DNA from: Caldithrix abyssi DSM 13497
GTDB taxonomy: Bacteria > Calditrichota > Calditrichia > Calditrichales > Calditrichaceae
Assembly: GCF_001886815.1 (NCBI RefSeq)
Contig: NZ_CP018099.1
Coordinates: 2,168,501-2,232,500 of the forward strand
Length of the DNA stretch: 64,000 nt
Direction of reading: 5' to 3'
Made by a program: the position numbers and the translations under genes. Positions 1 to 64,000 of the stretch are shown here, piece after piece. The notes beneath the pieces were generated by a model. The model saw nothing but the letters and a program-made list of their open reading frames with translations. It ran no database searches and was not told the origin of the DNA. Within the stretch, counting starts at the first letter, position 1; each line of letters opens with the position of its first letter.

Positions 1-952
1 AGAGTTTACCGGTAAAGGTGGATTCTACGATGATTTCATTGGTGCCGTCGCCGTCAATGTCGCCGTGTACAAATCCTTTAATAATGTAAGAATCGCTGTC
101 TAAGTCCAATTTGTCTATTTGGACCACTTGCGCAGAATCAACATAGCTATTAGGACCGGTGGATTCGATACAACGCAGACTGAGATTATCGTAAACGCTG
201 ACCCACAGTTCGCTATGTTCGTCATTATCCAGGTTGCCATAATAAACGCCGGTAACGCTGCCGCCGGTGTTCAACTGATAACGGGTCTGTTTGTATTCCT
301 GGTTCCAGGAATAAAAACCGCTGGCAAAATTACCGTCAACCGATAAAATATTTACGGTACGAGAATCATAGTCGCCGCCAACCCAACGCGTGAAAGCCAG
401 TTCCAACTGACCGTCATCGTCAAAATCGGCCACAGCTATGTCTTCGCAACGCCAGGAACCGGTGTCAATGATGGCCGGATTGGTGCTCCAGTCTAATTTG
501 GCCACCATTTCAAATTCATTGTCATTGCCGTTGTTCTGAAACACAACAATGCCGCCGGTGCTGTCAACCGTGTTCCAGCCCGTGCTCACATAAGTATAAA
601 GTTCATCATAACCGTCGCCGTCCAGATCGCCCACAGCTACGGTGCGTACCGGAGTAGAGTAAGGAGAACCCAGGTCCGGCGAACGCCAGATTTCTTCCAG
701 CATGTTATCGCCAACAACTTCAAAAATTTCAATGGCGCCGCCATTGGCGTACTGTGTCATAATGATTTCCGGTTTGCCATCTTTGTCCAGGTCAGAACCA
801 GCATGAATCCCACGGCCAAAGCCGGTAATATTGTTGATCGCAGGATTGCTGTACGCGCGTCCCATCGTTGTGTTATCGCCATCGGTTTGCGCGAAAAGCA
901 TGGCTACAGAGAGAAAAAGAATAAAAAGGACGAATGGTACACGTTTGTTCAT
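1..952 (-). CDS. Secreted FG-GAP/VCBS-type repeat protein (partial, C-terminus outside window)
   Basis: Reading the minus strand from the ATG at 952 gives an open frame of about 317 codons that runs off the window edge. The first 21 residues form a signal peptide (MNKRVPFVLFILFLSVAMLFA). The rest carries spaced acidic motifs DLDKDGKPEI, DLDGDGYDEL, DFDDDGQLEL, NLDNDEHSEL and DIDGDGTNEI, typical of calcium-binding FG-GAP/VCBS beta-propeller blades. An AGGAGG-like site lies just upstream of the start (GAGGCG, plus-strand 957-962). It is probably an exported or surface protein; its ligand cannot be told. It is transcribed divergently from the TonB receptor at 1165, with about 200 bp between them. 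The fold call is good, the function unknown. Confidence 0.8.
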   Translation of the reverse strand, partial: MNKRVPFVLFILFLSVAMLFAQTDGDNTTMGRAYSNPAINNITGFGRGIHAGSDLDKDGKPEIIMTQYANGGAIEIFEVVGDNMLEEIWRSPDLGSPYSTPVRTVAVGDLDGDGYDELYTYVSTGWNTVDSTGGIVVFQNNGNDNEFEMVAKLDWSTNPAIIDTGSWRCEDIAVADFDDDGQLELAFTRWVGGDYDSRTVNILSVDGNFASGFYSWNQEYKQTRYQLNTGGSVTGVYYGNLDNDEHSELWVSVYDNLSLRCIESTGPNSYVDSAQVVQIDKLDLDSDSYIIKGFVHGDIDGDGTNEIIVESTFTGKL

Positions 953-1164
953 AAGAACGCCTCCTCAAGATTTGGTTAAACATAAAACTAAATAAACTTC
1001 AAACTAAATAAAATTCCTTATTAAAGATAAAAAAAAAAATGAATAAATCAATAGCTAAATCAAGAAAATTTACAATTAATTCAGTTTGTGAACTATCTAA
1101 TTTTTTATTATATTCAAAGGAAAAATTGAAACGTAACAATCAATCAATATGTTGGAGCGTTGTT

Positions 1165-3912
1165 ATGAACACTTTGTGGCAAAGAATTCTTTTTGTACTC
1201 ATCTTGTTGCTGGCTGGTAATTTAATCGCCGGAAATACAGGAAAGATCGCCGGAACGGTGGTCGATGCCAATACCGGCGAACCAGTTCCGGGCGCCAATA
1301 TTATTCTCTCCGGAACCTATTATGGCGCTTCCAGCGATATCAACGGCGAGTTTTTCATCATTAATATTCCTCCCGGTAAATACGATGTAGAATGTATTGT
1401 GATTGGCTATCAGAAAACCATTATGAAAAACGTTCTCGTGCAGTCCGATCAAACCACCATGCTAAATTTTAGAATTAGAGAACAAACCCTCGATCTGGAC
1501 GAAGCTATTGAAGTGGTCGCCGAACGTGCCATGGTTCAAAAAGACCTTACTTCTTCCAAAAAAGTGACCACGGCGGAAGAGATCAAAAGCATCCCTGCTG
1601 AAACGTTTACCCAGGTGCTGGCCACTCAGGCCGGCGTAACCAGAGGGGCAGACGGCGCCCTACATATTCGCGGCGGTCGATCTAACGAAATTGCCTACCT
1701 GATGGATGGTGTTTCGGTTGCCAACCCTTACAATACCAATGGGCTGGGAACCTCCGTGGCCAATAATGCCATACAGGAACTCACCGTGGTTAGCGGCGCC
1801 TTCAATGCAGAATATGGTAACGCCATGAGCGGTGTGGTAAACATTACAACCAAGGACGGCGGGAAAAAATTCGAAGGAAGTTTAACCGGTTACACAGGCG
1901 ATTACGTCAGCGCGCACGACGATATCTTCTTAAATATCGATCAGGTTAAACCTTTTAGTAATAAAACGATTGAAGGAACGTTGTCCGGACCGATTCCTAT
2001 TGCGCGTGATAAAGTTACCTTTTTCTTCTCCGGAAAATACACTGATAGCGAAGGATATTTGTACGGCGTTCGCGAACACGATCCGGCCGATTCTGCCAAT
2101 TTTCAGGGAAGGGTAGAAGAGTATTTTGTTGAAACGGAAGAGAAAGTATTCGAACGACGTGAACGCTTTATCGACGAATGGTATATTGAACGCGGCGGCG
2201 ACGGAAAGATCGTCCCCATGAATCCAAGCTGGTCTTACAACATGCTAGGTAAATTGAAAATAAACCTCACACCGTCTCTTGTGCTCAGGATAGAATCGAT
2301 TTACAACCGAAGCTGGTGGAAACAATATACGCACGATTACAAATACAATCCGGACGGCGATTACCAGTACAATACCAGAAGTTATCACCATGCCGTCAAA
2401 CTGATGCACTCCCTCTCGCCCAGCACCTATTATGAATTTCGCCTGGCGTATAATCAACGCAAATATGAGCAATACGTTTATAAAAATCCTTACGATCCAC
2501 GCTATGTGCCCACCGACAAAATTGTTGGCTCTCCGGGAGGAAGAACCTTTGTTTTTGGCGGTACGCGCATGGATCATGTACATCAAAAATCAAAAAGTTA
2601 TATTAGCAAATTTGATATTACCAGCCAGGTCAACAACAGACATCAGGTGAAAACCGGATTTGAGTGGCGGCTGCATCGTTTGCAGAACGAGACCTTTACC
2701 ATTTTGTACGATCGCATTAATTACAACAGTCCTACGGTTCTGGGACTTGATTCGCCCACTCACGATTATTACGATCGTTGGCCTGAAGAGTTTTCCGCTT
2801 ACATCCAGGATAAGATAGAATACGAAAGCATGATTATTAACGTTGGCGTGCGCTACGACTACTTTAACGCCAAATCCAAATATGCCAAAGATCTGTTGCA
2901 TCCGGACGGCGAGCTGGCTGAAGCCACACCCAAACACATGGTCTCGCCGCGATTGGGCGTCTCTTTCCCCATCACGGCTAAAGGGATTATTCATTTTTCT
3001 TATGGCCATTTTTCGCAAATGCCCGCTTTTAGCGCATTGTATGTGAATCCTGATTTTGAACTCCCTAAAAGCGGCGTACCCACCTTTGGTAACGCTAATT
3101 TACGTCCGCAAAAAACCGTAATGTACGAAATCGGTTTACAACAACAGTTAACCAATGATATAGCGATCAATATTACCGGGTTTTATCGCGATATACGTGA
3201 TTTGTTGACCAGGCAACGCATTAAGTTTCAGTCCAGAGAAGGCGACCTGCGCGATTATCGTGTTTACGTCAACCAGGATTACGGGAATGTAAAGGGAATT
3301 ACCCTCTCTTTAAAAAAGAAAATTACCAAACAAACGCCGGTGGGATTCTCTCTGGATTATACCTATCAGGTGGCCGAAGGAAATGACAACGATACGGACG
3401 CCTTTTTCTACAATTCTTTAAGCGGTCTGGCCACCATTAAAGAGATCGTGCCGCTGGATTGGGATCAGCCGCACAATTTATATGCTGTGGTAACGGTGGC
3501 GCCCTCCGATCGTTTTACAACCAGCATTATTGGTAAAATATCTTCAGGATATCCCTATTCGCCTTTTATTTACAATAAAGATTTTAATTACGATATCAAA
3601 CCCAATAGCGATCGCAAGCCGCTTCAGCGATATGTGGATATTCAGTCTTCTTATCGTTTTACCGTGGGCGGTTATCACGTTACGTTTTTTACCAAGATTT
3701 ACAACCTGTTCGACACGCTGAACGAACGCTATGTGTATGACGACACCGGTCGAGCAACCTACACCTTTGCCAATCGCAGTCAGGAAGAAACAGATACATT
3801 AATAAAACACTACGGAGAACCCGGGGTGCACGAATGGACGGACTACATTAACCGTCCGCATTACTATACTGCCCCAAGAGAAGTACGTTTAGGCGTAACG
3901 GTCGAATTTTAA
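1165..3912 (+). CDS. TonB-dependent outer-membrane receptor with N-terminal carboxypeptidase-regulatory-like domain
   Basis: The frame is open from 1039, but the ATG at 1165 has GGAG eight bases upstream and begins a clear signal peptide (MNTLWQRILFVLILLLAG), giving 915 aa. A CarboxypepD_reg-like/DUF4480 beta-sandwich follows (GKIAGTVVDANTGEPVPGAN). Next is a plug domain (LATQAGVTRGADGALHIRGGR, then YLMDGVSV) and a long barrel ending in an aromatic, F-terminal strand (VRLGVTVEF), as expected for BAM-assembled porins. It probably binds or transports a ligand, or acts with the 1130-aa protein 19 bp downstream. Receptors of this type next to large secreted proteins and PorV-like proteins are common in the FCB group. 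The substrate is unknown. Confidence 0.85.
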   Translation: MNTLWQRILFVLILLLAGNLIAGNTGKIAGTVVDANTGEPVPGANIILSGTYYGASSDINGEFFIINIPPGKYDVECIVIGYQKTIMKNVLVQSDQTTMLNFRIREQTLDLDEAIEVVAERAMVQKDLTSSKKVTTAEEIKSIPAETFTQVLATQAGVTRGADGALHIRGGRSNEIAYLMDGVSVANPYNTNGLGTSVANNAIQELTVVSGAFNAEYGNAMSGVVNITTKDGGKKFEGSLTGYTGDYVSAHDDIFLNIDQVKPFSNKTIEGTLSGPIPIARDKVTFFFSGKYTDSEGYLYGVREHDPADSANFQGRVEEYFVETEEKVFERRERFIDEWYIERGGDGKIVPMNPSWSYNMLGKLKINLTPSLVLRIESIYNRSWWKQYTHDYKYNPDGDYQYNTRSYHHAVKLMHSLSPSTYYEFRLAYNQRKYEQYVYKNPYDPRYVPTDKIVGSPGGRTFVFGGTRMDHVHQKSKSYISKFDITSQVNNRHQVKTGFEWRLHRLQNETFTILYDRINYNSPTVLGLDSPTHDYYDRWPEEFSAYIQDKIEYESMIINVGVRYDYFNAKSKYAKDLLHPDGELAEATPKHMVSPRLGVSFPITAKGIIHFSYGHFSQMPAFSALYVNPDFELPKSGVPTFGNANLRPQKTVMYEIGLQQQLTNDIAINITGFYRDIRDLLTRQRIKFQSREGDLRDYRVYVNQDYGNVKGITLSLKKKITKQTPVGFSLDYTYQVAEGNDNDTDAFFYNSLSGLATIKEIVPLDWDQPHNLYAVVTVAPSDRFTTSIIGKISSGYPYSPFIYNKDFNYDIKPNSDRKPLQRYVDIQSSYRFTVGGYHVTFFTKIYNLFDTLNERYVYDDTGRATYTFANRSQEETDTLIKHYGEPGVHEWTDYINRPHYYTAPREVRLGVTVEF

Positions 3913-3931
3913 AAAGTGGAGATAAAAGAAC

Positions 3932-6900
3932 ATGAGAAACGGATTGATCTATGCCTTAATCCTTTTGCTTTTCAGTCTTGTCTTTTGTTATGCCGATAAT
4001 CTGGATGACGAAAAGTTTAAAGACGGTCCCAAAAAAGACTGGACAGAAGAGGAATTTAATGCCTACAATCAATGGATAAACGCCATTTTAGCCAAAAGCG
4101 CCGGCGGCACCAAACGGCAAACGGCTATTATGAACGGTAATAAGATTACTGCTCAAATCTTTAACTATGGCTCCATTTCCAGCGCCGGCAATCATATTAC
4201 CGATATTGTCTGGAATGGATTGGGTTACGCCTACGAATTTGGACCGATGGTCGGCGCCGAAGTCCCGGTGCTGGATGATAAACATCCTGATACAATTGTT
4301 CGCTTTGAGAATGGTGAAAGGAAATTTTACGCCCACGTGATCAGCGATGGCTTAACTTCTACCGGCCCTGAGTTGAATCCCGATCGCACCATTCGCTGGG
4401 GATTCCAACCGCTGGTCACCAATGATGATGGAACGATCCAGTATCTGAATCCGGCCAGCGATTACATCCCCACCAGTGATGCGCCGGATGAAAATCAGGA
4501 TGGAAAACCGGACTCCTGGCCTGACGACTGGTACAATGAGGACCTGCGCGAATACGTTTGGCCAGGCGCATTGGGCCAGGGCGCTACCAATGCCGATAAA
4601 GAAGCGTTTTATGTGATGGATGATCGGGACAACGCGGAGTTTTCTTATTATCCCTTTATAGATGATACCTCGCGTCGCGGCCTGGGCATTCAGGTGGAGG
4701 TACGCATCTACCAGTGGTCCAATCCGCTGGCCGAGGACGCCATCTTTTTAATATACAAAATTGCTAACATGAGCGATAAAGATTTAAACGGCGTTACTTT
4801 TGCCATGTGGGGCGATCCGCATATTGGCGGCTGGAGCGATTACAATGACGACTGGGCTTATTTTGATAAAGCCTATAACATGGTCTTCGCTTACGATACC
4901 GATGGCAAAAGTATGATTCCCGGACGCGTGCCCGGTTACCTGGGATATAAATTTCTGGAAAGTCCCGGCATTGGTAATGAAATTCTTGATGGCGTGTTCT
5001 ACCCCGGCGACGGCATCGATAACGACGGCGACGGCATGGTTGATGAAAGCTGGACGGACGGCATCGATAACGACGGCGACTGGGATCCGGAAAAAGACGA
5101 TGTGGGCATTGACGGGATTCCCAATACCGGCGATTATGGCGAAGGAGATGGGATGCCTACGGCTGGTATTTTGTTTGATATTCAAAATCCGGGTGAACCG
5201 AACTTCGAATTTACCGATATTGACGAATCGGATATGCTGGGCTTGACCGGTTTCGAAAACCCCGCTTTTGGCAGCCTTTATCCGCGCGACGATGAGAAGC
5301 TTTATTCTCAATATATGGTGCCCAATCGCTTTGACACCACACTGGTGCAGGGCGATCGTATCTTTTTGTATTCGTCCGGTCGTTTTGTGATGCGCGGACT
5401 GGAAACCAAACGTTTTTCCATCGCTTTATTGATGGGCGAAGATTTTAACGATCTGGTGTTGAATGCTGAAACGGTGCAGCAAATTTACAATACCGGTTAC
5501 CAGTTTTCCAAACCGCCGGCAAAACCCCATCTGGTGGTGGTGCCGGGCGATCGCAAAGTGACCCTTTACTGGGACGATGTGGCCGAATCTTCTTACGATC
5601 CCATTTCTGAAGAAGTGGACTTTGAAGGTTATGTGATTTATCGCAGCACCAGTCCAGACTTTGCCGATCAACAGGTGATTACGGATATTAACGGAAATAA
5701 ATTCTTGTTCCAACCGTTGAAAACCGTTACGGGCGTGGATGCGCGTTTTGACCTGGTGAACGAATATCAGGGGCCAAGTAAAACGCCCTACAGGGGACGC
5801 GGCGTATCCTATTATCTCGGAAACAATACCGGCCTGGTCCATTCTTTTGTGGACAGCAACAATGTCATTAACGGACAGACCTATTTTTACGCGGTTGTCT
5901 CTTATGACCACGGCAGCGACTCGCTGCAAATTCCGCCGACGGAATGTTCGAAAATAATTACCTTTGATCCCACGACCAATACGTATAAGTTTGACGTTAA
6001 CACGGCCAGGGTCGTGCCGCGCAGCAGGGCTGCCGGTTATGTGCCGCCAGAAATCGTTAATTACGATCAGGGCGGAGGCGTCGTTCCTGAACCCGGAACG
6101 GTGGCCACCGGTAAGTTTACGTTGAAAATTATCGATGAATCCGCGGTGGAAGACAACAATAAGTTTTTGATTTCATTTTCCGATTCAACCGGCCAAAAGA
6201 CGTACAGCGTGGAAGACTTGAAGCCTAAAGAAGAGATATTTACCTCGTTCTATGGGCAGTATGTGGCGTTGCAATACAAACATTTAAATCCCGAAAACGC
6301 CGTGGTCTCTACGGTGGACGGATCGCAAACCTTTAGCGACAGCATCGATTACATTTTGGATGGCGTGAATGGGCGGATTTTAGTGCTCGATCCGGCTGAA
6401 CATCCGGGCGCCCGCATGCAGGACAATGTGAACTACAAAATCACCTACACCAATTATCCAATCTATCACAGTACAGCCCTTAAGGGCGAATTAACCAATC
6501 CCTTTTTTGACGGAATTCATTTAAGCGTGTACGAAACGCCCTTTAAATTACGCAATGAAAATACCGGTTGGAGCGCCTCCAGTCAAACCAACCTGGAATA
6601 TGAATTAGTGCCCAATGATGCGGAGGTCGAAGCGGCGGATTATCTGATCAAATTTTACGATACCATCGTCGATACCAGTTTGCCGCTGGGTAATATGCCG
6701 GGAATTCGAACCAACTTTACGATTACCAATGTGGATTTAAATAAACCCGCGCGCTACATCATTCTGGAATCGACCCAACGCGATACCATGTGGAATCCCG
6801 GTGAAACTATTTTCATCCTGCTGGGCGACGAAGGGCTTGATAAATCCTGGTCGGTGAAATTTGTCGAACCGCAAAACGAAGACTACATTCCGCCGGGCGA

Positions 6901-7324
6901 GGGAGATGAATTCTACATCTCGGTTTTCAAGCCGTTCAAACTGACAGACCGGTTTTCGTTTGTCACAAAAGCGGCCCATGTGGATCCGGTAAAGGCCAAA
7001 AACGAACTGGATAAAGTGCGTGTTGTTCCCAATCCGTATGTGGCGACCAATGTTATTGAACCAAAGAATTTTGTGGATCGCGCATCTCGTGGTTATCGGC
7101 GGCTCTATTTCGATAAATTGCCGCGCAAATGCACCATTAAAATCTTTACAACGGCCGGAGAACTGGTGCGCGTCCTTGAACACGACAGCACCATCGACGA
7201 TGGAAAAGAATACTGGGATTTACTAACCAAAGATAATATTGAAGTTTCTTATGGATTGTATTTTTATCATATATCGGCTCCTGGAATAGGAGAAAAAGTT
7301 GGTAAATTTGTCATTATTAAATAA
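3932..7324 (+). CDS. Large secreted protein with Ca-binding stretch, fibronectin-III-like region and C-terminal sorting/FlgD-like domain
   Basis: The 1130-aa product starts with a signal peptide (MRNGLIYALILLLFSLVFCY). Around residues 355-400 it has two DGIDNDGD blocks and further Asp/Gly runs, which look like calcium-binding loops. The two blocks are encoded by a 24-bp direct repeat at 5009-5032 and 5057-5080. Residues about 530-650 resemble a fibronectin type III domain (KPHLVVVPGDRKVTLYWDD). The C-terminal 100 residues (RVVPNPY, then TIKIFTTAGELVRVL, ending GLYFYHI and GKFVIIK) resemble the FlgD-like/type IX sorting domains of FCB-group secreted proteins. It lies between a TonB receptor and a PorV-family gene, with 14-19 bp gaps, so export through a type-IX-like route is a reasonable inference. 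No enzymatic motif was recognised. Confidence 0.75.
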   Translation: MRNGLIYALILLLFSLVFCYADNLDDEKFKDGPKKDWTEEEFNAYNQWINAILAKSAGGTKRQTAIMNGNKITAQIFNYGSISSAGNHITDIVWNGLGYAYEFGPMVGAEVPVLDDKHPDTIVRFENGERKFYAHVISDGLTSTGPELNPDRTIRWGFQPLVTNDDGTIQYLNPASDYIPTSDAPDENQDGKPDSWPDDWYNEDLREYVWPGALGQGATNADKEAFYVMDDRDNAEFSYYPFIDDTSRRGLGIQVEVRIYQWSNPLAEDAIFLIYKIANMSDKDLNGVTFAMWGDPHIGGWSDYNDDWAYFDKAYNMVFAYDTDGKSMIPGRVPGYLGYKFLESPGIGNEILDGVFYPGDGIDNDGDGMVDESWTDGIDNDGDWDPEKDDVGIDGIPNTGDYGEGDGMPTAGILFDIQNPGEPNFEFTDIDESDMLGLTGFENPAFGSLYPRDDEKLYSQYMVPNRFDTTLVQGDRIFLYSSGRFVMRGLETKRFSIALLMGEDFNDLVLNAETVQQIYNTGYQFSKPPAKPHLVVVPGDRKVTLYWDDVAESSYDPISEEVDFEGYVIYRSTSPDFADQQVITDINGNKFLFQPLKTVTGVDARFDLVNEYQGPSKTPYRGRGVSYYLGNNTGLVHSFVDSNNVINGQTYFYAVVSYDHGSDSLQIPPTECSKIITFDPTTNTYKFDVNTARVVPRSRAAGYVPPEIVNYDQGGGVVPEPGTVATGKFTLKIIDESAVEDNNKFLISFSDSTGQKTYSVEDLKPKEEIFTSFYGQYVALQYKHLNPENAVVSTVDGSQTFSDSIDYILDGVNGRILVLDPAEHPGARMQDNVNYKITYTNYPIYHSTALKGELTNPFFDGIHLSVYETPFKLRNENTGWSASSQTNLEYELVPNDAEVEAADYLIKFYDTIVDTSLPLGNMPGIRTNFTITNVDLNKPARYIILESTQRDTMWNPGETIFILLGDEGLDKSWSVKFVEPQNEDYIPPGEGDEFYISVFKPFKLTDRFSFVTKAAHVDPVKAKNELDKVRVVPNPYVATNVIEPKNFVDRASRGYRRLYFDKLPRKCTIKIFTTAGELVRVLEHDSTIDDGKEYWDLLTKDNIEVSYGLYFYHISAPGIGEKVGKFVIIK

Positions 7325-7338
7325 TGCGGAGGCATTAA

Positions 7339-8376
7339 ATGTTCACTCGAAAAATAATTAATATCTTTTTTGTGATAGGTTTGACGGCTTCCGTCGGCTT
7401 TGCACAATTGACAAGTTCATCCACCATGTCTAAAGTGGGCACAACCGTGGCCCAGTTTTTAAAGATCGGGCCCAGCGCCAGAGCTCTGGGAATGGGCGGC
7501 GCTTTTACTGCCATAGATGATGATATTAGTTTATTGCACTGGAATCCGGCCGGCCTGGCGCGCATGACGGCCAATGAAGCGCTGTTTACGCATACCAGCT
7601 GGATCGCCGGCACCAATTATGATTATATGGCGGTGGGTATTAAAATTTACAACGTGGGCACCATCGCTCTGGTGGTTTCCTCTTTCGGCTCCGGCGATAT
7701 GGATGTGAGAACCGTGGACATGCCGGATGGAACCGGTGAAAAATTTAATACCAGCGATTTGATGATCGGTTTAGGGTTTGCGCGCAATCTGACCGATCGA
7801 TTTTCAATCGGCGGCACGGTTAAGTATATCCATCAAAGGTTGTGGCATATGACGGCCTCTACGGTGGCGCTGGATATCGGCACCCTTTTTACCACGCCGT
7901 TTTATGGCATTCGGTTGGGCGCCAGTATGTCTAACTTTGGCCCCAAAATGCGCCTGGACGGACGCGATATCAAGTTTGCTCAGGATCCGGATCCGCTCCA
8001 TGAAGGGAACGTGGAATTCGTAAACGCCCAGTATGAAATGCTTTACTATTCCATTCCTTTGAATTTTCAGCTGGGAATTGCCAAAGATTTTAAATTTGGC
8101 GAAAAAAATCGCATAACCCTGGCCATGGATGCCGTGCATCCCAATGATAATTACGAGGCGGTAAATGTGGGAACGGAAATCGCTTTGCAGAATATGTTTT
8201 TCTTGCGGGCCGGTTACAAGTCTCTTTTCCAGACCGATAGCGAAGAAGGGATGACCCTGGGCGCCGGTTTGAATTACCGACTCTATTCCACCGTTATTTT
8301 AAAGATCGATTACGCTTATGAGGATTTTGGCGTTTTGAACAATGTGCAGCGGTTTAGCGTGGCGCTAAGATTTTAA
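7339..8376 (+). CDS. PorV/PorQ family outer-membrane beta-barrel protein
   Basis: A 345-aa protein with a signal peptide (VIGLTASVGFA). The conserved N-terminal block (AQFLKIGPSARALGMGGAF, then LHWNPAGLAR) is the hallmark of the UPF0164/PorV-PorQ branch of FadL-like barrels. The C-terminus is a beta strand ending in Phe (VQRFSVALRF). In Bacteroidota, PorV shuttles type IX cargo to the attachment complex; homologues in other FCB phyla are mostly uncharacterised. GGAGG sits six bases before the ATG, and the gene follows the secreted protein by 14 bp, so the three genes from 1165 form an operon. Confidence 0.85.
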   Translation: MFTRKIINIFFVIGLTASVGFAQLTSSSTMSKVGTTVAQFLKIGPSARALGMGGAFTAIDDDISLLHWNPAGLARMTANEALFTHTSWIAGTNYDYMAVGIKIYNVGTIALVVSSFGSGDMDVRTVDMPDGTGEKFNTSDLMIGLGFARNLTDRFSIGGTVKYIHQRLWHMTASTVALDIGTLFTTPFYGIRLGASMSNFGPKMRLDGRDIKFAQDPDPLHEGNVEFVNAQYEMLYYSIPLNFQLGIAKDFKFGEKNRITLAMDAVHPNDNYEAVNVGTEIALQNMFFLRAGYKSLFQTDSEEGMTLGAGLNYRLYSTVILKIDYAYEDFGVLNNVQRFSVALRF

Positions 8377-8380
8377 TTCT

Positions 8381-8549
8381 GAGGGTGTCTCAAAAGCGAC
8401 ATTAAATGTATATTTATTAATATATGCGGTAAATCTTACATTAGCCCTCACCCCCTGCCCCCCGAAAATCGGGAGAGGGGGAATTAAAGGGGGTGAGGGA
8501 AAGAAAAACTTTATAAAAATACATTTTCTTTGGCTTTTGGGACAGCCCC
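8381..8549. mobile_element. MITE-like palindromic element, about 170 bp
   Basis: Imperfect terminal inverted repeats of about 37 bp flank this stretch. The left end reads GAGGGTGTCTCAAAAGC and the right end, reverse-complemented, reads GGGGCTGTCCCAAAAGC; both continue into matching ATGTATWTTTAT. An inner inverted pair, CCCTCACCCCC at 8445-8455 and GGGGGTGAGGG at 8489-8499, makes the transcript strongly foldable. There is no coding capacity. The ends loosely resemble those of the IS1182-type element at 13732, so mobilisation by a related transposase is possible. It separates the PorV operon from the lipoprotein gene. Confidence 0.6.
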
Positions 8550-8613
8550 GTATAAAAGCCGGTCTGTCCCCCCCAGATCGGCTTTGTCGTTTGGAAGTAC
8601 AGGAGAGTAAAAC

Positions 8614-10002
8614 GTGAAAAACATGCTCGTCGGATTGCTGATCATTATTGTTCTTTTTGGCTGCCAGAAAAAAGAGGAATTACCGGTTGTAGCCAGAGTG
8701 GATGGTAAAGAAATTACCCTGCAGGAATTTGAACTGTCCTATCAGTTTAATCCTTTTTTATCGCGCATCAAGCAGCCCGACTCTGCCAAAAAAGCTCTGT
8801 TAAAGTCACTGATAGCCGAAAAGCTGATTGCGCTCAAAGGGCAGACCGAGCAAAAACAAATTGCGGATCTTTTAGAAGCGTACAAAAGAGAAGCGATTAT
8901 CGAAGCCTTCTGGAAAGAGGTAATCGAGCCCCGCGTTAAAATCGACGAAAAAGAGTTGCGTGAGGCCTATTTCCGCTCCAAAACCAAAAAGATTGTGCAA
9001 TACCTGCTTTTTACCGATGCCCAAGAAGCTGAACGCGCGGCCAAATTACTGAATGAGGGCATGTCGTTTGAAGAATTGGCGCAGCTGCGAGGCTTTGATT
9101 CACAGACTATTTTAAGCGATACGATTGAATTCAACGGAACGTTGCCGGCCATTGAAGACCAGGTTTTTAAGATGAAACCGGGCGAGATTAGCCAGCCGGT
9201 GCAAGAAGGATTTTATTACTTTATTTTAAAAGTAACAGGAGAGAGAATAGATCTCTTTACTTCTGAAAATGATTTCAATGCCCGCCTGTACTCATTACGC
9301 AAAAAACTAAAAAGAAGAAAAATGCAGGAAGCCATGGCAGAGTATCTGGCCCACAATGTGCCTTCTCCGCCTTATCAGATTTCAAAAGAAAAGATAAAAA
9401 AAACATTGCAGATGGTGGAAAACGCCATCATGGCGGAACAGGATAAGCTTCAAAAAAATGAAGGCCTTACGGCAGATATTTACAATTCCCTACAGCGCAT
9501 GGAATCTTCACTGCTTAACGAACCCATTGTCACCTTTTATGATGGTCAAACCTGGACCATCCGGCAGCTGTTAAAACGAATGGCCTTTGCTTCTTATCCG
9601 TTGCGTATGGAGAACAGGGGATTGTTCCGCAAAAGCTTTTTGCTGGCCCTGCGCAATGTACTGGATGATCAGGTCATTTTAAATGAAGCAAAAAAACGAA
9701 ATTTACAGAATTCTCTCTATGTAAAACAGCAGGTTGCCATGTGGCGAGATTACCTGTTGTTTAAAAAAGGACTGGCTCAGATTTTGAGAGGCAAAAGCCT
9801 GTTCGATCCCCAGCCTGTTTATCAATATTTGAACCAAACGGCGTCTCAATATACAATCCAGGTGAATACAACACTGTTAGAAACTTTAAAAATTAAAAAA
9901 ACCGACATGGCCGTTTTAAAGCAGCACTTTCCGGGACGCATTGCCGTGCCGGTTTTTCCGTTGCTAACAAAATATCGCCTGACCTATGAACGGATGGATT
10001 AA
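8614..10002 (+). CDS. Peptidyl-prolyl isomerase-like lipoprotein (parvulin/SurA type)
   Basis: The start is GTG with AGGAG eight bases upstream. The 462-aa product has a lipoprotein signal ending LFGC (Cys17), followed by a SurA-N-like helical region (VARVDGKEITLQEFELSYQ). A PpiC/parvulin-like segment spans residues about 110-215 (KIVQYLLFTDAQEA, GMSFEELA, FKMKPGEISQPVQ, YYFILKVTG). The C-terminal 200 residues are a helical chaperone-like extension. The likely role is folding of periplasmic or outer-membrane proteins. Whether isomerase activity is retained cannot be judged. It is a single gene between repeats, with no obvious partner. Confidence 0.8.
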   Translation: MKNMLVGLLIIIVLFGCQKKEELPVVARVDGKEITLQEFELSYQFNPFLSRIKQPDSAKKALLKSLIAEKLIALKGQTEQKQIADLLEAYKREAIIEAFWKEVIEPRVKIDEKELREAYFRSKTKKIVQYLLFTDAQEAERAAKLLNEGMSFEELAQLRGFDSQTILSDTIEFNGTLPAIEDQVFKMKPGEISQPVQEGFYYFILKVTGERIDLFTSENDFNARLYSLRKKLKRRKMQEAMAEYLAHNVPSPPYQISKEKIKKTLQMVENAIMAEQDKLQKNEGLTADIYNSLQRMESSLLNEPIVTFYDGQTWTIRQLLKRMAFASYPLRMENRGLFRKSFLLALRNVLDDQVILNEAKKRNLQNSLYVKQQVAMWRDYLLFKKGLAQILRGKSLFDPQPVYQYLNQTASQYTIQVNTTLLETLKIKKTDMAVLKQHFPGRIAVPVFPLLTKYRLTYERMD

Positions 10003-10216
10003 AATAGGTAGGTGGACTCCCCGCGCTTATCCAAATGCCAGATTGTGCTTTTTAAATCAAACTCCTTCATCATTCATCAATCATCAATCATGCCCCAGGC
10101 ATCCCGCTCTGTATTTGATAAACTATGGTCTCTTTCTTTGATATTTATTTGAATTCCTCATAAAATACTTATAATTTCTAAAGATTTTTTAATCAAGAAT
10201 AAACAAAGGGATTTGG
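10003..10216. repeat. Intergenic stretch with short CATCAAT-type repeats
   Basis: No ORF is convincing here. Around 10065-10092 there is a run of degenerate 7-bp units of the ATCAATC type (cattcatcaatcatcaatca), similar in style to the other short tandem repeats in this window. Confidence 0.5.
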
Positions 10217-11338
10217 ATGGCTGAAAAAATTAAATTGTTGTTTAGAATTGGGTATGCTTACCACAAGGCAGCCTTTGATCCGGTCATTGAATATTTAATG
10301 AATGACCCTAAATACGACGTTTATTTTTCGCTGGATGCGGAAAAAAAACGTTATTTTTGGGTGCTCGACATCCCGTACCAGCAGCCAATTATTGATGAAT
10401 GGAAAAAACTGGGATATCGCTTCACTAAAGAAAAGAAAGGTTTTGATATCGTAATTACGGGCGATACGCTAAGAGACGCTCCAGAATACGGAAAAACATT
10501 GCTCTGTTTTTTGAATCACGGTACGGGTATAAAAAATATTCTTTACCGCAACCTGGCTAAGTTCCCGGATCATCGTTATCAGATTTTTGTGGAAGGCCCG
10601 CACCGCGTAAAATCGTTGCTCAGTTCTCCCGCATTGGGTAAAAACGAGGTGCATCTGGTCGGTTTGCCTAAACTGGACTTTTATTTTCAGGGACGCTTTA
10701 ATGATCGGGAAGGCATTCTTCGACGCTGGGGATTGGATCCAAACAAGAAGACTGTTTTGTACGCCCCGACCTACAAGCCGACTTCCCTTTACGACATTAA
10801 GGACGATATCTTTGAACAGACAAAGGATTTTAATCTGATTATTAAATTGCATCCCTATAGCTGGATGGGCAAGTATGCTCCGCACCGCCAGCATCGAATT
10901 TTTGAAAAACGCGTAAAGAAATACAATCATGCCGTTTTATTGCCCTTTGAAGCCTACAATATCGTTCCTTTTTACGCCGTGGCCGATACGATCATTAGCG
11001 AGGCTTCCAGCACGGTGTTCGATTTTTTAGCGCTCGGTAAATTTGGCATTGTTTATGACCTGCCCTGCGATGATTTAAAACATTCCGATGGCGAGCCGTT
11101 ACTGGAAATTGACAACCGCGAATTTTTAAAAGGCGCTTTTGTTCATATCCAAAACGGAAAACAAATTTACCAGGCGGTGGAACAGGCGCTGAATCCTACA
11201 CAAGAGATGAAAGAAAAAGCCGAAGTGTATCGCAACGAACTTTTTTACAAGCTGGACGGTAAAGCCACGGAACGCTTTGTAAAAAAAATGGAGGAATTAT
11301 ATTACGAAGGCGGCCACGAAAATGTGCCAGAACAGTGA
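10217..11338 (+). CDS. CDP-glycerol glycerophosphotransferase-family protein
   Basis: A 373-aa protein without a signal peptide. It has the family's GT-B-like motifs: an acceptor-side HGTG (residues about 101-104), the donor-domain VLYAPTYKP near 178, IIKLHPY near 220, and the nucleotide-binding stretch ISEASSTVFDFLALGK near 263. This family moves polyol-phosphate from CDP-activated donors onto a lipid-linked acceptor or growing polymer (TagB/TagF type). A sugar-nucleotidyltransferase follows on the same strand and could make a CDP-linked donor. Teichoic-acid-like enzymes are unexpected in a diderm but are known in capsule and LPS decoration. The exact donor is not determined. Confidence 0.8.
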   Translation: MAEKIKLLFRIGYAYHKAAFDPVIEYLMNDPKYDVYFSLDAEKKRYFWVLDIPYQQPIIDEWKKLGYRFTKEKKGFDIVITGDTLRDAPEYGKTLLCFLNHGTGIKNILYRNLAKFPDHRYQIFVEGPHRVKSLLSSPALGKNEVHLVGLPKLDFYFQGRFNDREGILRRWGLDPNKKTVLYAPTYKPTSLYDIKDDIFEQTKDFNLIIKLHPYSWMGKYAPHRQHRIFEKRVKKYNHAVLLPFEAYNIVPFYAVADTIISEASSTVFDFLALGKFGIVYDLPCDDLKHSDGEPLLEIDNREFLKGAFVHIQNGKQIYQAVEQALNPTQEMKEKAEVYRNELFYKLDGKATERFVKKMEELYYEGGHENVPEQ

Positions 11339-11350
11339 AAGATTTAATAG

Positions 11351-11397
11351 CAATTACAAATTACGAATTACGAATTACGAATTACGGATTGCGAATT
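11351..11397. repeat. Short tandem repeat, 7-bp unit GAATTAC
   Basis: About six or seven consecutive 7-bp units (CAATTAC, AAATTAC, GAATTAC x3, GGATTGC, GAATTGG) occur just after the CDP-glycerol transferase gene. The same unit recurs at 50797-50895 and, on the other strand, at 58613-58645. The remainder of 11398-11596 shows no clear gene. Confidence 0.75.
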
Positions 11398-11596
11398 GGT
11401 CGGTTGAGATGGCAGGGAAGTGTAAACGGATTGCGTGGTGGAATCGTAGGAATGAGTAAATGGTGGTTGCCAAAAGCTTTAAACCTTCAGCACCAGAAAT
11501 GGTAAAGAGGTAGGACTGGTAGCGCCTGTTCTCTGGCAGGGCTTCACTAGAGGAGCTGAATTTAATTAATAACGAATCGGAAAGGAAATAAAATAG

Positions 11597-12319
11597 ATGA
11601 AAGCTGTTATTGTTGCCGCAGGACGCGGCAGTCGCCTGATGAATCACAAACCTAAAACGTTGACCGAAATTGGTGGGAAAACGATATTTCAATACATTCT
11701 GAAAAACTTAACCGCGGCCGGCGTCCGGCAGTTTGTGGTCGTGGTGGGCTACCAGGCGCCAATTTTGCAAGATTTTTTGGTGCAACACGATTATTTTGGG
11801 CTGGATATCCAGACGGTGTACAACGATGAATGGCAACGGGGCAACGGAATTTCTGTCCTCAAGTCCGAAAGCCTTGTTGGCAACCAGCCTTTTATTCTTT
11901 CCATGAGCGATCACATCGTCAGTCCGGCCGCTTTGCAACGAATCATTGAGGCCGAGGACTCGCGCAATCTTTTGCTGGTCGATCCGGATGTGGAGCGCAT
12001 TTTTGACATCGATGACGCCACCAAAGTGCAGTTAAAAAATGAAGTAATTCTGGACATCGGAAAAGAACTGGACGCTTACAATGGCATTGATTGCGGTATT
12101 TTTAGATTGAAACCTGATTTTTATCAGGCCATGCGCCAACAACTCCAGGAGGGTAAAGAATCGATCAGCGCCGCCATTCAAAAATTGATTAACAACAACG
12201 ACATGGCCGCTGTATTCATGCAAAATGATGAATGGTGGATCGATATCGATACGCCGGAAAGCCTGGCCTACGCCCAAAAGCGGATTCGTGATCTCACTTA
12301 TCAGGAACTTTCTATTTAA
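11597..12319 (+). CDS. Nucleotidyltransferase (sugar- or polyol-phosphate NTP transferase)
   Basis: A 240-aa GT-A-fold nucleotidyltransferase. The N-terminus has the signature KAVIVAAGRGSRL followed by PKTLTEIGGK (substrate lysine), with a VVVGY strand and a catalytic acidic motif (LSMSDHI near residue 100). The late DIDTPESLAYAQ motif is typical of the LicC/IPCT-like branch that makes CDP-choline or CDP-inositol. Next to a CDP-glycerol-type transferase, a CTP-dependent activity is plausible; UTP- or GTP-dependent sugar activation is the alternative. It lies about 260 bp after its upstream neighbour, and a GGAAA site precedes the ATG. Confidence 0.8.
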   Translation: MKAVIVAAGRGSRLMNHKPKTLTEIGGKTIFQYILKNLTAAGVRQFVVVVGYQAPILQDFLVQHDYFGLDIQTVYNDEWQRGNGISVLKSESLVGNQPFILSMSDHIVSPAALQRIIEAEDSRNLLLVDPDVERIFDIDDATKVQLKNEVILDIGKELDAYNGIDCGIFRLKPDFYQAMRQQLQEGKESISAAIQKLINNNDMAAVFMQNDEWWIDIDTPESLAYAQKRIRDLTYQELSI

Positions 12320-12392
12320 TCGCATTGTCCATCAAGAGCAAGGCCGGCTTTTAAATTCACCGCCTTGCACAGCCTGCTTTTAAATTGGGCGC

Positions 12393-13433
12393 CTAATTGA
12401 ATGATACTTTGCGGTGAGCTCCCGCTACAAATTGTAGTTTTTTCCTTAAAGGAAGAAGGCGACTTTTAACACGCAGCCTGATGCGGTACAGGTTATCTTC
12501 AATTGTTCCGGGGACAAGTAACCTTTTGAATTTTGAATGGAGGCGCCAGTAATACGTTTCTATGAGCGACGGTTTTGTAAAATGCGAAAAGATCAATGGA
12601 TAATGATAAGCAGTCAATTCCCGGTGAGCAACACGCTCAAATCGATAAATTTGACTTTTGGAAAGCGCGGTATGCCACTTGTTAAAATTCCCGCGCTTTA
12701 AATCGGAGACAATGTTTTTGGCAATGAAACGGATTAAGCTCTTATCCTGATCATCTATTCCAAGAAAATCAATCAGTTGTTGAAAGATTAAAACAGGATT
12801 TTGTAAGAGATCTTCATACCGCAACTCAAATTTTTGATCGTCTTTTAATGTAGCAAAGAAATTTTGTGCTAAGTTAATTCTTTTCTTCCATTCTTCGGCC
12901 GCGCAGTGGATGTTTTTGGGGCCAAAATGCGTTTTGAATTCCGACAGAGCAACGTCGCGTCCATCGCGTACAATGTGAATGAACTGAGCGTCTGGAAACA
13001 GCCGCAGAATTTTATCCAGGCCGAAAATGTATTCCGGTGTTTTGTCTCCCCAGCGTTCCATGCCATGATATTGTGCAAATTGTAAAAAAATGGCCTGAAG
13101 AAGCCCGGAATAAGAAGGGAATTTTAACGATGATAATACCTTTTCTTTATCGAGATCAAAGTTAAACCTTTTCTTTATTCGTTTAAAATAACGCTCCTGA
13201 ACGATATCTTCCAGCAGATTGATCAAATTTTCCCGGCGATTAAGATCACCGTATTGCTCTAATGCGTCATAATAACGGAGGATGAACTGGCTTTCCGTGC
13301 CAAAGTTAATCTTCAAATACTTGCGAATCAGTTTGATTAAAATAGAGGTGCCCGACCGCCCATGACCAATAACAAAGACTGGATTCAACTTTCGATGTTT
13401 TACCTGCAGCTCTGGCAATAGTTCTTGAACCAT
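12393..13433 (-). CDS. Sulfotransferase family protein
   Basis: The 346-aa product carries both PAPS-binding signatures of the family: the 5'-phosphosulfate loop (VFVIGHGRSGTSILIK, residues about 19-34) and the 3'-phosphate motif (FIHIVRDGRDVALSEFK, near residue 155). A C-terminal basic helical segment follows. The start has AAGGATGG upstream. It is cytoplasmic, without signal or membrane segments. It converges on the nucleotidyltransferase with a 73-bp gap, so sulfation of the same surface glycan is possible but only inferred from position. Confidence 0.8.
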   Translation of the reverse strand: MVQELLPELQVKHRKLNPVFVIGHGRSGTSILIKLIRKYLKINFGTESQFILRYYDALEQYGDLNRRENLINLLEDIVQERYFKRIKKRFNFDLDKEKVLSSLKFPSYSGLLQAIFLQFAQYHGMERWGDKTPEYIFGLDKILRLFPDAQFIHIVRDGRDVALSEFKTHFGPKNIHCAAEEWKKRINLAQNFFATLKDDQKFELRYEDLLQNPVLIFQQLIDFLGIDDQDKSLIRFIAKNIVSDLKRGNFNKWHTALSKSQIYRFERVAHRELTAYHYPLIFSHFTKPSLIETYYWRLHSKFKRLLVPGTIEDNLYRIRLRVKSRLLPLRKKLQFVAGAHRKVSFN

Positions 13434-13731
13434 GCGCCCATCCTTTTTTATTCATTAAAATAAAAGTTAATGTTCGAAGAGTATTAAAATTCCATTTATT
13501 TTTTATGAAAAAGTTTTAAACTTAAAGCGTACGCTATTTTCAAGCAAGGACTGCTTTCGCCTGTGGCTTTTTCCCTACGGTGTAATGGATACCTGTGTTC
13601 TAATGAATGATACGTCTTTGTGTCAGGAATTTTCTGGGTAGGCCTCTTAGCTTACAAAGAGTGGAATGAGGAATGACATTTCGGCGTCCATTCAACCAAT
13701 CAGCGGGGTAAAAATTTTTGCATCCCACCCC

Positions 13732-15444
13732 GGAGGCTGTTGCAAATTCAGTTTGAGTAAAATTCAAAAAATTTGTAAATTCTGGGCGACAGATAAAACA
13801 AGTAATAACAAAGGAATTCCATGAGTTTTATTACTTATAATCGCTCACAAATGAATCTCTTTGGCTATAGTGTGGAAGATTTTGCCAGAGACGATCCAAA
13901 GAGTCGATTTGTAGTGGAGTTGGTTTCGCGCCTTGATTTAAGTGCACTTTATTCCCGTTATAGTTCACAAGGCGGTGATTCTTATGCCCCAGACATGATG
14001 CTTGCCTTATGGTTTTATGCTTATAGTAACGGCATTACCAGCACCCGTAAGCTGGAGGAATTGTGTAAATATGATACGCGCTACATTTATATCACTGGGA
14101 ATCAGCATCCGGATCATAGTACATTAAGTCGTTTTCGCAAGGCACATTTGGATTTATTAGACCAATATTTTGTAGAGATACTTTTAATTGCCCAGGCCGA
14201 AGGCATAAGTAGTTTCAACCAGATAGCCATAGATGGCACGAAAATCAAAGCGCACAGCAGTAAGCGTCATGGCTACACTGAGGATCAATTAGACAAACGT
14301 ATAGAGAAGTTAAGAGCAGAGATCAAGCAATACATGCAGCGCTGTAATTTTGTAGAACAGGGGGCCACGGATGAATTAGATTTAGAAACTCTTCGAGCGG
14401 AGAAAGAACGGCTTGAGCGCTTAGAGAAAGAGATATTAGAACGTAAAGCCCAATTGAAAGAGCGTAAGAAACAGCTCAAATCAGAACATCGTTCAAGACA
14501 TCAAATAAATGTAAAAGAGCCGGATGCCCGCATGATGCCTTCGGTGGATGGGCCGGGTTATAACGCACAATTAGGCGTAGATATGTCGAGTCATTTAATT
14601 GTAGCCCATGAAGTGGTAAGCCAGCCCAACGACCAGGGTCAATTCATACCGATCCAAGAACAAGTAGAGAAGAATCTTGGTTCAGATGATAAGCGATCTT
14701 ACACAGCCGATTCCGGTTATCACAATAGCGCAGACCTAAAAGAATTGGAAGAAAAGCAGATCGATGCCGTAATAGCCGATCCCCAGTTATCCAATCGTTC
14801 GATAAAGGAGACACCGACCTCCAAGGAAGAATTGCAAAAAGAAGAAAGAAAACTAAAACGAAGTGATTTTGTGTATCATGAACAGGGAGATTACTATGAA
14901 TGTCCGGCGGGTAAGAAGCTTTTTCCAGTTGAGAGGAATAGCGAACGGATCGTATATCGTTCCAATGATTGTCAGGACTGTCCCTTAATTAATTTATGCA
15001 TTTCCAGTAAAAAGAAAGTTAAGCAAATCCATCGTTCAGTTAATGAGAGTTATTGCGAACGTATGGCGAAAAAGTTACAAACTTCAGCGGCGCAGGAACG
15101 ACTAAAGAAGCGTTCGGTGACAGTTGAACCTGTTTTTGGTAATTTGAAGCATAATTTAGGCTATCGTGGATTTTCCTTATCTGGTCTTAATAATGTTCGT
15201 AGTGAATTTACGTTAATGTGTATTGGGCATAATATTAATGTTCTATTTAAAAATATGTTAGGGAAACGTTTAGCAGCGTTTATAAAAGCATCACAAGAAA
15301 AAGATGATCTATTAATTTTATTTTCAAAGAATATTTTGGCATTTTTAATTCTATATTTTGCCCAACGTTTAAGAATGAGAAAAAATTATCAATATCGGAG
15401 AATATAAACATTAATTCCTCCCCCCCCCCCATGCAACAGCCTCC
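13732..15444. mobile_element. IS1182-family-like insertion sequence
   Basis: Perfect 13-bp terminal inverted repeats (GGAGGCTGTTGCA at 13732-13744 and its complement at 15432-15444) bracket a single transposase gene. An 11-base C run (15420-15430) abuts the right repeat. The flanks CATCCCACC and GGTGGGACAGATG are inverted relative to each other, so the element lies inside a palindrome. That palindrome appears to belong to a dispersed intergenic repeat seen near 43.7 and 63.2 kb. At most a 2-bp target duplication (CC) can be seen. Confidence 0.85.
13821..15407 (+). CDS. IS1182-family transposase
   Basis: A 528-aa DDE transposase with the N-terminal DUF772-type helical domain (YAPDMMLALWFYAYSNG, then DHSTLSRFRK). 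Catalytic-core elements include IAIDGTKIKAHSSK near residue 136, YTADSGYHNSADL near residue 293 and the C-terminal VEPVFGNLKHNLGYRGF, which supplies the Glu. A coiled-coil insertion lies at residues about 155-225, and a Cys-containing stretch (CPAGKK, CQDCPLINLC) at about 360-395, as in other IS1182 members. The frame is intact and reaches family length, so it may be active. Start at ATG 13821 with an AAAGGA site. Confidence 0.9.
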   Translation: MSFITYNRSQMNLFGYSVEDFARDDPKSRFVVELVSRLDLSALYSRYSSQGGDSYAPDMMLALWFYAYSNGITSTRKLEELCKYDTRYIYITGNQHPDHSTLSRFRKAHLDLLDQYFVEILLIAQAEGISSFNQIAIDGTKIKAHSSKRHGYTEDQLDKRIEKLRAEIKQYMQRCNFVEQGATDELDLETLRAEKERLERLEKEILERKAQLKERKKQLKSEHRSRHQINVKEPDARMMPSVDGPGYNAQLGVDMSSHLIVAHEVVSQPNDQGQFIPIQEQVEKNLGSDDKRSYTADSGYHNSADLKELEEKQIDAVIADPQLSNRSIKETPTSKEELQKEERKLKRSDFVYHEQGDYYECPAGKKLFPVERNSERIVYRSNDCQDCPLINLCISSKKKVKQIHRSVNESYCERMAKKLQTSAAQERLKKRSVTVEPVFGNLKHNLGYRGFSLSGLNNVRSEFTLMCIGHNINVLFKNMLGKRLAAFIKASQEKDDLLILFSKNILAFLILYFAQRLRMRKNYQYRRI

Positions 15445-15480
15445 CCGGTGGGACAGATGCTACGAAGGAAGTTTTCTAAA

Positions 15481-15514
15481 AAATAAAAAAAGCCGGCCAT
15501 TGCTGACCGACTTT
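15481..15514 (-). terminator. Rho-independent terminator for the superoxide dismutase gene
   Basis: Read on the minus strand, AAAGTCGGTC and GGCCGGCTTT pair (two G-U wobbles) around a 6-base loop and run into a T-rich tail (TTTTATTT). It lies 54 bp past the stop of the dismutase. Confidence 0.75.
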
Positions 15515-15567
15515 TAGGGTCTCAGGGAAGGGCATGTTTAGATAGTAAAACTAAAAAGTTTGTCTCT

Positions 15568-16290
15568 TTATTTCCGCAGAGCTAAAATATTTTTCCAGAC
15601 CTGTTCCCAGTTGACGATATTCCACCATGCTTCGATGTAAGCGGCCCGTTTGTTTTCGTACTGTAGATAATAGGCATGTTCCCAAACGTCGATACCCATC
15701 ACCGGAGTGCTGCCCCAGGGCGAGAGTTTCTGTTGATTTTCGGCCTGTAGAACAATCAACCGATCGTCCTGCGGGCGGTAATGGAGTAGCCCCCAGCCGC
15801 TGCCTTCAACCGCTTTGGCCGCTGCGGAAAATTGCGCTTTAAAGGCTTCAAAGCTACCAAAGTCGCGTTCAATCATCTTAAGCAGTTCGCCTTTCGGTTT
15901 ACCGCCACCGCCTTTGCCAGCCGGCGCCATCACTTTCCAGAACATGGAGTGTAAAAAGTGTCCGCCGCCGTTAAAGGCAGCTTTACGCGACCAGTACTGA
16001 ATTAAACCGAAATCGCCGGTTGCCCGCGCTCTGGCCAGTTCTTTTTCCGCCTTGTTTAATCCTTTTACATAACCGGCATGATGCTTACTGTGGTGTAATT
16101 CCATAATTCTCCTGTTAATGTATGGTTCCAGCGCATCATACGCGTAGGGTAACGGCGGTAATTTGTGTTCGGTTAGTTGGCCGCTGAGGTCCGCAGATTG
16201 TTCTGCATTGGCCGCCATAATATGAGGCGCTAAAATACCGCCAGCCATTACCAGGCCGCTTGCTTTTAAAAAGTTTCTACGATTGGACAT
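15568..16290 (-). CDS. Fe/Mn superoxide dismutase with Tat signal peptide
   Basis: The 240-aa product begins with a twin-arginine signal (NRRNFLKASGLVMAGGIL), so it is predicted to be exported folded to the periplasm. The catalytic part (from about residue 44) has the dismutase hallmarks: first metal His in LHHSKHHAGY, second in GGHFLHSMFW, and Asp and His in GIDVWEHAYYLQY. The usual Asn of GGHxNHxxFW is Leu here. GGH and the late MGIDVWEHAY context look more Mn- than Fe-type, but metal choice cannot be settled by reading. Export by Tat is fairly uncommon for this enzyme. A tatA gene is at 40266. Confidence 0.9.
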   Translation of the reverse strand: MSNRRNFLKASGLVMAGGILAPHIMAANAEQSADLSGQLTEHKLPPLPYAYDALEPYINRRIMELHHSKHHAGYVKGLNKAEKELARARATGDFGLIQYWSRKAAFNGGGHFLHSMFWKVMAPAGKGGGGKPKGELLKMIERDFGSFEAFKAQFSAAAKAVEGSGWGLLHYRPQDDRLIVLQAENQQKLSPWGSTPVMGIDVWEHAYYLQYENKRAAYIEAWWNIVNWEQVWKNILALRK

Positions 16291-16417
16291 GTTTTCCTCC
16301 TGAAATTATTTTGAAATTAGAATATTGTAACCGTTAAAGATAAAAAAAAATTCCGCGACTAAGATGGTTTTGTTAAAATTAAAAAATCATTTAAGATAAG
16401 CAGAGCGCTGTTCTTTT

Positions 16418-17671
16418 TCAGGAATCGATGAACATGCTTTCTGGCAGCCGTAAAAAGCTAATGGTCATGCCAATGGTGACAGGCATAATGAAGCAAAAGG
16501 CCAGAAGGTTGTCCTGGTCAAAGGAAGGTAAAATAAGTTTTAAAAGAATTAACAAACCGGCGCCTGCCAGTTGTAAAATCCACAAAAACTTTAACGATTT
16601 ATAAGCCCACGCTTTTTCGCGGGCCAGAAAAATGGCAAAAACGGCGATTAACAAGGTAAGCGGATTGGCCAAAAGAATATTTTCGTTACCGTAGGTCACG
16701 TCGTGTTCGGTAAAAAACATCACAAAAAATAACACCAGGCCAGGAATTCCTAAAACCAATCCCAGTAAAAAGTTGTAAAGACTGAAAATCAGCGTAAACC
16801 AGCGAAAGGGTCTTCGTTTTTGGATCAGAACTAAAAGAAGAGCCAGGCCTCCGATGAATAAACCGAAAAACAAGACCGGCCATTCGTGTCGAGGGACGTT
16901 TTTCGGTGTGGGCGAACGGTTGGCCTTAAACCAGATTACCGGAGAGTCGGCAAGGGCGTGTTGTTGCCCTGTGCTGTCTGTGTAGCTAAAAGCCAGCACG
17001 TGTCGTTCCAGTTCATCGGGTAAAAACATTTCGTCCCATTTTGTAATGGGTTGATCGATGCGGTCGCTCATCAAGAACATGAGCAGCCATTCCAGGGCGG
17101 GATTTCGGGCCACATAACGTCTGGTGTGTTGACGCAAGGTCATGGATGCCGGCGCTTGCATGGCCTGTTTAAACTGACCGTCAACCGCCTGATCCAGCAG
17201 GTCTCGCAAACGAGTGGAACAGTTATCGTAATAATGATGGTAGAGGTATTTTTTGTTTTGTGGTAAAATATTCCATTCTACAAAGCGGGCAAGCTTTAAT
17301 CGGCTTTTTAAGGGGATGTTCAGATGGGTCAGCCGAATTTCACGGTTTTCGCGACGGTAGTAGTTAAAATAACCGCTAACGGAAGCGCGGCCTACTTCAA
17401 ATATTAGCCGTCCCATAACAAAACGGAAAATCATATCATTGTCAAATGAATAGAGTCCGTAGTTGTAGATGGCCGATTGCTGCAGCACGGTGTCTTCCAC
17501 AATCAATGCCACATGGCCCCAATAAGAAGGAATGTCGTCTCCCGGTCCAAAAGTTACCAGGTAAAAGGTCAAATTTTCTGCTTTGCTCTGGCCGGTTGCC
17601 CAGGGCATGGGAGCGGAAAAGAGTAAGCGTACCGTTAAAAGCGCAAGTAAGATGAATTTAATGTGTTTCAT
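16418..17671 (-). CDS. DUF4105 (Lnb N-terminal-like) membrane protein
   Basis: A 417-aa protein with an N-terminal signal peptide or anchor. The DUF4105 periplasmic domain follows: LVTFGPGDDIPSYWGHVALIVED with the conserved WGH (His near residue 53), then YHHYYDNCSTRLRDLLD with the conserved NCST (Cys near residue 151). The domain resembles NlpC/P60-type cysteine hydrolases. About five hydrophobic segments occupy residues 245-405. An amide hydrolase role at the cell envelope is likely but unproven. It lies 127 bp upstream of the dismutase on the same strand, with no clear shared operon. Confidence 0.8.
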   Translation of the reverse strand: MKHIKFILLALLTVRLLFSAPMPWATGQSKAENLTFYLVTFGPGDDIPSYWGHVALIVEDTVLQQSAIYNYGLYSFDNDMIFRFVMGRLIFEVGRASVSGYFNYYRRENREIRLTHLNIPLKSRLKLARFVEWNILPQNKKYLYHHYYDNCSTRLRDLLDQAVDGQFKQAMQAPASMTLRQHTRRYVARNPALEWLLMFLMSDRIDQPITKWDEMFLPDELERHVLAFSYTDSTGQQHALADSPVIWFKANRSPTPKNVPRHEWPVLFFGLFIGGLALLLVLIQKRRPFRWFTLIFSLYNFLLGLVLGIPGLVLFFVMFFTEHDVTYGNENILLANPLTLLIAVFAIFLAREKAWAYKSLKFLWILQLAGAGLLILLKLILPSFDQDNLLAFCFIMPVTIGMTISFLRLPESMFIDS

Positions 17672-18186
17672 TGTTCAACTCTATCTGAAATTAAAAGGCA
17701 AAGTTAAAAGGCAAAAGCATACGGCGCAACTTTTAGAAGAAGAGAAATGGATGTGTTTTATGGTTAGAACGTTGAATGTTTTTTAATCAATTCTTCTGCT
17801 GGGGAAATCACATCTATTGAGGCGGTGTATGTATTGATTGGAATGATGATCAACTTAATCAATTACTTTCAAATGCCTTCAGATTTGAACAATGATTTAA
17901 ATTTGCAAAATAGATGCAGATGTTTTTAGTTTTTTTTAAATTCTATTCTCATTATGAGTTGAAAATGAAATCAGGTACGAAGGGGATGGAATCATTAGCA
18001 TAGACGGGTAAAGACGGTAGCTTAGAAGAATACGCATAGCAGTAAATTATGGCGCTTTTAAAGACAAATATTGCCGGGCGGTGCGCGAAAAAGCCCGGCC
18101 AGGTATTTTTGAATACTTTACAGGGGCGCTAAACCTGAAGTTAAACATGTAGGAGTCTATAAACATTAAAAAGGAGTTAAAACATT
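17672..18186. other. Intergenic stretch with a possible coding remnant
   Basis: Mostly AT-rich, with no full gene. From 18021 to 18151 an open frame without a usual start codon encodes about 43 residues ending GIFEYFTGALNLKLNM. Its composition looks protein-like, so it may be the tail of a decayed gene. An AAAAAGGAG site at the end serves the next gene. Confidence 0.4.
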
Positions 18187-18963
18187 ATGAAAACGACAAA
18201 TCGAGTTTTGGTGTGGGACCTTCCTACACGTATATTCCACTGGCTATTTGCAGGAGGATTTTTTGTTGCGGCTATCTTCGCTTTTGGGTTTGGCGAACAT
18301 AGCCCGTTTTTTTCCTATCACGCCATATTCGGCCTGATAATCTTTTTGATCGTTGTTTTACGAGTCCTCTGGGGATTTATAGGCACGCGCTATGCTCGTT
18401 TTGACTCGTTCACTTTTAGTCCTAAAAGTGTGTTTGAGTATTTAAAAGGAGCGCTTCGGGGTGATGGAAATAAGTATGTCGGACACAATCCGGGATCGGC
18501 GTATGCAATTTTCGCCATGCTTATAATGATGATTGGACTTGGCATTACAGGTATTATGCTCGGAACAGGTAACGAATGGGTTGAGGAGTTACATGAGATC
18601 CTTGCTTATGCTATGATCTCAGTTGTTGTGTTACATATCATGGGCGTGCTGTTGCATATCATCCGCCACAGGGAAAATATTATTGCAAGTATGATTCATG
18701 GCAAAAAAGAAGTAGAAGCTCATCAGGCCATCTCTTCATCACGTCCGATTATTGGAGTTATTTTTCTTGTTCTTACAGGAGCGTGGGCCTGGGGGCTTTA
18801 TGCGAACTACGACGCATCAATACAATCTACACGGCTGCCGCTTATTGGGACTCAGCTACAAATTGGCGAAATAGAGAATGAAGATGAACCTGACCAAACT
18901 GAAGACCACGGCTATAAAGACGACCACGATGAATATCACGAAGATGAAGAATGTGATGATTAA
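18187..18963 (+). CDS. Cytochrome b561-type membrane cytochrome b
   Basis: The 258-aa product has the cytochrome b/b6-like signature VWDLPTRIFHWLFAGGFF at the start and four main membrane helices at residues about 16-35, 43-65, 100-120 and 130-155. Candidate heme-ligand His residues are in FHWLF, SYHAIFG, LHEILAY and VLHIMGVLLH. A fifth hydrophobic segment lies near 185. The last 40 residues are highly acidic and His-rich (EDHGYKDDHDEYHEDEE), an unusual tail that might bind metal. Such subunits pass electrons between quinol and periplasmic redox enzymes, but no partner gene is adjacent. AAAAAGGAG precedes the ATG. Confidence 0.85.
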   Translation: MKTTNRVLVWDLPTRIFHWLFAGGFFVAAIFAFGFGEHSPFFSYHAIFGLIIFLIVVLRVLWGFIGTRYARFDSFTFSPKSVFEYLKGALRGDGNKYVGHNPGSAYAIFAMLIMMIGLGITGIMLGTGNEWVEELHEILAYAMISVVVLHIMGVLLHIIRHRENIIASMIHGKKEVEAHQAISSSRPIIGVIFLVLTGAWAWGLYANYDASIQSTRLPLIGTQLQIGEIENEDEPDQTEDHGYKDDHDEYHEDEECDD

Positions 18964-19718
18964 TGTCCGGCTAACGATTATTACGAGCAAGGAATTTAGA
19001 AAGTGAGAATGTTTCATGGAACGCCAGTCTGGTGGGAGAGTGTGCATCGTTTTTATTGGGGACAGATGTAAACAATTTTTTAGCTTCCGGAAAAAAATAA
19101 ACGCGTCGACCTGACTATACTTGGGCCTACCTGGTTACTATATTTTTGTAAACAAAGCTTATTTCATTTAAATTGAAATAAGCAGCTAAGGCGGCAATGC
19201 CGTAATCCAAAAACGCCAGGATATTTTTAATTATCCGCGGGAAAAAATGCGACTTAAAATATCTTGCGGTTAATTAAATCAAGGATTTTGGGGTTGCGGC
19301 AATGCCGTCCAAGATTTGAGAATCACTAAAAATGAGAGGTAAGCTTAGAAAACCAGAAGAATAATGTAAGAAAATACCCTTACTTCCTTTACTTTAAGGA
19401 AGAGTTGGAGATATCGCGTTATCAATATAAAATTATCAGTATTGAGGAGGCACATTAAGTATAAAATGGATTTACTTAATTCTTTTCTGCATATTCTTTT
19501 GCGAATGAGTTTTCTAATTTAATAAATTTGTAGCCAGTGGGCGTCTTATGTCAGAATAGCGAAAAATCTTTTCTTTCTTTTTCTTATGGGAATAGAACGG
19601 AGGAGTAGTACAAATACTTATTTATCCAGCAAGGTAATAAATAATTGAGTGGTGGTTTGAAAAAACATGGATTTACGCTACTTTAGTAGAGTTGAACTAA
19701 AATTATCAAAATAATTGG
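18964..19718. other. Long intergenic region with two inverted-repeat structures
   Basis: No convincing ORF. At 19157-19183 there is a near-perfect palindrome (GCTTATTTCA, 7-base centre, TGAAATAAGC). Between 19189 and 19310, two diverged ~30-bp arms sharing the core CGGCAATGCCG face each other, forming a ~120-bp foldable element. The remainder is AT-rich leader before the sigma-factor gene. No promoter could be assigned with confidence. Confidence 0.5.
19189..19310. repeat. Imperfect inverted-repeat element (~120 bp)
   Basis: The left arm (19189-19220, ...GCGGCAATGCCGTAATCC...) matches the reverse complement of the right arm (19279-19310) at roughly 70% of positions by eye. It has no coding capacity. 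It may be a decayed MITE or REP-type unit. Confidence 0.45.
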
Positions 19719-20273
19719 ATGAAATTAACTGTTCAGACAGACCAAGAACTGTGGAACGCCTTTCGACAGGGAAATCCTGAAGCATTGGCTGAGATTTTTA
19801 CAATGAATTATGCCGCATTGTACAACTTTGCTTTTACTATTTGCCATAACGACGAGCTATCTAAAGATTCCATTCAAGAATTATTTACCTATCTCTGGGA
19901 AAAACGAGACAAATTGGCTGAAGTCAAATCTATACGATTATATCTGTTCACTTCTTTGCAGCGGTTACTAATAAAAGAACTAAAAAAAAGCAAAAGTAAA
20001 GAAGAAAAAAATAAGATATATCAGGATGAATTTCCTGATCATGCCTTTTCTGCACAAGATCTCTGCATATTCGAAGAGATCAACGAACACCTCAAACAAA
20101 AGTTAAAATCTGCTTTAGATGAAATACCACAACGGATGCGCGAAGCCTTATATCTCAAAACTTATAACAACTTTTCTTATAAAGAGATCAGTCAAATTAT
20201 GAACATCTCTTCTCAAGTAGCCCGCAATTATGTTTCTGAGGCCCTGCATCGATTGAGAAAAATTCTTTCTTAA
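19719..20273 (+). CDS. ECF RNA polymerase sigma factor (FecI-like, FCB type)
   Basis: A 184-aa sigma-70 family protein with only regions 2 and 4. Region 2 covers residues about 25-90 (LYNFAFTICHNDELSKDSIQELFTYLW), and region 4 residues about 125-183 (LDEIPQRMREALYLKTY, YKEISQIMNISSQVARNYVSEALHRLRK, a clear helix-turn-helix). A FecR gene follows at 20378 and an STN-type TonB receptor at 21491. This is the classical cell-surface signalling arrangement in which ligand-bound receptor releases the sigma factor. Its likely targets are the transport and phosphorylase genes downstream. Confidence 0.9.
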   Translation: MKLTVQTDQELWNAFRQGNPEALAEIFTMNYAALYNFAFTICHNDELSKDSIQELFTYLWEKRDKLAEVKSIRLYLFTSLQRLLIKELKKSKSKEEKNKIYQDEFPDHAFSAQDLCIFEEINEHLKQKLKSALDEIPQRMREALYLKTYNNFSYKEISQIMNISSQVARNYVSEALHRLRKILS

Positions 20274-20377
20274 AAATTAAAAATTTTTCTTTTTGAACAT
20301 TACAAAATCAAAACTTCTGTCTCTATAATAATAAAAGTAAACAAAGGAATGTTCATTTTATTATAGCAGGTAACGTA

Positions 20378-21463
20378 ATGAAATACAAAACCAATGAAAA
20401 ATTAGTAGACGCATTACTTAGCGATGAAAGTTTTCAAAGGTGGCTTTCTGGCAACGGAAGCGAAGAAGATAACGAAAAATGGTCCAGATGGCTTGGCGAA
20501 GGTCCTCAAAATGAAGCGATGTATCGCCAGGCATTAGAACTTTGGCAAGCGGCGCAATTCAAAAAATATCCGTTACCCAACGTACATAGCGAATTAAATA
20601 AACTTTTTAACCGACTAAATATGCAGAACGATCAATGTAAGCCTAAATGCAGCAAGTCTCGTCCCACTATTTTAACTATGAATAGACAACTTTTCTGGAA
20701 ACTGGGGGCGGCTGCTATTTCTGCTGCCGCTGTTCTTCTCATCGTATTTCATTTAAATTTCTCCATTCTAAACTTTTCTTTTGGTGATGAATTTACCACT
20801 GTTACCACAAAATATGGACAGCGAATTACGCTTCATTTAGAAGATGGTTCAAAAATAATTCTTAATAGCAATTCTATCTTAAAGTATCCAAAAAATTTGA
20901 CGCCAGAGACCAAAAGAGAACTATATCTACATGGTGAAGCGTATTTTGAGGTTACCCGGAAACCGGCTGGGCCTCAACACGATTTTACTGTGGTTACCGA
21001 TGAAGGCTTAATTTCTGTCATTGGTACCAGCTTTACAGTTAGTTCCAGAAAACATCAAACAAAGGTTGCTTTGCTTAAAGGCATAGTTAAAGTAATGGCC
21101 AGAGATAAATCGGATAATTTTAAAATTTCTACCAGTATAATAATGAAGGCCGGTCAGTGTTTGCGCTTTACACAAAAAGCCAAAGTACTGAAACCGCAAA
21201 ACAATATTAGCTCTTTGCAGGCATCTTGGTGGAAGGACCAGCTCATATTAAATAATACTTCATTGGAAGAGATCGTTGCTCGTCTTAAAGAAACGTATGG
21301 CGTTGAGGTTGAATTAAAAGACCAGCAGTTATTAAAGAAAACCATCACCGGATCAATTGAAAACAACAGTCTGGATTTCATTATAAAAACCTTATCCAGT
21401 GTATTACAGGTTCCGGTTAGCGTGGAAGGGAATAAGGTAATCTTTGAAAAATCAAATATTTAA
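20378..21463 (+). CDS. FecR family anti-sigma factor / transmembrane signal transducer
   Basis: The 361-aa protein has a cytoplasmic N-terminal domain (FQRWLSGNGSEEDNEKWSRW) that should bind the sigma factor. A single membrane helix lies at residues about 105-130 (LGAAAISAAAVLLIVFHLNF). The periplasmic FecR domain follows (YGQRITLHLEDGSKIILNSNS, then GEAYFEV, VIGTSFTV and VALLKGIVKV). The C-terminal DUF4974-like domain (LEEIVARLKETYGVEVE) resembles the STN fold and probably contacts the receptor's signalling domain. It follows the sigma gene by 104 bp and precedes the receptor by about 27 bp, so the three are likely co-expressed. Confidence 0.9.
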   Translation: MKYKTNEKLVDALLSDESFQRWLSGNGSEEDNEKWSRWLGEGPQNEAMYRQALELWQAAQFKKYPLPNVHSELNKLFNRLNMQNDQCKPKCSKSRPTILTMNRQLFWKLGAAAISAAAVLLIVFHLNFSILNFSFGDEFTTVTTKYGQRITLHLEDGSKIILNSNSILKYPKNLTPETKRELYLHGEAYFEVTRKPAGPQHDFTVVTDEGLISVIGTSFTVSSRKHQTKVALLKGIVKVMARDKSDNFKISTSIIMKAGQCLRFTQKAKVLKPQNNISSLQASWWKDQLILNNTSLEEIVARLKETYGVEVELKDQQLLKKTITGSIENNSLDFIIKTLSSVLQVPVSVEGNKVIFEKSNI

Positions 21464-21490
21464 TTTAATAAAATAGTGCGTTTATACAAT

Positions 21491-24442
21491 ATGCGTCTTT
21501 TAATAACAACGATACTTTGCGGTAAACTTTTGTTTGTTCTGGCAATTTCTCAGGAAATTTCTAAAAACAAACCTTTCATTAAAAGTATGGATGATTCCAT
21601 AGAGTATCAGATTCCTCTGGAAAAAGTTTTTCGGATGTTAGAGAAAAAATATGACGTTTATTTTGTTTATGAAAATCAAATCGTAAATGGTTTAAAGACG
21701 CCGCTAATCAAAGAATTTTCCGGAAATATCTTTAAGGATCTGCAAAATATTTTAAAAAAACATCATCTGCAATACAAGCTTGTGGGTAAAAAAACCTTTG
21801 TAATCATAAAGAAAGCGTTCAGTAAAACGAGCTTTGGTAAGATAAGAGGATTTGTAACAGACAGTGATGGAAATCCCTTACCAGGTGCCGAGGTCATACT
21901 GGTAAATGTTAAGCTGATGGACATTGCCGATAATAAAGGCGCCTATATTTTTGATGAACTTAAAAAAGGCGAATACCTTGTTTCAGCGCAAATGATTGGG
22001 TACAAAGCAAAATCTTTTCTTGTTAAAGTGCCAGCGGGTGGAATTGTAGATAAAAACTTCTTCCTTGAGCCGGATATACTCGATATGGAAGAAATTGTAA
22101 CCGTGGCCTGCCGAAATCCTTTTATGAAATTGGAATCCAGTGTGGCCATAACCACGGCCAATAGCAAACAGATAGCTGAGCGCGCGCCTCAAAGTACGGC
22201 TGAATTGTTGAAAGTTATTCCAGGGTTTTATGTGGAAAGTTCCGGAGGCGAAGTATCCAACAATTTATTTCCTCGTGGAATTCCCCAGGATGGCTCCTAT
22301 CGTTATGTGGCCATGTATGAAGACGGCTTGCCAATTTTTGAAGCTCCGGAATTAGCATTTGCCAATATCGATATTATGATGCGCCTGGATGAAAGTGTGA
22401 AAAGCATGGAAGGCGTACGCGGTGGAACAAGTTCCATTTACGCCAGCAATGCCCCGGGCGGTGTCATTAATTTTATTAGCAAAACCGGCGGCAACAGGCG
22501 CGAAGTAATCATTAAATTATCGGCCGGTACGCACGATTTTAAACGCCTGGATTTTAATTATGGCGGGCCCCTGTCAGAAAATTTTAAGTTTAACGTGGGC
22601 GGTTTTTTCCGGCACAGCCAGGGCGTCCGCTCGGCTCATTTTACGGGCAACAGCGGCGGGCAAATAAAATTAAATATAACCCGCCTTTTTAAAAAAGGCT
22701 ATTTTAGAGTCTATGGAAAATACCTGAACGATAGGAACATCTTCTATTTACCTATTCCTTTGCAAAATCCGAATGACCCCGAATCAATACCCGGCTTAAA
22801 TGCTAATTACGGAACTATGACCAGTGTCCATGCTGCTAAAACTTCCTTCCCCAGCCCTTTTGGGAATATCTACCAGCGTGATATCCGAGATGGTATCCAT
22901 CCCGAATTGATGTCCTTTACCCTTGAATATGTGTACGATTTTGGAAAAGGCTGGAGCATTCAGAACAATTTTCGTGTTATGAAAACAGATATTGATTTTA
23001 ATGCTATTTTCCCTCTGGAAACGCCATTTAACGCCTCATTTTTTGCAGACTCTATTAAACATCTATCTGATAAGCCTGAAATCGCACGTTGGGAGTATCG
23101 GTTTGTCGATAATGGCGCACCGATTAAAAACATATCCAGCTTAAATAACAACGGATTAGTTGCTTTAAATGGATGGTGGACGATCTCGAAACCATTAAAA
23201 AATTTTGTAAACAATTTGCAAATCAATAAAAAATTTGGCGAACACAAAATTAGTTTAGCGGGATATTTCAGTAAATATAGCGCCGGAGATTTTTGGTACT
23301 GGCATAATATCTTAACCGAAGTTAAAGACGCCCCTCGCCTTTTGGACCTGGTCGGGCTAAATGCTGATGGCGAGGTGGTTTATCAAGTAACGGACAACGG
23401 TTTTGAACAGTATGGTAGCTTTTATGTTAATGCTATGAGCCATGCCACTGTTTATTCAACCTATTTTACAGACGAATGGCAGGCTACAAAAAAACTGCGG
23501 CTTGATATGGGCGTACGCCTGGAATCACATCTTTTTAAGGGAAAAGTAGAAAATACCAGAGACGATTATATTATCGGCGATGGCGAAACTGAGGCCGAGC
23601 GAAACGTTATTTTTGGCGATAGCACTTTCCGCTATTATCAGCATAAATTTAATGAATGGGCTTTTTCATTTGGTGGAAATTACAGCATTAATCACCATTT
23701 GGCTTTATATGGACGGCTTAGTCGCGGCTTTAGAACGCCCGATTTTGAACAGTGGATTTTTTCCGAAAACAGGGGGAAATCGCAATATATTTATCAGATA
23801 GAAGGCGGTTTAAAAGTTGCCAGCCCACAATTTTCTTTGTTTAGTTCGGTTTTCTTTAGTCATATAAATAATATCCCCTTTATTGACGAAGTTTTTAAAA
23901 ATGGTCGCATCGTCCATGAAAAGCGCTTTGCAAAAAGCCGAACCATTGGCCTTGAATTTGAAGCCGTATTTATCCCTGCAAGCGGTTTACATTTAAATTT
24001 AATTGGCACAATCCAAGATCCCCGATTGCTGGAATTAATAAGCAACAAAATTGATCCCGAAACCGGAGCGGTTACTTATAAAAATTTAAGCGGCAATCGG
24101 GTACGTCGTATTCCGCAATTTATAATTGACTTCAGGCCATCTTATAGCTACAAGGGGTTTAATATTTTTTACAGTTGGCAGTTCATCGGCGAACGTTTTG
24201 TTGACGATGCCAACACGGCGGTCTTGCCCGGTTATAATCTAATTTCGGCCGGCGCTTCTTATAAGTTTTTTGAAAACAAAATTCGATTGGGAGTCAATAT
24301 CTCGAATTTAACCAACACTCTTGGCTTAACCGAAGGCAATCCACGAATTGAGCAGGAATTTGCCAACCGCCGCCAAAATGTGTTCATGGCAAGACCCATC
24401 CTGGGGCGTTTTGTCAATTTAAGTTTAACTTTAACTTTATAA
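21491..24442 (+). CDS. TonB-dependent transducer receptor with STN and carboxypeptidase-like domains
   Basis: The frame can start at GTG 21476 or ATG 21491; the ATG is preferred, giving 983 aa, although neither has a strong Shine-Dalgarno. After the signal peptide an STN domain covers residues about 35-105 (YQIPLEKVFRMLEKKYDVYFVYEN), the part that signals to FecR. A CarboxypepD_reg-like domain follows (KIRGFVTDSDGNPLPGAEV). Then come the plug (TAELLKVIPGFYVESSGG, LFPRGIP, YEDGLPIF, and APGGVINFISKTGG) and a 22-strand-type barrel. It probably senses and imports the substrate handled by the downstream phosphorylase. There is no SusD-like partner in the window. Confidence 0.88.
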   Translation: MRLLITTILCGKLLFVLAISQEISKNKPFIKSMDDSIEYQIPLEKVFRMLEKKYDVYFVYENQIVNGLKTPLIKEFSGNIFKDLQNILKKHHLQYKLVGKKTFVIIKKAFSKTSFGKIRGFVTDSDGNPLPGAEVILVNVKLMDIADNKGAYIFDELKKGEYLVSAQMIGYKAKSFLVKVPAGGIVDKNFFLEPDILDMEEIVTVACRNPFMKLESSVAITTANSKQIAERAPQSTAELLKVIPGFYVESSGGEVSNNLFPRGIPQDGSYRYVAMYEDGLPIFEAPELAFANIDIMMRLDESVKSMEGVRGGTSSIYASNAPGGVINFISKTGGNRREVIIKLSAGTHDFKRLDFNYGGPLSENFKFNVGGFFRHSQGVRSAHFTGNSGGQIKLNITRLFKKGYFRVYGKYLNDRNIFYLPIPLQNPNDPESIPGLNANYGTMTSVHAAKTSFPSPFGNIYQRDIRDGIHPELMSFTLEYVYDFGKGWSIQNNFRVMKTDIDFNAIFPLETPFNASFFADSIKHLSDKPEIARWEYRFVDNGAPIKNISSLNNNGLVALNGWWTISKPLKNFVNNLQINKKFGEHKISLAGYFSKYSAGDFWYWHNILTEVKDAPRLLDLVGLNADGEVVYQVTDNGFEQYGSFYVNAMSHATVYSTYFTDEWQATKKLRLDMGVRLESHLFKGKVENTRDDYIIGDGETEAERNVIFGDSTFRYYQHKFNEWAFSFGGNYSINHHLALYGRLSRGFRTPDFEQWIFSENRGKSQYIYQIEGGLKVASPQFSLFSSVFFSHINNIPFIDEVFKNGRIVHEKRFAKSRTIGLEFEAVFIPASGLHLNLIGTIQDPRLLELISNKIDPETGAVTYKNLSGNRVRRIPQFIIDFRPSYSYKGFNIFYSWQFIGERFVDDANTAVLPGYNLISAGASYKFFENKIRLGVNISNLTNTLGLTEGNPRIEQEFANRRQNVFMARPILGRFVNLSLTLTL

Positions 24443-24481
24443 TTAATGTAAGTTTAACTAAAAAAGGAGGGGCTATCATCA

Positions 24482-24532
24482 ATGTTTATCTTAAGTTATG
24501 CGTTTCGAAATGATTATGTACAACCAAACTGA
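24482..24532 (+). CDS. Possible 16-residue leader peptide ORF
   Basis: ATG at 24482 follows AAAGGAGG at 24462-24470 and opens a 16-codon frame (MFILSYAFRNDYVQPN) in the leader of the next receptor gene. It ends at TGA 24530-24532. A second tiny frame (24540-24593) starts directly after a GAGGAGG. Both could be chance, and no function is assigned. Confidence 0.25.
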   Translation: MFILSYAFRNDYVQPN

Positions 24533-24643
24533 GGAGGAGATGAAGCCAAGAATAGTTTTTCAATATTATTGTTTCCTAACAAAGCAAAAATAATGTTTGA
24601 TTCGATTGATAGGCTATTTAACTCGAATCAGGATAAACGACGT

Positions 24644-24721
24644 CGCCTGACGTTCCGAAAAGATAAGAAATCATGTTCCCGCCAAAGAACGTGAGATTTC
24701 TTATCCGTCTTCCGCCAGGCG
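24644..24721. repeat. Palindromic hairpin element upstream of a TonB receptor
   Basis: CGCCTG (24644-24649) and CAGGCG (24716-24721) bound a stem that includes the perfect 11-bp pair GATAAGAAATC (24662-24672 region) and GATTTCTTATC (24694-24704 region). In the leader transcript this would form a long hairpin before the receptor's AGGAGG site. It may be a regulatory structure or a small mobile repeat. Confidence 0.6.
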
Positions 24722-24798
24722 GGTCGCTTATCTCTTGGATTGACAACAAGACAACATTTTTTCAAAACGTGACTTGTCATCAACCACAGGAGGAAAAT

Positions 24799-27279
24799 AT
24801 GAAGTTTTTTTATCAATTTCTAATTATTTTATTGGCATCGGCAACTTTGACCAACGCTCAGGGCACAGGAAAAATCGCCGGTTCGGTAACCAGCGAAAAA
24901 GGTCCGATGGTAGGAGTAAATGTTTATCTCGAAAACACCACCATCGGCGCCGCTACTGACGCCAACGGAATGTATTTTATCGATCGTGTTCCTGCCGGGG
25001 ATTATACTCTGGTAGCCAGTTCTGTAGGGTATAAAACGGTTAAAATTAAAATAACCGTAAAAGAAAATGAAACCGTGAAACAAGATATCAAAATGGTGGA
25101 AGACCCCTTACTATTGGACGCGGTAGTTGTTATTGGTACGCCCGGCGGAATAGGGATACGTAAAAAGGACGCCAGCTTTGCCATAAACACTATTGATGCC
25201 ACACAAATTAACCGGTTGTCTCCCAGTAGCACGGCAAGTCTTTTAGACGCAATCCCGGGCGTCTGGTCCGAAAGCTCCGGCGGCGTTGCTGGTGCCAACA
25301 TTTTTGTGCGTGGTTTGCCGTCTTCTGGCGATGCGCCCTTTGTGACCATCTCTATTAACGGAGGTCCCACATACGGAGTGGAAACCCTATCCTTTTTTGA
25401 ACAAAGCTCAATTTTTCGGATCGATGAAACGGTAGCACTAACAGAGGTTACGCGCGGCGGTCCGAATGCCGTTTTTTCTAATGCTGAACCGGGCATGACC
25501 GTAAATTTCAATTTAAGAAAAGGCGGCGAGAAAACCGAAGGACGGTTGAAATATGAAACATCCGACTATTATCTGCAACGTTTTGGCGGCTACATGAGCG
25601 GTAAAATTGCGAAAAATCTTTATTATATGGTTGGCGGTTATGTTAAAACATCTCCCGGAATTAGAAACACACAGTTTAATTCGGAAAATGGCCGACAACT
25701 GACCGTTCAATTAACCAAACTGTTTAAAAGAGGCGCTTTGAATGTTTTTACGCGTTTAACGAATGATTATGGTCAATGGGTATTACCAATGGCGCTTAAT
25801 ACAGGAAATGATCTGGGCACATTTTCACCATTGGGGAATGCCACCCGTTTCCGCACTCTTCAGATTAACGCTCAGGGCGATAGCGCTACGTTTGATTTTG
25901 CTAATGGTCGTGGCTGGAACGGCAGCATAAGTGGACTGAACGCCAACTTTGATCTCGGTGGTGGCTGGACGATCACCGATGTTTTGACCTACACCTCAGG
26001 CGATGCCAATACATTTGGTTTTGTGCCTAATGGTAACCCCATACCCGTTTCTGCGCTGGGTTTGGCTACAGTAAAAACCAGAAGCGGAAAAGTACTGAAA
26101 GGAACGGATTATGTGCAAAATTACGGCCATTGGGTAGTTCTCAAAAATATTCAGTCTATTACAAACGATCTAAGTATTAATAAAGAATGGAAAAATCATA
26201 ATATAACTTTCGGAGTGTATCAGGCGCGCTGGACGGCAAAGGATTTTTGGACTCTGGGTAATCATATACCCGTTGAAAATATCGCCAATGGCGATATCTT
26301 AGACGGTATTCCCGCTGATTCCATTGCAGCGCATGGCGGCGGCGGACCGTGGAATTATGGCTTAAATTCCGCAGGCGATGCCAGAGTATTTGCTGGCTAT
26401 CTGGCTGATTCGTGGAAAGTTATGCCGGCCCTGCGAGTGGACATCGGCGCTCGTTACGAATGGATAGACCTGGAGTACACGCTCGATCATGGCAGTATTC
26501 CCGATGGCATCATCGATAAAACTGTTTCGACTAAAGGGAAAGACTATGCATTTACGGCTGCGGTTAATTACGATCTTTCTCCCGTGCTCGGAACCTTTGT
26601 ACGGTATTCCGACAGTTATCAATTCCCCCATTTTGATATGCTTCGAGAAGGCAAATACAGTATTGATAATAACGGTGATGTTGAAGCCAATGATTTTAAA
26701 CAATACGAACTTGGTTTAAAATATGATTCACAACTTTTCAGCCTGTTTGCCACGGGTTTTATGAATCAGGTTTACGTTTTTGACGGAGATGTGGGCGCAA
26801 AAAGAGAAGCTGCTTTACTTAATACCAGAACGATTGGAATTGAGCTCGACGGTGTGTTTTCAGTGCAAAATTTTATGCTACGCGCTATCGCCACCTATCA
26901 AAAAGGAGAGATCACCGAGGCTGATGTTGCTCCAGAAGTTGTCGGAAACTCCATCTGGCGTCAACCAGACTGGCAGTTCAGAATTGCGCCAAGCTATAAT
27001 CTGGCTTTAGGTAAGCTCAATGCAACTATTTACGGCGCTATTCGCTCGGTTGGAAAACGCTGGGATTCCAGAGATAATGTCTTTCAATTGGATGGATACA
27101 CTAAAATTGATGCAGGTGTAATTGTTTCTACGCCTGGCAATATTTCTTTTCAGGTCTATATCGATAATTTGAACAATTCCGAAGGCTTGACCGAAGGCGA
27201 TCCGCGGGATCCGATGGCAGCCAACGGGCGGCCCATATTTGGCCGTTCAATTCGATTTTCGGTCATTCATGATTTTTAA
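24799..27279 (+). CDS. TonB-dependent receptor (second of the carbohydrate locus)
   Basis: An open frame begins at 24673, but the ATG at 24799 has a perfect AGGAGG upstream and starts the signal peptide (MKFFYQFLIILLASATLTNA), giving 826 aa. There is no STN domain. A CarboxypepD_reg-like domain covers residues about 25-105 (GKIAGSVTSEKGPMVGVNVY). The plug follows (TASLLDAIPGVWSESSGG, IFVRGLPSSGD, then NAEPGMTVNFNLRKGG), and the barrel ends in FSVIHDF. Lacking STN, it is likely a transporter rather than a sensor, perhaps controlled by the sigma/FecR pair upstream. It shares barrel motifs (SEGLTEGDPR against TLGLTEGNPR) with the receptor at 21491, so the two are probably paralogues for similar ligands. 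Confidence 0.87.
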   Translation: MKFFYQFLIILLASATLTNAQGTGKIAGSVTSEKGPMVGVNVYLENTTIGAATDANGMYFIDRVPAGDYTLVASSVGYKTVKIKITVKENETVKQDIKMVEDPLLLDAVVVIGTPGGIGIRKKDASFAINTIDATQINRLSPSSTASLLDAIPGVWSESSGGVAGANIFVRGLPSSGDAPFVTISINGGPTYGVETLSFFEQSSIFRIDETVALTEVTRGGPNAVFSNAEPGMTVNFNLRKGGEKTEGRLKYETSDYYLQRFGGYMSGKIAKNLYYMVGGYVKTSPGIRNTQFNSENGRQLTVQLTKLFKRGALNVFTRLTNDYGQWVLPMALNTGNDLGTFSPLGNATRFRTLQINAQGDSATFDFANGRGWNGSISGLNANFDLGGGWTITDVLTYTSGDANTFGFVPNGNPIPVSALGLATVKTRSGKVLKGTDYVQNYGHWVVLKNIQSITNDLSINKEWKNHNITFGVYQARWTAKDFWTLGNHIPVENIANGDILDGIPADSIAAHGGGGPWNYGLNSAGDARVFAGYLADSWKVMPALRVDIGARYEWIDLEYTLDHGSIPDGIIDKTVSTKGKDYAFTAAVNYDLSPVLGTFVRYSDSYQFPHFDMLREGKYSIDNNGDVEANDFKQYELGLKYDSQLFSLFATGFMNQVYVFDGDVGAKREAALLNTRTIGIELDGVFSVQNFMLRAIATYQKGEITEADVAPEVVGNSIWRQPDWQFRIAPSYNLALGKLNATIYGAIRSVGKRWDSRDNVFQLDGYTKIDAGVIVSTPGNISFQVYIDNLNNSEGLTEGDPRDPMAANGRPIFGRSIRFSVIHDF

Positions 27280-27372
27280 ATCAAAAAACGTAAAACATAC
27301 TCCTGCCAGGCATGAGTAATTATGCAAGCGTATAAACCAGGCAGGTGTTTGTAAATGTTATTAAAAAACACT

Positions 27373-27407
27373 GGGATGCTGGGGTCGTTTTACGGCCCCG
27401 GTATCTT
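27373..27407 (+). terminator. Strong GC-rich hairpin after the receptor gene
   Basis: GGGATGCTGGGGTCG (27373-27387) pairs over 15 positions, with some G-U, with CGGCCCCGGTATCTT (27393-27407) around a 5-base loop. An A-run precedes it, but the T-tract after it is weak. It could terminate the receptor message or attenuate the symporter operon. Confidence 0.5.
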
Positions 27408-27499
27408 TGATTCAAATAATAATAAAAGGCTGTTTGATTAAAATTAAAAAAACTTCGCTACCATTTTTACCTAATTAAATCCATAATTGAAGGAAGTTT

Positions 27500-29386
27500 A
27501 TGATTGATTTACTAATTGTATTAGCATTTGTAATCTATTCAATTTCATCGGGATTTATAGCAAAAAAGAAAGCTTCTCAAAACCTAAACGAGTATTTTTT
27601 AGCGGGCAGGACGATAAGCGGATGGCGGGCTGGATTTAGCATGGCAGCAACACAATTTGCTGCGGATACGCCTTTACTGGTTACCGGTTTAATTGCCACC
27701 AGCGGCATTTTTATGCTCTGGCGACTGTGGATATATGGGATTGCCTTTTTGATGTTGGGATTCATTTTTTCCATTGGTTGGCGCCGCGCAGGGGTTTTAA
27801 CAGATGCCGAATTAACAGAGGTTCGGTACAGCGGAAAAGGCGTTTTACCGTTAAGAGTGGTAAAAGCAATCTACTACGGGACAGTGATCAATTGTGTGGT
27901 AATGGCCATGGTGTTAGTAGCCGCTGTCCGGATTGCAGAAGTTTTTTTACCCTGGCATTTGTGGCTTCCATCAGGAATTTACAATTTTTTCTTGAACATT
28001 ACTACGGCATCGGGCATTTCGTTGGGGAGCAGCGTTGCAAAGCTGGATCCTATTGTTGCCACCACCAATAACATTATTAGTATTTTAGTAATCGTCGGTT
28101 TTACCACGCTTTACTCAACTACGGGGGGCTTGCGCAGCGTGATCTCTACCGATGTCGTGCAGTTTAGCCTGGCAATGGTCGGAACTTTAATATACGCCAT
28201 CGAGGTTGTACGACATATTGGTGGAATTGGCGCCATTGTAGATAAAGTGGTTGCCCTTTATGGCGTTGACATGGCTGATAAAATGCTATCTTTTGCGCCA
28301 ACCGGCGGCGAGATGTTGCTTCCTTTTTTAATAATAATCGGTTTACAGTGGTTTTTTCAGATGAATAGCGACGGAACCGGTTACCTGGCGCAGCGTTCAA
28401 TGGCTTGTTCCACAGACCGCGACGCACGCATTGCGGCGCTGGTTTTTTCGTGGATGCAAATTTTTTTAAGAAGTTTAATCTGGCTTATCATCGGCGTAAG
28501 TTTACTCGTCTTTTATCCGTTTACACCTGCAGATGCGGCCGGAAGTAATTTTGCCGCCACTCGCGAAATTCTTTTTGTTACCGGAATTAATGACATCCTT
28601 CCCATTGGTATTAGAGGCATTATGCTTACCGCCATGTTGGCCGCGCTGGCTTCTACCATTGATACCCATTTAAATTGGGGTGCCAGTTATTGGAGCAACG
28701 ATATTTACCAGCGCCTGATTTGTAACAAATGGCTTAAACGGCAGCCGAAAAACAGCGAACTGGTCTTTGCCGCCCGCTTGTCTAATATTTTTATTTTGCT
28801 CATTGCGCTTACTATTATGGCAAACTTGAGCTCTATTCAAACGGCCTGGTTTATTTCTCTGCTTTTCGGTGCGGGAATGGGATCGGTATTGGTACTACGA
28901 TGGCTGTGGGAGCGCATTAATCTGTTCTCCGAACTGGCCGCCATTATAGTTTCTTTAATTGTGGCGCCGATTCTCCTTGTGGTAACAGACGTTGAGTGGA
29001 TTCGGCTGGGAACCATGGCTCTGGTTTCCACCACAACGGCCATACTGGTAACTTTCTTTACGCCCAAAACCGATCCATCTGTTTTAGTGGCTTTTTACAA
29101 AAAAACACGCCCCGTGGGGTTCTGGCGTAAAACGGCTGTACTGGTGGGCGACAATGCCACAGTGCCTGTTAAAAAGTTATTTAAAGAAATTAAAATAACT
29201 TTTTTTGCCGCCGCCTCATTATTTTTGATGTTAATCGGAGTCGGAAAATTGCTGATTCCCACGCCAGATACGTCGCTATTTTTCCCTTTACTCTATGTGG
29301 TTATCGCGCTGGCTCTTACGCCCATCTGGTGGCGTGAAGCGACAAGTGACCCTGCGGATACCATCAAAAAAGAAGAAAATGTGTAA
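27500..29386 (+). CDS. Sodium:solute symporter family transporter
   Basis: A 628-aa polytopic protein with about 13-14 hydrophobic segments. SSS-family features include the N-terminal NEYFLAGRTISGWRAGFSMAATQFAADTP, a TTLYSTTGGLRSVISTDVVQF motif near residue 205 and LAALASTIDTHLNWGASYWSNDIY near residue 385. It most resembles sugar-transporting members. It starts the operon with the phosphorylase fusion (44 bp downstream). The likely role is to bring the periplasmic oligosaccharide, delivered by the TonB receptors, across the inner membrane with sodium. The substrate itself is not readable. Confidence 0.88.
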   Translation: MIDLLIVLAFVIYSISSGFIAKKKASQNLNEYFLAGRTISGWRAGFSMAATQFAADTPLLVTGLIATSGIFMLWRLWIYGIAFLMLGFIFSIGWRRAGVLTDAELTEVRYSGKGVLPLRVVKAIYYGTVINCVVMAMVLVAAVRIAEVFLPWHLWLPSGIYNFFLNITTASGISLGSSVAKLDPIVATTNNIISILVIVGFTTLYSTTGGLRSVISTDVVQFSLAMVGTLIYAIEVVRHIGGIGAIVDKVVALYGVDMADKMLSFAPTGGEMLLPFLIIIGLQWFFQMNSDGTGYLAQRSMACSTDRDARIAALVFSWMQIFLRSLIWLIIGVSLLVFYPFTPADAAGSNFAATREILFVTGINDILPIGIRGIMLTAMLAALASTIDTHLNWGASYWSNDIYQRLICNKWLKRQPKNSELVFAARLSNIFILLIALTIMANLSSIQTAWFISLLFGAGMGSVLVLRWLWERINLFSELAAIIVSLIVAPILLVVTDVEWIRLGTMALVSTTTAILVTFFTPKTDPSVLVAFYKKTRPVGFWRKTAVLVGDNATVPVKKLFKEIKITFFAAASLFLMLIGVGKLLIPTPDTSLFFPLLYVVIALALTPIWWREATSDPADTIKKEENV

Positions 29387-29430
29387 ATAATGGCTTTTGA
29401 CTTGAACTTTAGTCTGGAGGTAGTGCATCC

Positions 29431-32400
29431 ATGCCCGAATTTAAATTTGATGCCGTTGTTTTTGATCTTGACGGTGTTATTACACAAACCGCTTCTGTGC
29501 ATAGCGCCGCATGGAAGCAAATGTTTGACGAATTTCTAAGAGAGTATGCGGAACAAAGCGGTGAGCCGTTCCGTGAATTTACCCATAACAACGATTATTT
29601 ACCTTTTGTTGACGGTAAACCGCGCTTTGATGGCGTCGCTGCTTTTCTAAAATCACGCAATATCGATTTGCCCTTTGGCGATCCGCAAGATGATCCCGGG
29701 AAAAATACCATATGCGGCCTGGGGAATCGCAAAAACGAAATTTTTAATCGGCTGATTGACGAAGGCAATCTGGTAATTTTTGATTCAACCGTAGATTTTA
29801 TTAAAGAACTATTAAAAAACGGCGTTAAAGTCGGCGTGGCTTCATCAAGCAAAAATTGTGAAAAGATATTAAAAGCCGCCGGACTAATTGACTTTTTTGA
29901 AACCATTGTGGACGGATTGGTGTCAGCCCGGCTCGGTCTAAAAGGCAAACCGCATCCAGATATCTTTAAAAAGGCCTGCGATAATATGGGCGTTGATTAC
30001 CACAAAGCCATTATTGTTGAAGATGCTGTATCGGGCGTGCAAGCCGGGCAAAACGGACAATTTGGTCTGGTTGTGGGCGTGGCCCGCGAAAATAATGAAA
30101 TGGAATTAAGATTAAATGGCGCCGATATTGTAGTGAGCGATTTGGCGGAAATCTCTTTAAACGATTTAAATAACTGGTTTACCACTGGCTTACAAAACGA
30201 TCAATGGACGCTTACGTACTTCAACTACGATCCTGAGAAAGAAGGCACACGCGAAGCTTTACATACTGTTGGCAATGGTTATATGGGCACTCGCGGCGCG
30301 CTGGAAGAAACGAAAGCCAATGGCATAAACTACCCGGGAACTTATCTGGCCGGTTTATATAATCGCTTAACCTCCATAGTAAGCGGCAGAGAAGTGCAGA
30401 ATGAAGATTTTGTGAATTGTCCTAACTGGTTGCCGCTTACTTTTAAAATCGCCAATGGCCAGTGGCTCGATTTAAACAAAGTTGAAATTATAGTATTTGA
30501 ACGACGACTGGATTTTCGCGACGGTTCGCTTTACCGAAAAGTGATTGTAAAAGACAACAAAGGACGAGAAACCCTGATCCAGTCAGTGCGTTTTATCAGC
30601 ATGGCTAAACCGCACCTCGCTGCGCTAAAATACACCATCACTCCTCTTAATTACAATTCCGATATTACCATCCGCTCCGAACTGGACGGGCAGGTGATTA
30701 ACGGCGGCGTAAAACGATATAGTCAGTTAAATTCAAAACATTGGGAAACGATTGATCAGGGAGGGGAGAAGGAAAAGAGTTTTTTGGTTGTACGCACCAA
30801 TCAATCCAAAATAAAATTGGCTGTTGCCGCGCGCCTTTTCATTAAAATCAATGGACAACCAGTTAACTCACCAGTTGAAATTACAACCGATCCTGGCTCT
30901 GTAAAATCGACCCTACAGATTAAAGGCAAAAAAAATACGCCTCTTACCGTAGAGAAAATTGTTGCCATTTATACCAGTAAAGAAGAAGATCATCCAAAAT
31001 TGTCTGCGGAAAATGAAATCAATCAGGTAAATAGCTTTGAGGAACTTTACAATGAAAGTAAAAAAGCCTGGTCAAAAATATGGAAAAAAATCGATATCCA
31101 ATTAGAAGGGCAGCGACTGACCCAGAAATTGGTCAGATTGAATCTTTATCATTTAATGATTACGGCCTCTCCACATAATGCTCAAATAGACGCCGGCATA
31201 CCCGCCCGGGGATTACACGGTGAAGCCTACCGTGGGCACATTTTTTGGGACGAGCTTTTTATTTTGCCCATCTATTTTATGCACTTCCCGCGAACTGCCA
31301 GATCGGTATTAATGTACCGATATCGGCGACTGGATCAGGCACGCGCTTACGCCGCAGAGCATGGTTATCAAGGGGCCATGTTCCCCTGGCAAAGCGGTAG
31401 CGATGGCAGAGAAGAAACACAGACATTGCATCTTAATCCTTTATCCGGAAAATGGGATGATGATTACAGCCGTCTGCAGCGTCATGTTTCTCTCGCAATT
31501 GCCTATAATATTTTCAATTATTATCAATTTACGGGCGATCTTAAATTCTTAAGCGACTACGGCGCAGAAATGTTTCTTGAAATCTGCCGGTTCTGGGCAA
31601 GCAAAGCAGATTTCGAATCAAAATCTGGACGTTACAACATTGACGGAGTTATGGGGCCTGATGAATATCACGAAGCATATCCCGGCGCAAACTCGGGCGG
31701 CCTTAAGAACAATAGTTACACCAATATTATGGTACTATGGGCTATTGATCGGGCCTTTAATATTCTTGATTTGCTGCCGACTGAAGATAAAATGAAACTG
31801 TTCAAAAAGATTGACCTGAATGAAAAAGAGTTGGATGAGTGGCGTAACATTAAAAATCATTTATCCATTCCTCTTTCTCGCGAAAATATTTTAGAACAAT
31901 TTGAGGGATTTTTTGACCTTAAAGAAATAGATCTAAAGGAATACGCCAGAAAATACCGTAATATCAGCCGTATGGATCGCATTCTTAAGGCCGAAGGGAA
32001 AAATCCTAATGACTATAAAGTAATTAAACAGGCCGATACGTTAATGACGTTTTATAATTTACACGAAAACGAAATTCATCGTTTACTTATCCAGGCCGGG
32101 TTTATGCCATCTGAGCAGCTGTTGAAAAAGAATTTCGACTATTACATTAAGTACACTTCGCATGGCTCTACACTGAGTAAATTGGTGCATTCTCGAATTG
32201 CATTCCAGGCGGGATATGAATCTTTAAGCTACAATTATTTTATGGAATCACTGAAAAGTGATTTTCACGATGTACAGGGGGGCACCACCAAAGAAGGTAT
32301 TCATACCGGCGTTATGGCTGGGTCGGTTTTGCTGATCCTGAAAAATTACGCCGGTCTGCATTTTAAAGATGATAAAATTTATCTTGAGCCGAATTTACCT

Positions 32401-32580
32401 GCAGGTTGGCGCGGCATTAGCTTTTGGGTACGCTATCAAAAGCAAGAGTACCATATTAAGATAACACATAAAAAATTGAAAATCACAAAAACATCTCCGG
32501 AAACCAAAATTGGCGCAGTTTATATAAAGAAAAATAAAATTCACTTTGGTGACAATAAGTATGTTGAAATTGAACTGTAG
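29431..32580 (+). CDS. Bifunctional beta-phosphoglucomutase / GH65 glycoside phosphorylase fusion
   Basis: A 1049-aa two-enzyme protein. Residues 1 to about 248 are a HAD-type beta-phosphoglucomutase: nucleophile region VVFDLDGVITQ (Asp12, Asp14), ASSSKN, GKPHPDIF and IVEDAVSGVQAG. Residues about 255-1049 are a family 65 enzyme: VGNGYMGTRGALEE near 288, general acid Glu745 in MGPDEYHE and the phosphate-binding HGSTLS at 911-916. The HGSTLS motif argues for phosphorolysis rather than hydrolysis. The predicted chain is alpha-glucoside plus phosphate to beta-glucose 1-phosphate, then to glucose 6-phosphate, in one polypeptide. Maltose, trehalose, kojibiose or another glucoside are all possible. 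Start has CTGGAGG ten bases upstream. Confidence 0.9.
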   Translation: MPEFKFDAVVFDLDGVITQTASVHSAAWKQMFDEFLREYAEQSGEPFREFTHNNDYLPFVDGKPRFDGVAAFLKSRNIDLPFGDPQDDPGKNTICGLGNRKNEIFNRLIDEGNLVIFDSTVDFIKELLKNGVKVGVASSSKNCEKILKAAGLIDFFETIVDGLVSARLGLKGKPHPDIFKKACDNMGVDYHKAIIVEDAVSGVQAGQNGQFGLVVGVARENNEMELRLNGADIVVSDLAEISLNDLNNWFTTGLQNDQWTLTYFNYDPEKEGTREALHTVGNGYMGTRGALEETKANGINYPGTYLAGLYNRLTSIVSGREVQNEDFVNCPNWLPLTFKIANGQWLDLNKVEIIVFERRLDFRDGSLYRKVIVKDNKGRETLIQSVRFISMAKPHLAALKYTITPLNYNSDITIRSELDGQVINGGVKRYSQLNSKHWETIDQGGEKEKSFLVVRTNQSKIKLAVAARLFIKINGQPVNSPVEITTDPGSVKSTLQIKGKKNTPLTVEKIVAIYTSKEEDHPKLSAENEINQVNSFEELYNESKKAWSKIWKKIDIQLEGQRLTQKLVRLNLYHLMITASPHNAQIDAGIPARGLHGEAYRGHIFWDELFILPIYFMHFPRTARSVLMYRYRRLDQARAYAAEHGYQGAMFPWQSGSDGREETQTLHLNPLSGKWDDDYSRLQRHVSLAIAYNIFNYYQFTGDLKFLSDYGAEMFLEICRFWASKADFESKSGRYNIDGVMGPDEYHEAYPGANSGGLKNNSYTNIMVLWAIDRAFNILDLLPTEDKMKLFKKIDLNEKELDEWRNIKNHLSIPLSRENILEQFEGFFDLKEIDLKEYARKYRNISRMDRILKAEGKNPNDYKVIKQADTLMTFYNLHENEIHRLLIQAGFMPSEQLLKKNFDYYIKYTSHGSTLSKLVHSRIAFQAGYESLSYNYFMESLKSDFHDVQGGTTKEGIHTGVMAGSVLLILKNYAGLHFKDDKIYLEPNLPAGWRGISFWVRYQKQEYHIKITHKKLKITKTSPETKIGAVYIKKNKIHFGDNKYVEIEL

Positions 32581-32594
32581 AGGAGAAAACGTAA

Positions 32595-33233
32595 ATGTTA
32601 GAAGACGTTTTGTTGTTAAAGGACATGCACTATAAGGCGGCAGAGCAAATACTGCAAAGACTATTACCTTTAAACTCCAATCGAACTGTGATTGGTATTA
32701 GCGGTGAATCAGGAGCAGGCAAATCCGAATTGGCACACGTTCTGGGACGAAAAATTAGACAACACGGCAAATTAGCCAAAATTTTACATATTGATAATTA
32801 TTATAAAATCCCTCCACAAGAAAAGACGGCCTGGCGTAAAAAACATGGAGTGGATAAGATTGGTCTTAATGAAATCAATTGGGAATTGATCAATAAAAAT
32901 ATTCGTGAATTTAAAGAAGGTAAAAAGGCGAAAATGCCCTGTGTTGATTTACTGACAGACCTAACCGATGAACTAATCACCGATTTTAAACCTATCGATT
33001 ACTTGATTGTTGAAGGGCTTTACTCTTTAAAAGCTGACGTCGATTTGCGTATTTTTATTACCTTAACCTATCACGACACCAAAAAGGCGCAATTATTACG
33101 AGGAAAGGAACCGCAAGACGAGTTTCGACTTCAGGTATTGGAACAAGAGCACAAAGTGGTTCAATCGCTGCGCCCGCTGGCTGATTTAATTGTAACGAAT
33201 GACTACACGGTGATCGAAGCAAAACAAGAATGA
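32595..33233 (+). CDS. Uridine kinase-like P-loop kinase
   Basis: A 212-aa P-loop kinase with Walker A GESGAGKS at residues 37-44. A uridine kinase/phosphoribulokinase-like segment (ILHIDNYYKIPPQ) follows, with a Walker-B-like DYLIVEGLYSL near residue 137 and a lid rich in Arg/Lys. It lies 14 bp after the fusion gene behind a GAGGAG site, so it is the last gene of the operon. Its position suggests it phosphorylates the sugar released by phosphorolysis rather than acting on uridine, but this is only inference from context. Relatives with sugar-kinase roles exist next to GH65 genes. Confidence 0.75.
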   Translation: MLEDVLLLKDMHYKAAEQILQRLLPLNSNRTVIGISGESGAGKSELAHVLGRKIRQHGKLAKILHIDNYYKIPPQEKTAWRKKHGVDKIGLNEINWELINKNIREFKEGKKAKMPCVDLLTDLTDELITDFKPIDYLIVEGLYSLKADVDLRIFITLTYHDTKKAQLLRGKEPQDEFRLQVLEQEHKVVQSLRPLADLIVTNDYTVIEAKQE

Positions 33234-33810
33234 TTTAAAACTTCTGCAAAATTAAATTATGGTTGTCAATCTGATAATTCCGCTCTGGCAAGAGTCGAAT
33301 AACCTAAGGTATTTATAGTAGTTACAAGATTGTTAGATCCTGCCGGGGCGGATTTAAAATGACAAGTGCCCATATTAAAATACTTCCCACAAAAGATTAT
33401 TCCACCATTGCGGGATGAGGCATCCCTTACACTATTCAAATACTCGGTCTGTAATTCCGATTGCGGGTTTATTGGTTAAGGGCAAGTCCGGGGAAGGATT
33501 TTCATCAGGATTTTCTCATTGTCCATCTTTTCTTTGTACAACGATTCTTTCTTTTTAAACACGACCCAAAAAAAATGATAAATCGGCCGGTTATGTTTGA
33601 CTTTCTTTTTGTTATTTGTAAATTAATATCGATTTACAGTGGTTAAATTACTTTATTCCTGCAGTTCCAGTTTATCGACTTTAATTTACCAGTTTTATTT
33701 TCAATTACTTATTTTGTGGATTAGAAAAAATAAAATTTCGTAAATTTGCGGTTAGCCTTTGCAATAAAGGAAGATTGATCGAAACTTTAAAGAACGAATA
33801 CAAAGGAATA
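33234..33810. other. Intergenic region, no gene seen
   Basis: AT-rich, with scattered repeat-like fragments (CCTGCCGGGGCGG near 33340, CGGGATGAGGCATCCC near 33412). The stretch TAAATTTGCGG at 33741-33751 resembles the Bacteroidota-type -7 element (TANNTTTG) and could promote the small genes that follow, but the upstream TTTG spacing is not ideal. No ORF is supported. Confidence 0.35.
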
Positions 33811-33870
33811 ATGACAGGAGAAAAAATTATGAGAATGCTAACTGTAACACCGCCTTTATGCCCTGTGTAA
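33811..33870 (+). CDS. Mini-ORF, candidate leader peptide (13-19 residues)
   Basis: Two in-frame starts, ATG 33811 (AAAGGA upstream) and ATG 33829 (AGGAG eight bases upstream), lead to the same short tail MRMLTVTPPLCPV and TAA at 33868-33870. The second start has near-ideal spacing, which argues for translation. It is 43 bp upstream of a small membrane-protein gene on the same strand. A Pro-Pro and a Cys near the end fit a ribosome-stalling or sensing leader, but no family was recognised. Confidence 0.45.
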   Translation: MTGEKIMRMLTVTPPLCPV

Positions 33871-33913
33871 CCTTTAATTTAGGCCATTTTACCAAACAAA
33901 AGGAGATCGAAAA

Positions 33914-34117
33914 ATGAACAAAAAAGAATTGCTAATGTACTTTGTAACCACATTTGCCGTGACTCTGGTGGTAACTGCAATAGTGACTTTTTTGTACAGT
34001 CTCATCGTTCATGGAACAGGAACCGTGGATTGGGAAACATCATTCCGTTTTGCCATTATTTTGGGCATCGTATTATCATGGACGAAGGCGCGGGAAAGCA
34101 AACCAAAAGAACGATAG
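33914..34117 (+). CDS. Small two-helix membrane protein
   Basis: A 67-aa protein with two hydrophobic segments (residues about 9-32 and 46-58) joined by a polar loop with HGTGTVDWETSFR, and a basic C-terminus (KARESKPKER). AAAAGGAG lies nine bases before the ATG. Similar small proteins are found in FCB genomes, but I know of no assigned function. It faces the thioredoxin gene across a 90-bp gap. Confidence 0.7.
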   Translation: MNKKELLMYFVTTFAVTLVVTAIVTFLYSLIVHGTGTVDWETSFRFAIILGIVLSWTKARESKPKER

Positions 34118-34207
34118 AACCGCTCTATGAGGGAGATTTTACACCAATCCTTTAATTGACGCCCTGTCGCAAAGTTTATGTAAAATACACAAGCTTTTTT
34201 CCGTTAA

Positions 34208-34606
34208 TCATTGATGATTATTCAAAAGCTTGCGGATGAATGTTTCGTTTTTAGCTCCGACAACAAAGGACTGAATTTTATTGTCTTTTACCAGCACCAG
34301 CGATGGGGTGCCCATGATGCCAAATTTTTTACCGATTTCCAGATCGCTGGCCAGATTTATTTTTAAGATATTTTTAAATTCTGTCTGCAAACGATCGATT
34401 ACTGGCGTCATCACCTTGCAGGCCGAGCAGGTGGGCGTGTAAAAATAGAGCAGAGTGGTGGCGTTTTGTGCCAGCGCGTTGCCAATTTTCCCGTCGATTG
34501 GAGGAATCTCTTTGCCTCGCTTCATCAGACCCTGTACGCGGGCATAAATTTGAATGAACACAATAAAACCTACAAATACCATTACAATGTAAAACAAAAC
34601 ATCCAT
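34208..34606 (-). CDS. Membrane-anchored thioredoxin-like protein
   Basis: A 132-aa protein with an N-terminal membrane helix (residues 3-22, FYIVMVFVGFIVFIQIYARV) followed by a thioredoxin fold. Active site CSAC in FYTPTCSACKVM near residue 60, and the cis-Pro motif GIMGTPSLVLV near 98. With the anchor at the N-terminus the domain could face either side; no cleavable signal is seen. It shares one base with the preceding DUF6132 gene (stop and start overlap), which indicates translational coupling. The likely role is disulfide exchange in a small redox module. Confidence 0.85.
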   Translation of the reverse strand: MDVLFYIVMVFVGFIVFIQIYARVQGLMKRGKEIPPIDGKIGNALAQNATTLLYFYTPTCSACKVMTPVIDRLQTEFKNILKINLASDLEIGKKFGIMGTPSLVLVKDNKIQSFVVGAKNETFIRKLLNNHQ

Positions 34607-34821
34607 TATTTATTTTCTTCCTTGTCGTCTTTTTTTGTTTTTTTGTTGTCCCAGCCTAAAACCAGGCCTGCGCCCAGTCCGTAACCGGTCATTAAATAGG
34701 GATTGCTGGTAATTGGGCAGCTATTGCCAGCGCAACCAATGAAATAATAATAAGCGTAGCCGGCCGCCATACCCAAAAAGGCAAAGATGAGCAACTTCTT
34801 CCATTTTAAATTTTTAAACAC
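34606..34821 (-). CDS. DUF6132-family small membrane protein
   Basis: A 71-aa protein with two hydrophobic segments (residues about 10-28 and 43-58). The loop between them holds the family signature YYYFIGCAGNSCPITSNPY, with two cysteines. The C-terminus is charged (KKTKKDDKEENK). Family members are usually found beside thioredoxin or rhodanese genes, as here. It probably takes part in sulfur or thiol chemistry at the membrane, but no activity is known. Its upstream region is cut by the IS element at 34846. Confidence 0.8.
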   Translation of the reverse strand: MFKNLKWKKLLIFAFLGMAAGYAYYYFIGCAGNSCPITSNPYLMTGYGLGAGLVLGWDNKKTKKDDKEENK

Positions 34822-34845
34822 AATCTGTCCTTTCTATTTATCTTG

Positions 34846-36724
34846 AGTTTGACAGTTGTATGGAACATAATTCCTTTATTATTATTAAGTTAGTTTAATT
34901 TCATTTTCGTTAAGTTGTCACTACAAAGATAAAAGCGTTGGCTTGCTGCTGCCTATCTCCTGAAATATTTCCAATTGTTCGCCATGCACTCTGGATAATC
35001 CTTTACGACGTCTCCCTTCATTTTCCCATTCTACAACCACGACTCGACGCAGGCTCTCCATAGCACGCTGCCAACTTAATTTTATGCCACTCAAACGCTT
35101 CTCAAACAATACCGCCATCTGGAATGCAAGAAAACATACCATCACATGAGCCCTGATACGCTTCTCTGTCCAATGAAAATTGGGACGTAAATTCAAACTA
35201 TGCTTTAATTCGTAAAAACCATGCTCCACATATTTTAAATCTTTATAGCGCGCTATGAGTTCTGATTTACTCAGGTCATGAGCATTGCTTATCACTATAA
35301 ACCAACCGTCGCTCTTTTCTTCTTCTGATAATACCTCATCTTGCTTATGAATCTCTATCGTATCTTCTGTTAATTCAACATTAAAGAAACGACTTAAACG
35401 TTTTCTTGATAATACACTCTTTATTTGATGATATTTATCTTCTGTGTTTATTCCCTTTTTCTTAATCTCTTCTGACAGCTCTAAAAATTCATTAATACGA
35501 TTGATGCGATTTTTATAGCGCTTTAATGCCGTAGCGGCATTGTAACTGGCCACATAACGAAGTTTTATCTTTTCCTTTTTACCATCTTTTGACTTGATTT
35601 CACGCTCCGTTAGGCGCTCATAGATCGTCTCACCAGTCGCCTCTTTATGCGCATTGGCTTCTTTTATAACCGATTTGGCATCCTTGCTCTGACGAACACT
35701 CTCTCCAAGAATAAACTCATAACCTTGTTGGATTAAATGCCAGAGATTGTCATTGCTTAATAAACCTTTGTCTGCCACCAGCTGGATATCTTTTACCTTA
35801 AATCGCCTGCGAATATCATTGAGCATCTCTTGCAAGGTAGAGCGATCAGCCTTATTGCCAGGGAAGACGTAATGGGCTATAGGAATACCATCTCCGGTCA
35901 TCACTACGCCAATTACGATCTGTTCTCTATCCCCGCGGTGGTCACGACTATAACCAAACTGACGAATATCGCCTTCTACCAATGAGTTTTCGGCTTCAAA
36001 GTAGCTTGATGTTAAATCATAAAAACAAACCTTTAGATCCTGATTAAACAGATCTAGTAAACGATTAGCAAGTTGGGTTTCAATCTTTTCTTTATGAGCT
36101 ATTAGAAAATCCATCGCTCTTAAAAGATACTCATAACGAATGTCGTCTTTGTTGATACCCGGAATATAAACGGTTTCTAACCAGGTGAGTAGTTTTAGTT
36201 TGGAAGAAGGATCATCCAGGCGGTTAAATATCAGACTTTTTAAATGAGCTTCAAGATCAAACTTTATTCCGCTTTTTTCCTTTTGCCTGGCAATAATCTG
36301 GCTCATTTTAAGCTCTTTCCATAAATGGACAAGCGCCCAGATTTGACCGAAGGCCTTGACATTATCAATATTGCTATCTAAGTCCTGTAAAGTTAACCCC
36401 TTAGCCCTTAAAAGTCCGTTGATAAGCGTGTCTACGTCTTTTTTGATGAATTTGTCGGTAGGGCCTAAATGCAGCAAGATTCGATGGCGTACTTTTCCAT
36501 TTGAGTCTCTGTAGGACTCAGCGATTTGTAAAGTCTCATGGACTTTGTTATTTCTTTTGGATCGACTTACCTTAACAAACATAGAATGAATATAATAATA
36601 AAACGATTTGATAGCAAATAAAAAAAGCACGCCTGCATAGACTACAAAGAAATTGAAACAGAGAAACTTAATTATATGTTTTTTTTGATTTGGCTTTGAA
36701 AAATTTGGCGTTAACTGTCAAACT
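34846..36724. mobile_element. IS1634-family-like insertion sequence
   Basis: Terminal inverted repeats AGTTTGACAGTT (34846-34857) and AACTGTCAAACT (36713-36724) flank one transposase gene. No clear target duplication was seen by eye. The element lies between the DUF6132 gene and the DUF1858 gene, which share orientation and context, so it has probably split a former operon. Confidence 0.8.
34921..36582 (-). CDS. IS1634-family transposase (IS4 superfamily)
   Basis: The frame is open from 36630, but the Met at 36582 (MFVKVSRSKRNNKVHET) fits the family start, giving 553 aa. Catalytic landmarks are VCFYDLTSSYFE near residue 190, IQLVADKGLLSNDNL near 270 and the C-terminal YKDLKYVEHGFYELKHSLNLRP, followed by FHWTEKRIRAHV. 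The reading frame is intact and close to the usual family length, so the element may still move. Confidence 0.88.
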   Translation of the reverse strand: MFVKVSRSKRNNKVHETLQIAESYRDSNGKVRHRILLHLGPTDKFIKKDVDTLINGLLRAKGLTLQDLDSNIDNVKAFGQIWALVHLWKELKMSQIIARQKEKSGIKFDLEAHLKSLIFNRLDDPSSKLKLLTWLETVYIPGINKDDIRYEYLLRAMDFLIAHKEKIETQLANRLLDLFNQDLKVCFYDLTSSYFEAENSLVEGDIRQFGYSRDHRGDREQIVIGVVMTGDGIPIAHYVFPGNKADRSTLQEMLNDIRRRFKVKDIQLVADKGLLSNDNLWHLIQQGYEFILGESVRQSKDAKSVIKEANAHKEATGETIYERLTEREIKSKDGKKEKIKLRYVASYNAATALKRYKNRINRINEFLELSEEIKKKGINTEDKYHQIKSVLSRKRLSRFFNVELTEDTIEIHKQDEVLSEEEKSDGWFIVISNAHDLSKSELIARYKDLKYVEHGFYELKHSLNLRPNFHWTEKRIRAHVMVCFLAFQMAVLFEKRLSGIKLSWQRAMESLRRVVVVEWENEGRRRKGLSRVHGEQLEIFQEIGSSKPTLLSL

Positions 36725-36730
36725 GGGGAT

Positions 36731-36940
36731 TTATTTTTTGTCTAATAACGAATTTAATTGAGTAATAATTTCAGTCATTTTGTTCTGCATGCCTTTTTCA
36801 ACGATGCGATCTTTTAAAGTTCCCCAAACCGGTTCGCCGCAAACCATGCACTGGATGCCCATTTCCTGCATGGGCTTGATCAATTCCGGATACTCTTCAA
36901 CGATTTCTTCGATGGTCATGTCCGCTTCAATTTTAGCCAT
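36731..36940 (-). CDS. DUF1858 domain protein
   Basis: A 69-aa protein made of a single DUF1858 domain (MTIEEIVEEYPELIKPMQEM, then GIQCMVCGEPVWGTL with the conserved CxxC). Domains of this type accompany hybrid-cluster and disulfide-reductase-like proteins, and may bind a metal or take part in thiol redox. It is on the same strand as DUF6132 and thioredoxin, separated from them only by the IS element. An AAAGGAG site precedes the ATG. Confidence 0.85.
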   Translation of the reverse strand: MAKIEADMTIEEIVEEYPELIKPMQEMGIQCMVCGEPVWGTLKDRIVEKGMQNKMTEIITQLNSLLDKK

Positions 36941-37455
36941 GATGTCACACTCCTTTTTAAGCTTTTTACAATTTGCCTTATTAGATGCACAAAACAGCCT
37001 CTGAGGGGCAGAGATTAAGTAAATTTAGTAAAACAAATGTATTTTGTTGAATTGTAATGAGCATTACTGTAACACTCATTACAATAAAATAAATAGAGAG
37101 TGCACAATGAAGTTTTACAATCGTGCCACGAAATTAAAACAATTAAATGAAACCTTTGAAATATTAATTTTTCCAAGGCAGCACAGCCGCACTCAAAAAC
37201 ATTTCAAAAGGGATTTTAGCAACCCCTAAGAGCGCGGAGAATTCTTAAAGGGCGCAAAGAATGTTTTAAATTAAAAATAGTTTCAATTGCCCCACGCCCT
37301 GCACTCACCCTCCCAAAATAAAAGTCCGGGTGAGGGGAACGCTGAACTTGGACAGTTGCCATTCAACCTTTTTCGCGGCATAAAAATTCTGGAATCCCGT
37401 CATATGGCGCGGTAAATTTCCATTGCAAAGCACGCAAAGGAGGCGATTTTTTAAA
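36941..37455. repeat. Intergenic region with composite dispersed repeat (copy 1)
   Basis: From 37174 to about 37420 the sequence shows ordered modules seen elsewhere in the window: GGCAGCACAGCCGCA, GAGCGCGGAGAA with AAAGGGCGCAAAGAAT, TTTTAAATTAAA, GTTTCAATTGCCC, then a CTCACCCTCCCA / GGGTGAGGGG hairpin around ATAAAAGTC, then CATTCAACC with TTTTTCGCGGC. The same order appears near 58.65-58.96 kb. No ORF is supported. Confidence 0.65.
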
Positions 37456-37490
37456 CAAAAAAGGGGATGCCGCGTTGACATCCCCTTTTA
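37456..37490 (-). terminator. Rho-independent terminator of clpB
   Basis: AAAAGGGGATG (37459-37469) and CATCCCCTTTT (37479-37489) form a perfect 11-bp stem with a 9-base loop, ending in a T-run on the minus strand. It lies just after the clpB stop. Confidence 0.85.
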
Positions 37491-37507
37491 GATCATGCCG
37501 CTGAGTT

Positions 37508-40126
37508 TTAGGCAGCGACGCGTTTTTTGCTAAATTGCAAACCGTGCTCGTTGGCCGAAATGACCACCGTGTCGCCGGGCGCCAGGTTTCCTGCAATGAC
37601 TTCTTTGGCCAGTTCGTTGACCAGCTCTTTCTGCATTAAGCGTTTGAGCGGCCGTGCGCCAAAGGCCGGATCGTAGCCTTTGTTCACCAGATATTCGACG
37701 GCCGATTCGTCCAGCTCAGCCGACAGATCCTGCTGTTCAAGCATCTTTTTAATGCGCTCGAACTGCAGACGGACAATTTGCTTCATATCCTCTTTATTCA
37801 ACGGTCTGAACACGATGATGTCGTCAATTCGATTCAGGAATTCCGGACGCAAACTCTGTTTCAAAAATTCAATCACGTTCTTGCGAATCTCTTCGTAAGT
37901 TTCTTCCAGCTTTTCCTGGGTGATGTTTTCCGATTTTTCACGGATGTATCCGGCGCCCAGGTTAGAAGTCATGATGATGATCGTATTTTTGAAATCTACC
38001 GTGCGTCCCTTGTTGTCCGTCAGTCGACCATCTTCCAGCACCTGCAACAGGATGTTAAAGACTTCCGGATGCGCCTTTTCGATTTCATCAAGCAGCACCA
38101 CGGAATACGGTTTGCGGCGTACCTGTTCGGTTAGCTGTCCGCCTTCTTCGTAGCCCACGTAGCCCGGAGGCGAACCGATCAGGCGCGAAACCGAATGGCG
38201 TTCCATGTACTCCGACATGTCGATGCGAATCATGGCATTTTCGTCGTCGAACAGAAACTCGGCCAGGGCTTTGGCCAGCTCGGTTTTACCCACGCCGGTC
38301 GAGCCGAGAAAGATGAACGAACCAATCGGCCTGTTCTGATCGGCCAGTCCGGCGCGAGACCGGCGAACAGCGTCTGCAACAGCGCGAATGGCTTCTTCCT
38401 GACCAACCACTCGTTTACGCAGCCGATCTTCCATTTTTAGCAATTTCTCTTTTTCGCTTTCCAGCATGCGTTGTACCGGAATGCCCGTCCAGCGCGAAAC
38501 GATTTCGGCGATGTCTTCTTCTTCCACTTCCTCTTTCAGCATTGGCCGTTCTTTCTGTATTTCGGCCAGTTTGGCGTTGAGTTGTTCGATCTCTTTTTCG
38601 GCCTGTGGAATCAGGCTGTAGCGAATTTCTGCCACGCGATCTAATTGGCCCTCGCGTTCGGCAATTTCCATTTGAGTTTTGTACTCTTCAATTTTGGATT
38701 TTAGTTCGCGGATTTGTTGAATGGTCTCTTTTTCTGCCTTCCACTGCGCCCGCAGTTGTTTGGCTTTTTCTTCCAGATTGGCTTTTTCTTCCTTGATCAA
38801 TTCCAGACGTTTTTTAGACGCCTCATCGTTTTCTTTTTTCAAAGCCATCATCTCGATTTCTAATTGTTTTAAGCGACGTTCCACGTCATCCAGTTCTTCC
38901 GGCATGGAATCGATTTCGATGCGCAACTTGGAAGCCGCCTCATCGATCAGGTCGATGGCTTTGTCCGGTAAAAAGCGATCGTTGATGTAGCGCTTGGAAA
39001 GCACGGCTGCGGCCACCAGGGCGGAATCCTTAATCCTTACGCCATGGTGCACTTCGTATTTTTCTTTTAGGCCGCGTAAAATAGAAATGGTGTCTTCCAC
39101 CGATGGCTCGTCAATCAGCACGGGCTGAAAACGACGTTCCAGGGCCGCGTCTTTTTCAATGTATTTGCGATATTCGTCCAGCGTTGTAGCGCCAATGGTG
39201 TGTAATTCGCCGCGCGCCAGTGCCGGTTTGATCATGTTCGAGGCGTCAACAGCGCCTTCGGCTGCTCCTGCGCCCACAATGGTGTGTAACTCGTCGATGA
39301 ACAGAATGATCTTACCTTCTGCCTCGGTGATTTCTTTAATGACCGCTTTTAAACGCTCTTCAAATTCGCCGCGAAATTTGGCGCCTGCAATCAACGACCC
39401 AATATCTAAGGCGACCAGACGTTTGTCTTTCAGGTTTTCGGGAACGTCTCCATTTACAATGCGGTGTGCAATACCTTCGACGATGGCCGTTTTTCCAACG
39501 CCCGGATCGCCAATAAGGACCGGGTTGTTTTTGGTGCGGCGCGAAAGCACCTGCAGAACACGGCGAATTTCTTCGTCGCGACCGATTACCGGATCGAGCT
39601 TGCCTTTACGCGCCAGCTCGGTTAAGTCGCGCGCGTATCGTTCCAGCGCCTGGTATTTGGCTTCGGGATTCTGATCGGTTACGCGCTGGTTGCCGCGAAT
39701 TTCCATCAACGCCCGTAAAATCATCTCGCGCGTTAAACCGAACGAAGCTAAAATCCGTCCGGCCTCGCCGTCTTTTTCTTCGCTGATGGCTAATAGCAGA
39801 TGTTCGGTGCTCACAAATTCGTCTTTAAGCGCTCGGGCTTCGTTAAAGGCGTTGTTTAAAATTTCGTTTGCCCGGCGGCTCAGATAAACCTGCCCGCCGC
39901 CCGAAACGCGCGGAAATTTATCGATGGCCTGTTCCAGCTTTTGATCCAGTTGAGGCAGGGGAACGCCATATTTTTTCACAATGGCCTGGGCCACTCCTTC
40001 GCTATCAGAAAGCAAAGCTTTTAAGATGTGCTCGGGTTCGATCTGTTGTTGCCCGTATTCTGTAACCAGACGTTGGGCCTCAGCCAGAGCCTCCTGAGCT
40101 TTTATGGTAAATTTTTCAAGATTCAT
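37508..40126 (-). CDS. clpB: ClpB protein disaggregase
   Basis: The 872-aa product has full ClpB architecture. The double Clp-N repeat is at residues 1-145, and the first AAA+ domain has Walker A GDPGVGKT near 206. A long coiled-coil M-domain (residues about 405-525) distinguishes it from ClpA/ClpC, and the second AAA+ domain has GSTGVGKT near 606 and the DEIEKAH Walker B. The ClpB-type C-terminal D2-small domain follows. It is an ATP-driven hexamer that, with DnaK, rescues aggregated proteins. It has its own terminator. No CIRCE or other heat-shock operator was recognised upstream. Confidence 0.97.
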
Positions 40127-40265
40127 CGTTACCTCCTTCAGATTTTTTTATTTTTGCCCGGAGTAATGCAAAAGGAGTGCCAGAAAAATATCAGGTAAAT
40201 ATACTTGATGTGTGGAAACACATTTTTTGGCGTCTTGTCAATATGGCAAACAGTCGAACGATATG

Positions 40266-40424
40266 TCAGTTCTTGTCTTCCTTTTCTTCAGCGTCTTCGA
40301 TTCCTTTTTTGAAAGACTGCAGGCTGCTGCCCAGGCTGCGCGCCAGTTGTGGAATTTTTTTGCCTCCGAAAAGCAGGAGAACGATGAAGGCAATGATCAG
40401 AATTTCGGTAAAACCAAAGTTCAT
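40266..40424 (-). CDS. tatA: TatA/TatE twin-arginine translocase subunit
   Basis: Read on the minus strand from the ATG at 40424 (AAAGGAAACACC upstream) this is a 52-aa protein. It has one N-terminal membrane helix ([14 protein letters not shown]), the hallmark [14 protein letters not shown] with its Phe-Gly hinge and amphipathic helix, and an acidic Lys/Glu tail. It forms the pore part of the Tat system that exports folded proteins such as the twin-arginine dismutase at 15568. tatC is not in the window. The gene lies 139 bp upstream of clpB on the same strand. Confidence 0.92.
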
Positions 40425-40575
40425 GGTGTTTCCTTTCGTTTCAATAACAAATTTTAAAATTTTCTATTTTGCAGCGGCGTAGTAAAAACAAGGATGAAGT
40501 TGTACCTCATTTCATAGTTCGTCAAGGGATCGACGCAAAACGTTTGCTCTCTGTAAGCGGAACAGTTTTTTAACA

Positions 40576-40741
40576 TTAACCTTCCTGAAGATTGTTTACA
40601 ACTCTTTTAATACCATTTTTTAGTAATGTAACGTTAAAATTAATCAAGATTTCCAATCGACAATTGGGCAGTTTTGACCTAAGGCTCTATGTACTTTAAA
40701 AGCTGCATCTAATATAAATCCGGAGATTTCATTTTCTGTCA
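40576..40741 (-). pseudogene. Internally deleted GxxExxY-family gene
   Basis: From ATG at 40741 (minus strand) the frame reads MTENEISGFILDAAFKVHRALGQ, a perfect match to the N-terminus of GxxExxY proteins, but leaves the family after about 23 residues and stops. In another frame the family C-terminus follows (INFNVTLLKNGIKRVVNNL) and ends at 40576. The core, normally about 80 residues with the GxxExxY motif, is missing. It is clearly a remnant. Confidence 0.8.
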
Positions 40742-40953
40742 TATTAGACGCTCCTTGAAGATGTTAACATTGTTAATTTTATATTAACCACATCGATCGC
40801 AACGAACATACTCGTGGCGCACTTAGCGCCGTCGTAGCGATCTTGGCGGCTTAAAATAACCGCGCGGTACGCAAAGCATTCGCCATGTATGCAACAAATT
40901 TATTCGTAGCGTCCAGTAAAATTTTAGCCCTCCAATAAATATTTGATACACAT
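40742..40953. other. Gap between GxxExxY remnant and radA
   Basis: No gene seen. A CATCGATCGCAACGAAC...GGCGCACTTAGCGCC stretch gives short hairpins (GGCGC/GCGCC near 40816-40829). Confidence 0.35.
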
Positions 40954-42294
40954 TTATTCTATTAAATCCTGCAGTTTCCGCCGCCTTTCAACTTTGCACT
41001 GCACATTTAAATGAATTTTCTGTTTAGAATCGGGCGCAACCACGCGTCTGAAACCCAGTTTGTCCGCTTCTCTGATGCGTTCCACAATTTGATTCACCGG
41101 GCGCAATTCAGCGTTTAGCCCCACCTCGCCAATGTAAACCGCTTCGCGAGGCAGAGGGTTTTCGTCCATGGAAGAGACCAGCGCCATGCAAATACCTAAA
41201 TCGGCCGCCGGATCGGTTACGCGAATGCCGCCCGCTGTTTTGATGAACACATCGTAAAAGCTAAACGGCTTACCGCACTTTTTCTCCAGAACGGCCAAAA
41301 GCAAATTCATCCTTCTGTGGTCAATGCCCATGGCCGTACGCTGCGGCACGCCAAATTGCGTTTTGCTAACCAGCGCCTGCACTTCAATCAAAACCGGACG
41401 GTTGCCCTCCATAATCGCCACCACCGCCGTACCCATGCGATCTTCAACGTCCAGATTCAAAAACAGTTCGGAAGGATTATCCACCGCCATCAGCCCATAG
41501 CTTTCCATACGGAACAGGGCGATCTCGTTCACCGGTCCGTAACGATTTTTTACGCTGCGTAAAATGCGAAAATCGGCCTTGTTGTCGCCTTCAAAGTAGA
41601 GCACGGTGTCCACTAAATGCTCAAGAACTTTTGGCCCGGCCAGGCTACCTTCTTTGGTCACATGACCGATGATAAACAAAGAGATGTTCAACTCCTTGGC
41701 CAGACGCACCAGATGGGCCGTGGTGTAGCGCAACTGACTGATGTTGCCGGGCAGTCCGTCAATCTTTTCGCTAAGAATGGTTTGAATGGAATCGATGACC
41801 GCCACGCCAGGCAATTCATGACGTAAGGCCTGTTCTATTTGCTCCAGGTTGGTGACATTAGAGTAGTACACATTTTGTCCGCTAATTTTCAAACGTTGCG
41901 CGCGATTTTGAATCTGGTGGAGTGATTCTTCGCCGGAGATGAATAATTTCTTCTTCTGGCTTTTGTAAGAATCCAACATTTGCAGCAACAAGGTCGATTT
42001 TCCAATGCCCGGATCGCCCCCGACCAGCGTTACCGATCCTAAAACATTTCCTCCGCCCAGCACATGGTCAAGTTCGCTGATGCCCGTGGAAAGGCGATGT
42101 TCGGGGGCCACCTCGGCGGTCATCAAGGGTAAAAGTTCAGCCGCCGGGCCGCGTGTCTTGTTTTGCGCGGCCGGAAAAAATTCTTCCATGGTGTTCCAGC
42201 TATCGCATTGCGGACAGCGCCCCAGCCATCCTTCCGAGCGGTAACCGCAGGCGCTGCATACATAATAGGGCTTGTTTTTTCTGGCCATCTCCAT
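40954..42294 (-). CDS. radA: DNA repair protein RadA/Sms
   Basis: A 446-aa RecA-like protein. The N-terminal zinc finger is CSACGYRSEGWLGRCPQC, followed by the RadA ATPase core with Walker A GGDPGIGKST near residue 92 and Walker B GVAVIDSIQT. The family-specific KNRFG motif appears as KNRYG (near residue 250), and the C-terminal Lon-like domain is present (FSFYDVFIKTAGGIRVTDPAADLG). It drives branch migration in recombination repair. Start is either the first Met or Met3 (MARKNKPYYVC); neither has a clear Shine-Dalgarno. It is divergent from the AIM24 gene. Confidence 0.96.
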   Translation of the reverse strand: MEMARKNKPYYVCSACGYRSEGWLGRCPQCDSWNTMEEFFPAAQNKTRGPAAELLPLMTAEVAPEHRLSTGISELDHVLGGGNVLGSVTLVGGDPGIGKSTLLLQMLDSYKSQKKKLFISGEESLHQIQNRAQRLKISGQNVYYSNVTNLEQIEQALRHELPGVAVIDSIQTILSEKIDGLPGNISQLRYTTAHLVRLAKELNISLFIIGHVTKEGSLAGPKVLEHLVDTVLYFEGDNKADFRILRSVKNRYGPVNEIALFRMESYGLMAVDNPSELFLNLDVEDRMGTAVVAIMEGNRPVLIEVQALVSKTQFGVPQRTAMGIDHRRMNLLLAVLEKKCGKPFSFYDVFIKTAGGIRVTDPAADLGICMALVSSMDENPLPREAVYIGEVGLNAELRPVNQIVERIREADKLGFRRVVAPDSKQKIHLNVQCKVERRRKLQDLIE

Positions 42295-42422
42295 CCCATT
42301 TTCGTATTTTGATGTTTCAATTTAAACGCTTTAAGCAAAAAAGACAAAATTTTACAAATGATTTTGATCTAATCGACAGAAATTTTAGATTATGTCAAAA
42401 TAAATAAAGAAAGGATATAACG

Positions 42423-43181
42423 ATGGCCGACGTGATTGACTATCGCATTTTGGGCGACGAGATGCAAATTGTTGAGATTGAGTTAGACCCGGGAGAAGGG
42501 GTGCGGGCTGAAGCGGGCGCCATGTTGTACATGGAAGATGGCATTGAAATGCAGACCGGCACTGGAGGCGGAATTTTTAAAGGCTTTAAACGCATGATTA
42601 CCGGCGAAAGCTTTTTTATTACCACTTTTCTCTACCGTGGACAGGGCAAAGGACTCGTAAGTTTTGCAGCGCCGTATCCCGGTAAAATTATTCCGGTAGA
42701 TTTAACTCAATTTGGCGGAAGAATTTTATGCCAGAAAGACGCTTTTTTGTGCGCGGCGGCCGGCATTGAAATCGAAGTGGCTTTTACCAAACGTCTGGGC
42801 GCCGGCCTGTTTGGCGGCGAAGGCTTTATTTTACAGGAACTGCGCGGCGATGGCATGGCCTTCATCCACGCCGGCGGTACGGTGATTGAAAAAAATCTGG
42901 CTGCGGGCGAACGCCTGCGCGTGGACACCGGCTGCCTGGTTGCCTTGGCCCCCACCGTGGATTACGACATCCAATTTATTGGCGGATTTAAAAACGCCCT
43001 GTTCGGCGGCGAAGGATTGTTCCTGGCCGTGCTGCGCGGGCCGGGCACGGTCTATTTGCAAAGTCTGCCTTTTTCTCGTCTGGCCGACCGCATCTCTGCC
43101 GCGGCGCGTTTCCAGCAAAAGGGCGAGCAAAAAGGTATCGGCGGCTCCGGCATTCTGGGCGGTTTGATCAGCGGCGATTAG
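42423..43181 (+). CDS. TIGR00266/AIM24 family protein
   Basis: A 252-aa protein of the AIM24-like beta-prism fold. It has the repeated conserved stretches [63 protein letters not shown] and [24 protein letters not shown]. Glycine-rich ends ([15 protein letters not shown]) are normal for the family. Homologues occur in all domains of life; their biochemical role is poorly defined. AAAGGA lies upstream of the ATG, and the gene is single. Confidence 0.9.
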
Positions 43182-44041
43182 CAAGAAGCGGCAGCAGATT
43201 GAAGTTTTAGAAGAATTTTAAAAAGGTTTGAAGTCTGCCATGAGGGAAAGAATAATACTCATGGCGTGGACACAAATCTAAGGCAGCATAGTCGCAACCA
43301 AAATCAACCGCAACGCGCACAGAGTAATCTTCTCGTAGATTACGCCAATAATCGCAGAAAATGATTAAACAAAGTATTTTAAGCGACCACAGAGAGCGCA
43401 GAGAAGTCACAAAGGGCGCAATGAATATTTTAAATTAAATTACCCTTGCTAGCTCGATCCTTACTACCAGACAAAAGATCAGGAATGAACGTACTTGTAA
43501 GGGCGAAGGATTTCCAACCCTACTTTATACAGAGCGCTTTTTTGATATGACTAAAGATTAATACTTACCATCGCTGAATTGTTCTTGGAAATCCTTCGCC
43601 CCTACATAAACGGTGGCAGGAATTCACCACATTTGCAGAAACAGGTTTGAAATGACAGGCTAACTATTCAACCATTCAACTAATCAACTATTCAACCAAT
43701 CCATTGACGGGGGATGAGTTTTTAAAACAGCACAAAAATTTTCAAATCCCGCCCGGCGGGATTGATCTTCCAGAGGTAGTATCCTAAATGGGGCAGCTCC
43801 GGCGTAGAATCTATTTTTTATGGAAATTAAAAGTAAGAGGAGCGCTCTGCCTCTGGATGGCGGTAATTTTCCAAAAGATTTACTTGCCGTTTACAAAAAT
43901 GACATCCAGCGGCAGGAAGAGCCATAGCTTGAATTAAAAATAGGGCGCTTACGCAAATTTCGGCCGATTTAAATATTGATAATTGAAAAAAAAGTTATTA
44001 AATTAGACTTCTGTAATTTAAAAAGGAGCTGATTAAGGGAT
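43182..44041. repeat. 860-bp intergenic mosaic of dispersed repeats (copy 2)
   Basis: No gene. In order: 43281-43439 has GGCAGCATAGTCGCA, CAACCGCAACGCGCAC, TCGTAGATTACGCCAATAAT and GACCACAGAGAGCGCAGAGA modules. 43495-43606 is a MITE-like inverted repeat. 43665-43705 has ATTCAAC-type tandem units. 43708-43790 matches the 63216-63300 stretch (GGGGGATGAGTTTTTAAAAC, then AAAAATTTTC) and includes the palindrome AATCCCGCCCGGCGGGATT. The end provides the secG leader with AAAAAGGAG. Confidence 0.7.
43495..43606. mobile_element. MITE-like element with 22-23 bp inverted ends
   Basis: The left end TTGTAAGGGCGAAGGATTTC (43495-43514, extending to 43517) matches the reverse complement of the right end (43585-43606, TGTAGGGGCGAAGGATTTCC). 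Only about 67 AT-rich bases lie between. It has no coding capacity. Confidence 0.65.
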
Positions 44042-44404
44042 ATGTACACATTATTGATTATTCTTTTCGTATTGGTTAGTATTGTCATGGTGGTTGTTAT
44101 TTTGCTACAGTCTGGCAAAGGCCAGGGGCTGGCAGGTTCCATTGGCGGTGGAATGGGCGGAGGGCCGTCTGTTTTTGGAGGCCGTGGAGCGGCGGATTTT
44201 TTGAGTAAAGCAACCGCATGGATTGCTACGATCTACTTTGTCCTGGCGATTGTGATTAGCGTACTTTACAAATCTCATGCAGAATCGACGCAAAAGAGTT
44301 TAATTGAGAAGAGAATGGAAGAGCAAAAGCAAATACCTGCGCCGCACATTCCGGTGGCCCCTATTGATGGGCAGGAAAACCAACAACCGGCAAATCAGGA
44401 GTAA
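44042..44404 (+). CDS. secG: Protein-export membrane protein SecG
   Basis: The 120-aa product has two membrane helices (residues 2-21 and 56-77) joined by the Gly-rich SecG loop (LLQSGKGQGLAGSIGGGMGG, then GGRGAADFLSKATAW). A long polar tail rich in Gln and Pro (residues 85-120) is longer than usual. It is the accessory subunit of the SecYEG translocon. A strong AAAAAGGAG lies upstream. A leucine tRNA begins 13 bp after the stop, and both likely share a transcript and terminator. Confidence 0.95.
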   Translation: MYTLLIILFVLVSIVMVVVILLQSGKGQGLAGSIGGGMGGGPSVFGGRGAADFLSKATAWIATIYFVLAIVISVLYKSHAESTQKSLIEKRMEEQKQIPAPHIPVAPIDGQENQQPANQE

Positions 44405-44417
44405 TAAAATAAAAGTC

Positions 44418-44502
44418 GCTGGAGTGGTGGAACTGGCAGACACGCTATCTTGAGGGGGTAGTGGGCGAGATGCCCGTGCGGGTTCAAGTCCCGCCTCCAG
44501 CA
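44418..44502 (+). tRNA. tRNA-Leu (anticodon GAG)
   Basis: A class II tRNA. The acceptor arms GCTGGAG and CTCCAGC pair perfectly, the anticodon stem CTATC/GGTAG encloses TTGAGGG with anticodon GAG, there is a long variable arm (GGGCGAGATGCCC), and the T arm GCGGG TTCAAGT CCCGC is canonical. The discriminator is A; CCA is not encoded. It sits directly after secG, the same order as secG-leuU in Escherichia coli. Confidence 0.96.
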
Positions 44503-44508
44503 CGTTAC

Positions 44509-44537
44509 AAAGCATCTCCTTGTGAGGTGCTTTTTTT
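44509..44537 (+). terminator. Rho-independent terminator after tRNA-Leu
   Basis: AAAGCATCTC (44509-44518) pairs with GAGGTGCTTT (44524-44533) around a 5-base loop and continues into a T-run to 44537. It would end the secG-tRNA transcript just before the phosphatase gene. Confidence 0.9.
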
Positions 44538-44557
44538 ATGCACTTTTCGGGAATTAT

Positions 44558-45127
44558 ATGGTAGATTTACTCAATGCGTTAAATCAGTTAGATACCGCTC
44601 TTTTCATTTTCTTTAACGTCCATCTGGCAAATCCCGTGTTTGATGTGATCATGCCCTTTGTAACGGACAAGCATACCTGGTATCCGGTCTGGCTTGCCAT
44701 CATTGTGTTATTAAGCTGGAAAGGCGGAAGCAAAGGACGTTGGGTGGTGTTCATTGCCATTGTGGCGGTTGGTACGGCTGATCTTGGCGTTAACCGCATT
44801 TTAAAGCCTTTCTTTCAGCGCGTGCGTCCCTGCAATGTGGTCGAAAATGCCCATCTTTTACTCGGAAAAAAATCGTCGTTTTCCATGCCCTCTTCTCATG
44901 CGGCCAATTTTTTTACGCTGGCCATGGTTTTCAGCTACTTTTACCGAAAGTACCAGCTCATCTTCTGGTTTCTGGCGGCGCTGGTTGCCTATTCGCGTAT
45001 TGCGGTTGGCGTGCATTATCCGTTTGATGTTCTGCTGGGCGCCCTGGTCGGAGTAGCCATTGCCTGGAGCTGGATTGAGCTATTTAAAAGGCTACTGGCC
45101 TCTAAAAAATATCCCTGGTTAAAATAA
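44558..45127 (+). CDS. PAP2-family membrane phosphatase
   Basis: The frame is open from GTG 44522, but that lies in the terminator hairpin; ATG 44558 is preferred, giving 189 aa. All three phosphatase motifs are present: KPFFQRVRP (Lys...Arg-Pro), PSSHA with the catalytic His and SRIAVGVHYPFD with the nucleophile His and Asp. About five to six membrane helices surround them. Likely a lipid phosphatase such as undecaprenyl-diphosphate or phosphatidylglycerophosphate phosphatase; the substrate is not readable. Shine-Dalgarno is weak. Confidence 0.88.
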   Translation: MVDLLNALNQLDTALFIFFNVHLANPVFDVIMPFVTDKHTWYPVWLAIIVLLSWKGGSKGRWVVFIAIVAVGTADLGVNRILKPFFQRVRPCNVVENAHLLLGKKSSFSMPSSHAANFFTLAMVFSYFYRKYQLIFWFLAALVAYSRIAVGVHYPFDVLLGALVGVAIAWSWIELFKRLLASKKYPWLK

Positions 45128-45269
45128 ATCATTCATAAAATCTGGATTAGGCTAATCGGCCGCTTGCAAAAAGGATTGCTGGATTTGCAAAAACAAAAAA
45201 CGATTTCTGCCGAGGCGCGCAGATCGATCTGAACGAAAATCATGAAACACCAGTACGGAGGAAAAACAC

Positions 45270-45914
45270 TTGAATACAGTAATCGATCTTTCCCATCCGA
45301 TTGTAGAAGGCATGCCGCTTTTTCCGGGAACTCTGCCAATCAAAATTAAACAACTGCATGTGGTCGAAAAAGATGGCTTCGCTGAAAAACAGGTGACGAT
45401 TACAACGCATGTGGGCACGCATCTTGACGCGCCGGCGCACATGGAAAAAAACGGTAAAACGGTGGACCAGCTCCCCGTACTGCAATTCTGGGGCAGCGCA
45501 CAGGTGGTTGACGTACGGCCCTTTGTCAACGAGCCGATTCCAGCGGATTTGATTGAAAATGCGCTCAATGATGATCCGCCGGACTTTTTATTGTTTTACA
45601 CCGCTTTTGCGGAAAAATGGGGCACTGCGGAATACTTTGGGCGCTTCCCCGTACTCAGTCTTCAGGCAACGGATTTGATCTGTAATAGCCGTCTTAAAGG
45701 GATTGGGCTGGATGCGCCTTCGGTGGATGCCATGGATGCGGAGGTGTATCGCGTGCACCACAAGTTATTTGCCGCCGAAAAGATAATCGTTGAAAATCTC
45801 ACCAATCTGCATGCGCTGCCGCCAGCAAAGTTCTGGTTCGGCGTTTTTCCCTTAAAAGTAAAGGGCGCCGATGGAATGCCGGTCAGAGCGGTGGCAATCT
45901 TAAACGGGGAGTAA
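45270..45914 (+). CDS. Cyclase-family hydrolase (kynurenine-formamidase-like)
   Basis: A 214-aa protein starting at TTG with GGAGGA eight bases upstream. It has the family metal-binding motif HVGTHLDAPAHM (HxGTHxDxPxH) near residue 50 and an N-terminal DLSHPIVEGMPLFPGT. The C-terminal SVDAMDAEVYRVHHKLFAAEKIIVENL matches the cyclase/arylformamidase fold. Members hydrolyse N-formylkynurenine or related amides, or cyclise polyketides. No tryptophan-degradation neighbours are present, so the substrate is uncertain. It precedes tag by 6 bp and probably forms an operon with it. Confidence 0.85.
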   Translation: MNTVIDLSHPIVEGMPLFPGTLPIKIKQLHVVEKDGFAEKQVTITTHVGTHLDAPAHMEKNGKTVDQLPVLQFWGSAQVVDVRPFVNEPIPADLIENALNDDPPDFLLFYTAFAEKWGTAEYFGRFPVLSLQATDLICNSRLKGIGLDAPSVDAMDAEVYRVHHKLFAAEKIIVENLTNLHALPPAKFWFGVFPLKVKGADGMPVRAVAILNGE

Positions 45915-45920
45915 TCAGCC

Positions 45921-46502
45921 ATGAACAAAAAACGTTGCGACTGGGTTCCGCAAAACGATCTCCTGTACATGGCCTATCACGATGAAGAGTGGGGCGTGCC
46001 CGTTTATGACGATCAAAAACTGTTTGAGTTTTTAATTCTGGAAGGATTTCAGGCCGGCCTGAGCTGGCGGACGGTTTTACACAAACGGGAAAATTTCCGC
46101 CGGGCTTTTGACTGGTTTGATGCGCAAAAGATCGCCGCTTATGATGAACGCAAGATCGAACAACTGATGCAAAATGCGGACATCATTCGTAATCGCTCGA
46201 AAATTCTGGCCTGTGTGAACAACGCGCGATGTTTTTTAGAGACGCAGGAAAAATTCGGCAGCTTTTCAGATTTTATCTGGCGCTTTACCGATGGCCGGCC
46301 GATCGTAAATCACTGGCAAAGTTTAGCCGAAGTTCCCGCCCGAACCGAACTTTCCGATCTGATCAGCAAGGAATTAAAACAAATGGGCTTCAAGTTTGTT
46401 GGCTCTACCATCGTTTATGCGCACATGCAGGCCACAGGAATGGTCAATGATCATCTGGTTTATTGCTTTCGGCATGGCGAATTATCGCTTTTAAATTTTT
46501 GA
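45921..46502 (+). CDS. tag: DNA-3-methyladenine glycosylase I
   Basis: The 193-aa product has the Tag signature: N-terminal CDWVPQNDLLYMAYHDEEWG with zinc ligands Cys6 and His20, then FEFLILEGFQAGLSWRTVLHKRENFR, and the C-terminal GMVNDHLVYCFRH with the second pair, His and Cys. It removes 3-methyladenine from alkylated DNA. Length and motifs match the family. It lies 6 bp after the cyclase-family gene. Confidence 0.95.
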   Translation: MNKKRCDWVPQNDLLYMAYHDEEWGVPVYDDQKLFEFLILEGFQAGLSWRTVLHKRENFRRAFDWFDAQKIAAYDERKIEQLMQNADIIRNRSKILACVNNARCFLETQEKFGSFSDFIWRFTDGRPIVNHWQSLAEVPARTELSDLISKELKQMGFKFVGSTIVYAHMQATGMVNDHLVYCFRHGELSLLNF

Positions 46503-47245
46503 ATGGCGAGAAAATTTTTAAAATAGTTGAGTTCAGTATAAAAACCACGAATTTCATGAATGGACACGAATATATTTTGTAATTTAAATAAAAACAATAG
46601 GCCCATTTAAATGAAATTCGATATTAATACCTTTTTAGAGTGGACTCATAGTTGCAAAAGCAGCGAATCCGCAAGAACTATTTCAATAACAACTTTAAAT
46701 AGTTCTTGAATTTTAATTGTATTTTAACTGACCTCCTGCTCATAGTTAACTTCTGTATTTTCAATTTCCTGATTCCCACTCAATTTTCCAGAGAGATGGG
46801 AAAAAGGGGGGGAGTTTTCTAAGTTTTTAACCAATTGTACGTTAATCTGCGCGATCAGTGAGAAACGAATTTTATTCTTGGTGTCGAGGTTTTTTACTGC
46901 ACGCAGATTCCGCGGATGAACGCAGAAAAATAGCAAATAGAAAATAACAAATAACAGATTCCACCTTAAACTCATCCGTTTTCCCCTTTCTGACGTAAAT
47001 GGGATTTCCCGGCTGGCCCTTTCACCCGAGCCCACCGATCGTTGTGACAAAGGAAAATAAGAATTTTTTGAAATTAAAGTGTACATTGACTACATTTTAA
47101 AAGATTCTCAGGCGGTAAGCTGTAAACAGCGCTAAAAAAAATCAGAAATTTAGGTAAGCAAAAAAACGGGACAGGTAAAATAGTTTTAAACGACCGCCTA
47201 AAAAATCATTAACGCTTTAGGCAGCCTTCAAACCTTGAGGCACGC
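46503..47245. other. Long intergenic region with hairpin and dispersed repeat fragments
   Basis: The 120-codon minus-strand frame at 46724-47086 is not supported, as it lacks any family features and overlaps repeat-like sequence. A 12-bp perfect stem, CAAGAACTATTT (46672-46683) and AAATAGTTCTTG (46697-46708), may end the tag transcript. ACCACGAATTTCATGAATGGAC near 46541 and CGCAGATTCCGCGGATGAACGC near 46901 belong to degenerate repeat types typical of FCB intergenic DNA. Confidence 0.5.
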
Positions 47246-48154
47246 ATGAAAATTATCATTACCGGAGCTACCGGATTTATCGGCCGTTACCTGGTTCTTT
47301 TCTTTTCCGAGAGAAAATTTCCGGTGGTCGCATTAAGTCGCAATCCGCAAAAAGCAAAAAACATCTTTCCTCCTCATGTAACCTGTTTACCCTGGAAGAA
47401 TATGGACGCCGCTTCCTGGCTGGACGAGCTGGATGGACCGGCGGCGGTCATTAATTTAATTGGCGAGAATATTGCCGGCGCTTTGTGGACCAGGTCGTAC
47501 AAACAAAAACTGCGCGATAGTCGCCTTAACTCCGTTGAAACCATCGTACAGGCTTTTCAACAGGCGCCAGGAAGAGATCATATACTCATTCAGGCTTCGG
47601 CGGTTGGTTATTACGGCAATGTACATCACAAGGTGGATGAAACGTCTCCTGCGGGCAGCGATTTTTTGGCGCGTCTGGTAGTTGAGTGGGAAAACGCCAG
47701 TAAAACGCTGGAAGCCGTGGGCGTGCGCAGAGTACTTGCTCGTCTGGGCGTGGTGCTGGGCAGGGAGGGCGCGCTGCGCAAAATGATTTTACCGTATAAA
47801 CTTTTTGCCGGCGGGCCGTTGGGCAGCGGAAAACAGGGTTTTCCGTGGATCCACATTGCAGATGTAGCGCGGGCCATGCTGCTTATGATTGAACATGACG
47901 AGCTATATGGTGTTTTTAATTTTGTGGCGCCGCAAACGGTAACGCAAAAGGAATTCAGTCGCGCCCTGGGAAAGGTTTTACATCGTCCGGCGTGGCTGCC
48001 CGCGCCCGCTCCTCTTTTAAAACTTTTACTGGGCGAAATGGCGCGCTCTGCCTTGCTAAGCGGGCAGTTTGTGGAACCTAAAAAATTACTTGCCGCCGGA
48101 TTCCGCTTTCAATTCCCTGAATTAAAGAAAGCTCTGGAAGATATTCTGAAATAA
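47246..48154 (+). CDS. TIGR01777-family NAD(P)-dependent epimerase-like protein
   Basis: A 302-aa short-chain-dehydrogenase-like protein of the YfcH type: N-terminal Rossmann motif ITGATGFIGRYLV, VINLIGENIAGALWT, SAVGYYGNVHH with the family YYG, and the C-terminal DUF1731-like HRPAWLPAPAPLLKLLLGEMA. Related proteins include the plant SulA-like and cell-division inhibitor-like families; the reaction is not established. The next gene starts 18 bp downstream on the same strand. Confidence 0.9.
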   Translation: MKIIITGATGFIGRYLVLFFSERKFPVVALSRNPQKAKNIFPPHVTCLPWKNMDAASWLDELDGPAAVINLIGENIAGALWTRSYKQKLRDSRLNSVETIVQAFQQAPGRDHILIQASAVGYYGNVHHKVDETSPAGSDFLARLVVEWENASKTLEAVGVRRVLARLGVVLGREGALRKMILPYKLFAGGPLGSGKQGFPWIHIADVARAMLLMIEHDELYGVFNFVAPQTVTQKEFSRALGKVLHRPAWLPAPAPLLKLLLGEMARSALLSGQFVEPKKLLAAGFRFQFPELKKALEDILK

Positions 48155-48172
48155 TCGCTAAAGGTTTAAAAG

Positions 48173-49711
48173 ATGATTTCTAAAGTGTACTCGGCCGCCT
48201 TAATGGGCATCGATGCATATCTGGTAGAAGTGGAAACTCATCTGGAAAAAGGTATGCCCTATTTTGGCATTGTAGGTCTGCCAGACAACGCGGTTAAGGA
48301 AAGTCGGGAGCGCGTGGCGGCAGCCATTAAAAATTCTGGCATCTATTTTGTAGCGCAACAACGCATCACCATTAATCTGGCTCCGGCCGACATCAAAAAG
48401 GAAGGCTCTTCGTACGATTTGCCCATTGCCATCGGTATTTTGACGGCTCAGGGCAAGATCGATGCGCAGGCAGTGGAAGATTATCTGATTCTGGGAGAGC
48501 TGGCTCTGGATGGCAGCATCCGTCCCATTCACGGTAGTCTGTCCATTGCCATTAAAGCGCGTGAAGGCCATTTCAAAGGTTTAATCGTTCCGCAAGAAAA
48601 CGCCCGCGAGGCGGCCATGGGCAGCGGTTCGGTAAAGGTCTATCCCATGGGCCATTTGCTGGATGTGGTCAACTTTTTGAATGGCAATGCCGATTTTGAT
48701 CCGCTGGTGGTGGATGTGCAGCGTATTTTCTCCGAAGAGAGTCAATCACCGCTGGATTTACGGGACGTAAAAGGGCAGGAGCATGTTAAGAGGGCTATGG
48801 AGGTCGCCGCGGCCGGTGGACACAACATCATCATGATCGGGCCGCCGGGATCGGGCAAGACCATGCTGGCCAGACGATTTCCCACCATTTTGCCGCTCAT
48901 GTCCCTGGAAGAAGCCATCGAAACCACCAAAATTCATTCTGTAGCTGGCCTGTTGCCGCCCGATCACGGTTTGATTGGCGTGCGTCCCTTTCGTTCGCCG
49001 CATCACACCATTTCGGATGTGGCGCTGGTGGGGGGCGGACGTTTTCCGCGTCCCGGCGAAGTCAGTCTGGCGCACCATGGCGTTCTTTTCCTGGATGAAT
49101 TGCCCGAATTCAAAAAAAATGTGCTGGAAGTGCTGCGTCAACCCATGGAAGACGGCAAAGTGTCCATTGCGCGCGCAGCCTTTTCTTTAACCTATCCGGC
49201 CAAATTCATGCTGGTGGCGGCCATGAATCCCTGCCCCTGCGGCTATTATGGCGATCCTACCCACTCCTGCACCTGCACCCTCCCGCAAATTCAGAAGTAC
49301 CGCTCGAGAATCTCCGGCCCTCTGCTGGATCGCATCGATTTGCATGTGGAGGTGCCCGCCGTCAACTTTAAGCAGCTAACCTCTGAACGTTCTGGCGAGC
49401 CGTCGGCCGTGGTTAGAGAGCGCGTTCAACGGGCAAGAGAAGTACAGCTCAAACGATTTGTAAACGAAAAAAACATTTACTGTAACGCGCACATGGAGAG
49501 CAACCAGATTCGTAAATATTGTAAAATTGACGAGCAGGGCAAGGAGCTGATGAGCAACGCCATTAAAAACGTGGGCCTGTCTGCACGCGCTTACGATCGT
49601 GTCCTGAAAGTGGCCAGAACCATCGCCGATCTGGAAGAAAGCGAACAGATTTTAGCGCATCATTTAAGCGAGGCTATTCAGTACCGCAGCCTGGATCGGG
49701 AAATGCCGTGA
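48173..49711 (+). CDS. YifB/ComM family Mg-chelatase-like AAA ATPase
   Basis: A 512-aa protein. The Lon-protease-like N-domain ([19 protein letters not shown]) covers residues 1-175, and the AAA+ module has Walker [11 protein letters not shown] near residue 224 and Walker [11 protein letters not shown] near 305. [16 protein letters not shown] loop near 352 and the C-terminal Mg-chelatase-like helical domain complete it. ComM is a helicase that drives branch migration in natural transformation. It is probably co-transcribed with the epimerase-like gene. Confidence 0.93.
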
Positions 49712-49843
49712 TTGGTAGCACGATTGATTAGTTTGAACACGGTGTTTTCCTCTAAAGAATGTAGTTTAGAAAATTTGAGCATTTAGAAATTAGAATGTGT
49801 TTGTAATTTCGAATTTTGAATTTAAAAACTATTGTGGTGAAAT

Positions 49844-50791
49844 ATGACAGAAGCAGAAATCATTATTGTCGGTGGGGGACCGGCCGGCGCCAGCTGCGCC
49901 GCTGAATTGCACCGTGCCGGGCGCGACGCGCTGATTCTGGACAAAAAGACCTTTCCGCGCACCAAGCTTTGCGCAGGTTGGGTCACGCCGCGCGTTTGGA
50001 AGATGCTGGGCGTAAAACCGCAGGAATATCCGCACAGCATCATTCTGTTTAAAAAGCTTCACTACATTTTTGGCAAAAAGCGACTGACCGTTCCCACGCG
50101 CCAATATTCCATTCGTCGCTATGAATTTGACCACTGGCTGCTGCAACGTTCCGGGGCGCGTTTTATCCGGCACCAGGTTCAAAATATTCGTCGGCATGAA
50201 GATCATTTCATCATCGACGATCAATTTCGCTGCAAAATACTGGTGGGCGCCGGCGGCACAAATTGTCCGGTTTACCGTACCTTTTTTGCCAGACACAAAC
50301 CACGCCAGCCGGAAAAACGCATCGCCACCATGGAACTGGAGTTTCCCTTTGCCTGGCGAGATAGCCATTGTTACCTGTGGTTTTTTGATAATGACCTCGC
50401 CGGCTATTCCTGGTACGTGCCCAAAGGCAACGGTCATTTGAATATCGGCATTGGCGGCAAATTTGCCATTTTGCAGAAAAAAAAGCAAACCATTCAACAG
50501 CACTGGCAATTTTTCGTCAACAAATTAATGCAAAAACAGTTGATCGATTCAGAACCGCAGGCGGTAAAAGGCTACCAATATTTTTTGCGCCAGGATGATC
50601 AGGTGCAAATGAAAGACATCTATTTAATTGGCGACGCGGCCGGCCTGGCTACTATTGACATGGGCGAAGGAATCGGCCCGGCCATACAAAGCGGATTGCT
50701 GGCGGCAGAGGCCATCCTCACCGGGCAGCCCTATTCCATTGCCAGAATACCGAAGTTTAGTTTATGGGACATTCTCTTCTGGTGGAGATGA
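49844..50791 (+). CDS. FAD-dependent oxidoreductase (geranylgeranyl-reductase-like)
   Basis: A 315-aa flavoprotein: N-terminal dinucleotide-binding IIVGGGPAGASCAAEL, the family FPRTKLCAGWVTPRVW (Cys near residue 46), and C-terminal FAD-binding IYLIGDAAGLATIDMGEGIGPAIQSG. It resembles the geranylgeranyl reductase/ChlP branch but is about 60-80 residues shorter at the C-terminus. Lipid or quinone side-chain reduction is a guess. It is preceded by a 130-bp AT-rich gap and followed by the tandem repeat at 50797. Confidence 0.82.
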   Translation: MTEAEIIIVGGGPAGASCAAELHRAGRDALILDKKTFPRTKLCAGWVTPRVWKMLGVKPQEYPHSIILFKKLHYIFGKKRLTVPTRQYSIRRYEFDHWLLQRSGARFIRHQVQNIRRHEDHFIIDDQFRCKILVGAGGTNCPVYRTFFARHKPRQPEKRIATMELEFPFAWRDSHCYLWFFDNDLAGYSWYVPKGNGHLNIGIGGKFAILQKKKQTIQQHWQFFVNKLMQKQLIDSEPQAVKGYQYFLRQDDQVQMKDIYLIGDAAGLATIDMGEGIGPAIQSGLLAAEAILTGQPYSIARIPKFSLWDILFWWR

Positions 50792-50796
50792 GTTAT

Positions 50797-50895
50797 TATG
50801 AATTACGAATTACGAATTACGAATTATTAATTACGAATTACGAATTATTAATTACGAATTATGAATTATGAATTATGAATTATGAATTACGAATT
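50797..50895. repeat. Tandem repeat of 7-bp units (GAATTAC/GAATTAT)
   Basis: About fourteen consecutive 7-bp units, GAATTAC, GAATTAT and TAATTAC in mixed order, start 5 bp after the flavoprotein stop. The rest of the gap to hypA (50896-51159) holds a short GATTGATGAAT-like run but no ORF. Confidence 0.85.
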
Positions 50896-51159
50896 ATCGC
50901 GGGGAGTGGTAGGCGTGGGGCATGGTTGGGGATTGATGATTGTTGATTGATGAATAGGGGGGATTTTACATGGAGAATGATGATTGAGCAGGTGGGGATT
51001 TTTTCATCATCTTGCGTATGAGGGAAGAATTAAAAAAATAATTTTCCGCGCTTTTTAATAGGGAATAGGCGCTCTGTAATTTAAGTATTCACGCATTTAC
51101 ATTTGAAACAATCTTTAATTGTTGTTATTTTCACGAAACGCAAAACTAAAGGATGTATG

Positions 51160-51498
51160 ATGCACGAAATGTCCATTGCCATGAATATCGTGGATATTGC
51201 CGTACAAACGGCTCAAAAAAACGGGGCGCACAAGATCAACTCCATTACCGTCGAAATCGGCGCGCTATCCGGCGTGGTACCCGAGGCGCTTGAATTTTGC
51301 TTCGAAGCGGCTACAAAAGAGACCATGGCCGAAGGATGTCGTCTGGAAATCGTCTATTTAAAAGCGCAGGCCGAGTGCTCCGCTTGTGGCTTTAAATTTG
51401 AAACCGATCAATTTTTGAATCTCTGCCCGCAGTGTGGAGAGCAGGTCTTTGCCGCGGGCGGACAGCAACTGCAGGTGAAGGCCATCAATGTGGATTGA
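51160..51498 (+). CDS. hypA: Hydrogenase nickel-insertion protein HypA
   Basis: Upstream in-frame codons exist from 51103, but the family start MHEMSIAMN lies at 51160 (a second ATG precedes it directly), giving 112 aa with AAAGGA upstream. His2 is the nickel ligand. The zinc loop is CSACGFKFETDQFLNLCPQC, two CxxC pairs. HypA hands nickel to HypB and the hydrogenase large subunit. It is the first gene of the maturation cluster; the small hairpin at 51537-51571 follows. Confidence 0.95.
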   Translation: MHEMSIAMNIVDIAVQTAQKNGAHKINSITVEIGALSGVVPEALEFCFEAATKETMAEGCRLEIVYLKAQAECSACGFKFETDQFLNLCPQCGEQVFAAGGQQLQVKAINVD

Positions 51499-51536
51499 CA
51501 GGGAGAGTCCTGAGCGTGTAAGGGAATATTAAACTT

Positions 51537-51571
51537 AAGGGTTGAATGGCCACAGCGGCGCTTTAACCCTT
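51537..51571 (+). promoter_or_regulatory. Hairpin between hypA and hypB
   Basis: AAGGGTT (51537-51543) and AACCCTT (51565-51571) flank a 21-base loop, with TTATTT after. It may act as a weak terminator or attenuator between hypA and hypB, or stabilise the transcript. Confidence 0.4.
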
Positions 51572-51633
51572 TTATTTGAAGGCGCGTTAAGCGCAAAGTT
51601 TTTAGACGTAAAATAAACAAAAGGAGATAAAAA

Positions 51634-52491
51634 ATGTGCGATACATGCGGATGCGGAGAACCGGGAAGTCAGGTTACCTATCAAAAACCGGGCGAAACCA
51701 AACACAGCCATTCACATGGCGATCACATGCATGAACACGATCATGGGCATGCACACCATCATGATCACGGGCATGCCCATCCACACGACCACAGCCATGC
51801 ACACGCCCATCCCCACGACCATGACCATGGCAAAACCATTCAGATCGAAACCGATGTGATGCAAAAAAATAACCTGCTGGCCGAACGCAATCGCGGTTTT
51901 TTTGAGGCGCGTAATATTTTCGTATTAAATCTGGTCAGCTCGCCGGGCTCCGGAAAAACCACCCTTTTAGAAAAGACCATCGAAAAGTTAAAGAACGAAA
52001 TTCCGTTTTACGTGATCGAAGGCGATCAGCAAACCTTACGAGACGCCGAACGGATCGACCGCGTCGGTGCGCCGGTCATTCAGGTTAATACGGGCAACGG
52101 CTGCCATCTGGACGCGCAGATGATCAACCATGCCGTTAAAGAACTCGATCCTGCGCCCCATTCTGTTTTACTTATCGAGAACGTGGGCAATCTGGTTTGT
52201 CCTTCTCTGTTTGATCTGGGCGAAGCGCACAAAGTGGTCATCATCTCGGTTACCGAAGGTGACGATAAACCGCTAAAATATCCGACCATGTTCCAGCATT
52301 CCGATATTTGTATCATTAATAAGATAGATCTTTTACCGTATGTGGAATTTGATCTGGAATTATGTAAAAAATACGCCTTGCAGGTCAACCATCACCTGAA
52401 GTTCTTTGAACTGTCGGCCACACAGGGCGAGGGCATGGACGCCTGGCTGAACTGGTTAAAAGAACATGTTGAGGCTCATGATAAGGGATAG
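51634..52491 (+). CDS. hypB: Hydrogenase nickel-incorporation GTPase HypB
   Basis: The 285-aa product begins with the CxxCGC high-affinity nickel motif (CDTCGC, residues 2-7). A His-rich stretch with about 22 histidines (residues 24-66) likely stores nickel. The G-domain has P-loop SPGSGKT (103-109), the metal-binding NGCHLD near residue 153, and INKIDLLPY for guanine. AAAAGGAG precedes the ATG. It shares a 26-bp overlap with hypF, suggesting coupling. Confidence 0.96.
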   Translation: MCDTCGCGEPGSQVTYQKPGETKHSHSHGDHMHEHDHGHAHHHDHGHAHPHDHSHAHAHPHDHDHGKTIQIETDVMQKNNLLAERNRGFFEARNIFVLNLVSSPGSGKTTLLEKTIEKLKNEIPFYVIEGDQQTLRDAERIDRVGAPVIQVNTGNGCHLDAQMINHAVKELDPAPHSVLLIENVGNLVCPSLFDLGEAHKVVIISVTEGDDKPLKYPTMFQHSDICIINKIDLLPYVEFDLELCKKYALQVNHHLKFFELSATQGEGMDAWLNWLKEHVEAHDKG

Positions 52492-54832
52492 ACCTGCAGA
52501 GCGCACCAAAATAATACGCCAGCGGATTCTGGTTAATGGTATCGTTCAGGGCGTTGGTTTTCGTCCTTTTGTTTTTAATCTGGCCAGGCAGTTGCAGCTT
52601 TCCGGTTTTGTCACCAATACCAGCCAAGGCGTGGTGATTGAACTGCAGGGGCAGCGGACTTTAATCGATGAATTTGTGCAGCGCTTGCAAAAGGACAAAC
52701 CGCCCCTGTCTGAAATTATTTCGTTGCAAAGAACAGATATTCCTTTACAAGATGATGGCAATTTTCGCATCATTGCTTCTGTTGATTCGGCGGATAATCA
52801 AACCCTGATCTCTCCGGACATTGCCATTTGTGATGACTGTCTGCGTGAAATGCGCGATCCATCCGATCGACGTTACCGCTATCCGTTCATCAACTGCACC
52901 AATTGCGGGCCGCGTTTCACCATTATTAAACGTATTCCTTACGACCGCCCCAATACCTCTATGGCCGAGTTTGCCATGTGTGAGGCGTGTCAGGCAGAAT
53001 ACGAGGATCCGACCAATCGGCGTTTTCATGCTCAACCAAACGCCTGCGCGCGCTGCGGGCCGCACGTCTGGCTGGAGACGGTTGGCGACAATAAAGAGCT
53101 TGCTCGCGAACAGGCGGCCATCGAGCTGCTGGCGCGCTATCTATTGGACGGTAAAATTGTGGCCATCAAGGGACTGGGCGGTTTTCATCTGGCGGTGGAT
53201 GCCACCAATGAACAGGCTGTGCAACGCCTGCGTCGGCGCAAAAACCGCGAACAAAAACCGCTGGCCGTCATGGCGCCTGACCTGGCAGTCGTTAAAAAGC
53301 TGGTCTTCCTCGATGCTGCCGAACAGGAACTGCTCACCGCGCCACAAAGACCCATTGTTCTGTTAAAAAAGAAACCGCATCTGCCTGTGGCGGAAGCCGT
53401 GGCGCCTGCCAACCAGAGGTTGGGTGTGATGCTGCCTTACACGCCCCTGCACTACCTGATTTTTGATGAACTGCAAAGCAGATTGCCCGAAAATAAAGTA
53501 CCGCTACTGGTAATGACCAGCGCCAATCGCAGCGAAGAACCAATTGTCATCGATAATGAAGAAGCGCGAAAAAGGCTTTTCGATATTGCGGATTATTTGC
53601 TGCTGCACAACCGGGCAATTTTAATTCGCGCAGACGACTCGGTTGTGGCGCGTTTTGCCGGACAAACCGTATTTATCCGCCGCAGCCGGGGCTACGTACC
53701 GCGGCCGGTGTTTTTGAACACGCAAAGCAAAGCGTCGGTGCTGGCCGTGGGCGGCGAGTTAAAAAATACCGTCTGCTTTTCCAAAGGCGGGCGCGCTTTT
53801 TTAAGTCAGCACATTGGCGATCTGGAAAATTTGCTGGCCAACCAATTTTTTGAAGAAACCATTGAGCATTTTGCAGATATTTTACAAACCACGCCGCAGC
53901 GAATCATCTGCGACCTGCATCCCGCGTATTTTTCAACACAGTGGGCAGAAAGTCAAAATTACGCGCCGCTCGTAAAGGTGCAGCATCATCACGCGCACAT
54001 GGCGGCCTGTATGGCTGAATGGCAGTGGGACGAGCCGGCGATTGGCGTGATTCTGGACGGCACCGGTTACGGGTATGACGGCACGATCTGGGGCGGTGAG
54101 ATTCTGGCGGGTGATTTTACCACGCTTGAACGTCTGGCCTGTTTTAAGCCGCTGCCCATTCCAGGCGGGGAAGCGGCCATCAAAGAGCCCTGGCGCATGG
54201 CCGTTAGTTACCTGCTGGCCGCCTTTGGCGAAGCGCTGCCTGAACTTCCGTTTTTAAAAGATAAGCCCATTGCTTTGATCCGGCAATTACTTGAAAAAAA
54301 GCTGAACAGTCCATTAACCAGCAGTTGTGGTCGTTTGTTTGATGCCGCGGCTGTAATCAGCGGCGGGAGGCAGCATATTTACTACGAAGCGCAGGCGACT
54401 ATTGAATTTACGCAGGCCGTTCGTACGATCGACGTTGCGCCATTGCAATTCGAAGCCGATTTACCTTATATTCCTTTTGAGCCCATTATCAGAAACCTGG
54501 CTGAGCTGGCTGTGGAAGGGACGCCTATTGCGCTGCTGGCCGCCAGATTTCATGTTACCATGGCGAGTTTACTGGAAGCGGTTACTTTGAAAGCCGTTCA
54601 AAAAACGGGACTTAAAACCGTTGTTTTAAGCGGCGGCGTCTTTCAAAATGAGATTTTGCTTAAGTTGTTAAACGCTTTTTTACAAAAGCACAATTTAAAA
54701 GTGTTAACGCACCGCCAGACGCCGCCCAATGACGGTGGAATTTCTCTGGGACAATGCGCTATTGGATTGAAACTGCTGCTAGCCGGAAAAGAAGAAGTCT
54801 CGTTTTTGGATCGAGTAAGCGGCGAAGTTTAA
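52466..54832 (+). CDS. hypF: Carbamoyltransferase HypF
   Basis: A 788-aa protein with all HypF modules in order. The acylphosphatase-like domain comes first (RILVNGIVQGVGFRPFVFNLA), then two zinc fingers (CDDCLREM...CTNCGPRF and CEACQAEY...CARCGP), the YrdC-like domain (AIKGLGGFHLAVDA), and the Kae1-like domain (VQHHHAHMAACMAE, VLSGGVFQNEILL). It moves carbamoyl phosphate onto HypE for cyanide ligand synthesis. Start at 52466 overlaps hypB; ATG 52478 is an alternative. Confidence 0.96.
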   Translation: MLRLMIRDRPAERTKIIRQRILVNGIVQGVGFRPFVFNLARQLQLSGFVTNTSQGVVIELQGQRTLIDEFVQRLQKDKPPLSEIISLQRTDIPLQDDGNFRIIASVDSADNQTLISPDIAICDDCLREMRDPSDRRYRYPFINCTNCGPRFTIIKRIPYDRPNTSMAEFAMCEACQAEYEDPTNRRFHAQPNACARCGPHVWLETVGDNKELAREQAAIELLARYLLDGKIVAIKGLGGFHLAVDATNEQAVQRLRRRKNREQKPLAVMAPDLAVVKKLVFLDAAEQELLTAPQRPIVLLKKKPHLPVAEAVAPANQRLGVMLPYTPLHYLIFDELQSRLPENKVPLLVMTSANRSEEPIVIDNEEARKRLFDIADYLLLHNRAILIRADDSVVARFAGQTVFIRRSRGYVPRPVFLNTQSKASVLAVGGELKNTVCFSKGGRAFLSQHIGDLENLLANQFFEETIEHFADILQTTPQRIICDLHPAYFSTQWAESQNYAPLVKVQHHHAHMAACMAEWQWDEPAIGVILDGTGYGYDGTIWGGEILAGDFTTLERLACFKPLPIPGGEAAIKEPWRMAVSYLLAAFGEALPELPFLKDKPIALIRQLLEKKLNSPLTSSCGRLFDAAAVISGGRQHIYYEAQATIEFTQAVRTIDVAPLQFEADLPYIPFEPIIRNLAELAVEGTPIALLAARFHVTMASLLEAVTLKAVQKTGLKTVVLSGGVFQNEILLKLLNAFLQKHNLKVLTHRQTPPNDGGISLGQCAIGLKLLLAGKEEVSFLDRVSGEV

Positions 54833-54858
54833 AATAAAATAGCAAAGAGGTTTTGCCG

Positions 54859-55893
54859 ATGGACGCCCTGCAAAAAGATGCGGAATATCTTTCATTATTG
54901 AAAGAAATTAAGCAAAAAGTACGTAAGGCTCAGCTCCAGGCGCTGCGCAAGGTGAATCGATCGTTAATTCAACTTTACTGGGAGATCGGGAAAAAAATCG
55001 TGGAAAAGCAAGAAACTATGGGCTGGGGAAAAGCAGTGGTGGAAAATCTGGCCAGTGATTTACAGCTGGAGTTCCCGGGTATTAAGGGTTTTTCTGCCCG
55101 GAATCTATGGAATATGCGTAATTTCTTTTTGGCCTATCGTGAAGATAAAAATCTGCAGACACTGTCTGCAGAAATTTCCTGGTCGCATAATGTCGCCATT
55201 CTGGAAAAATGCGCGAGCAATTCAGAAAGACGGTTTTACATGGAGATGGCAAAAAAATTTGGCTGGTCTTACCGCGTGCTGGTCAATCAAATCGAAAATC
55301 AGGCGTTTCAGAAATATTTATCCAGCCAAACCAATTTCAGTAAAACCATTCAGAAAAAGTATCGTCATCAGGCCCATATGGCGGTTAAAGACGAGTACGT
55401 ATTTGATTTTCTTGAAGTGGGCGAGGAACATTCCGAAAGGGAACTGGAAAGAAATTTGCTGGAACATGTGCGTCAATTCCTGATAGAAATGGGCGGATAC
55501 TTTGCATTTATTGGCAATCAGTTTCGCCTGGAAATCGATGATGAAGAATTTTTTATTGATCTATTACTCTATCATCGGGCGTTGCGTTGTCTGGTGGCGG
55601 TGGAATTAAAGATGGGTAAATTCAAGCCGGAATATGCCGGTAAAATGCAGTTTTACCTCTCTGTTCTGGATGATCGTTTTAAATTGGCGGAGGAGAATCC
55701 ATCCATTGGCATCATCATCTGTCAAAATAAAAATCGCACCATCGTTGAATACACATTAAAAGATGTGGGCAAACCCATCGGTGTTTCCACTTACAAAGTG
55801 CACAAAAGGCTGCCGGAAAAAATGAGCAAGTATTTTCCGACCGCCGAGGAATTTGCCGAAAAACTAAAAGGTCTTTTCCCTGAGAAAAGTTAA
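54859..55893 (+). CDS. DUF1016/YhcG-type PDDEXK nuclease-domain protein
   Basis: A TTG at 54853 is possible, but ATG 54859 has AAAGAGG eight bases upstream; the protein is 344 aa. The N-terminal DUF1016 helical domain (LYWEIGKKIVEKQETMGWG, FSARNLWNMRNFF, LSWSHN-like SWSHNVAILEK) is followed by the PDDEXK nuclease core (FIDLLLYHRALRCLVAVELKMG with Asp and ExK, then YAGKMQFYL). This group is associated with plasmids, prophages and defence-like contexts. Here it stands inside the hyp operon between hypF and hypC, with short gaps (26 and 18 bp). No link to hydrogenase maturation is known. Confidence 0.88.
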   Translation: MDALQKDAEYLSLLKEIKQKVRKAQLQALRKVNRSLIQLYWEIGKKIVEKQETMGWGKAVVENLASDLQLEFPGIKGFSARNLWNMRNFFLAYREDKNLQTLSAEISWSHNVAILEKCASNSERRFYMEMAKKFGWSYRVLVNQIENQAFQKYLSSQTNFSKTIQKKYRHQAHMAVKDEYVFDFLEVGEEHSERELERNLLEHVRQFLIEMGGYFAFIGNQFRLEIDDEEFFIDLLLYHRALRCLVAVELKMGKFKPEYAGKMQFYLSVLDDRFKLAEENPSIGIIICQNKNRTIVEYTLKDVGKPIGVSTYKVHKRLPEKMSKYFPTAEEFAEKLKGLFPEKS

Positions 55894-55911
55894 ATTAAAG
55901 AGGAGAAAACT

Positions 55912-56214
55912 ATGTGTTTAGCCATTCCCGGTAAGGTGATAGAAATTTTTGATGAAGGCGGACTTAAAATGGGCAAAATCGATTACAGCGGTACAATCAA
56001 TAAAGCCTGCCTGGCTTATGTTCCGGAAGTTGAGGATGGACAGTACGTTATTGTGCATGCAGGCTTTGCCATTTCGGTGATGGACGAAGACGAAGCGGAA
56101 GAGGTGTTTCAGACCTTTGATGAAATGACCGACGCGCTAAAGAAAGAGGGCTATCGTGTGGAAAATGAGCCTCTTTCCAAAAAGAAAAAAGATGAAAAAA
56201 AGAAGTCTTCATAA
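55912..56214 (+). CDS. hypC: Hydrogenase maturation chaperone HypC
   Basis: A 100-aa protein starting with the invariant MCLAIPGKV; Cys2 holds the iron with HypD. The core beta-barrel ([20 protein letters not shown]) is standard. The C-terminal extension of about 30 residues ends in a Lys/Glu-rich run (KKKKDEKKK), longer than in typical HypC. GAGGAG lies upstream. It carries the Fe(CN)2CO unit to the large subunit. Confidence 0.95.
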
Positions 56215-56228
56215 TAGGGGGAGGGAAA

Positions 56229-57323
56229 TTGAAGTACATTGATGAATTTCGCGATCCGGAACTGGTAAAATCGCTGGTAGATCAAATACATCAGGTGGTT
56301 ACAAAGCCCTGGGTAATTATGGAAATTTGCGGAGGGCAAACGCACTCTATTTTAAAGTTTGGCATCGATCAAATGCTGCCCGGAGAAATTGAATTGGTGC
56401 ACGGGCCGGGTTGTCCGGTGTGCGTTACGCCCCTGGAGATGATCGATCAGGCCATTGCCATCGCCAAAATGGAGCATGTGATTTTTACTTCTTTTGGAGA
56501 TATGCTGCGCGTGCCTGGTAGCCATTCGGATTTGTTCCAGGCGCGTTCCGAAGGAGCTGATGTACGCATGGTGTATTCGCCTCTTGAGGCTTTAAAACTG
56601 GCCAGAGAAAATCCAGATAAAGAAGTAGTCTTTTTTGCTGTTGGCTTTGAAACCACGGCGCCGGGCAATGCCATGGCTATTTTACAGGCAAAACGCGAAG
56701 GATTGACCAACTTTAGCGAGCTGGTAAGCCATGTGCTGGTGCCGCCGGCCATGGAGGCTTTGCTCAATTCACCGCACAATCGCGTTAATGCCTATCTGGC
56801 TGCCGGTCATGTGTGTACGGTTATGGGGTGGTGGGAGTATGAACCCATTGCCGAAAAATACCGCGTACCAATTGTGCCCACGGGTTTTGAGCCGGTTGAT
56901 CTGTTGAAAGGCATTTTAGCCGCTGTGAAGCAGCTGGAAAAGGGCGAAGCGCGCGTTGAAAATCAATATGGACGCGCGGTAAAAAGAGAAGGCAATAAAG
57001 CGGCTCAGGCTGTCATTAATCAGGTGTTTGAAATAACGGATCGCAAATGGCGCGGAATCGGCACCATACCCAAAAGCGGTTACGCCATCCGTCCGGAATT
57101 TAAAGCCCATGACGCGGCCTTAAAATTTGACGTTGGACATCTACAAACCGAGGAACCGGAAATCTGCATCAGCGGTTTGGTGCTACAGGGCATGAAAAAA
57201 CCGCATGAGTGTCCGGCTTTTGGCAAAGAGTGTACGCCGCAAACCCCGCTGGGCGCCACCATGGTTTCAAGCGAGGGCGCTTGCGCCGCCTATTACCGTT
57301 ACCACAAAGCTCATAACGAATAA
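56229..57323 (+). CDS. hypD: Hydrogenase maturation iron-sulfur protein HypD
   Basis: A 364-aa protein beginning at TTG with GAGGGA upstream. Conserved features are [15 protein letters not shown] near residue 36, [11 protein letters not shown] near 59, [12 protein letters not shown] near 137 and the [4Fe-4S] cluster region [18 protein letters not shown] with [10 protein letters not shown] at the end. It is the scaffold on which the Fe(CN)2CO group is built together with HypC and HypE. It is 14 bp after hypC. Confidence 0.96.
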
Positions 57324-57336
57324 GGAGATCAAACGA

Positions 57337-58392
57337 ATGGCCGAGTACGATTTCAGCCAATTTTCCTGTCCGTTGCCCAAAACGGATTACCAGACCATTC
57401 AAATGGCGCATGGAGCAGGGGGCAGACTTTCTGCCGACCTCATCGATAAAGTTTTTTTGCCTGTTTTTGGCAACCCGATGCTTAACGATCTGGAAGATCA
57501 GGCGCGCTTACAGTTTAACGGCCAGCGGCTGGCCTTTACAACCGATTCTTTCGTGGTGAGTCCCATCTTTTTCCCCGGAGGAAATATCGGCGAGCTGGCG
57601 GTCAACGGCACCGTCAACGACATCTGTATGAGCGGGGCCCTTCCAAAAGTTTTAAGCGTTGGCTTTATTCTGGAAGAAGGACTGCCCATCGCCGATCTGC
57701 ACGAAATTCTCGTTGCCATGCGGCGGGCGCTGGACAAGGCCGGCGTGCAGATTGTAACCGGAGACACCAAGGTGGTGAATAAAGGTTCGTGCGATAAAAT
57801 CTTTATCAATACCAGCGGGGTGGGCGTGATTCCGGATGGCGTCAACATCAGCGCCAAAAATATCAGACCCGGTGATAAAATCATTCTATCCGGCACGATT
57901 GCCGATCACGGCATGGCCATCCTTTCTGTGCGCGAAGGTCTGTCCTTCGAATCGACTATTGAAAGCGACACCGCTTCGTTAAACCGTCTGGTGGAAGCCA
58001 TGCTGAAGGTAAGCAAACAAATTCGTGCCATGCGCGATCCCACGCGCGGCGGCCTTGCCACCACGCTTAATGAACTGGCCAGATCTTCGGGGGTTGGTTT
58101 TAAACTGGAAGAACAGCAAATCCCCATTAAACAGGATGTACGCTCGGCCTGCGAGATTTTGGGAATTGATCCGCTTTATGTGGCCAATGAGGGAAAGTTG
58201 GTGGCCGTTGTTCCGGATGAAGTCGCTGAATCCATGTTAGAGGCTATGCATCGCGTGCCGGAGGGAAAAGACGCCGTGATCATCGGGCAGGCCGTGGAAG
58301 AGCATGCCGGCAGAGTGGTGATGAAAAATGTTTACGGCGTGGAGCGCATCATCGACATGCCGGTGGGCGAACAATTGCCCAGAATTTGTTAA
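57337..58392 (+). CDS. hypE: Carbamoyl-dehydratase HypE
   Basis: The open frame starts earlier, but ATG 57337 has AAGGAG at 57322-57327, just past the hypD stop, and matches the family start. The 351-aa product has the PurM-like ATP-binding MAHGAGGRLSADLI, FTTDSFVVSPIFFPGG, GDTKVVNKGSCDKI, and MRDPTRGGLATTLNELA. It ends in the required PRIC tail with its thiocarbamate Cys. HypE dehydrates the carbamoyl group from HypF to thiocyanate. It is the last gene of the cluster. Confidence 0.97.
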   Translation: MAEYDFSQFSCPLPKTDYQTIQMAHGAGGRLSADLIDKVFLPVFGNPMLNDLEDQARLQFNGQRLAFTTDSFVVSPIFFPGGNIGELAVNGTVNDICMSGALPKVLSVGFILEEGLPIADLHEILVAMRRALDKAGVQIVTGDTKVVNKGSCDKIFINTSGVGVIPDGVNISAKNIRPGDKIILSGTIADHGMAILSVREGLSFESTIESDTASLNRLVEAMLKVSKQIRAMRDPTRGGLATTLNELARSSGVGFKLEEQQIPIKQDVRSACEILGIDPLYVANEGKLVAVVPDEVAESMLEAMHRVPEGKDAVIIGQAVEEHAGRVVMKNVYGVERIIDMPVGEQLPRIC

Positions 58393-59024
58393 AAGAGCCG
58401 GCGCAGCCTGCCAATTCGATGGTTGGTTGCGCCCAAAAAATAGGTTGAGTTCGCTCCAAGGCAGCAAAGCCGCAACCAAAATCAGCCTCAATGCGCGTAA
58501 AGTAATTTTCTCGCAGATTACGCCAATCATCGCAGAAAATTATTTAACATTTAAGACGAAAGCTAAGCAAATCGGCACTCTACTATTCGGGCACAGCCTC
58601 CCGCTCCGCGTGATAATTCGTAATTCGTAATTTGTAATTTTTAATTTTAGTACAGCATAGCCACAACCAAAAAAAATCACGCGGGAATTTAAGCGACCAC
58701 AGGGAGCGCAGAGAAGTCACAAAGGGCACAAAGAATATTTTAAATTAAAAAAAGTTTCAATTGCCCTGATTCCCTTCTCCCAGAATAAAAGTCTGGGAGG
58801 GCAGATTGCACCCAGTGCAAGCATCCAGTGCAGGCATCCAGTGCAAGCACCCAGTGCAGGCATCCAGTGCAAGCGCTCTTTATTTAACGCTGTAAGGCCT
58901 GAGAGTTTTTGTTGAATATTCAACCATTCAACCATTTTTGCGGCGCGAAAAATTGAAGACTTTCCTTGCGTGGAATTTTTGAATAAGCTACATTTAATTC
59001 AATTCAAATAGCGAGGAAAGAAAT
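58393..59024. repeat. 632-bp intergenic mosaic of dispersed repeats (copy 3)
   Basis: No gene. GGCAGCAAAGCCGCAACC at 58459, TTCTCGCAGATTACGCCAA at 58509, 7-bp AATTCGT units at 58613-58645, a second partial module at 58650-58760 (GACCACAGGGAGCGCAGAGA, TTTTAAATTAAA, GTTTCAATTGCCC), a CTCCCA/TGGGAGGG hairpin at 58768-58800, the 13-bp tandem array, then ATTCAACC with TTTTTGCGGC. A GAGGAAAG site precedes the next gene. Confidence 0.7.
58809..58873. repeat. Tandem repeat, five 13-bp units
   Basis: Five adjacent 13-bp units of the form CAYCCAGTGCARG (CACCCAGTGCAAG, CATCCAGTGCAGG, CATCCAGTGCAAG, CACCCAGTGCAGG, CATCCAGTGCAAG). Variation alternates at two positions. There are no spacers, so this is not a CRISPR. 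Confidence 0.95.
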
Positions 59025-60155
59025 TTGACAAAGAGGCGACCGACCATTGTTATTCTGACCATTTCCGATCTTTTTTACGAAGCCAATTTGCATCGTAAGG
59101 TAAGAACATTGGCGGGGCAGGGCTATGATGTGCGTCTCTTCTGCGCTTACCATCCTCAATTAAACGAAAAGTTGTGGCAGGGCGTGGAGCTGACGCGCGT
59201 CAGATTGTGGAATGGACCGACCTTTTTGCGTTTTTTCCAGTTCTGGTTCACAGCCGCCTGCTGGCTGATGCGGCAAAAAGCAGATCTGTACATTGCCTAC
59301 GATTTTTTACCCCTTGTTCCGCTGCGTATTAAATCTTTTTTTCAGGATTGCAATTACATTTACGATAGTGTGGAACTGGTGAGCGGGCTGAATTCGCTGG
59401 TCAAAAAGCCGCTGCGGCGTTTTTTCTTTCGCATGATCGAACGCTTTGGCGTTAGCCGGGCCCGCGCCGCTTTTACAGTATGTGAATCCGACGCCATTGC
59501 TTTGCAAAAAAACTATCCCCGCTTGAATGTGGTCGGTTTTGTGCGCAACATTCCTTACCGGCAGGAACATGTACCAGGTAATTTTTTAAGAGAAAAATAC
59601 GCACTCCCTGCGCAGCAAAAAATCGGCATCTACCAGGGCATGGTGTTTGAAGGTCGCGGTTTGCGTGAAATTATTGAAGCATGTGCGGCAATTGATGATG
59701 TGGCGCTTTTTATCGTTGGAGACGGACCATTAAAAAGCGAGCTGGAAAAATTGGCAAAAGAACGGCACATGTCCGATCGTGTAATATTTACCGGAATGGT
59801 GCCCTTTGATCAACTGGCTCATTACACGTATTCCGCTGATTTTGGTTTTACTGTCATCTCCGGAAAGGGATTGAGTTACTACCACGCTTTGCCCAATAAA
59901 TTGTTCGAATACATTCAGGCAGAAATTCCGGTCATTGGTAGTAATTATCCGGAGATTAAAAAAATTATAGAAAGCGAAGGCGTGGGGCTGACTGTTGATC
60001 CGCAAAACATCCGCGAAATCGAACAGGCCGTTCGCAAAATATTACGTCCCAAATTTTATCTGCGTTTAAAGAAAAATCTAAAAAAAGCGTCACGCAGGTA
60101 TTCCTGGCAGGAGGAATCGAAAACGTATTTACAGATCATAAGAACGCTACTTTGA
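59025..60155 (+). CDS. Family 4-like glycosyltransferase
   Basis: A 376-aa GT-B glycosyltransferase starting at TTG with GAGGAAAG upstream. The donor domain has IGIYQGMVFEGRGLREIIEA near residue 203, FIVGDGPLKSELEKLA near residue 230, and the catalytic-domain stretch LSYYHALPNKLFEYIQAEIPVIGSNYPEI with the family's Glu near residue 303. N-terminal acceptor domain is present. It is cytoplasmic or peripheral, and likely part of surface-glycan assembly. It overlaps the flippase gene by 9 bp at the 3' ends. Confidence 0.9.
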   Translation: MTKRRPTIVILTISDLFYEANLHRKVRTLAGQGYDVRLFCAYHPQLNEKLWQGVELTRVRLWNGPTFLRFFQFWFTAACWLMRQKADLYIAYDFLPLVPLRIKSFFQDCNYIYDSVELVSGLNSLVKKPLRRFFFRMIERFGVSRARAAFTVCESDAIALQKNYPRLNVVGFVRNIPYRQEHVPGNFLREKYALPAQQKIGIYQGMVFEGRGLREIIEACAAIDDVALFIVGDGPLKSELEKLAKERHMSDRVIFTGMVPFDQLAHYTYSADFGFTVISGKGLSYYHALPNKLFEYIQAEIPVIGSNYPEIKKIIESEGVGLTVDPQNIREIEQAVRKILRPKFYLRLKKNLKKASRRYSWQEESKTYLQIIRTLL

Positions 60156-61547
60156 AAAGGACAAAAGAATCTTGCTCAGTGGATTGCGCATGAATTCTAA
60201 TAGCCCCATGAACCAAAAAAGCGTAAACCAGACCAGAGGCTGATTGTAAACAAACAACAGGAAAAATGGCGCTGTGAAAAGCGCGGTTTTTAGGACGGTG
60301 ACGCTCAGCGCTTTTTTATTGAGAAAACGTCCAAGATAAATAATAATGGCCAGCCAGATCAGCAAAAAACTGAAAGCGGTAATCGTGGCCGCCGCCAGAA
60401 TACCAAATTTCGGAATAAACAGCGCGTTGAAAATCAGGTTAAAAGCTAAGGCCACGGCCGAAATGCCCACCAGAATGTTGCTTTTGTTTTTTAAAATGAG
60501 CCAGCCGTCGATCATTTGCGCCTGCCCGTAGATCATATAACCCAGGCCGACAATCAGAAGGACGGTTTTACTGACCTCGAAGCCTGCCGGCAGCAGTAAG
60601 GACGGGAAGTAATGAAACAGCAGCAGTAAAATCCACAAAATCCCAGCGCAGCTAAGGGCAATCAAAGCGGCATAGGCGCCCACATGCTGCCTGAAAAAGT
60701 CTTCTCCGCGGGCGTAAATGCGCGGAAACCACACATTATTGCTTTGCACCACAAAAATCAAAAGCATGGAGGCAAAACGGTAGCCGTAATTGTAAATGCC
60801 GGTTTGCTCAACACCCAGATAAAATTTAATGAGATAATGATCGCTCTGGTAAAGCAGGTAGGTCAATAAAAGAACGAGCATCAACGGAAAGCCTGTTTTA
60901 AGTAATCTCTTTAATATTGGCCAGTCGAAAGAAAGGCGCCGCAAAGACTTTAAAAGATCGATATTAAAGAACAAAAGCAGAAGATTGGCCGCAATAAAAG
61001 AGATGAAAAAGGCCTTAAGTTGCCAGCCCAGAAAAAGACCGGATAAAAACAGAGTAAAAAATGTTCCCTGCACAAGCAAATTGCCCAGCAAGTATTTTCT
61101 ACTTTCCTGACAGGCGCTGAAGAAAGTCAAAATAAGCACGCTCAGGGCGTTGACCAGTATCAGCAGGGGAATGAACAGGAAAGGAAAAGAAATATTCGGA
61201 TCGAGGAAAAAGCGGTTGAGGGGCTTCTGCCAGGGCCAGCTCAGAACGGTTAAAAAGATAAAAAAAATAAGTATAAAAGAAAGGGCCGCCCGCAGATAGC
61301 GCAGTCGTTCATGCGCATGCAGCCCCGGAATAAGACGAAATAAACCCTGTTCAACGCCCAGAAGTAAGATGACTGATCCCAGCGCGGTGTAAAGACGGTA
61401 GAGGGAAAAAAAACCAAAATTCTCCGGAGTTAGAACCTTTGCAACGTAGGGCAGCAACAAAAAAGGTAATATCCGGGCCAGACCGCCGGCAATCATATAG
61501 TTGAAAAAATCTTGCAGGCTTTTGGAAAATCTGAAGTTCATGGACAA
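60147..61547 (-). CDS. Polysaccharide flippase (Wzx/MATE-like)
   Basis: A 466-aa polytopic protein with about 12-14 membrane helices. N-terminal block FFNYMIAGGLARILPFLLLPYVAKVLTPENFGFFSLY and the later VQSNNVWFPRIYARGEDFFR are characteristic of the oligosaccharide flippase (MVF) superfamily. It probably turns lipid-linked glycan units across the inner membrane. It lies 1 bp downstream of the FemAB-like gene on the same strand. Confidence 0.9.
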   Translation of the reverse strand: MSMNFRFSKSLQDFFNYMIAGGLARILPFLLLPYVAKVLTPENFGFFSLYRLYTALGSVILLLGVEQGLFRLIPGLHAHERLRYLRAALSFILIFFIFLTVLSWPWQKPLNRFFLDPNISFPFLFIPLLILVNALSVLILTFFSACQESRKYLLGNLLVQGTFFTLFLSGLFLGWQLKAFFISFIAANLLLLFFNIDLLKSLRRLSFDWPILKRLLKTGFPLMLVLLLTYLLYQSDHYLIKFYLGVEQTGIYNYGYRFASMLLIFVVQSNNVWFPRIYARGEDFFRQHVGAYAALIALSCAGILWILLLLFHYFPSLLLPAGFEVSKTVLLIVGLGYMIYGQAQMIDGWLILKNKSNILVGISAVALAFNLIFNALFIPKFGILAAATITAFSFLLIWLAIIIYLGRFLNKKALSVTVLKTALFTAPFFLLFVYNQPLVWFTLFWFMGLLEFMRNPLSKILLSFSK

Positions 61548-61548
61548 C

Positions 61549-62532
61549 TCATGGATTTTGTGGAGACCACATCAGCAGCTCGAACGAATCCCGAAAAAGC
61601 CCGCGTGCGCCAAAGTTCTCTTTAAATTTTCCCAGGCCCCAGTTGGGGTCCATGTTCACTGTAAAAATACCGAAATCGTAAAATTGAAAACCTTCTTGAA
61701 CCGCCCATTGAAAGATGTGGTAAAAAAGGTTGTTAACCGAACGGTATTGCTGGAATTCCTTGTTGTCGCTGATGTAAAATGCCAGCACAACGCGCGGCGT
61801 GCAGATAAAATTAACCACTCCGGCAATCATCTGTTCGCCCAGATAGGCCGCCCACAGATGAATACGGTCGGGAAAGAGCTGCGCCAGTTTCTTTAATTCC
61901 GGCAGGGTATGGGTGGGCGTAACGTTGTGCCGCAGTTTCAGATTTTGCTTCAAGATTTCGTAGTAAGTGTCATAGTCATCGGACAGACGTATTTCAATGC
62001 CGGATTTAATGGATTTACGCGTGGCCGTGCGCGCTTCGCTTTTAAACAGGCTCAACACCTGATCCGGATGGGAGGGCAATTGCACGACGCTGGAAATTTC
62101 CCGTTTTAAATAACGGAAGCCGTTCTGCAGCATGGCGAAATCGATGTAGTTGGAATAACGGTTCATGTAAACAAGGGGAGGGAGGGTGATTAAAATGCGC
62201 GTAAAGCCGTTTTCTCGCGCGTATTTTTTCAAAGCCTCCACCACTTCAAACGCTTCGGCAATGCCCATGTCGCGGTAAACGAATCCGCCGTAAGAGGCGC
62301 CCCGATGCGAGTACAGCACCCGGTCTTTGTCCATTTCCATTTCAATGGCCGGCAAAACGGCGCGGATGGAATTTTTTCTTTTAAAGATCAGCGAATGGTC
62401 AACAAAACGGCCTTGCGGATGGTAGCTCAAAAAACGTCGCGTGTGGAAGATCGTACCATTGTCTGCCTGCCAGATGTAGTCGTCCCACCAGCTTTCATCT
62501 TCTTTTGTAAAACGCGAAATCGTTAAACTCAT
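61549..62532 (-). CDS. FemAB/GNAT-like acyltransferase
   Basis: The frame is open from 62556, but the Met at 62532 has AAGGGG upstream and overlaps the previous stop as ATGA, so it is preferred (327 aa). A double-GNAT fold is suggested by the conserved YSHRGASYGGFVY, FKSEARTATRKSIKSGIEIR near residue 170 and YRSVNNLFYHIFQWAVQEGFQFYDFG near 270. Relatives add amino acids to peptidoglycan bridges or lipids, or modify surface glycans. Translational coupling with the SRPBCC gene suggests a shared role. Confidence 0.85.
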   Translation of the reverse strand: MSLTISRFTKEDESWWDDYIWQADNGTIFHTRRFLSYHPQGRFVDHSLIFKRKNSIRAVLPAIEMEMDKDRVLYSHRGASYGGFVYRDMGIAEAFEVVEALKKYARENGFTRILITLPPLVYMNRYSNYIDFAMLQNGFRYLKREISSVVQLPSHPDQVLSLFKSEARTATRKSIKSGIEIRLSDDYDTYYEILKQNLKLRHNVTPTHTLPELKKLAQLFPDRIHLWAAYLGEQMIAGVVNFICTPRVVLAFYISDNKEFQQYRSVNNLFYHIFQWAVQEGFQFYDFGIFTVNMDPNWGLGKFKENFGARGLFRDSFELLMWSPQNP

Positions 62533-62975
62533 GCTTTTTCCCCTTCTTGTTCGCACATCTCTTTTAGGGCCTGATTCATCTTTTTCATGCCTGCCATGTA
62601 ACTGTACTCCAGACGATCAAAAAACCACCAGGCCAACAATCCGCTAAAATGCTGGCGATATTCCAGCGTTGTTTCGTTTTCTGAAGAAAAGTTTAAAGTA
62701 ATCAAATGTTCCACATTATAAAAACCGGGCAACAGGCTTTTTTTTAGCCAGCGCACCTCTTTGTTCTCTTCTATTTTTTTAAAAATGGATTTGAAAAATT
62801 TCGGTTTTTCACCGGGAGCCTTGAGAATAAAAGAAAATTTTTTGCCGACCGCAAACTCGCCCCTGCCGTAAATGATGAACGGATTCCAGAAGGTGTAGGT
62901 ATTAATATCCCTTAAAATTTGCCAGACCTTACGCGGACTGGCTTTAATGACGATCGTGGCTTTAATTGTTTTCAT
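62529..62975 (-). CDS. SRPBCC (START-like) ligand-binding protein
   Basis: A 148-aa single-domain protein with the SRPBCC pattern: N-terminal KATIVIKASPRKVWQILRDI, TFWNPFIIYGRGEFAVGKK, and C-terminal amphipathic helix (MAGMKKMNQALKEMCEQE). Its stop overlaps the FemAB start. The fold binds lipids or other hydrophobic molecules; no ligand can be named. Confidence 0.85.
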   Translation of the reverse strand: MKTIKATIVIKASPRKVWQILRDINTYTFWNPFIIYGRGEFAVGKKFSFILKAPGEKPKFFKSIFKKIEENKEVRWLKKSLLPGFYNVEHLITLNFSSENETTLEYRQHFSGLLAWWFFDRLEYSYMAGMKKMNQALKEMCEQEGEKA

Positions 62976-63624
62976 TTTTTTAAGTCCCGATTAAATTTAA
63001 GATTAAATTAATGGATTGGCGCATGCAATTCAAATGGATTTGGAGGGGCGTTAAAAGGTTTAGCGGATAAAAAGGCCAAGACCGCAAAGCCGCTGCCAAA
63101 AACTTTATTAGAGGCGGTTTTGGCCGTAAAAAAATCAACCGCAAAGGGCGCAAAGTAATTTTCTCGCAGATTCCGCAAATAATCGCAGAAAAAGATTAAT
63201 CAAATTATTCTGGGGACGGGGGATGAGTTTTTAAAACAGAACAAAAATTTTCGCACGCTAAGGCATTAGATCTTTCGAAGGAAGTATCATAAACCCACCT
63301 GCGTGGGAAATTAGCGGTTTGGATTCGACGACTTGACATAAGTATTTAAAACTCATTTCAAACCGGTATTTGTCGCCTGAGATTTTAATCAAAGGCAAAA
63401 AGATTTAAAAAAGGGAGAAGATGGCATCATCAGGCAAGTTGCTCCCTTCGAAATAACTCAGGGATTTGTTTTTCCCCTGGAGTGCCGAGCCGTCGAAGCC
63501 ACCGCAGGTTACACTGTTTTGCAGAAAAAAGGCCGTTCTCCCCGCAGCCAAAAAATCCTTTGAAAATTACCATCGTTGTCGTTACATTCAATGCTTGCAA
63601 GTAAATGCGGTAGATATTTAATTT
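62976..63624. repeat. 649-bp intergenic mosaic of dispersed repeats (copy 4)
   Basis: GGCCAAGACCGC (63074-63085) and GCGGTTTTGGCC (63114-63125) form a hairpin around a GCCGCTGCC module. A TTCTCGCAGATTCCGCAAATAATCGC module is at 63162-63187. 63216-63300 matches 43708-43790 (GGGGGATGAGTTTTTAAAAC). 63415-63590 has several short complementary runs and could fold as a leader for the receptor gene, but no known riboswitch was recognised. The minus-strand ORF at 63430-63783 is a shadow. Confidence 0.65.
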
Positions 63625-64000
63625 ATGAAAATATTCTTTTTGCTGTTTCCATTCTATTTTTTCCCAGCCTTTGGCGCTGAACTGCAGGGCGTGGTTAAAA
63701 ATGCTGCCGGAAAGCCCATTGCCGATGTGTATGTGTGGCTCGAACCGGGAGAAAAGACGGCCATCTCCCAGCACAATGGACAATTTAAATTTAAAGGCCT
63801 TAGATCGGGCGCCTATTTTTTAGAATTCAATCACATTTCCTATCAACCGTTACGCATCGGACCGATTGTGGTGACCGATTCATTGCTGGTATTGAACCCG
63901 ATCATTTTAAAGGAAAATTTACATGCCCAGCAGCCATTAGTCGTTACTGCCACGCGCATTCAAACGCCTTTGCCCCTGTTGCCTATGGCGGTCGACCGGC
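63625..64000 (+). CDS. TonB-dependent receptor (partial, N-terminus)
   Basis: From ATG 63625 the first 125 codons are seen. A signal peptide (MKIFFLLFPFYFFPAFG) is followed by a carboxypeptidase-regulatory-like domain (LQGVVKNAAGKPIADVYVWL, then GQFKFKGLRSGAYFLEF) and the start of the plug with a TonB-box-like QPLVVTATRIQTPL. The VVTATR motif is common in vitamin and iron-siderophore receptors. No strong Shine-Dalgarno precedes it. The protein continues beyond the window. Confidence 0.85.
   Translation, partial: MKIFFLLFPFYFFPAFGAELQGVVKNAAGKPIADVYVWLEPGEKTAISQHNGQFKFKGLRSGAYFLEFNHISYQPLRIGPIVVTDSLLVLNPIILKENLHAQQPLVVTATRIQTPLPLLPMAVDR

Follow-up and report, generated by a model that had tools for sequence, protein, structure and literature searches.

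Seven genes of Caldithrix abyssi DSM 13497, located within a window of 64,000 nucleotides (the whole stretch of DNA analysed, from contig NZ_CP018099.1), probably constitute a regulated locus for trehalose acquisition and catabolism (rough probability 0.77), in which a predicted trehalose kinase would be followed by phosphorolysis of trehalose 6-phosphate (T6P). T6P phosphorylases occur in organisms possessing neither OtsA nor a trehalose PTS, where the supply of their substrate has so far been unexplained, and a trehalose kinase would fill this gap. If this reading is correct, a function could be assigned to a widespread uridine-kinase-like gene, and predictions of trehalose use would change across several phyla. 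The locus additionally illustrates a receptor design without SusD for a small sugar.

For sensing, co-regulation, the substrate of the transporters, and the substrate and product of the kinase, we infer the following route. TonB-dependent receptor 1, together with FecR and the ECF sigma factor, would sense the sugar and switch the genes on, while receptor 2 would carry trehalose across the outer membrane without SusD and the sodium symporter would carry it, unphosphorylated, across the inner membrane. The uridine-kinase-like enzyme, likely the key to the pathway, would convert trehalose and ATP to T6P, which the GH65 part of the fused enzyme would cleave with phosphate to glucose 6-phosphate and beta-glucose 1-phosphate, the latter being converted by the mutase part to a second glucose 6-phosphate. 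In terms of stoichiometry, one ATP per trehalose would thereby yield two glucose 6-phosphates, against two ATP after hydrolysis, in keeping with the preliminary description of the locus, in which phosphorolysis was called ATP-saving.

Gene content and layout of the locus

The region from 19719 to 33233 comprises seven open reading frames, all on the plus strand, and their coordinates and Pfam/NCBIfam domains agree with the genes listed in the preliminary description. The features are as follows.

19719..20273, plus strand: ECF sigma factor (Sigma70_r4_2 43 bits, Sigma70_r2 28 bits, Pfam)
20378..21463, plus strand: FecR-type anti-sigma factor (FecR 64 bits, FecR_C 53 bits)
21476..24442, plus strand: TonB-dependent receptor 1, with a GTG start and an N-terminal STN/FecR_C-like extension (barrel 89.9 bits, plug 51.6 bits)
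24673..27279, plus strand: TonB-dependent receptor 2 (barrel 78.9 bits, plug 37.8 bits)
27500..29386, plus strand: sodium:solute symporter (SSF 121 bits)
29431..30180, plus strand: beta-phosphoglucomutase (bPGM) domain of the fusion (TIGR02009 157.5 bits against a cut-off of 153.35; PDB 8h5s)
30181..32580, plus strand: GH65 domain of the fusion, very probably a trehalose-6-phosphate phosphorylase (Glyco_hydro_65m 419 bits; motif DQGQDE)
32595..33233, plus strand: P-loop kinase of the PRK/uridine-kinase superfamily (PRK, PF00485, 48.7 bits against a threshold of 22)

The sigma factor scores 94.9 bits against TIGR02985 (NCBIfam), which lies under the cut-off of that profile. Both receptors carry the barrel, the plug, and a CarboxypepD_reg domain (Pfam/NCBIfam). 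Receptor 1, a candidate sensor-receptor, had been described as an STN-type TonB receptor; ECF and FecR are clearly recognized as parts of a candidate cell-surface signalling system, and the STN domain is weak, the isolated N-terminus of the receptor reaching 18.2 bits for STN (cut-off 28.4) and 24.8 bits for FecR_C (cut-off 24.4). Receptor 2 is a candidate outer-membrane importer, the true start of which is probably the ATG at 24799, ahead of a signal-peptide-like stretch. The symporter, a candidate inner-membrane trehalose transporter, has SGLT1/2, vSGLT, and one putative sodium:solute symporter as its nearest solved chains, and the mutase domain is assigned the conversion of beta-glucose 1-phosphate to glucose 6-phosphate.

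As had been noted beforehand, neither a SusD-like protein nor a secreted hydrolase is present among the annotated open reading frames between 13.8 and 40 kb of the window. A SusC/SusD pair was likewise not recovered, receptor 2 scoring 80 against the SusC/RagA profile TIGR04056, the cut-off of which is 368. The view of the locus as a SusD-less, sigma/anti-sigma-linked system for disaccharide import and phosphorolysis is supported. A promoter scan returned 34 matches against 39.9 expected by chance.

Substrate of the phosphorylase and identity of the kinase

The genome encodes a single GH65 enzyme, in which the specificity motif DQGQDE is formed by D326, Q654, G656, Q664, D678, and E855, corresponding to positions 64, 392, 394, 402, 416, and 585 in CsKP numbering as derived from alignment to CsKP (3wiq) and from the family alignment. 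The GH65 fold is recognized, and the D744-E745 pair and the SHGSTLS motif are conserved. CaGP of C. abyssi (APF18594.1, Cabys_1845, GH65 subgroup 22), bearing the motif DQGQDE, is a trehalose-6-phosphate phosphorylase in vitro, assayed in the synthetic direction with beta-glucose 1-phosphate and glucose 6-phosphate (PMC8537180, PMC8950772). Judging from its Calditrichota origin, the sole GH65 gene, and the equal six-residue motif, the enzyme of the window is very probably CaGP itself. The CaGP paper assays just the enzyme, and the text consulted discusses neither a fused mutase nor the neighboring kinase or the gene cluster (PMC8537180). Free maltose, trehalose, kojibiose, and nigerose, the substrates originally suggested, do not match this phosphorylase and were dropped on the basis of the CaGP assay and of the motif match.

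OtsA (GT20), the trehalose phosphatase OtsB (PF02358), and a trehalose-type PTS EIIC (GPTS EIIC) are all absent from the genome, and T6P therefore needs another source. With these families missing, OtsA and the PTS are discarded as suppliers, and the kinase is predicted to be an ATP-dependent trehalose 6-kinase, although a different source of T6P in C. abyssi is possible.

The preliminary description assigned no role to the uridine-kinase-like gene. The AlphaFold model of its product (pLDDT 90) has uridine-cytidine kinases as its nearest folds, with a Foldseek match to 1ufq (3e-11, TM about 0.65) accompanying the PRK domain, and the nearest solved relatives belong to the same group. This similarity favors a nucleoside (uridine) kinase without any tie to the sugar pathway, a reading that is nevertheless highly improbable. 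An ordinary uridine kinase was discarded in view of a score of 52.4 bits against TIGR00235 (uridine kinase; cut-off 220.3), a genuine udk elsewhere in the genome scoring 291.7 bits, and invariant kinase-family residues, including E38, E93, Y143, E185, and H186, that differ from udk; the linkage to the phosphorylase, which spans phyla, points in the same direction. In the phylogenetic tree, the kinase falls in clade A, and the sister clade B (L203 and L084 among its members) adjoins sucrose phosphorylases (GH13_18), an arrangement shared with RgSK, the sucrose kinase proven for Ruminococcus gnavus. The two clades are distinguished at N68, C116, L142, K171, and L192. Trehalose 6-kinase activity itself appears to be undescribed so far, the literature yielding only generic mentions of trehalose kinase. 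A search toward RgSK returned only distant matches from plasmids and none from viral contigs.

Gene linkage and alternative explanations

The kinase adjoins the phosphorylase in 48 of the 51 evaluable class 1 (bPGM-GH65) loci, drawn from Bacteroidota, Chloroflexota, Calditrichota, Spirochaetota, Actinomycetota, and archaeal MAGs, and in none of the 19 class 2 loci, where the mutase is fused to a trehalose phosphatase; kinase and phosphatase are thus nearly mutually exclusive as partners, and Sinomicrobium, Cyclobacterium, and Arthrobacter have no copy of the kinase anywhere in their genomes. The extra domain of 270 residues in longer homologues, considered as a possible fused kinase, was rejected as such and is a trehalose phosphatase. 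Among 393 sampled Bacteroidales genomes, 91 contain members of the kinase family (all clades), and 63 of the 75 high-scoring copies are adjacent to, and on the same strand as, the phosphorylase, which is present in every genome with such a copy (72/72); as a counterpoint, eight genomes have the phosphorylase without any kinase-family member being found. In favor of a trehalose context, an OtsA-OtsB fusion adjoins 17 loci, and non-phosphorylating ABC permeases are found at 4. On the opposing side, in two Chloroflexota loci (L073 and L126), a kinase of the same clade also adjoins a sucrose-phosphate-synthase-like GT4 gene, L126 additionally containing an OtsB-like gene.

Another sugar kinase, a glucokinase for instance, might show equal linkage, and one unlikely explanation assigns the enzyme to the glucokinases or to hexose kinases of general scope, with the phosphorylase also accepting free trehalose in vivo and the released glucose requiring phosphorylation. 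Phosphorylases of neutral disaccharides usually have a kinase for the released monosaccharide as partner, according to a figure legend (PMC4336185, Fig. 4). Against this, T6P phosphorolysis yields, in the CaGP account, glucose 6-phosphate and not glucose; GH13_18 phosphorylases accompany the sister clade, and RgSK, a proven enzyme of uridine-kinase fold, phosphorylates a disaccharide; and a separate ROK-type kinase, read from the sequence, lies beside the uridine-kinase-like kinase in L079 and L084. It is also rather improbable that the locus serves trehalose synthesis, the phosphorylase running in reverse from glucose 6-phosphate and beta-glucose 1-phosphate with the kinase in a side role. 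The synthetic direction of the CaGP assay would fit such a role, as would the class 2 fusion of mutase and trehalose phosphatase. Growth data count against a trehalose locus and agree with synthesis: C. abyssi was tried on trehalose, and the four sugars given as growth-supporting in a published report exclude it. However, the genome has no PF02358 phosphatase to finish synthesis, the genes are grouped with outer- and inner-membrane importers, and the near exclusivity of kinase and phosphatase speaks against it.

Compatible with a trehalose kinase, yet doubtful as an account of the whole region, is the division of the genes into two adjoining units, namely an ECF-FecR-receptor set with a different ligand next to a symporter-phosphorylase-kinase operon for trehalose. 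Gaps of 230 and 220 bases border receptor 2, the kinase-phosphorylase pair is elsewhere accompanied by other transporters, and ECF-FecR-receptor sets are generally known to serve many different ligands. The neighborhood comparison that had been proposed as a refuting test went in favor of one unit, homologous genes co-occurring in Calditrichota relatives. The symporter and phosphorylase are adjacent in all five Calditrichota genomes having this GH65, with the symporter directly upstream of bPGM-GH65 in G002, G012, G022, and G035, and a receptor 2 homologue adjoins the symporter upstream in G002 (90% identity) and G035 (69%). Two species of another Calditrichota family (G025 and G026) retain, despite differing enzymes, an ECF sigma factor (43-45% identity, equivalent position), FecR (34-35%), receptor 1 after FecR (54-55%), and a further receptor near a symporter 72% identical to that of the window, together with a kinase of the same family and the trehalose synthase TreT. 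The single-unit reading gains support because of this arrangement and the five-of-five adjacency.

Returning to the trehalose kinase, we lean, with reservations, towards placing it in a so far unnamed family of disaccharide 6-kinases that use ATP, with trehalose and sucrose clades, which would replace the PTS for importers of unphosphorylated disaccharides. The partner of the mutase-phosphorylase core, kinase or trehalose phosphatase, would then set the direction, either towards breakdown or towards making trehalose by a route that needs no nucleotide sugars.

Comparison with known systems

Bacteroidota Sus-type loci likewise bring together a TonB receptor, ECF/FecR-type control, a transporter, and intracellular enzymes, whereas the C. 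abyssi locus has no SusD, surface glycan-binding protein, or secreted hydrolase, and a small sugar is expected. In Lactococcus lactis, TrePP and beta-phosphoglucomutase carry out both steps after T6P, equal to those of the C. abyssi locus. There, T6P comes from PTS uptake, whereas in C. abyssi, which lacks GPTS EIIC, a P-loop kinase is predicted to phosphorylate.

The RgAgaSK/RgSPP system of Ruminococcus gnavus differs in its sugar (sucrose), its GH36 alpha-galactosidase-fused kinase, its GH13_18 phosphorylase, its ABC transporter, and its lack of an outer membrane. It is alike in placing an ATP-dependent disaccharide kinase of uridine-kinase fold beside a phospho-disaccharide phosphorylase and a non-phosphorylating transporter; RgSK (CCA61959.1, residues 724-935), for which uridine kinase served as the modelling template, transfers phosphate to sucrose in partnership with sucrose-6F-phosphate phosphorylase (PMC7688924, PMC6521584). 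Kinship of the C. abyssi kinase to RgSK may be argued from just two features, the uridine-kinase fold described for RgSK and its gene neighbor.

Composition and unity of the locus

The seven genes named in the preliminary description were borne out on one strand of the window, with each family confirmed by profile search, and the locus is predicted to serve SusD-less trehalose acquisition, in which a trehalose 6-kinase feeds a phosphorylase of trehalose 6-phosphate (T6P) that is itself already known. Trehalose would be taken up without SusD and phosphorylated by the kinase to T6P, which would be the substrate of the phosphorylase in the fused enzyme.

19719-33233, plus strand: ECF sigma factor, FecR, TonB receptors 1 and 2, sodium:solute symporter (SSF), beta-phosphoglucomutase-GH65 fusion and kinase
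24673-27279, plus strand: receptor 2
32595-33233, plus strand: the last gene, predicted trehalose 6-kinase

Two labels required adjustment: receptor 1, described as STN-type, is a TonB receptor with only a weak match to the STN domain, and the last gene, described as uridine-kinase-like, scores far under the curated uridine kinase cut-off. The true start of receptor 2 is probably 24799, at a signal-peptide-like stretch. The genome, very probably that of Caldithrix abyssi (Calditrichota), is a single contig of 4,978,541 bases, and none of the genes around the locus (cytochrome b561, Lnb-like protein, superoxide dismutase, thioredoxin, transposases, ClpB-like) shows a connection to sugar use in profile annotation. 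Transposase genes lie on both sides (window 13821-15407 and 34921-36630), GC is reduced (0.35-0.39) at about 18-22 kb, and the region between the transposases is possibly a mobile or acquired segment.

The earlier reading of these genes as one unit gains from neighbourhood comparison in Calditrichota. In G025 and G026, relatives from another family of the phylum, the order is ECF, FecR, receptor 1 (54-55%), a receptor, a second SSF, an SPS-like GT4, a divergent family kinase, SSF (72%) and the trehalose synthase TreT, so that sensor and symporter parts are kept together despite changed enzymes; in the relatives G002 and G035, receptor 2 lies upstream of symporter and phosphorylase. The comparison favours one functional unit.

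Substrate of the phosphorylase and source of T6P

The genome holds one GH65. The C. abyssi GH65 CaGP (APF18594.1; locus tag Cabys_1845, PMC8950772), very probably the same protein, was expressed by De Beul et al. 2021 (PMC8537180), who predicted T6P phosphorylase function from its DQGQDE motif and showed that it makes T6P from glucose 6-phosphate and beta-glucose 1-phosphate. The same motif occupies the six positions of the window protein (D326, Q654, G656, Q664, D678, E855; aligned, then recomputed), and among solved chains the nearest is 9lb6, a deposition named trehalose-6-phosphate hydrolase (550 bits, with kojibiose phosphorylase at 385). The single GH65, the CaGP assay, the shared motif and the 9lb6 match indicate that the intracellular substrate is T6P rather than a free disaccharide.

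T6P is usually made by OtsA or a trehalose PTS. Whole-genome searches, in which control genomes gave matches, returned no GT20, PF02378 EIIC or trehalose phosphatase. Since GT20 and EIIC are absent and symporters of this family leave their cargo unphosphorylated, a kinase remains as the candidate source of T6P, and the gene directly after the phosphorylase encodes a kinase.

The main caution comes from a published growth test of C. abyssi that included trehalose: the four carbohydrates listed as supporting growth do not include it, which could be explained by compatible-solute uptake or no induction. In the open-licence papers searched, both the locus as a pathway and the role of the kinase appear undescribed.

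Kinase-phosphorylase linkage across loci

The fused-enzyme scan gave 80 loci, sorted into two classes. Several loci come from possibly misassigned MAGs; the kinase-phosphorylase pair also occurs in isolate records of Perlabentimonas and Odoribacter. In class 1, where the mutase is fused or adjacent to GH65, the kinase adjoins mutase-GH65 in 48 of the 51 loci with enough flanking sequence, the exceptions being L095, L101 and the Arthrobacter locus L123. In class 2 (19 loci) the mutase carries an extra domain, identified as trehalose phosphatase (PF02358, 150-200 bits) in all six loci tested, and the kinase is absent from the locus. The DQGQDE motif occurs in 41/48 class 1 and 15/19 class 2 proteins. 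Checked across whole genomes, Sinomicrobium and Arthrobacter gave no member of the kinase family, and the sole match in Cyclobacterium scored 31 bits.

Across 393 Bacteroidales genomes, 75 kinase copies reach 285 bits or more on the kinase profile. Of these, 63 lie within 4 kb of the fused enzyme and on its strand, with a median gap of 58 bases, and the fused enzyme is present in each of the 72 genomes that carry a copy at or above this score. Fisher's p of ~8e-63 for this association is descriptive only, because the cut-off was chosen after scores were seen and the genomes are mutually related; absences of kinase or enzyme are soft, since few candidates were scored per genome.

A divergent OtsA-OtsB fusion in 17 class 1 loci (protein cluster; representative confirmed), MalF/MalG-type ABC permeases in four (representatives confirmed) and the sodium symporter of Calditrichota loci fit trehalose entering or being stored unphosphorylated. 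Separately, the class 2-type loci (L119, L120, L122, L124, L125, L128-L131, L133-L138, L140-L142, L146) place a mutase-trehalose phosphatase fusion next to a T6P-phosphorylase-type GH65, or fused to it, the kinase being absent, and are predicted to make trehalose from two molecules of glucose 6-phosphate with no need for a nucleotide sugar.

Kinase family and its sucrose relatives

The AlphaFold model of the window kinase (pLDDT 90) finds its closest solved folds in uridine-cytidine kinases. The P-loop residues and D67 are common to the family and the genome's genuine uridine kinase, udk, in which other family-invariant residues differ. In the tree, clade A (55 rows, support 98/99) unites the kinase of the window with those adjoining the phosphorylase and is separate from clade B (19 rows, support 93/77); about a dozen alignment positions distinguish the two.

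Clade B and related divergent kinases adjoin sucrose-phosphate-synthase-like GT4 or GH13_18 sucrose phosphorylase. In many Bacteroidales (L187-L193, L195-L201) a clade B kinase adjoins an SPS/MshA-like GT4 and is divergent from prmC, and trehalose-type kinases adjoin SPS-like GT4 in Chloroflexota (L126:9451-11616, L073:13236-15349), L126 also having an OtsB-like gene, as read from sequence. A further subclade (L205:7464-8123, L194:7413-8048, tandem copies in L090, L091, L100, L108 and L144) stands in tandem with a trehalose-type kinase or occurs singly next to GH13 genes; most members have D in place of N68. A distant relative (34-36%) on Gemmatirosa plasmid NZ_CP007130.1 (L213:5092-6579) neighbours genes for sugar use, among them SusC/SusD-like and MFS genes identified by reading the sequence.

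Directly before GH13_18 sucrose phosphorylase, clade B kinases occur in L203:2285-4392, L204:7156-9425, L079:12813-15157 and L084:6031-8180, which are predicted to be sucrose 6-kinase loci; in L203 and L204 a TonB receptor precedes the pair and an MFS gene follows. By its published description, RgSK, a Ruminococcus gnavus kinase modelled on uridine kinase, phosphorylates sucrose and is encoded with sucrose-6F-phosphate phosphorylase, a pairing that is mirrored by clade B beside GH13_18.
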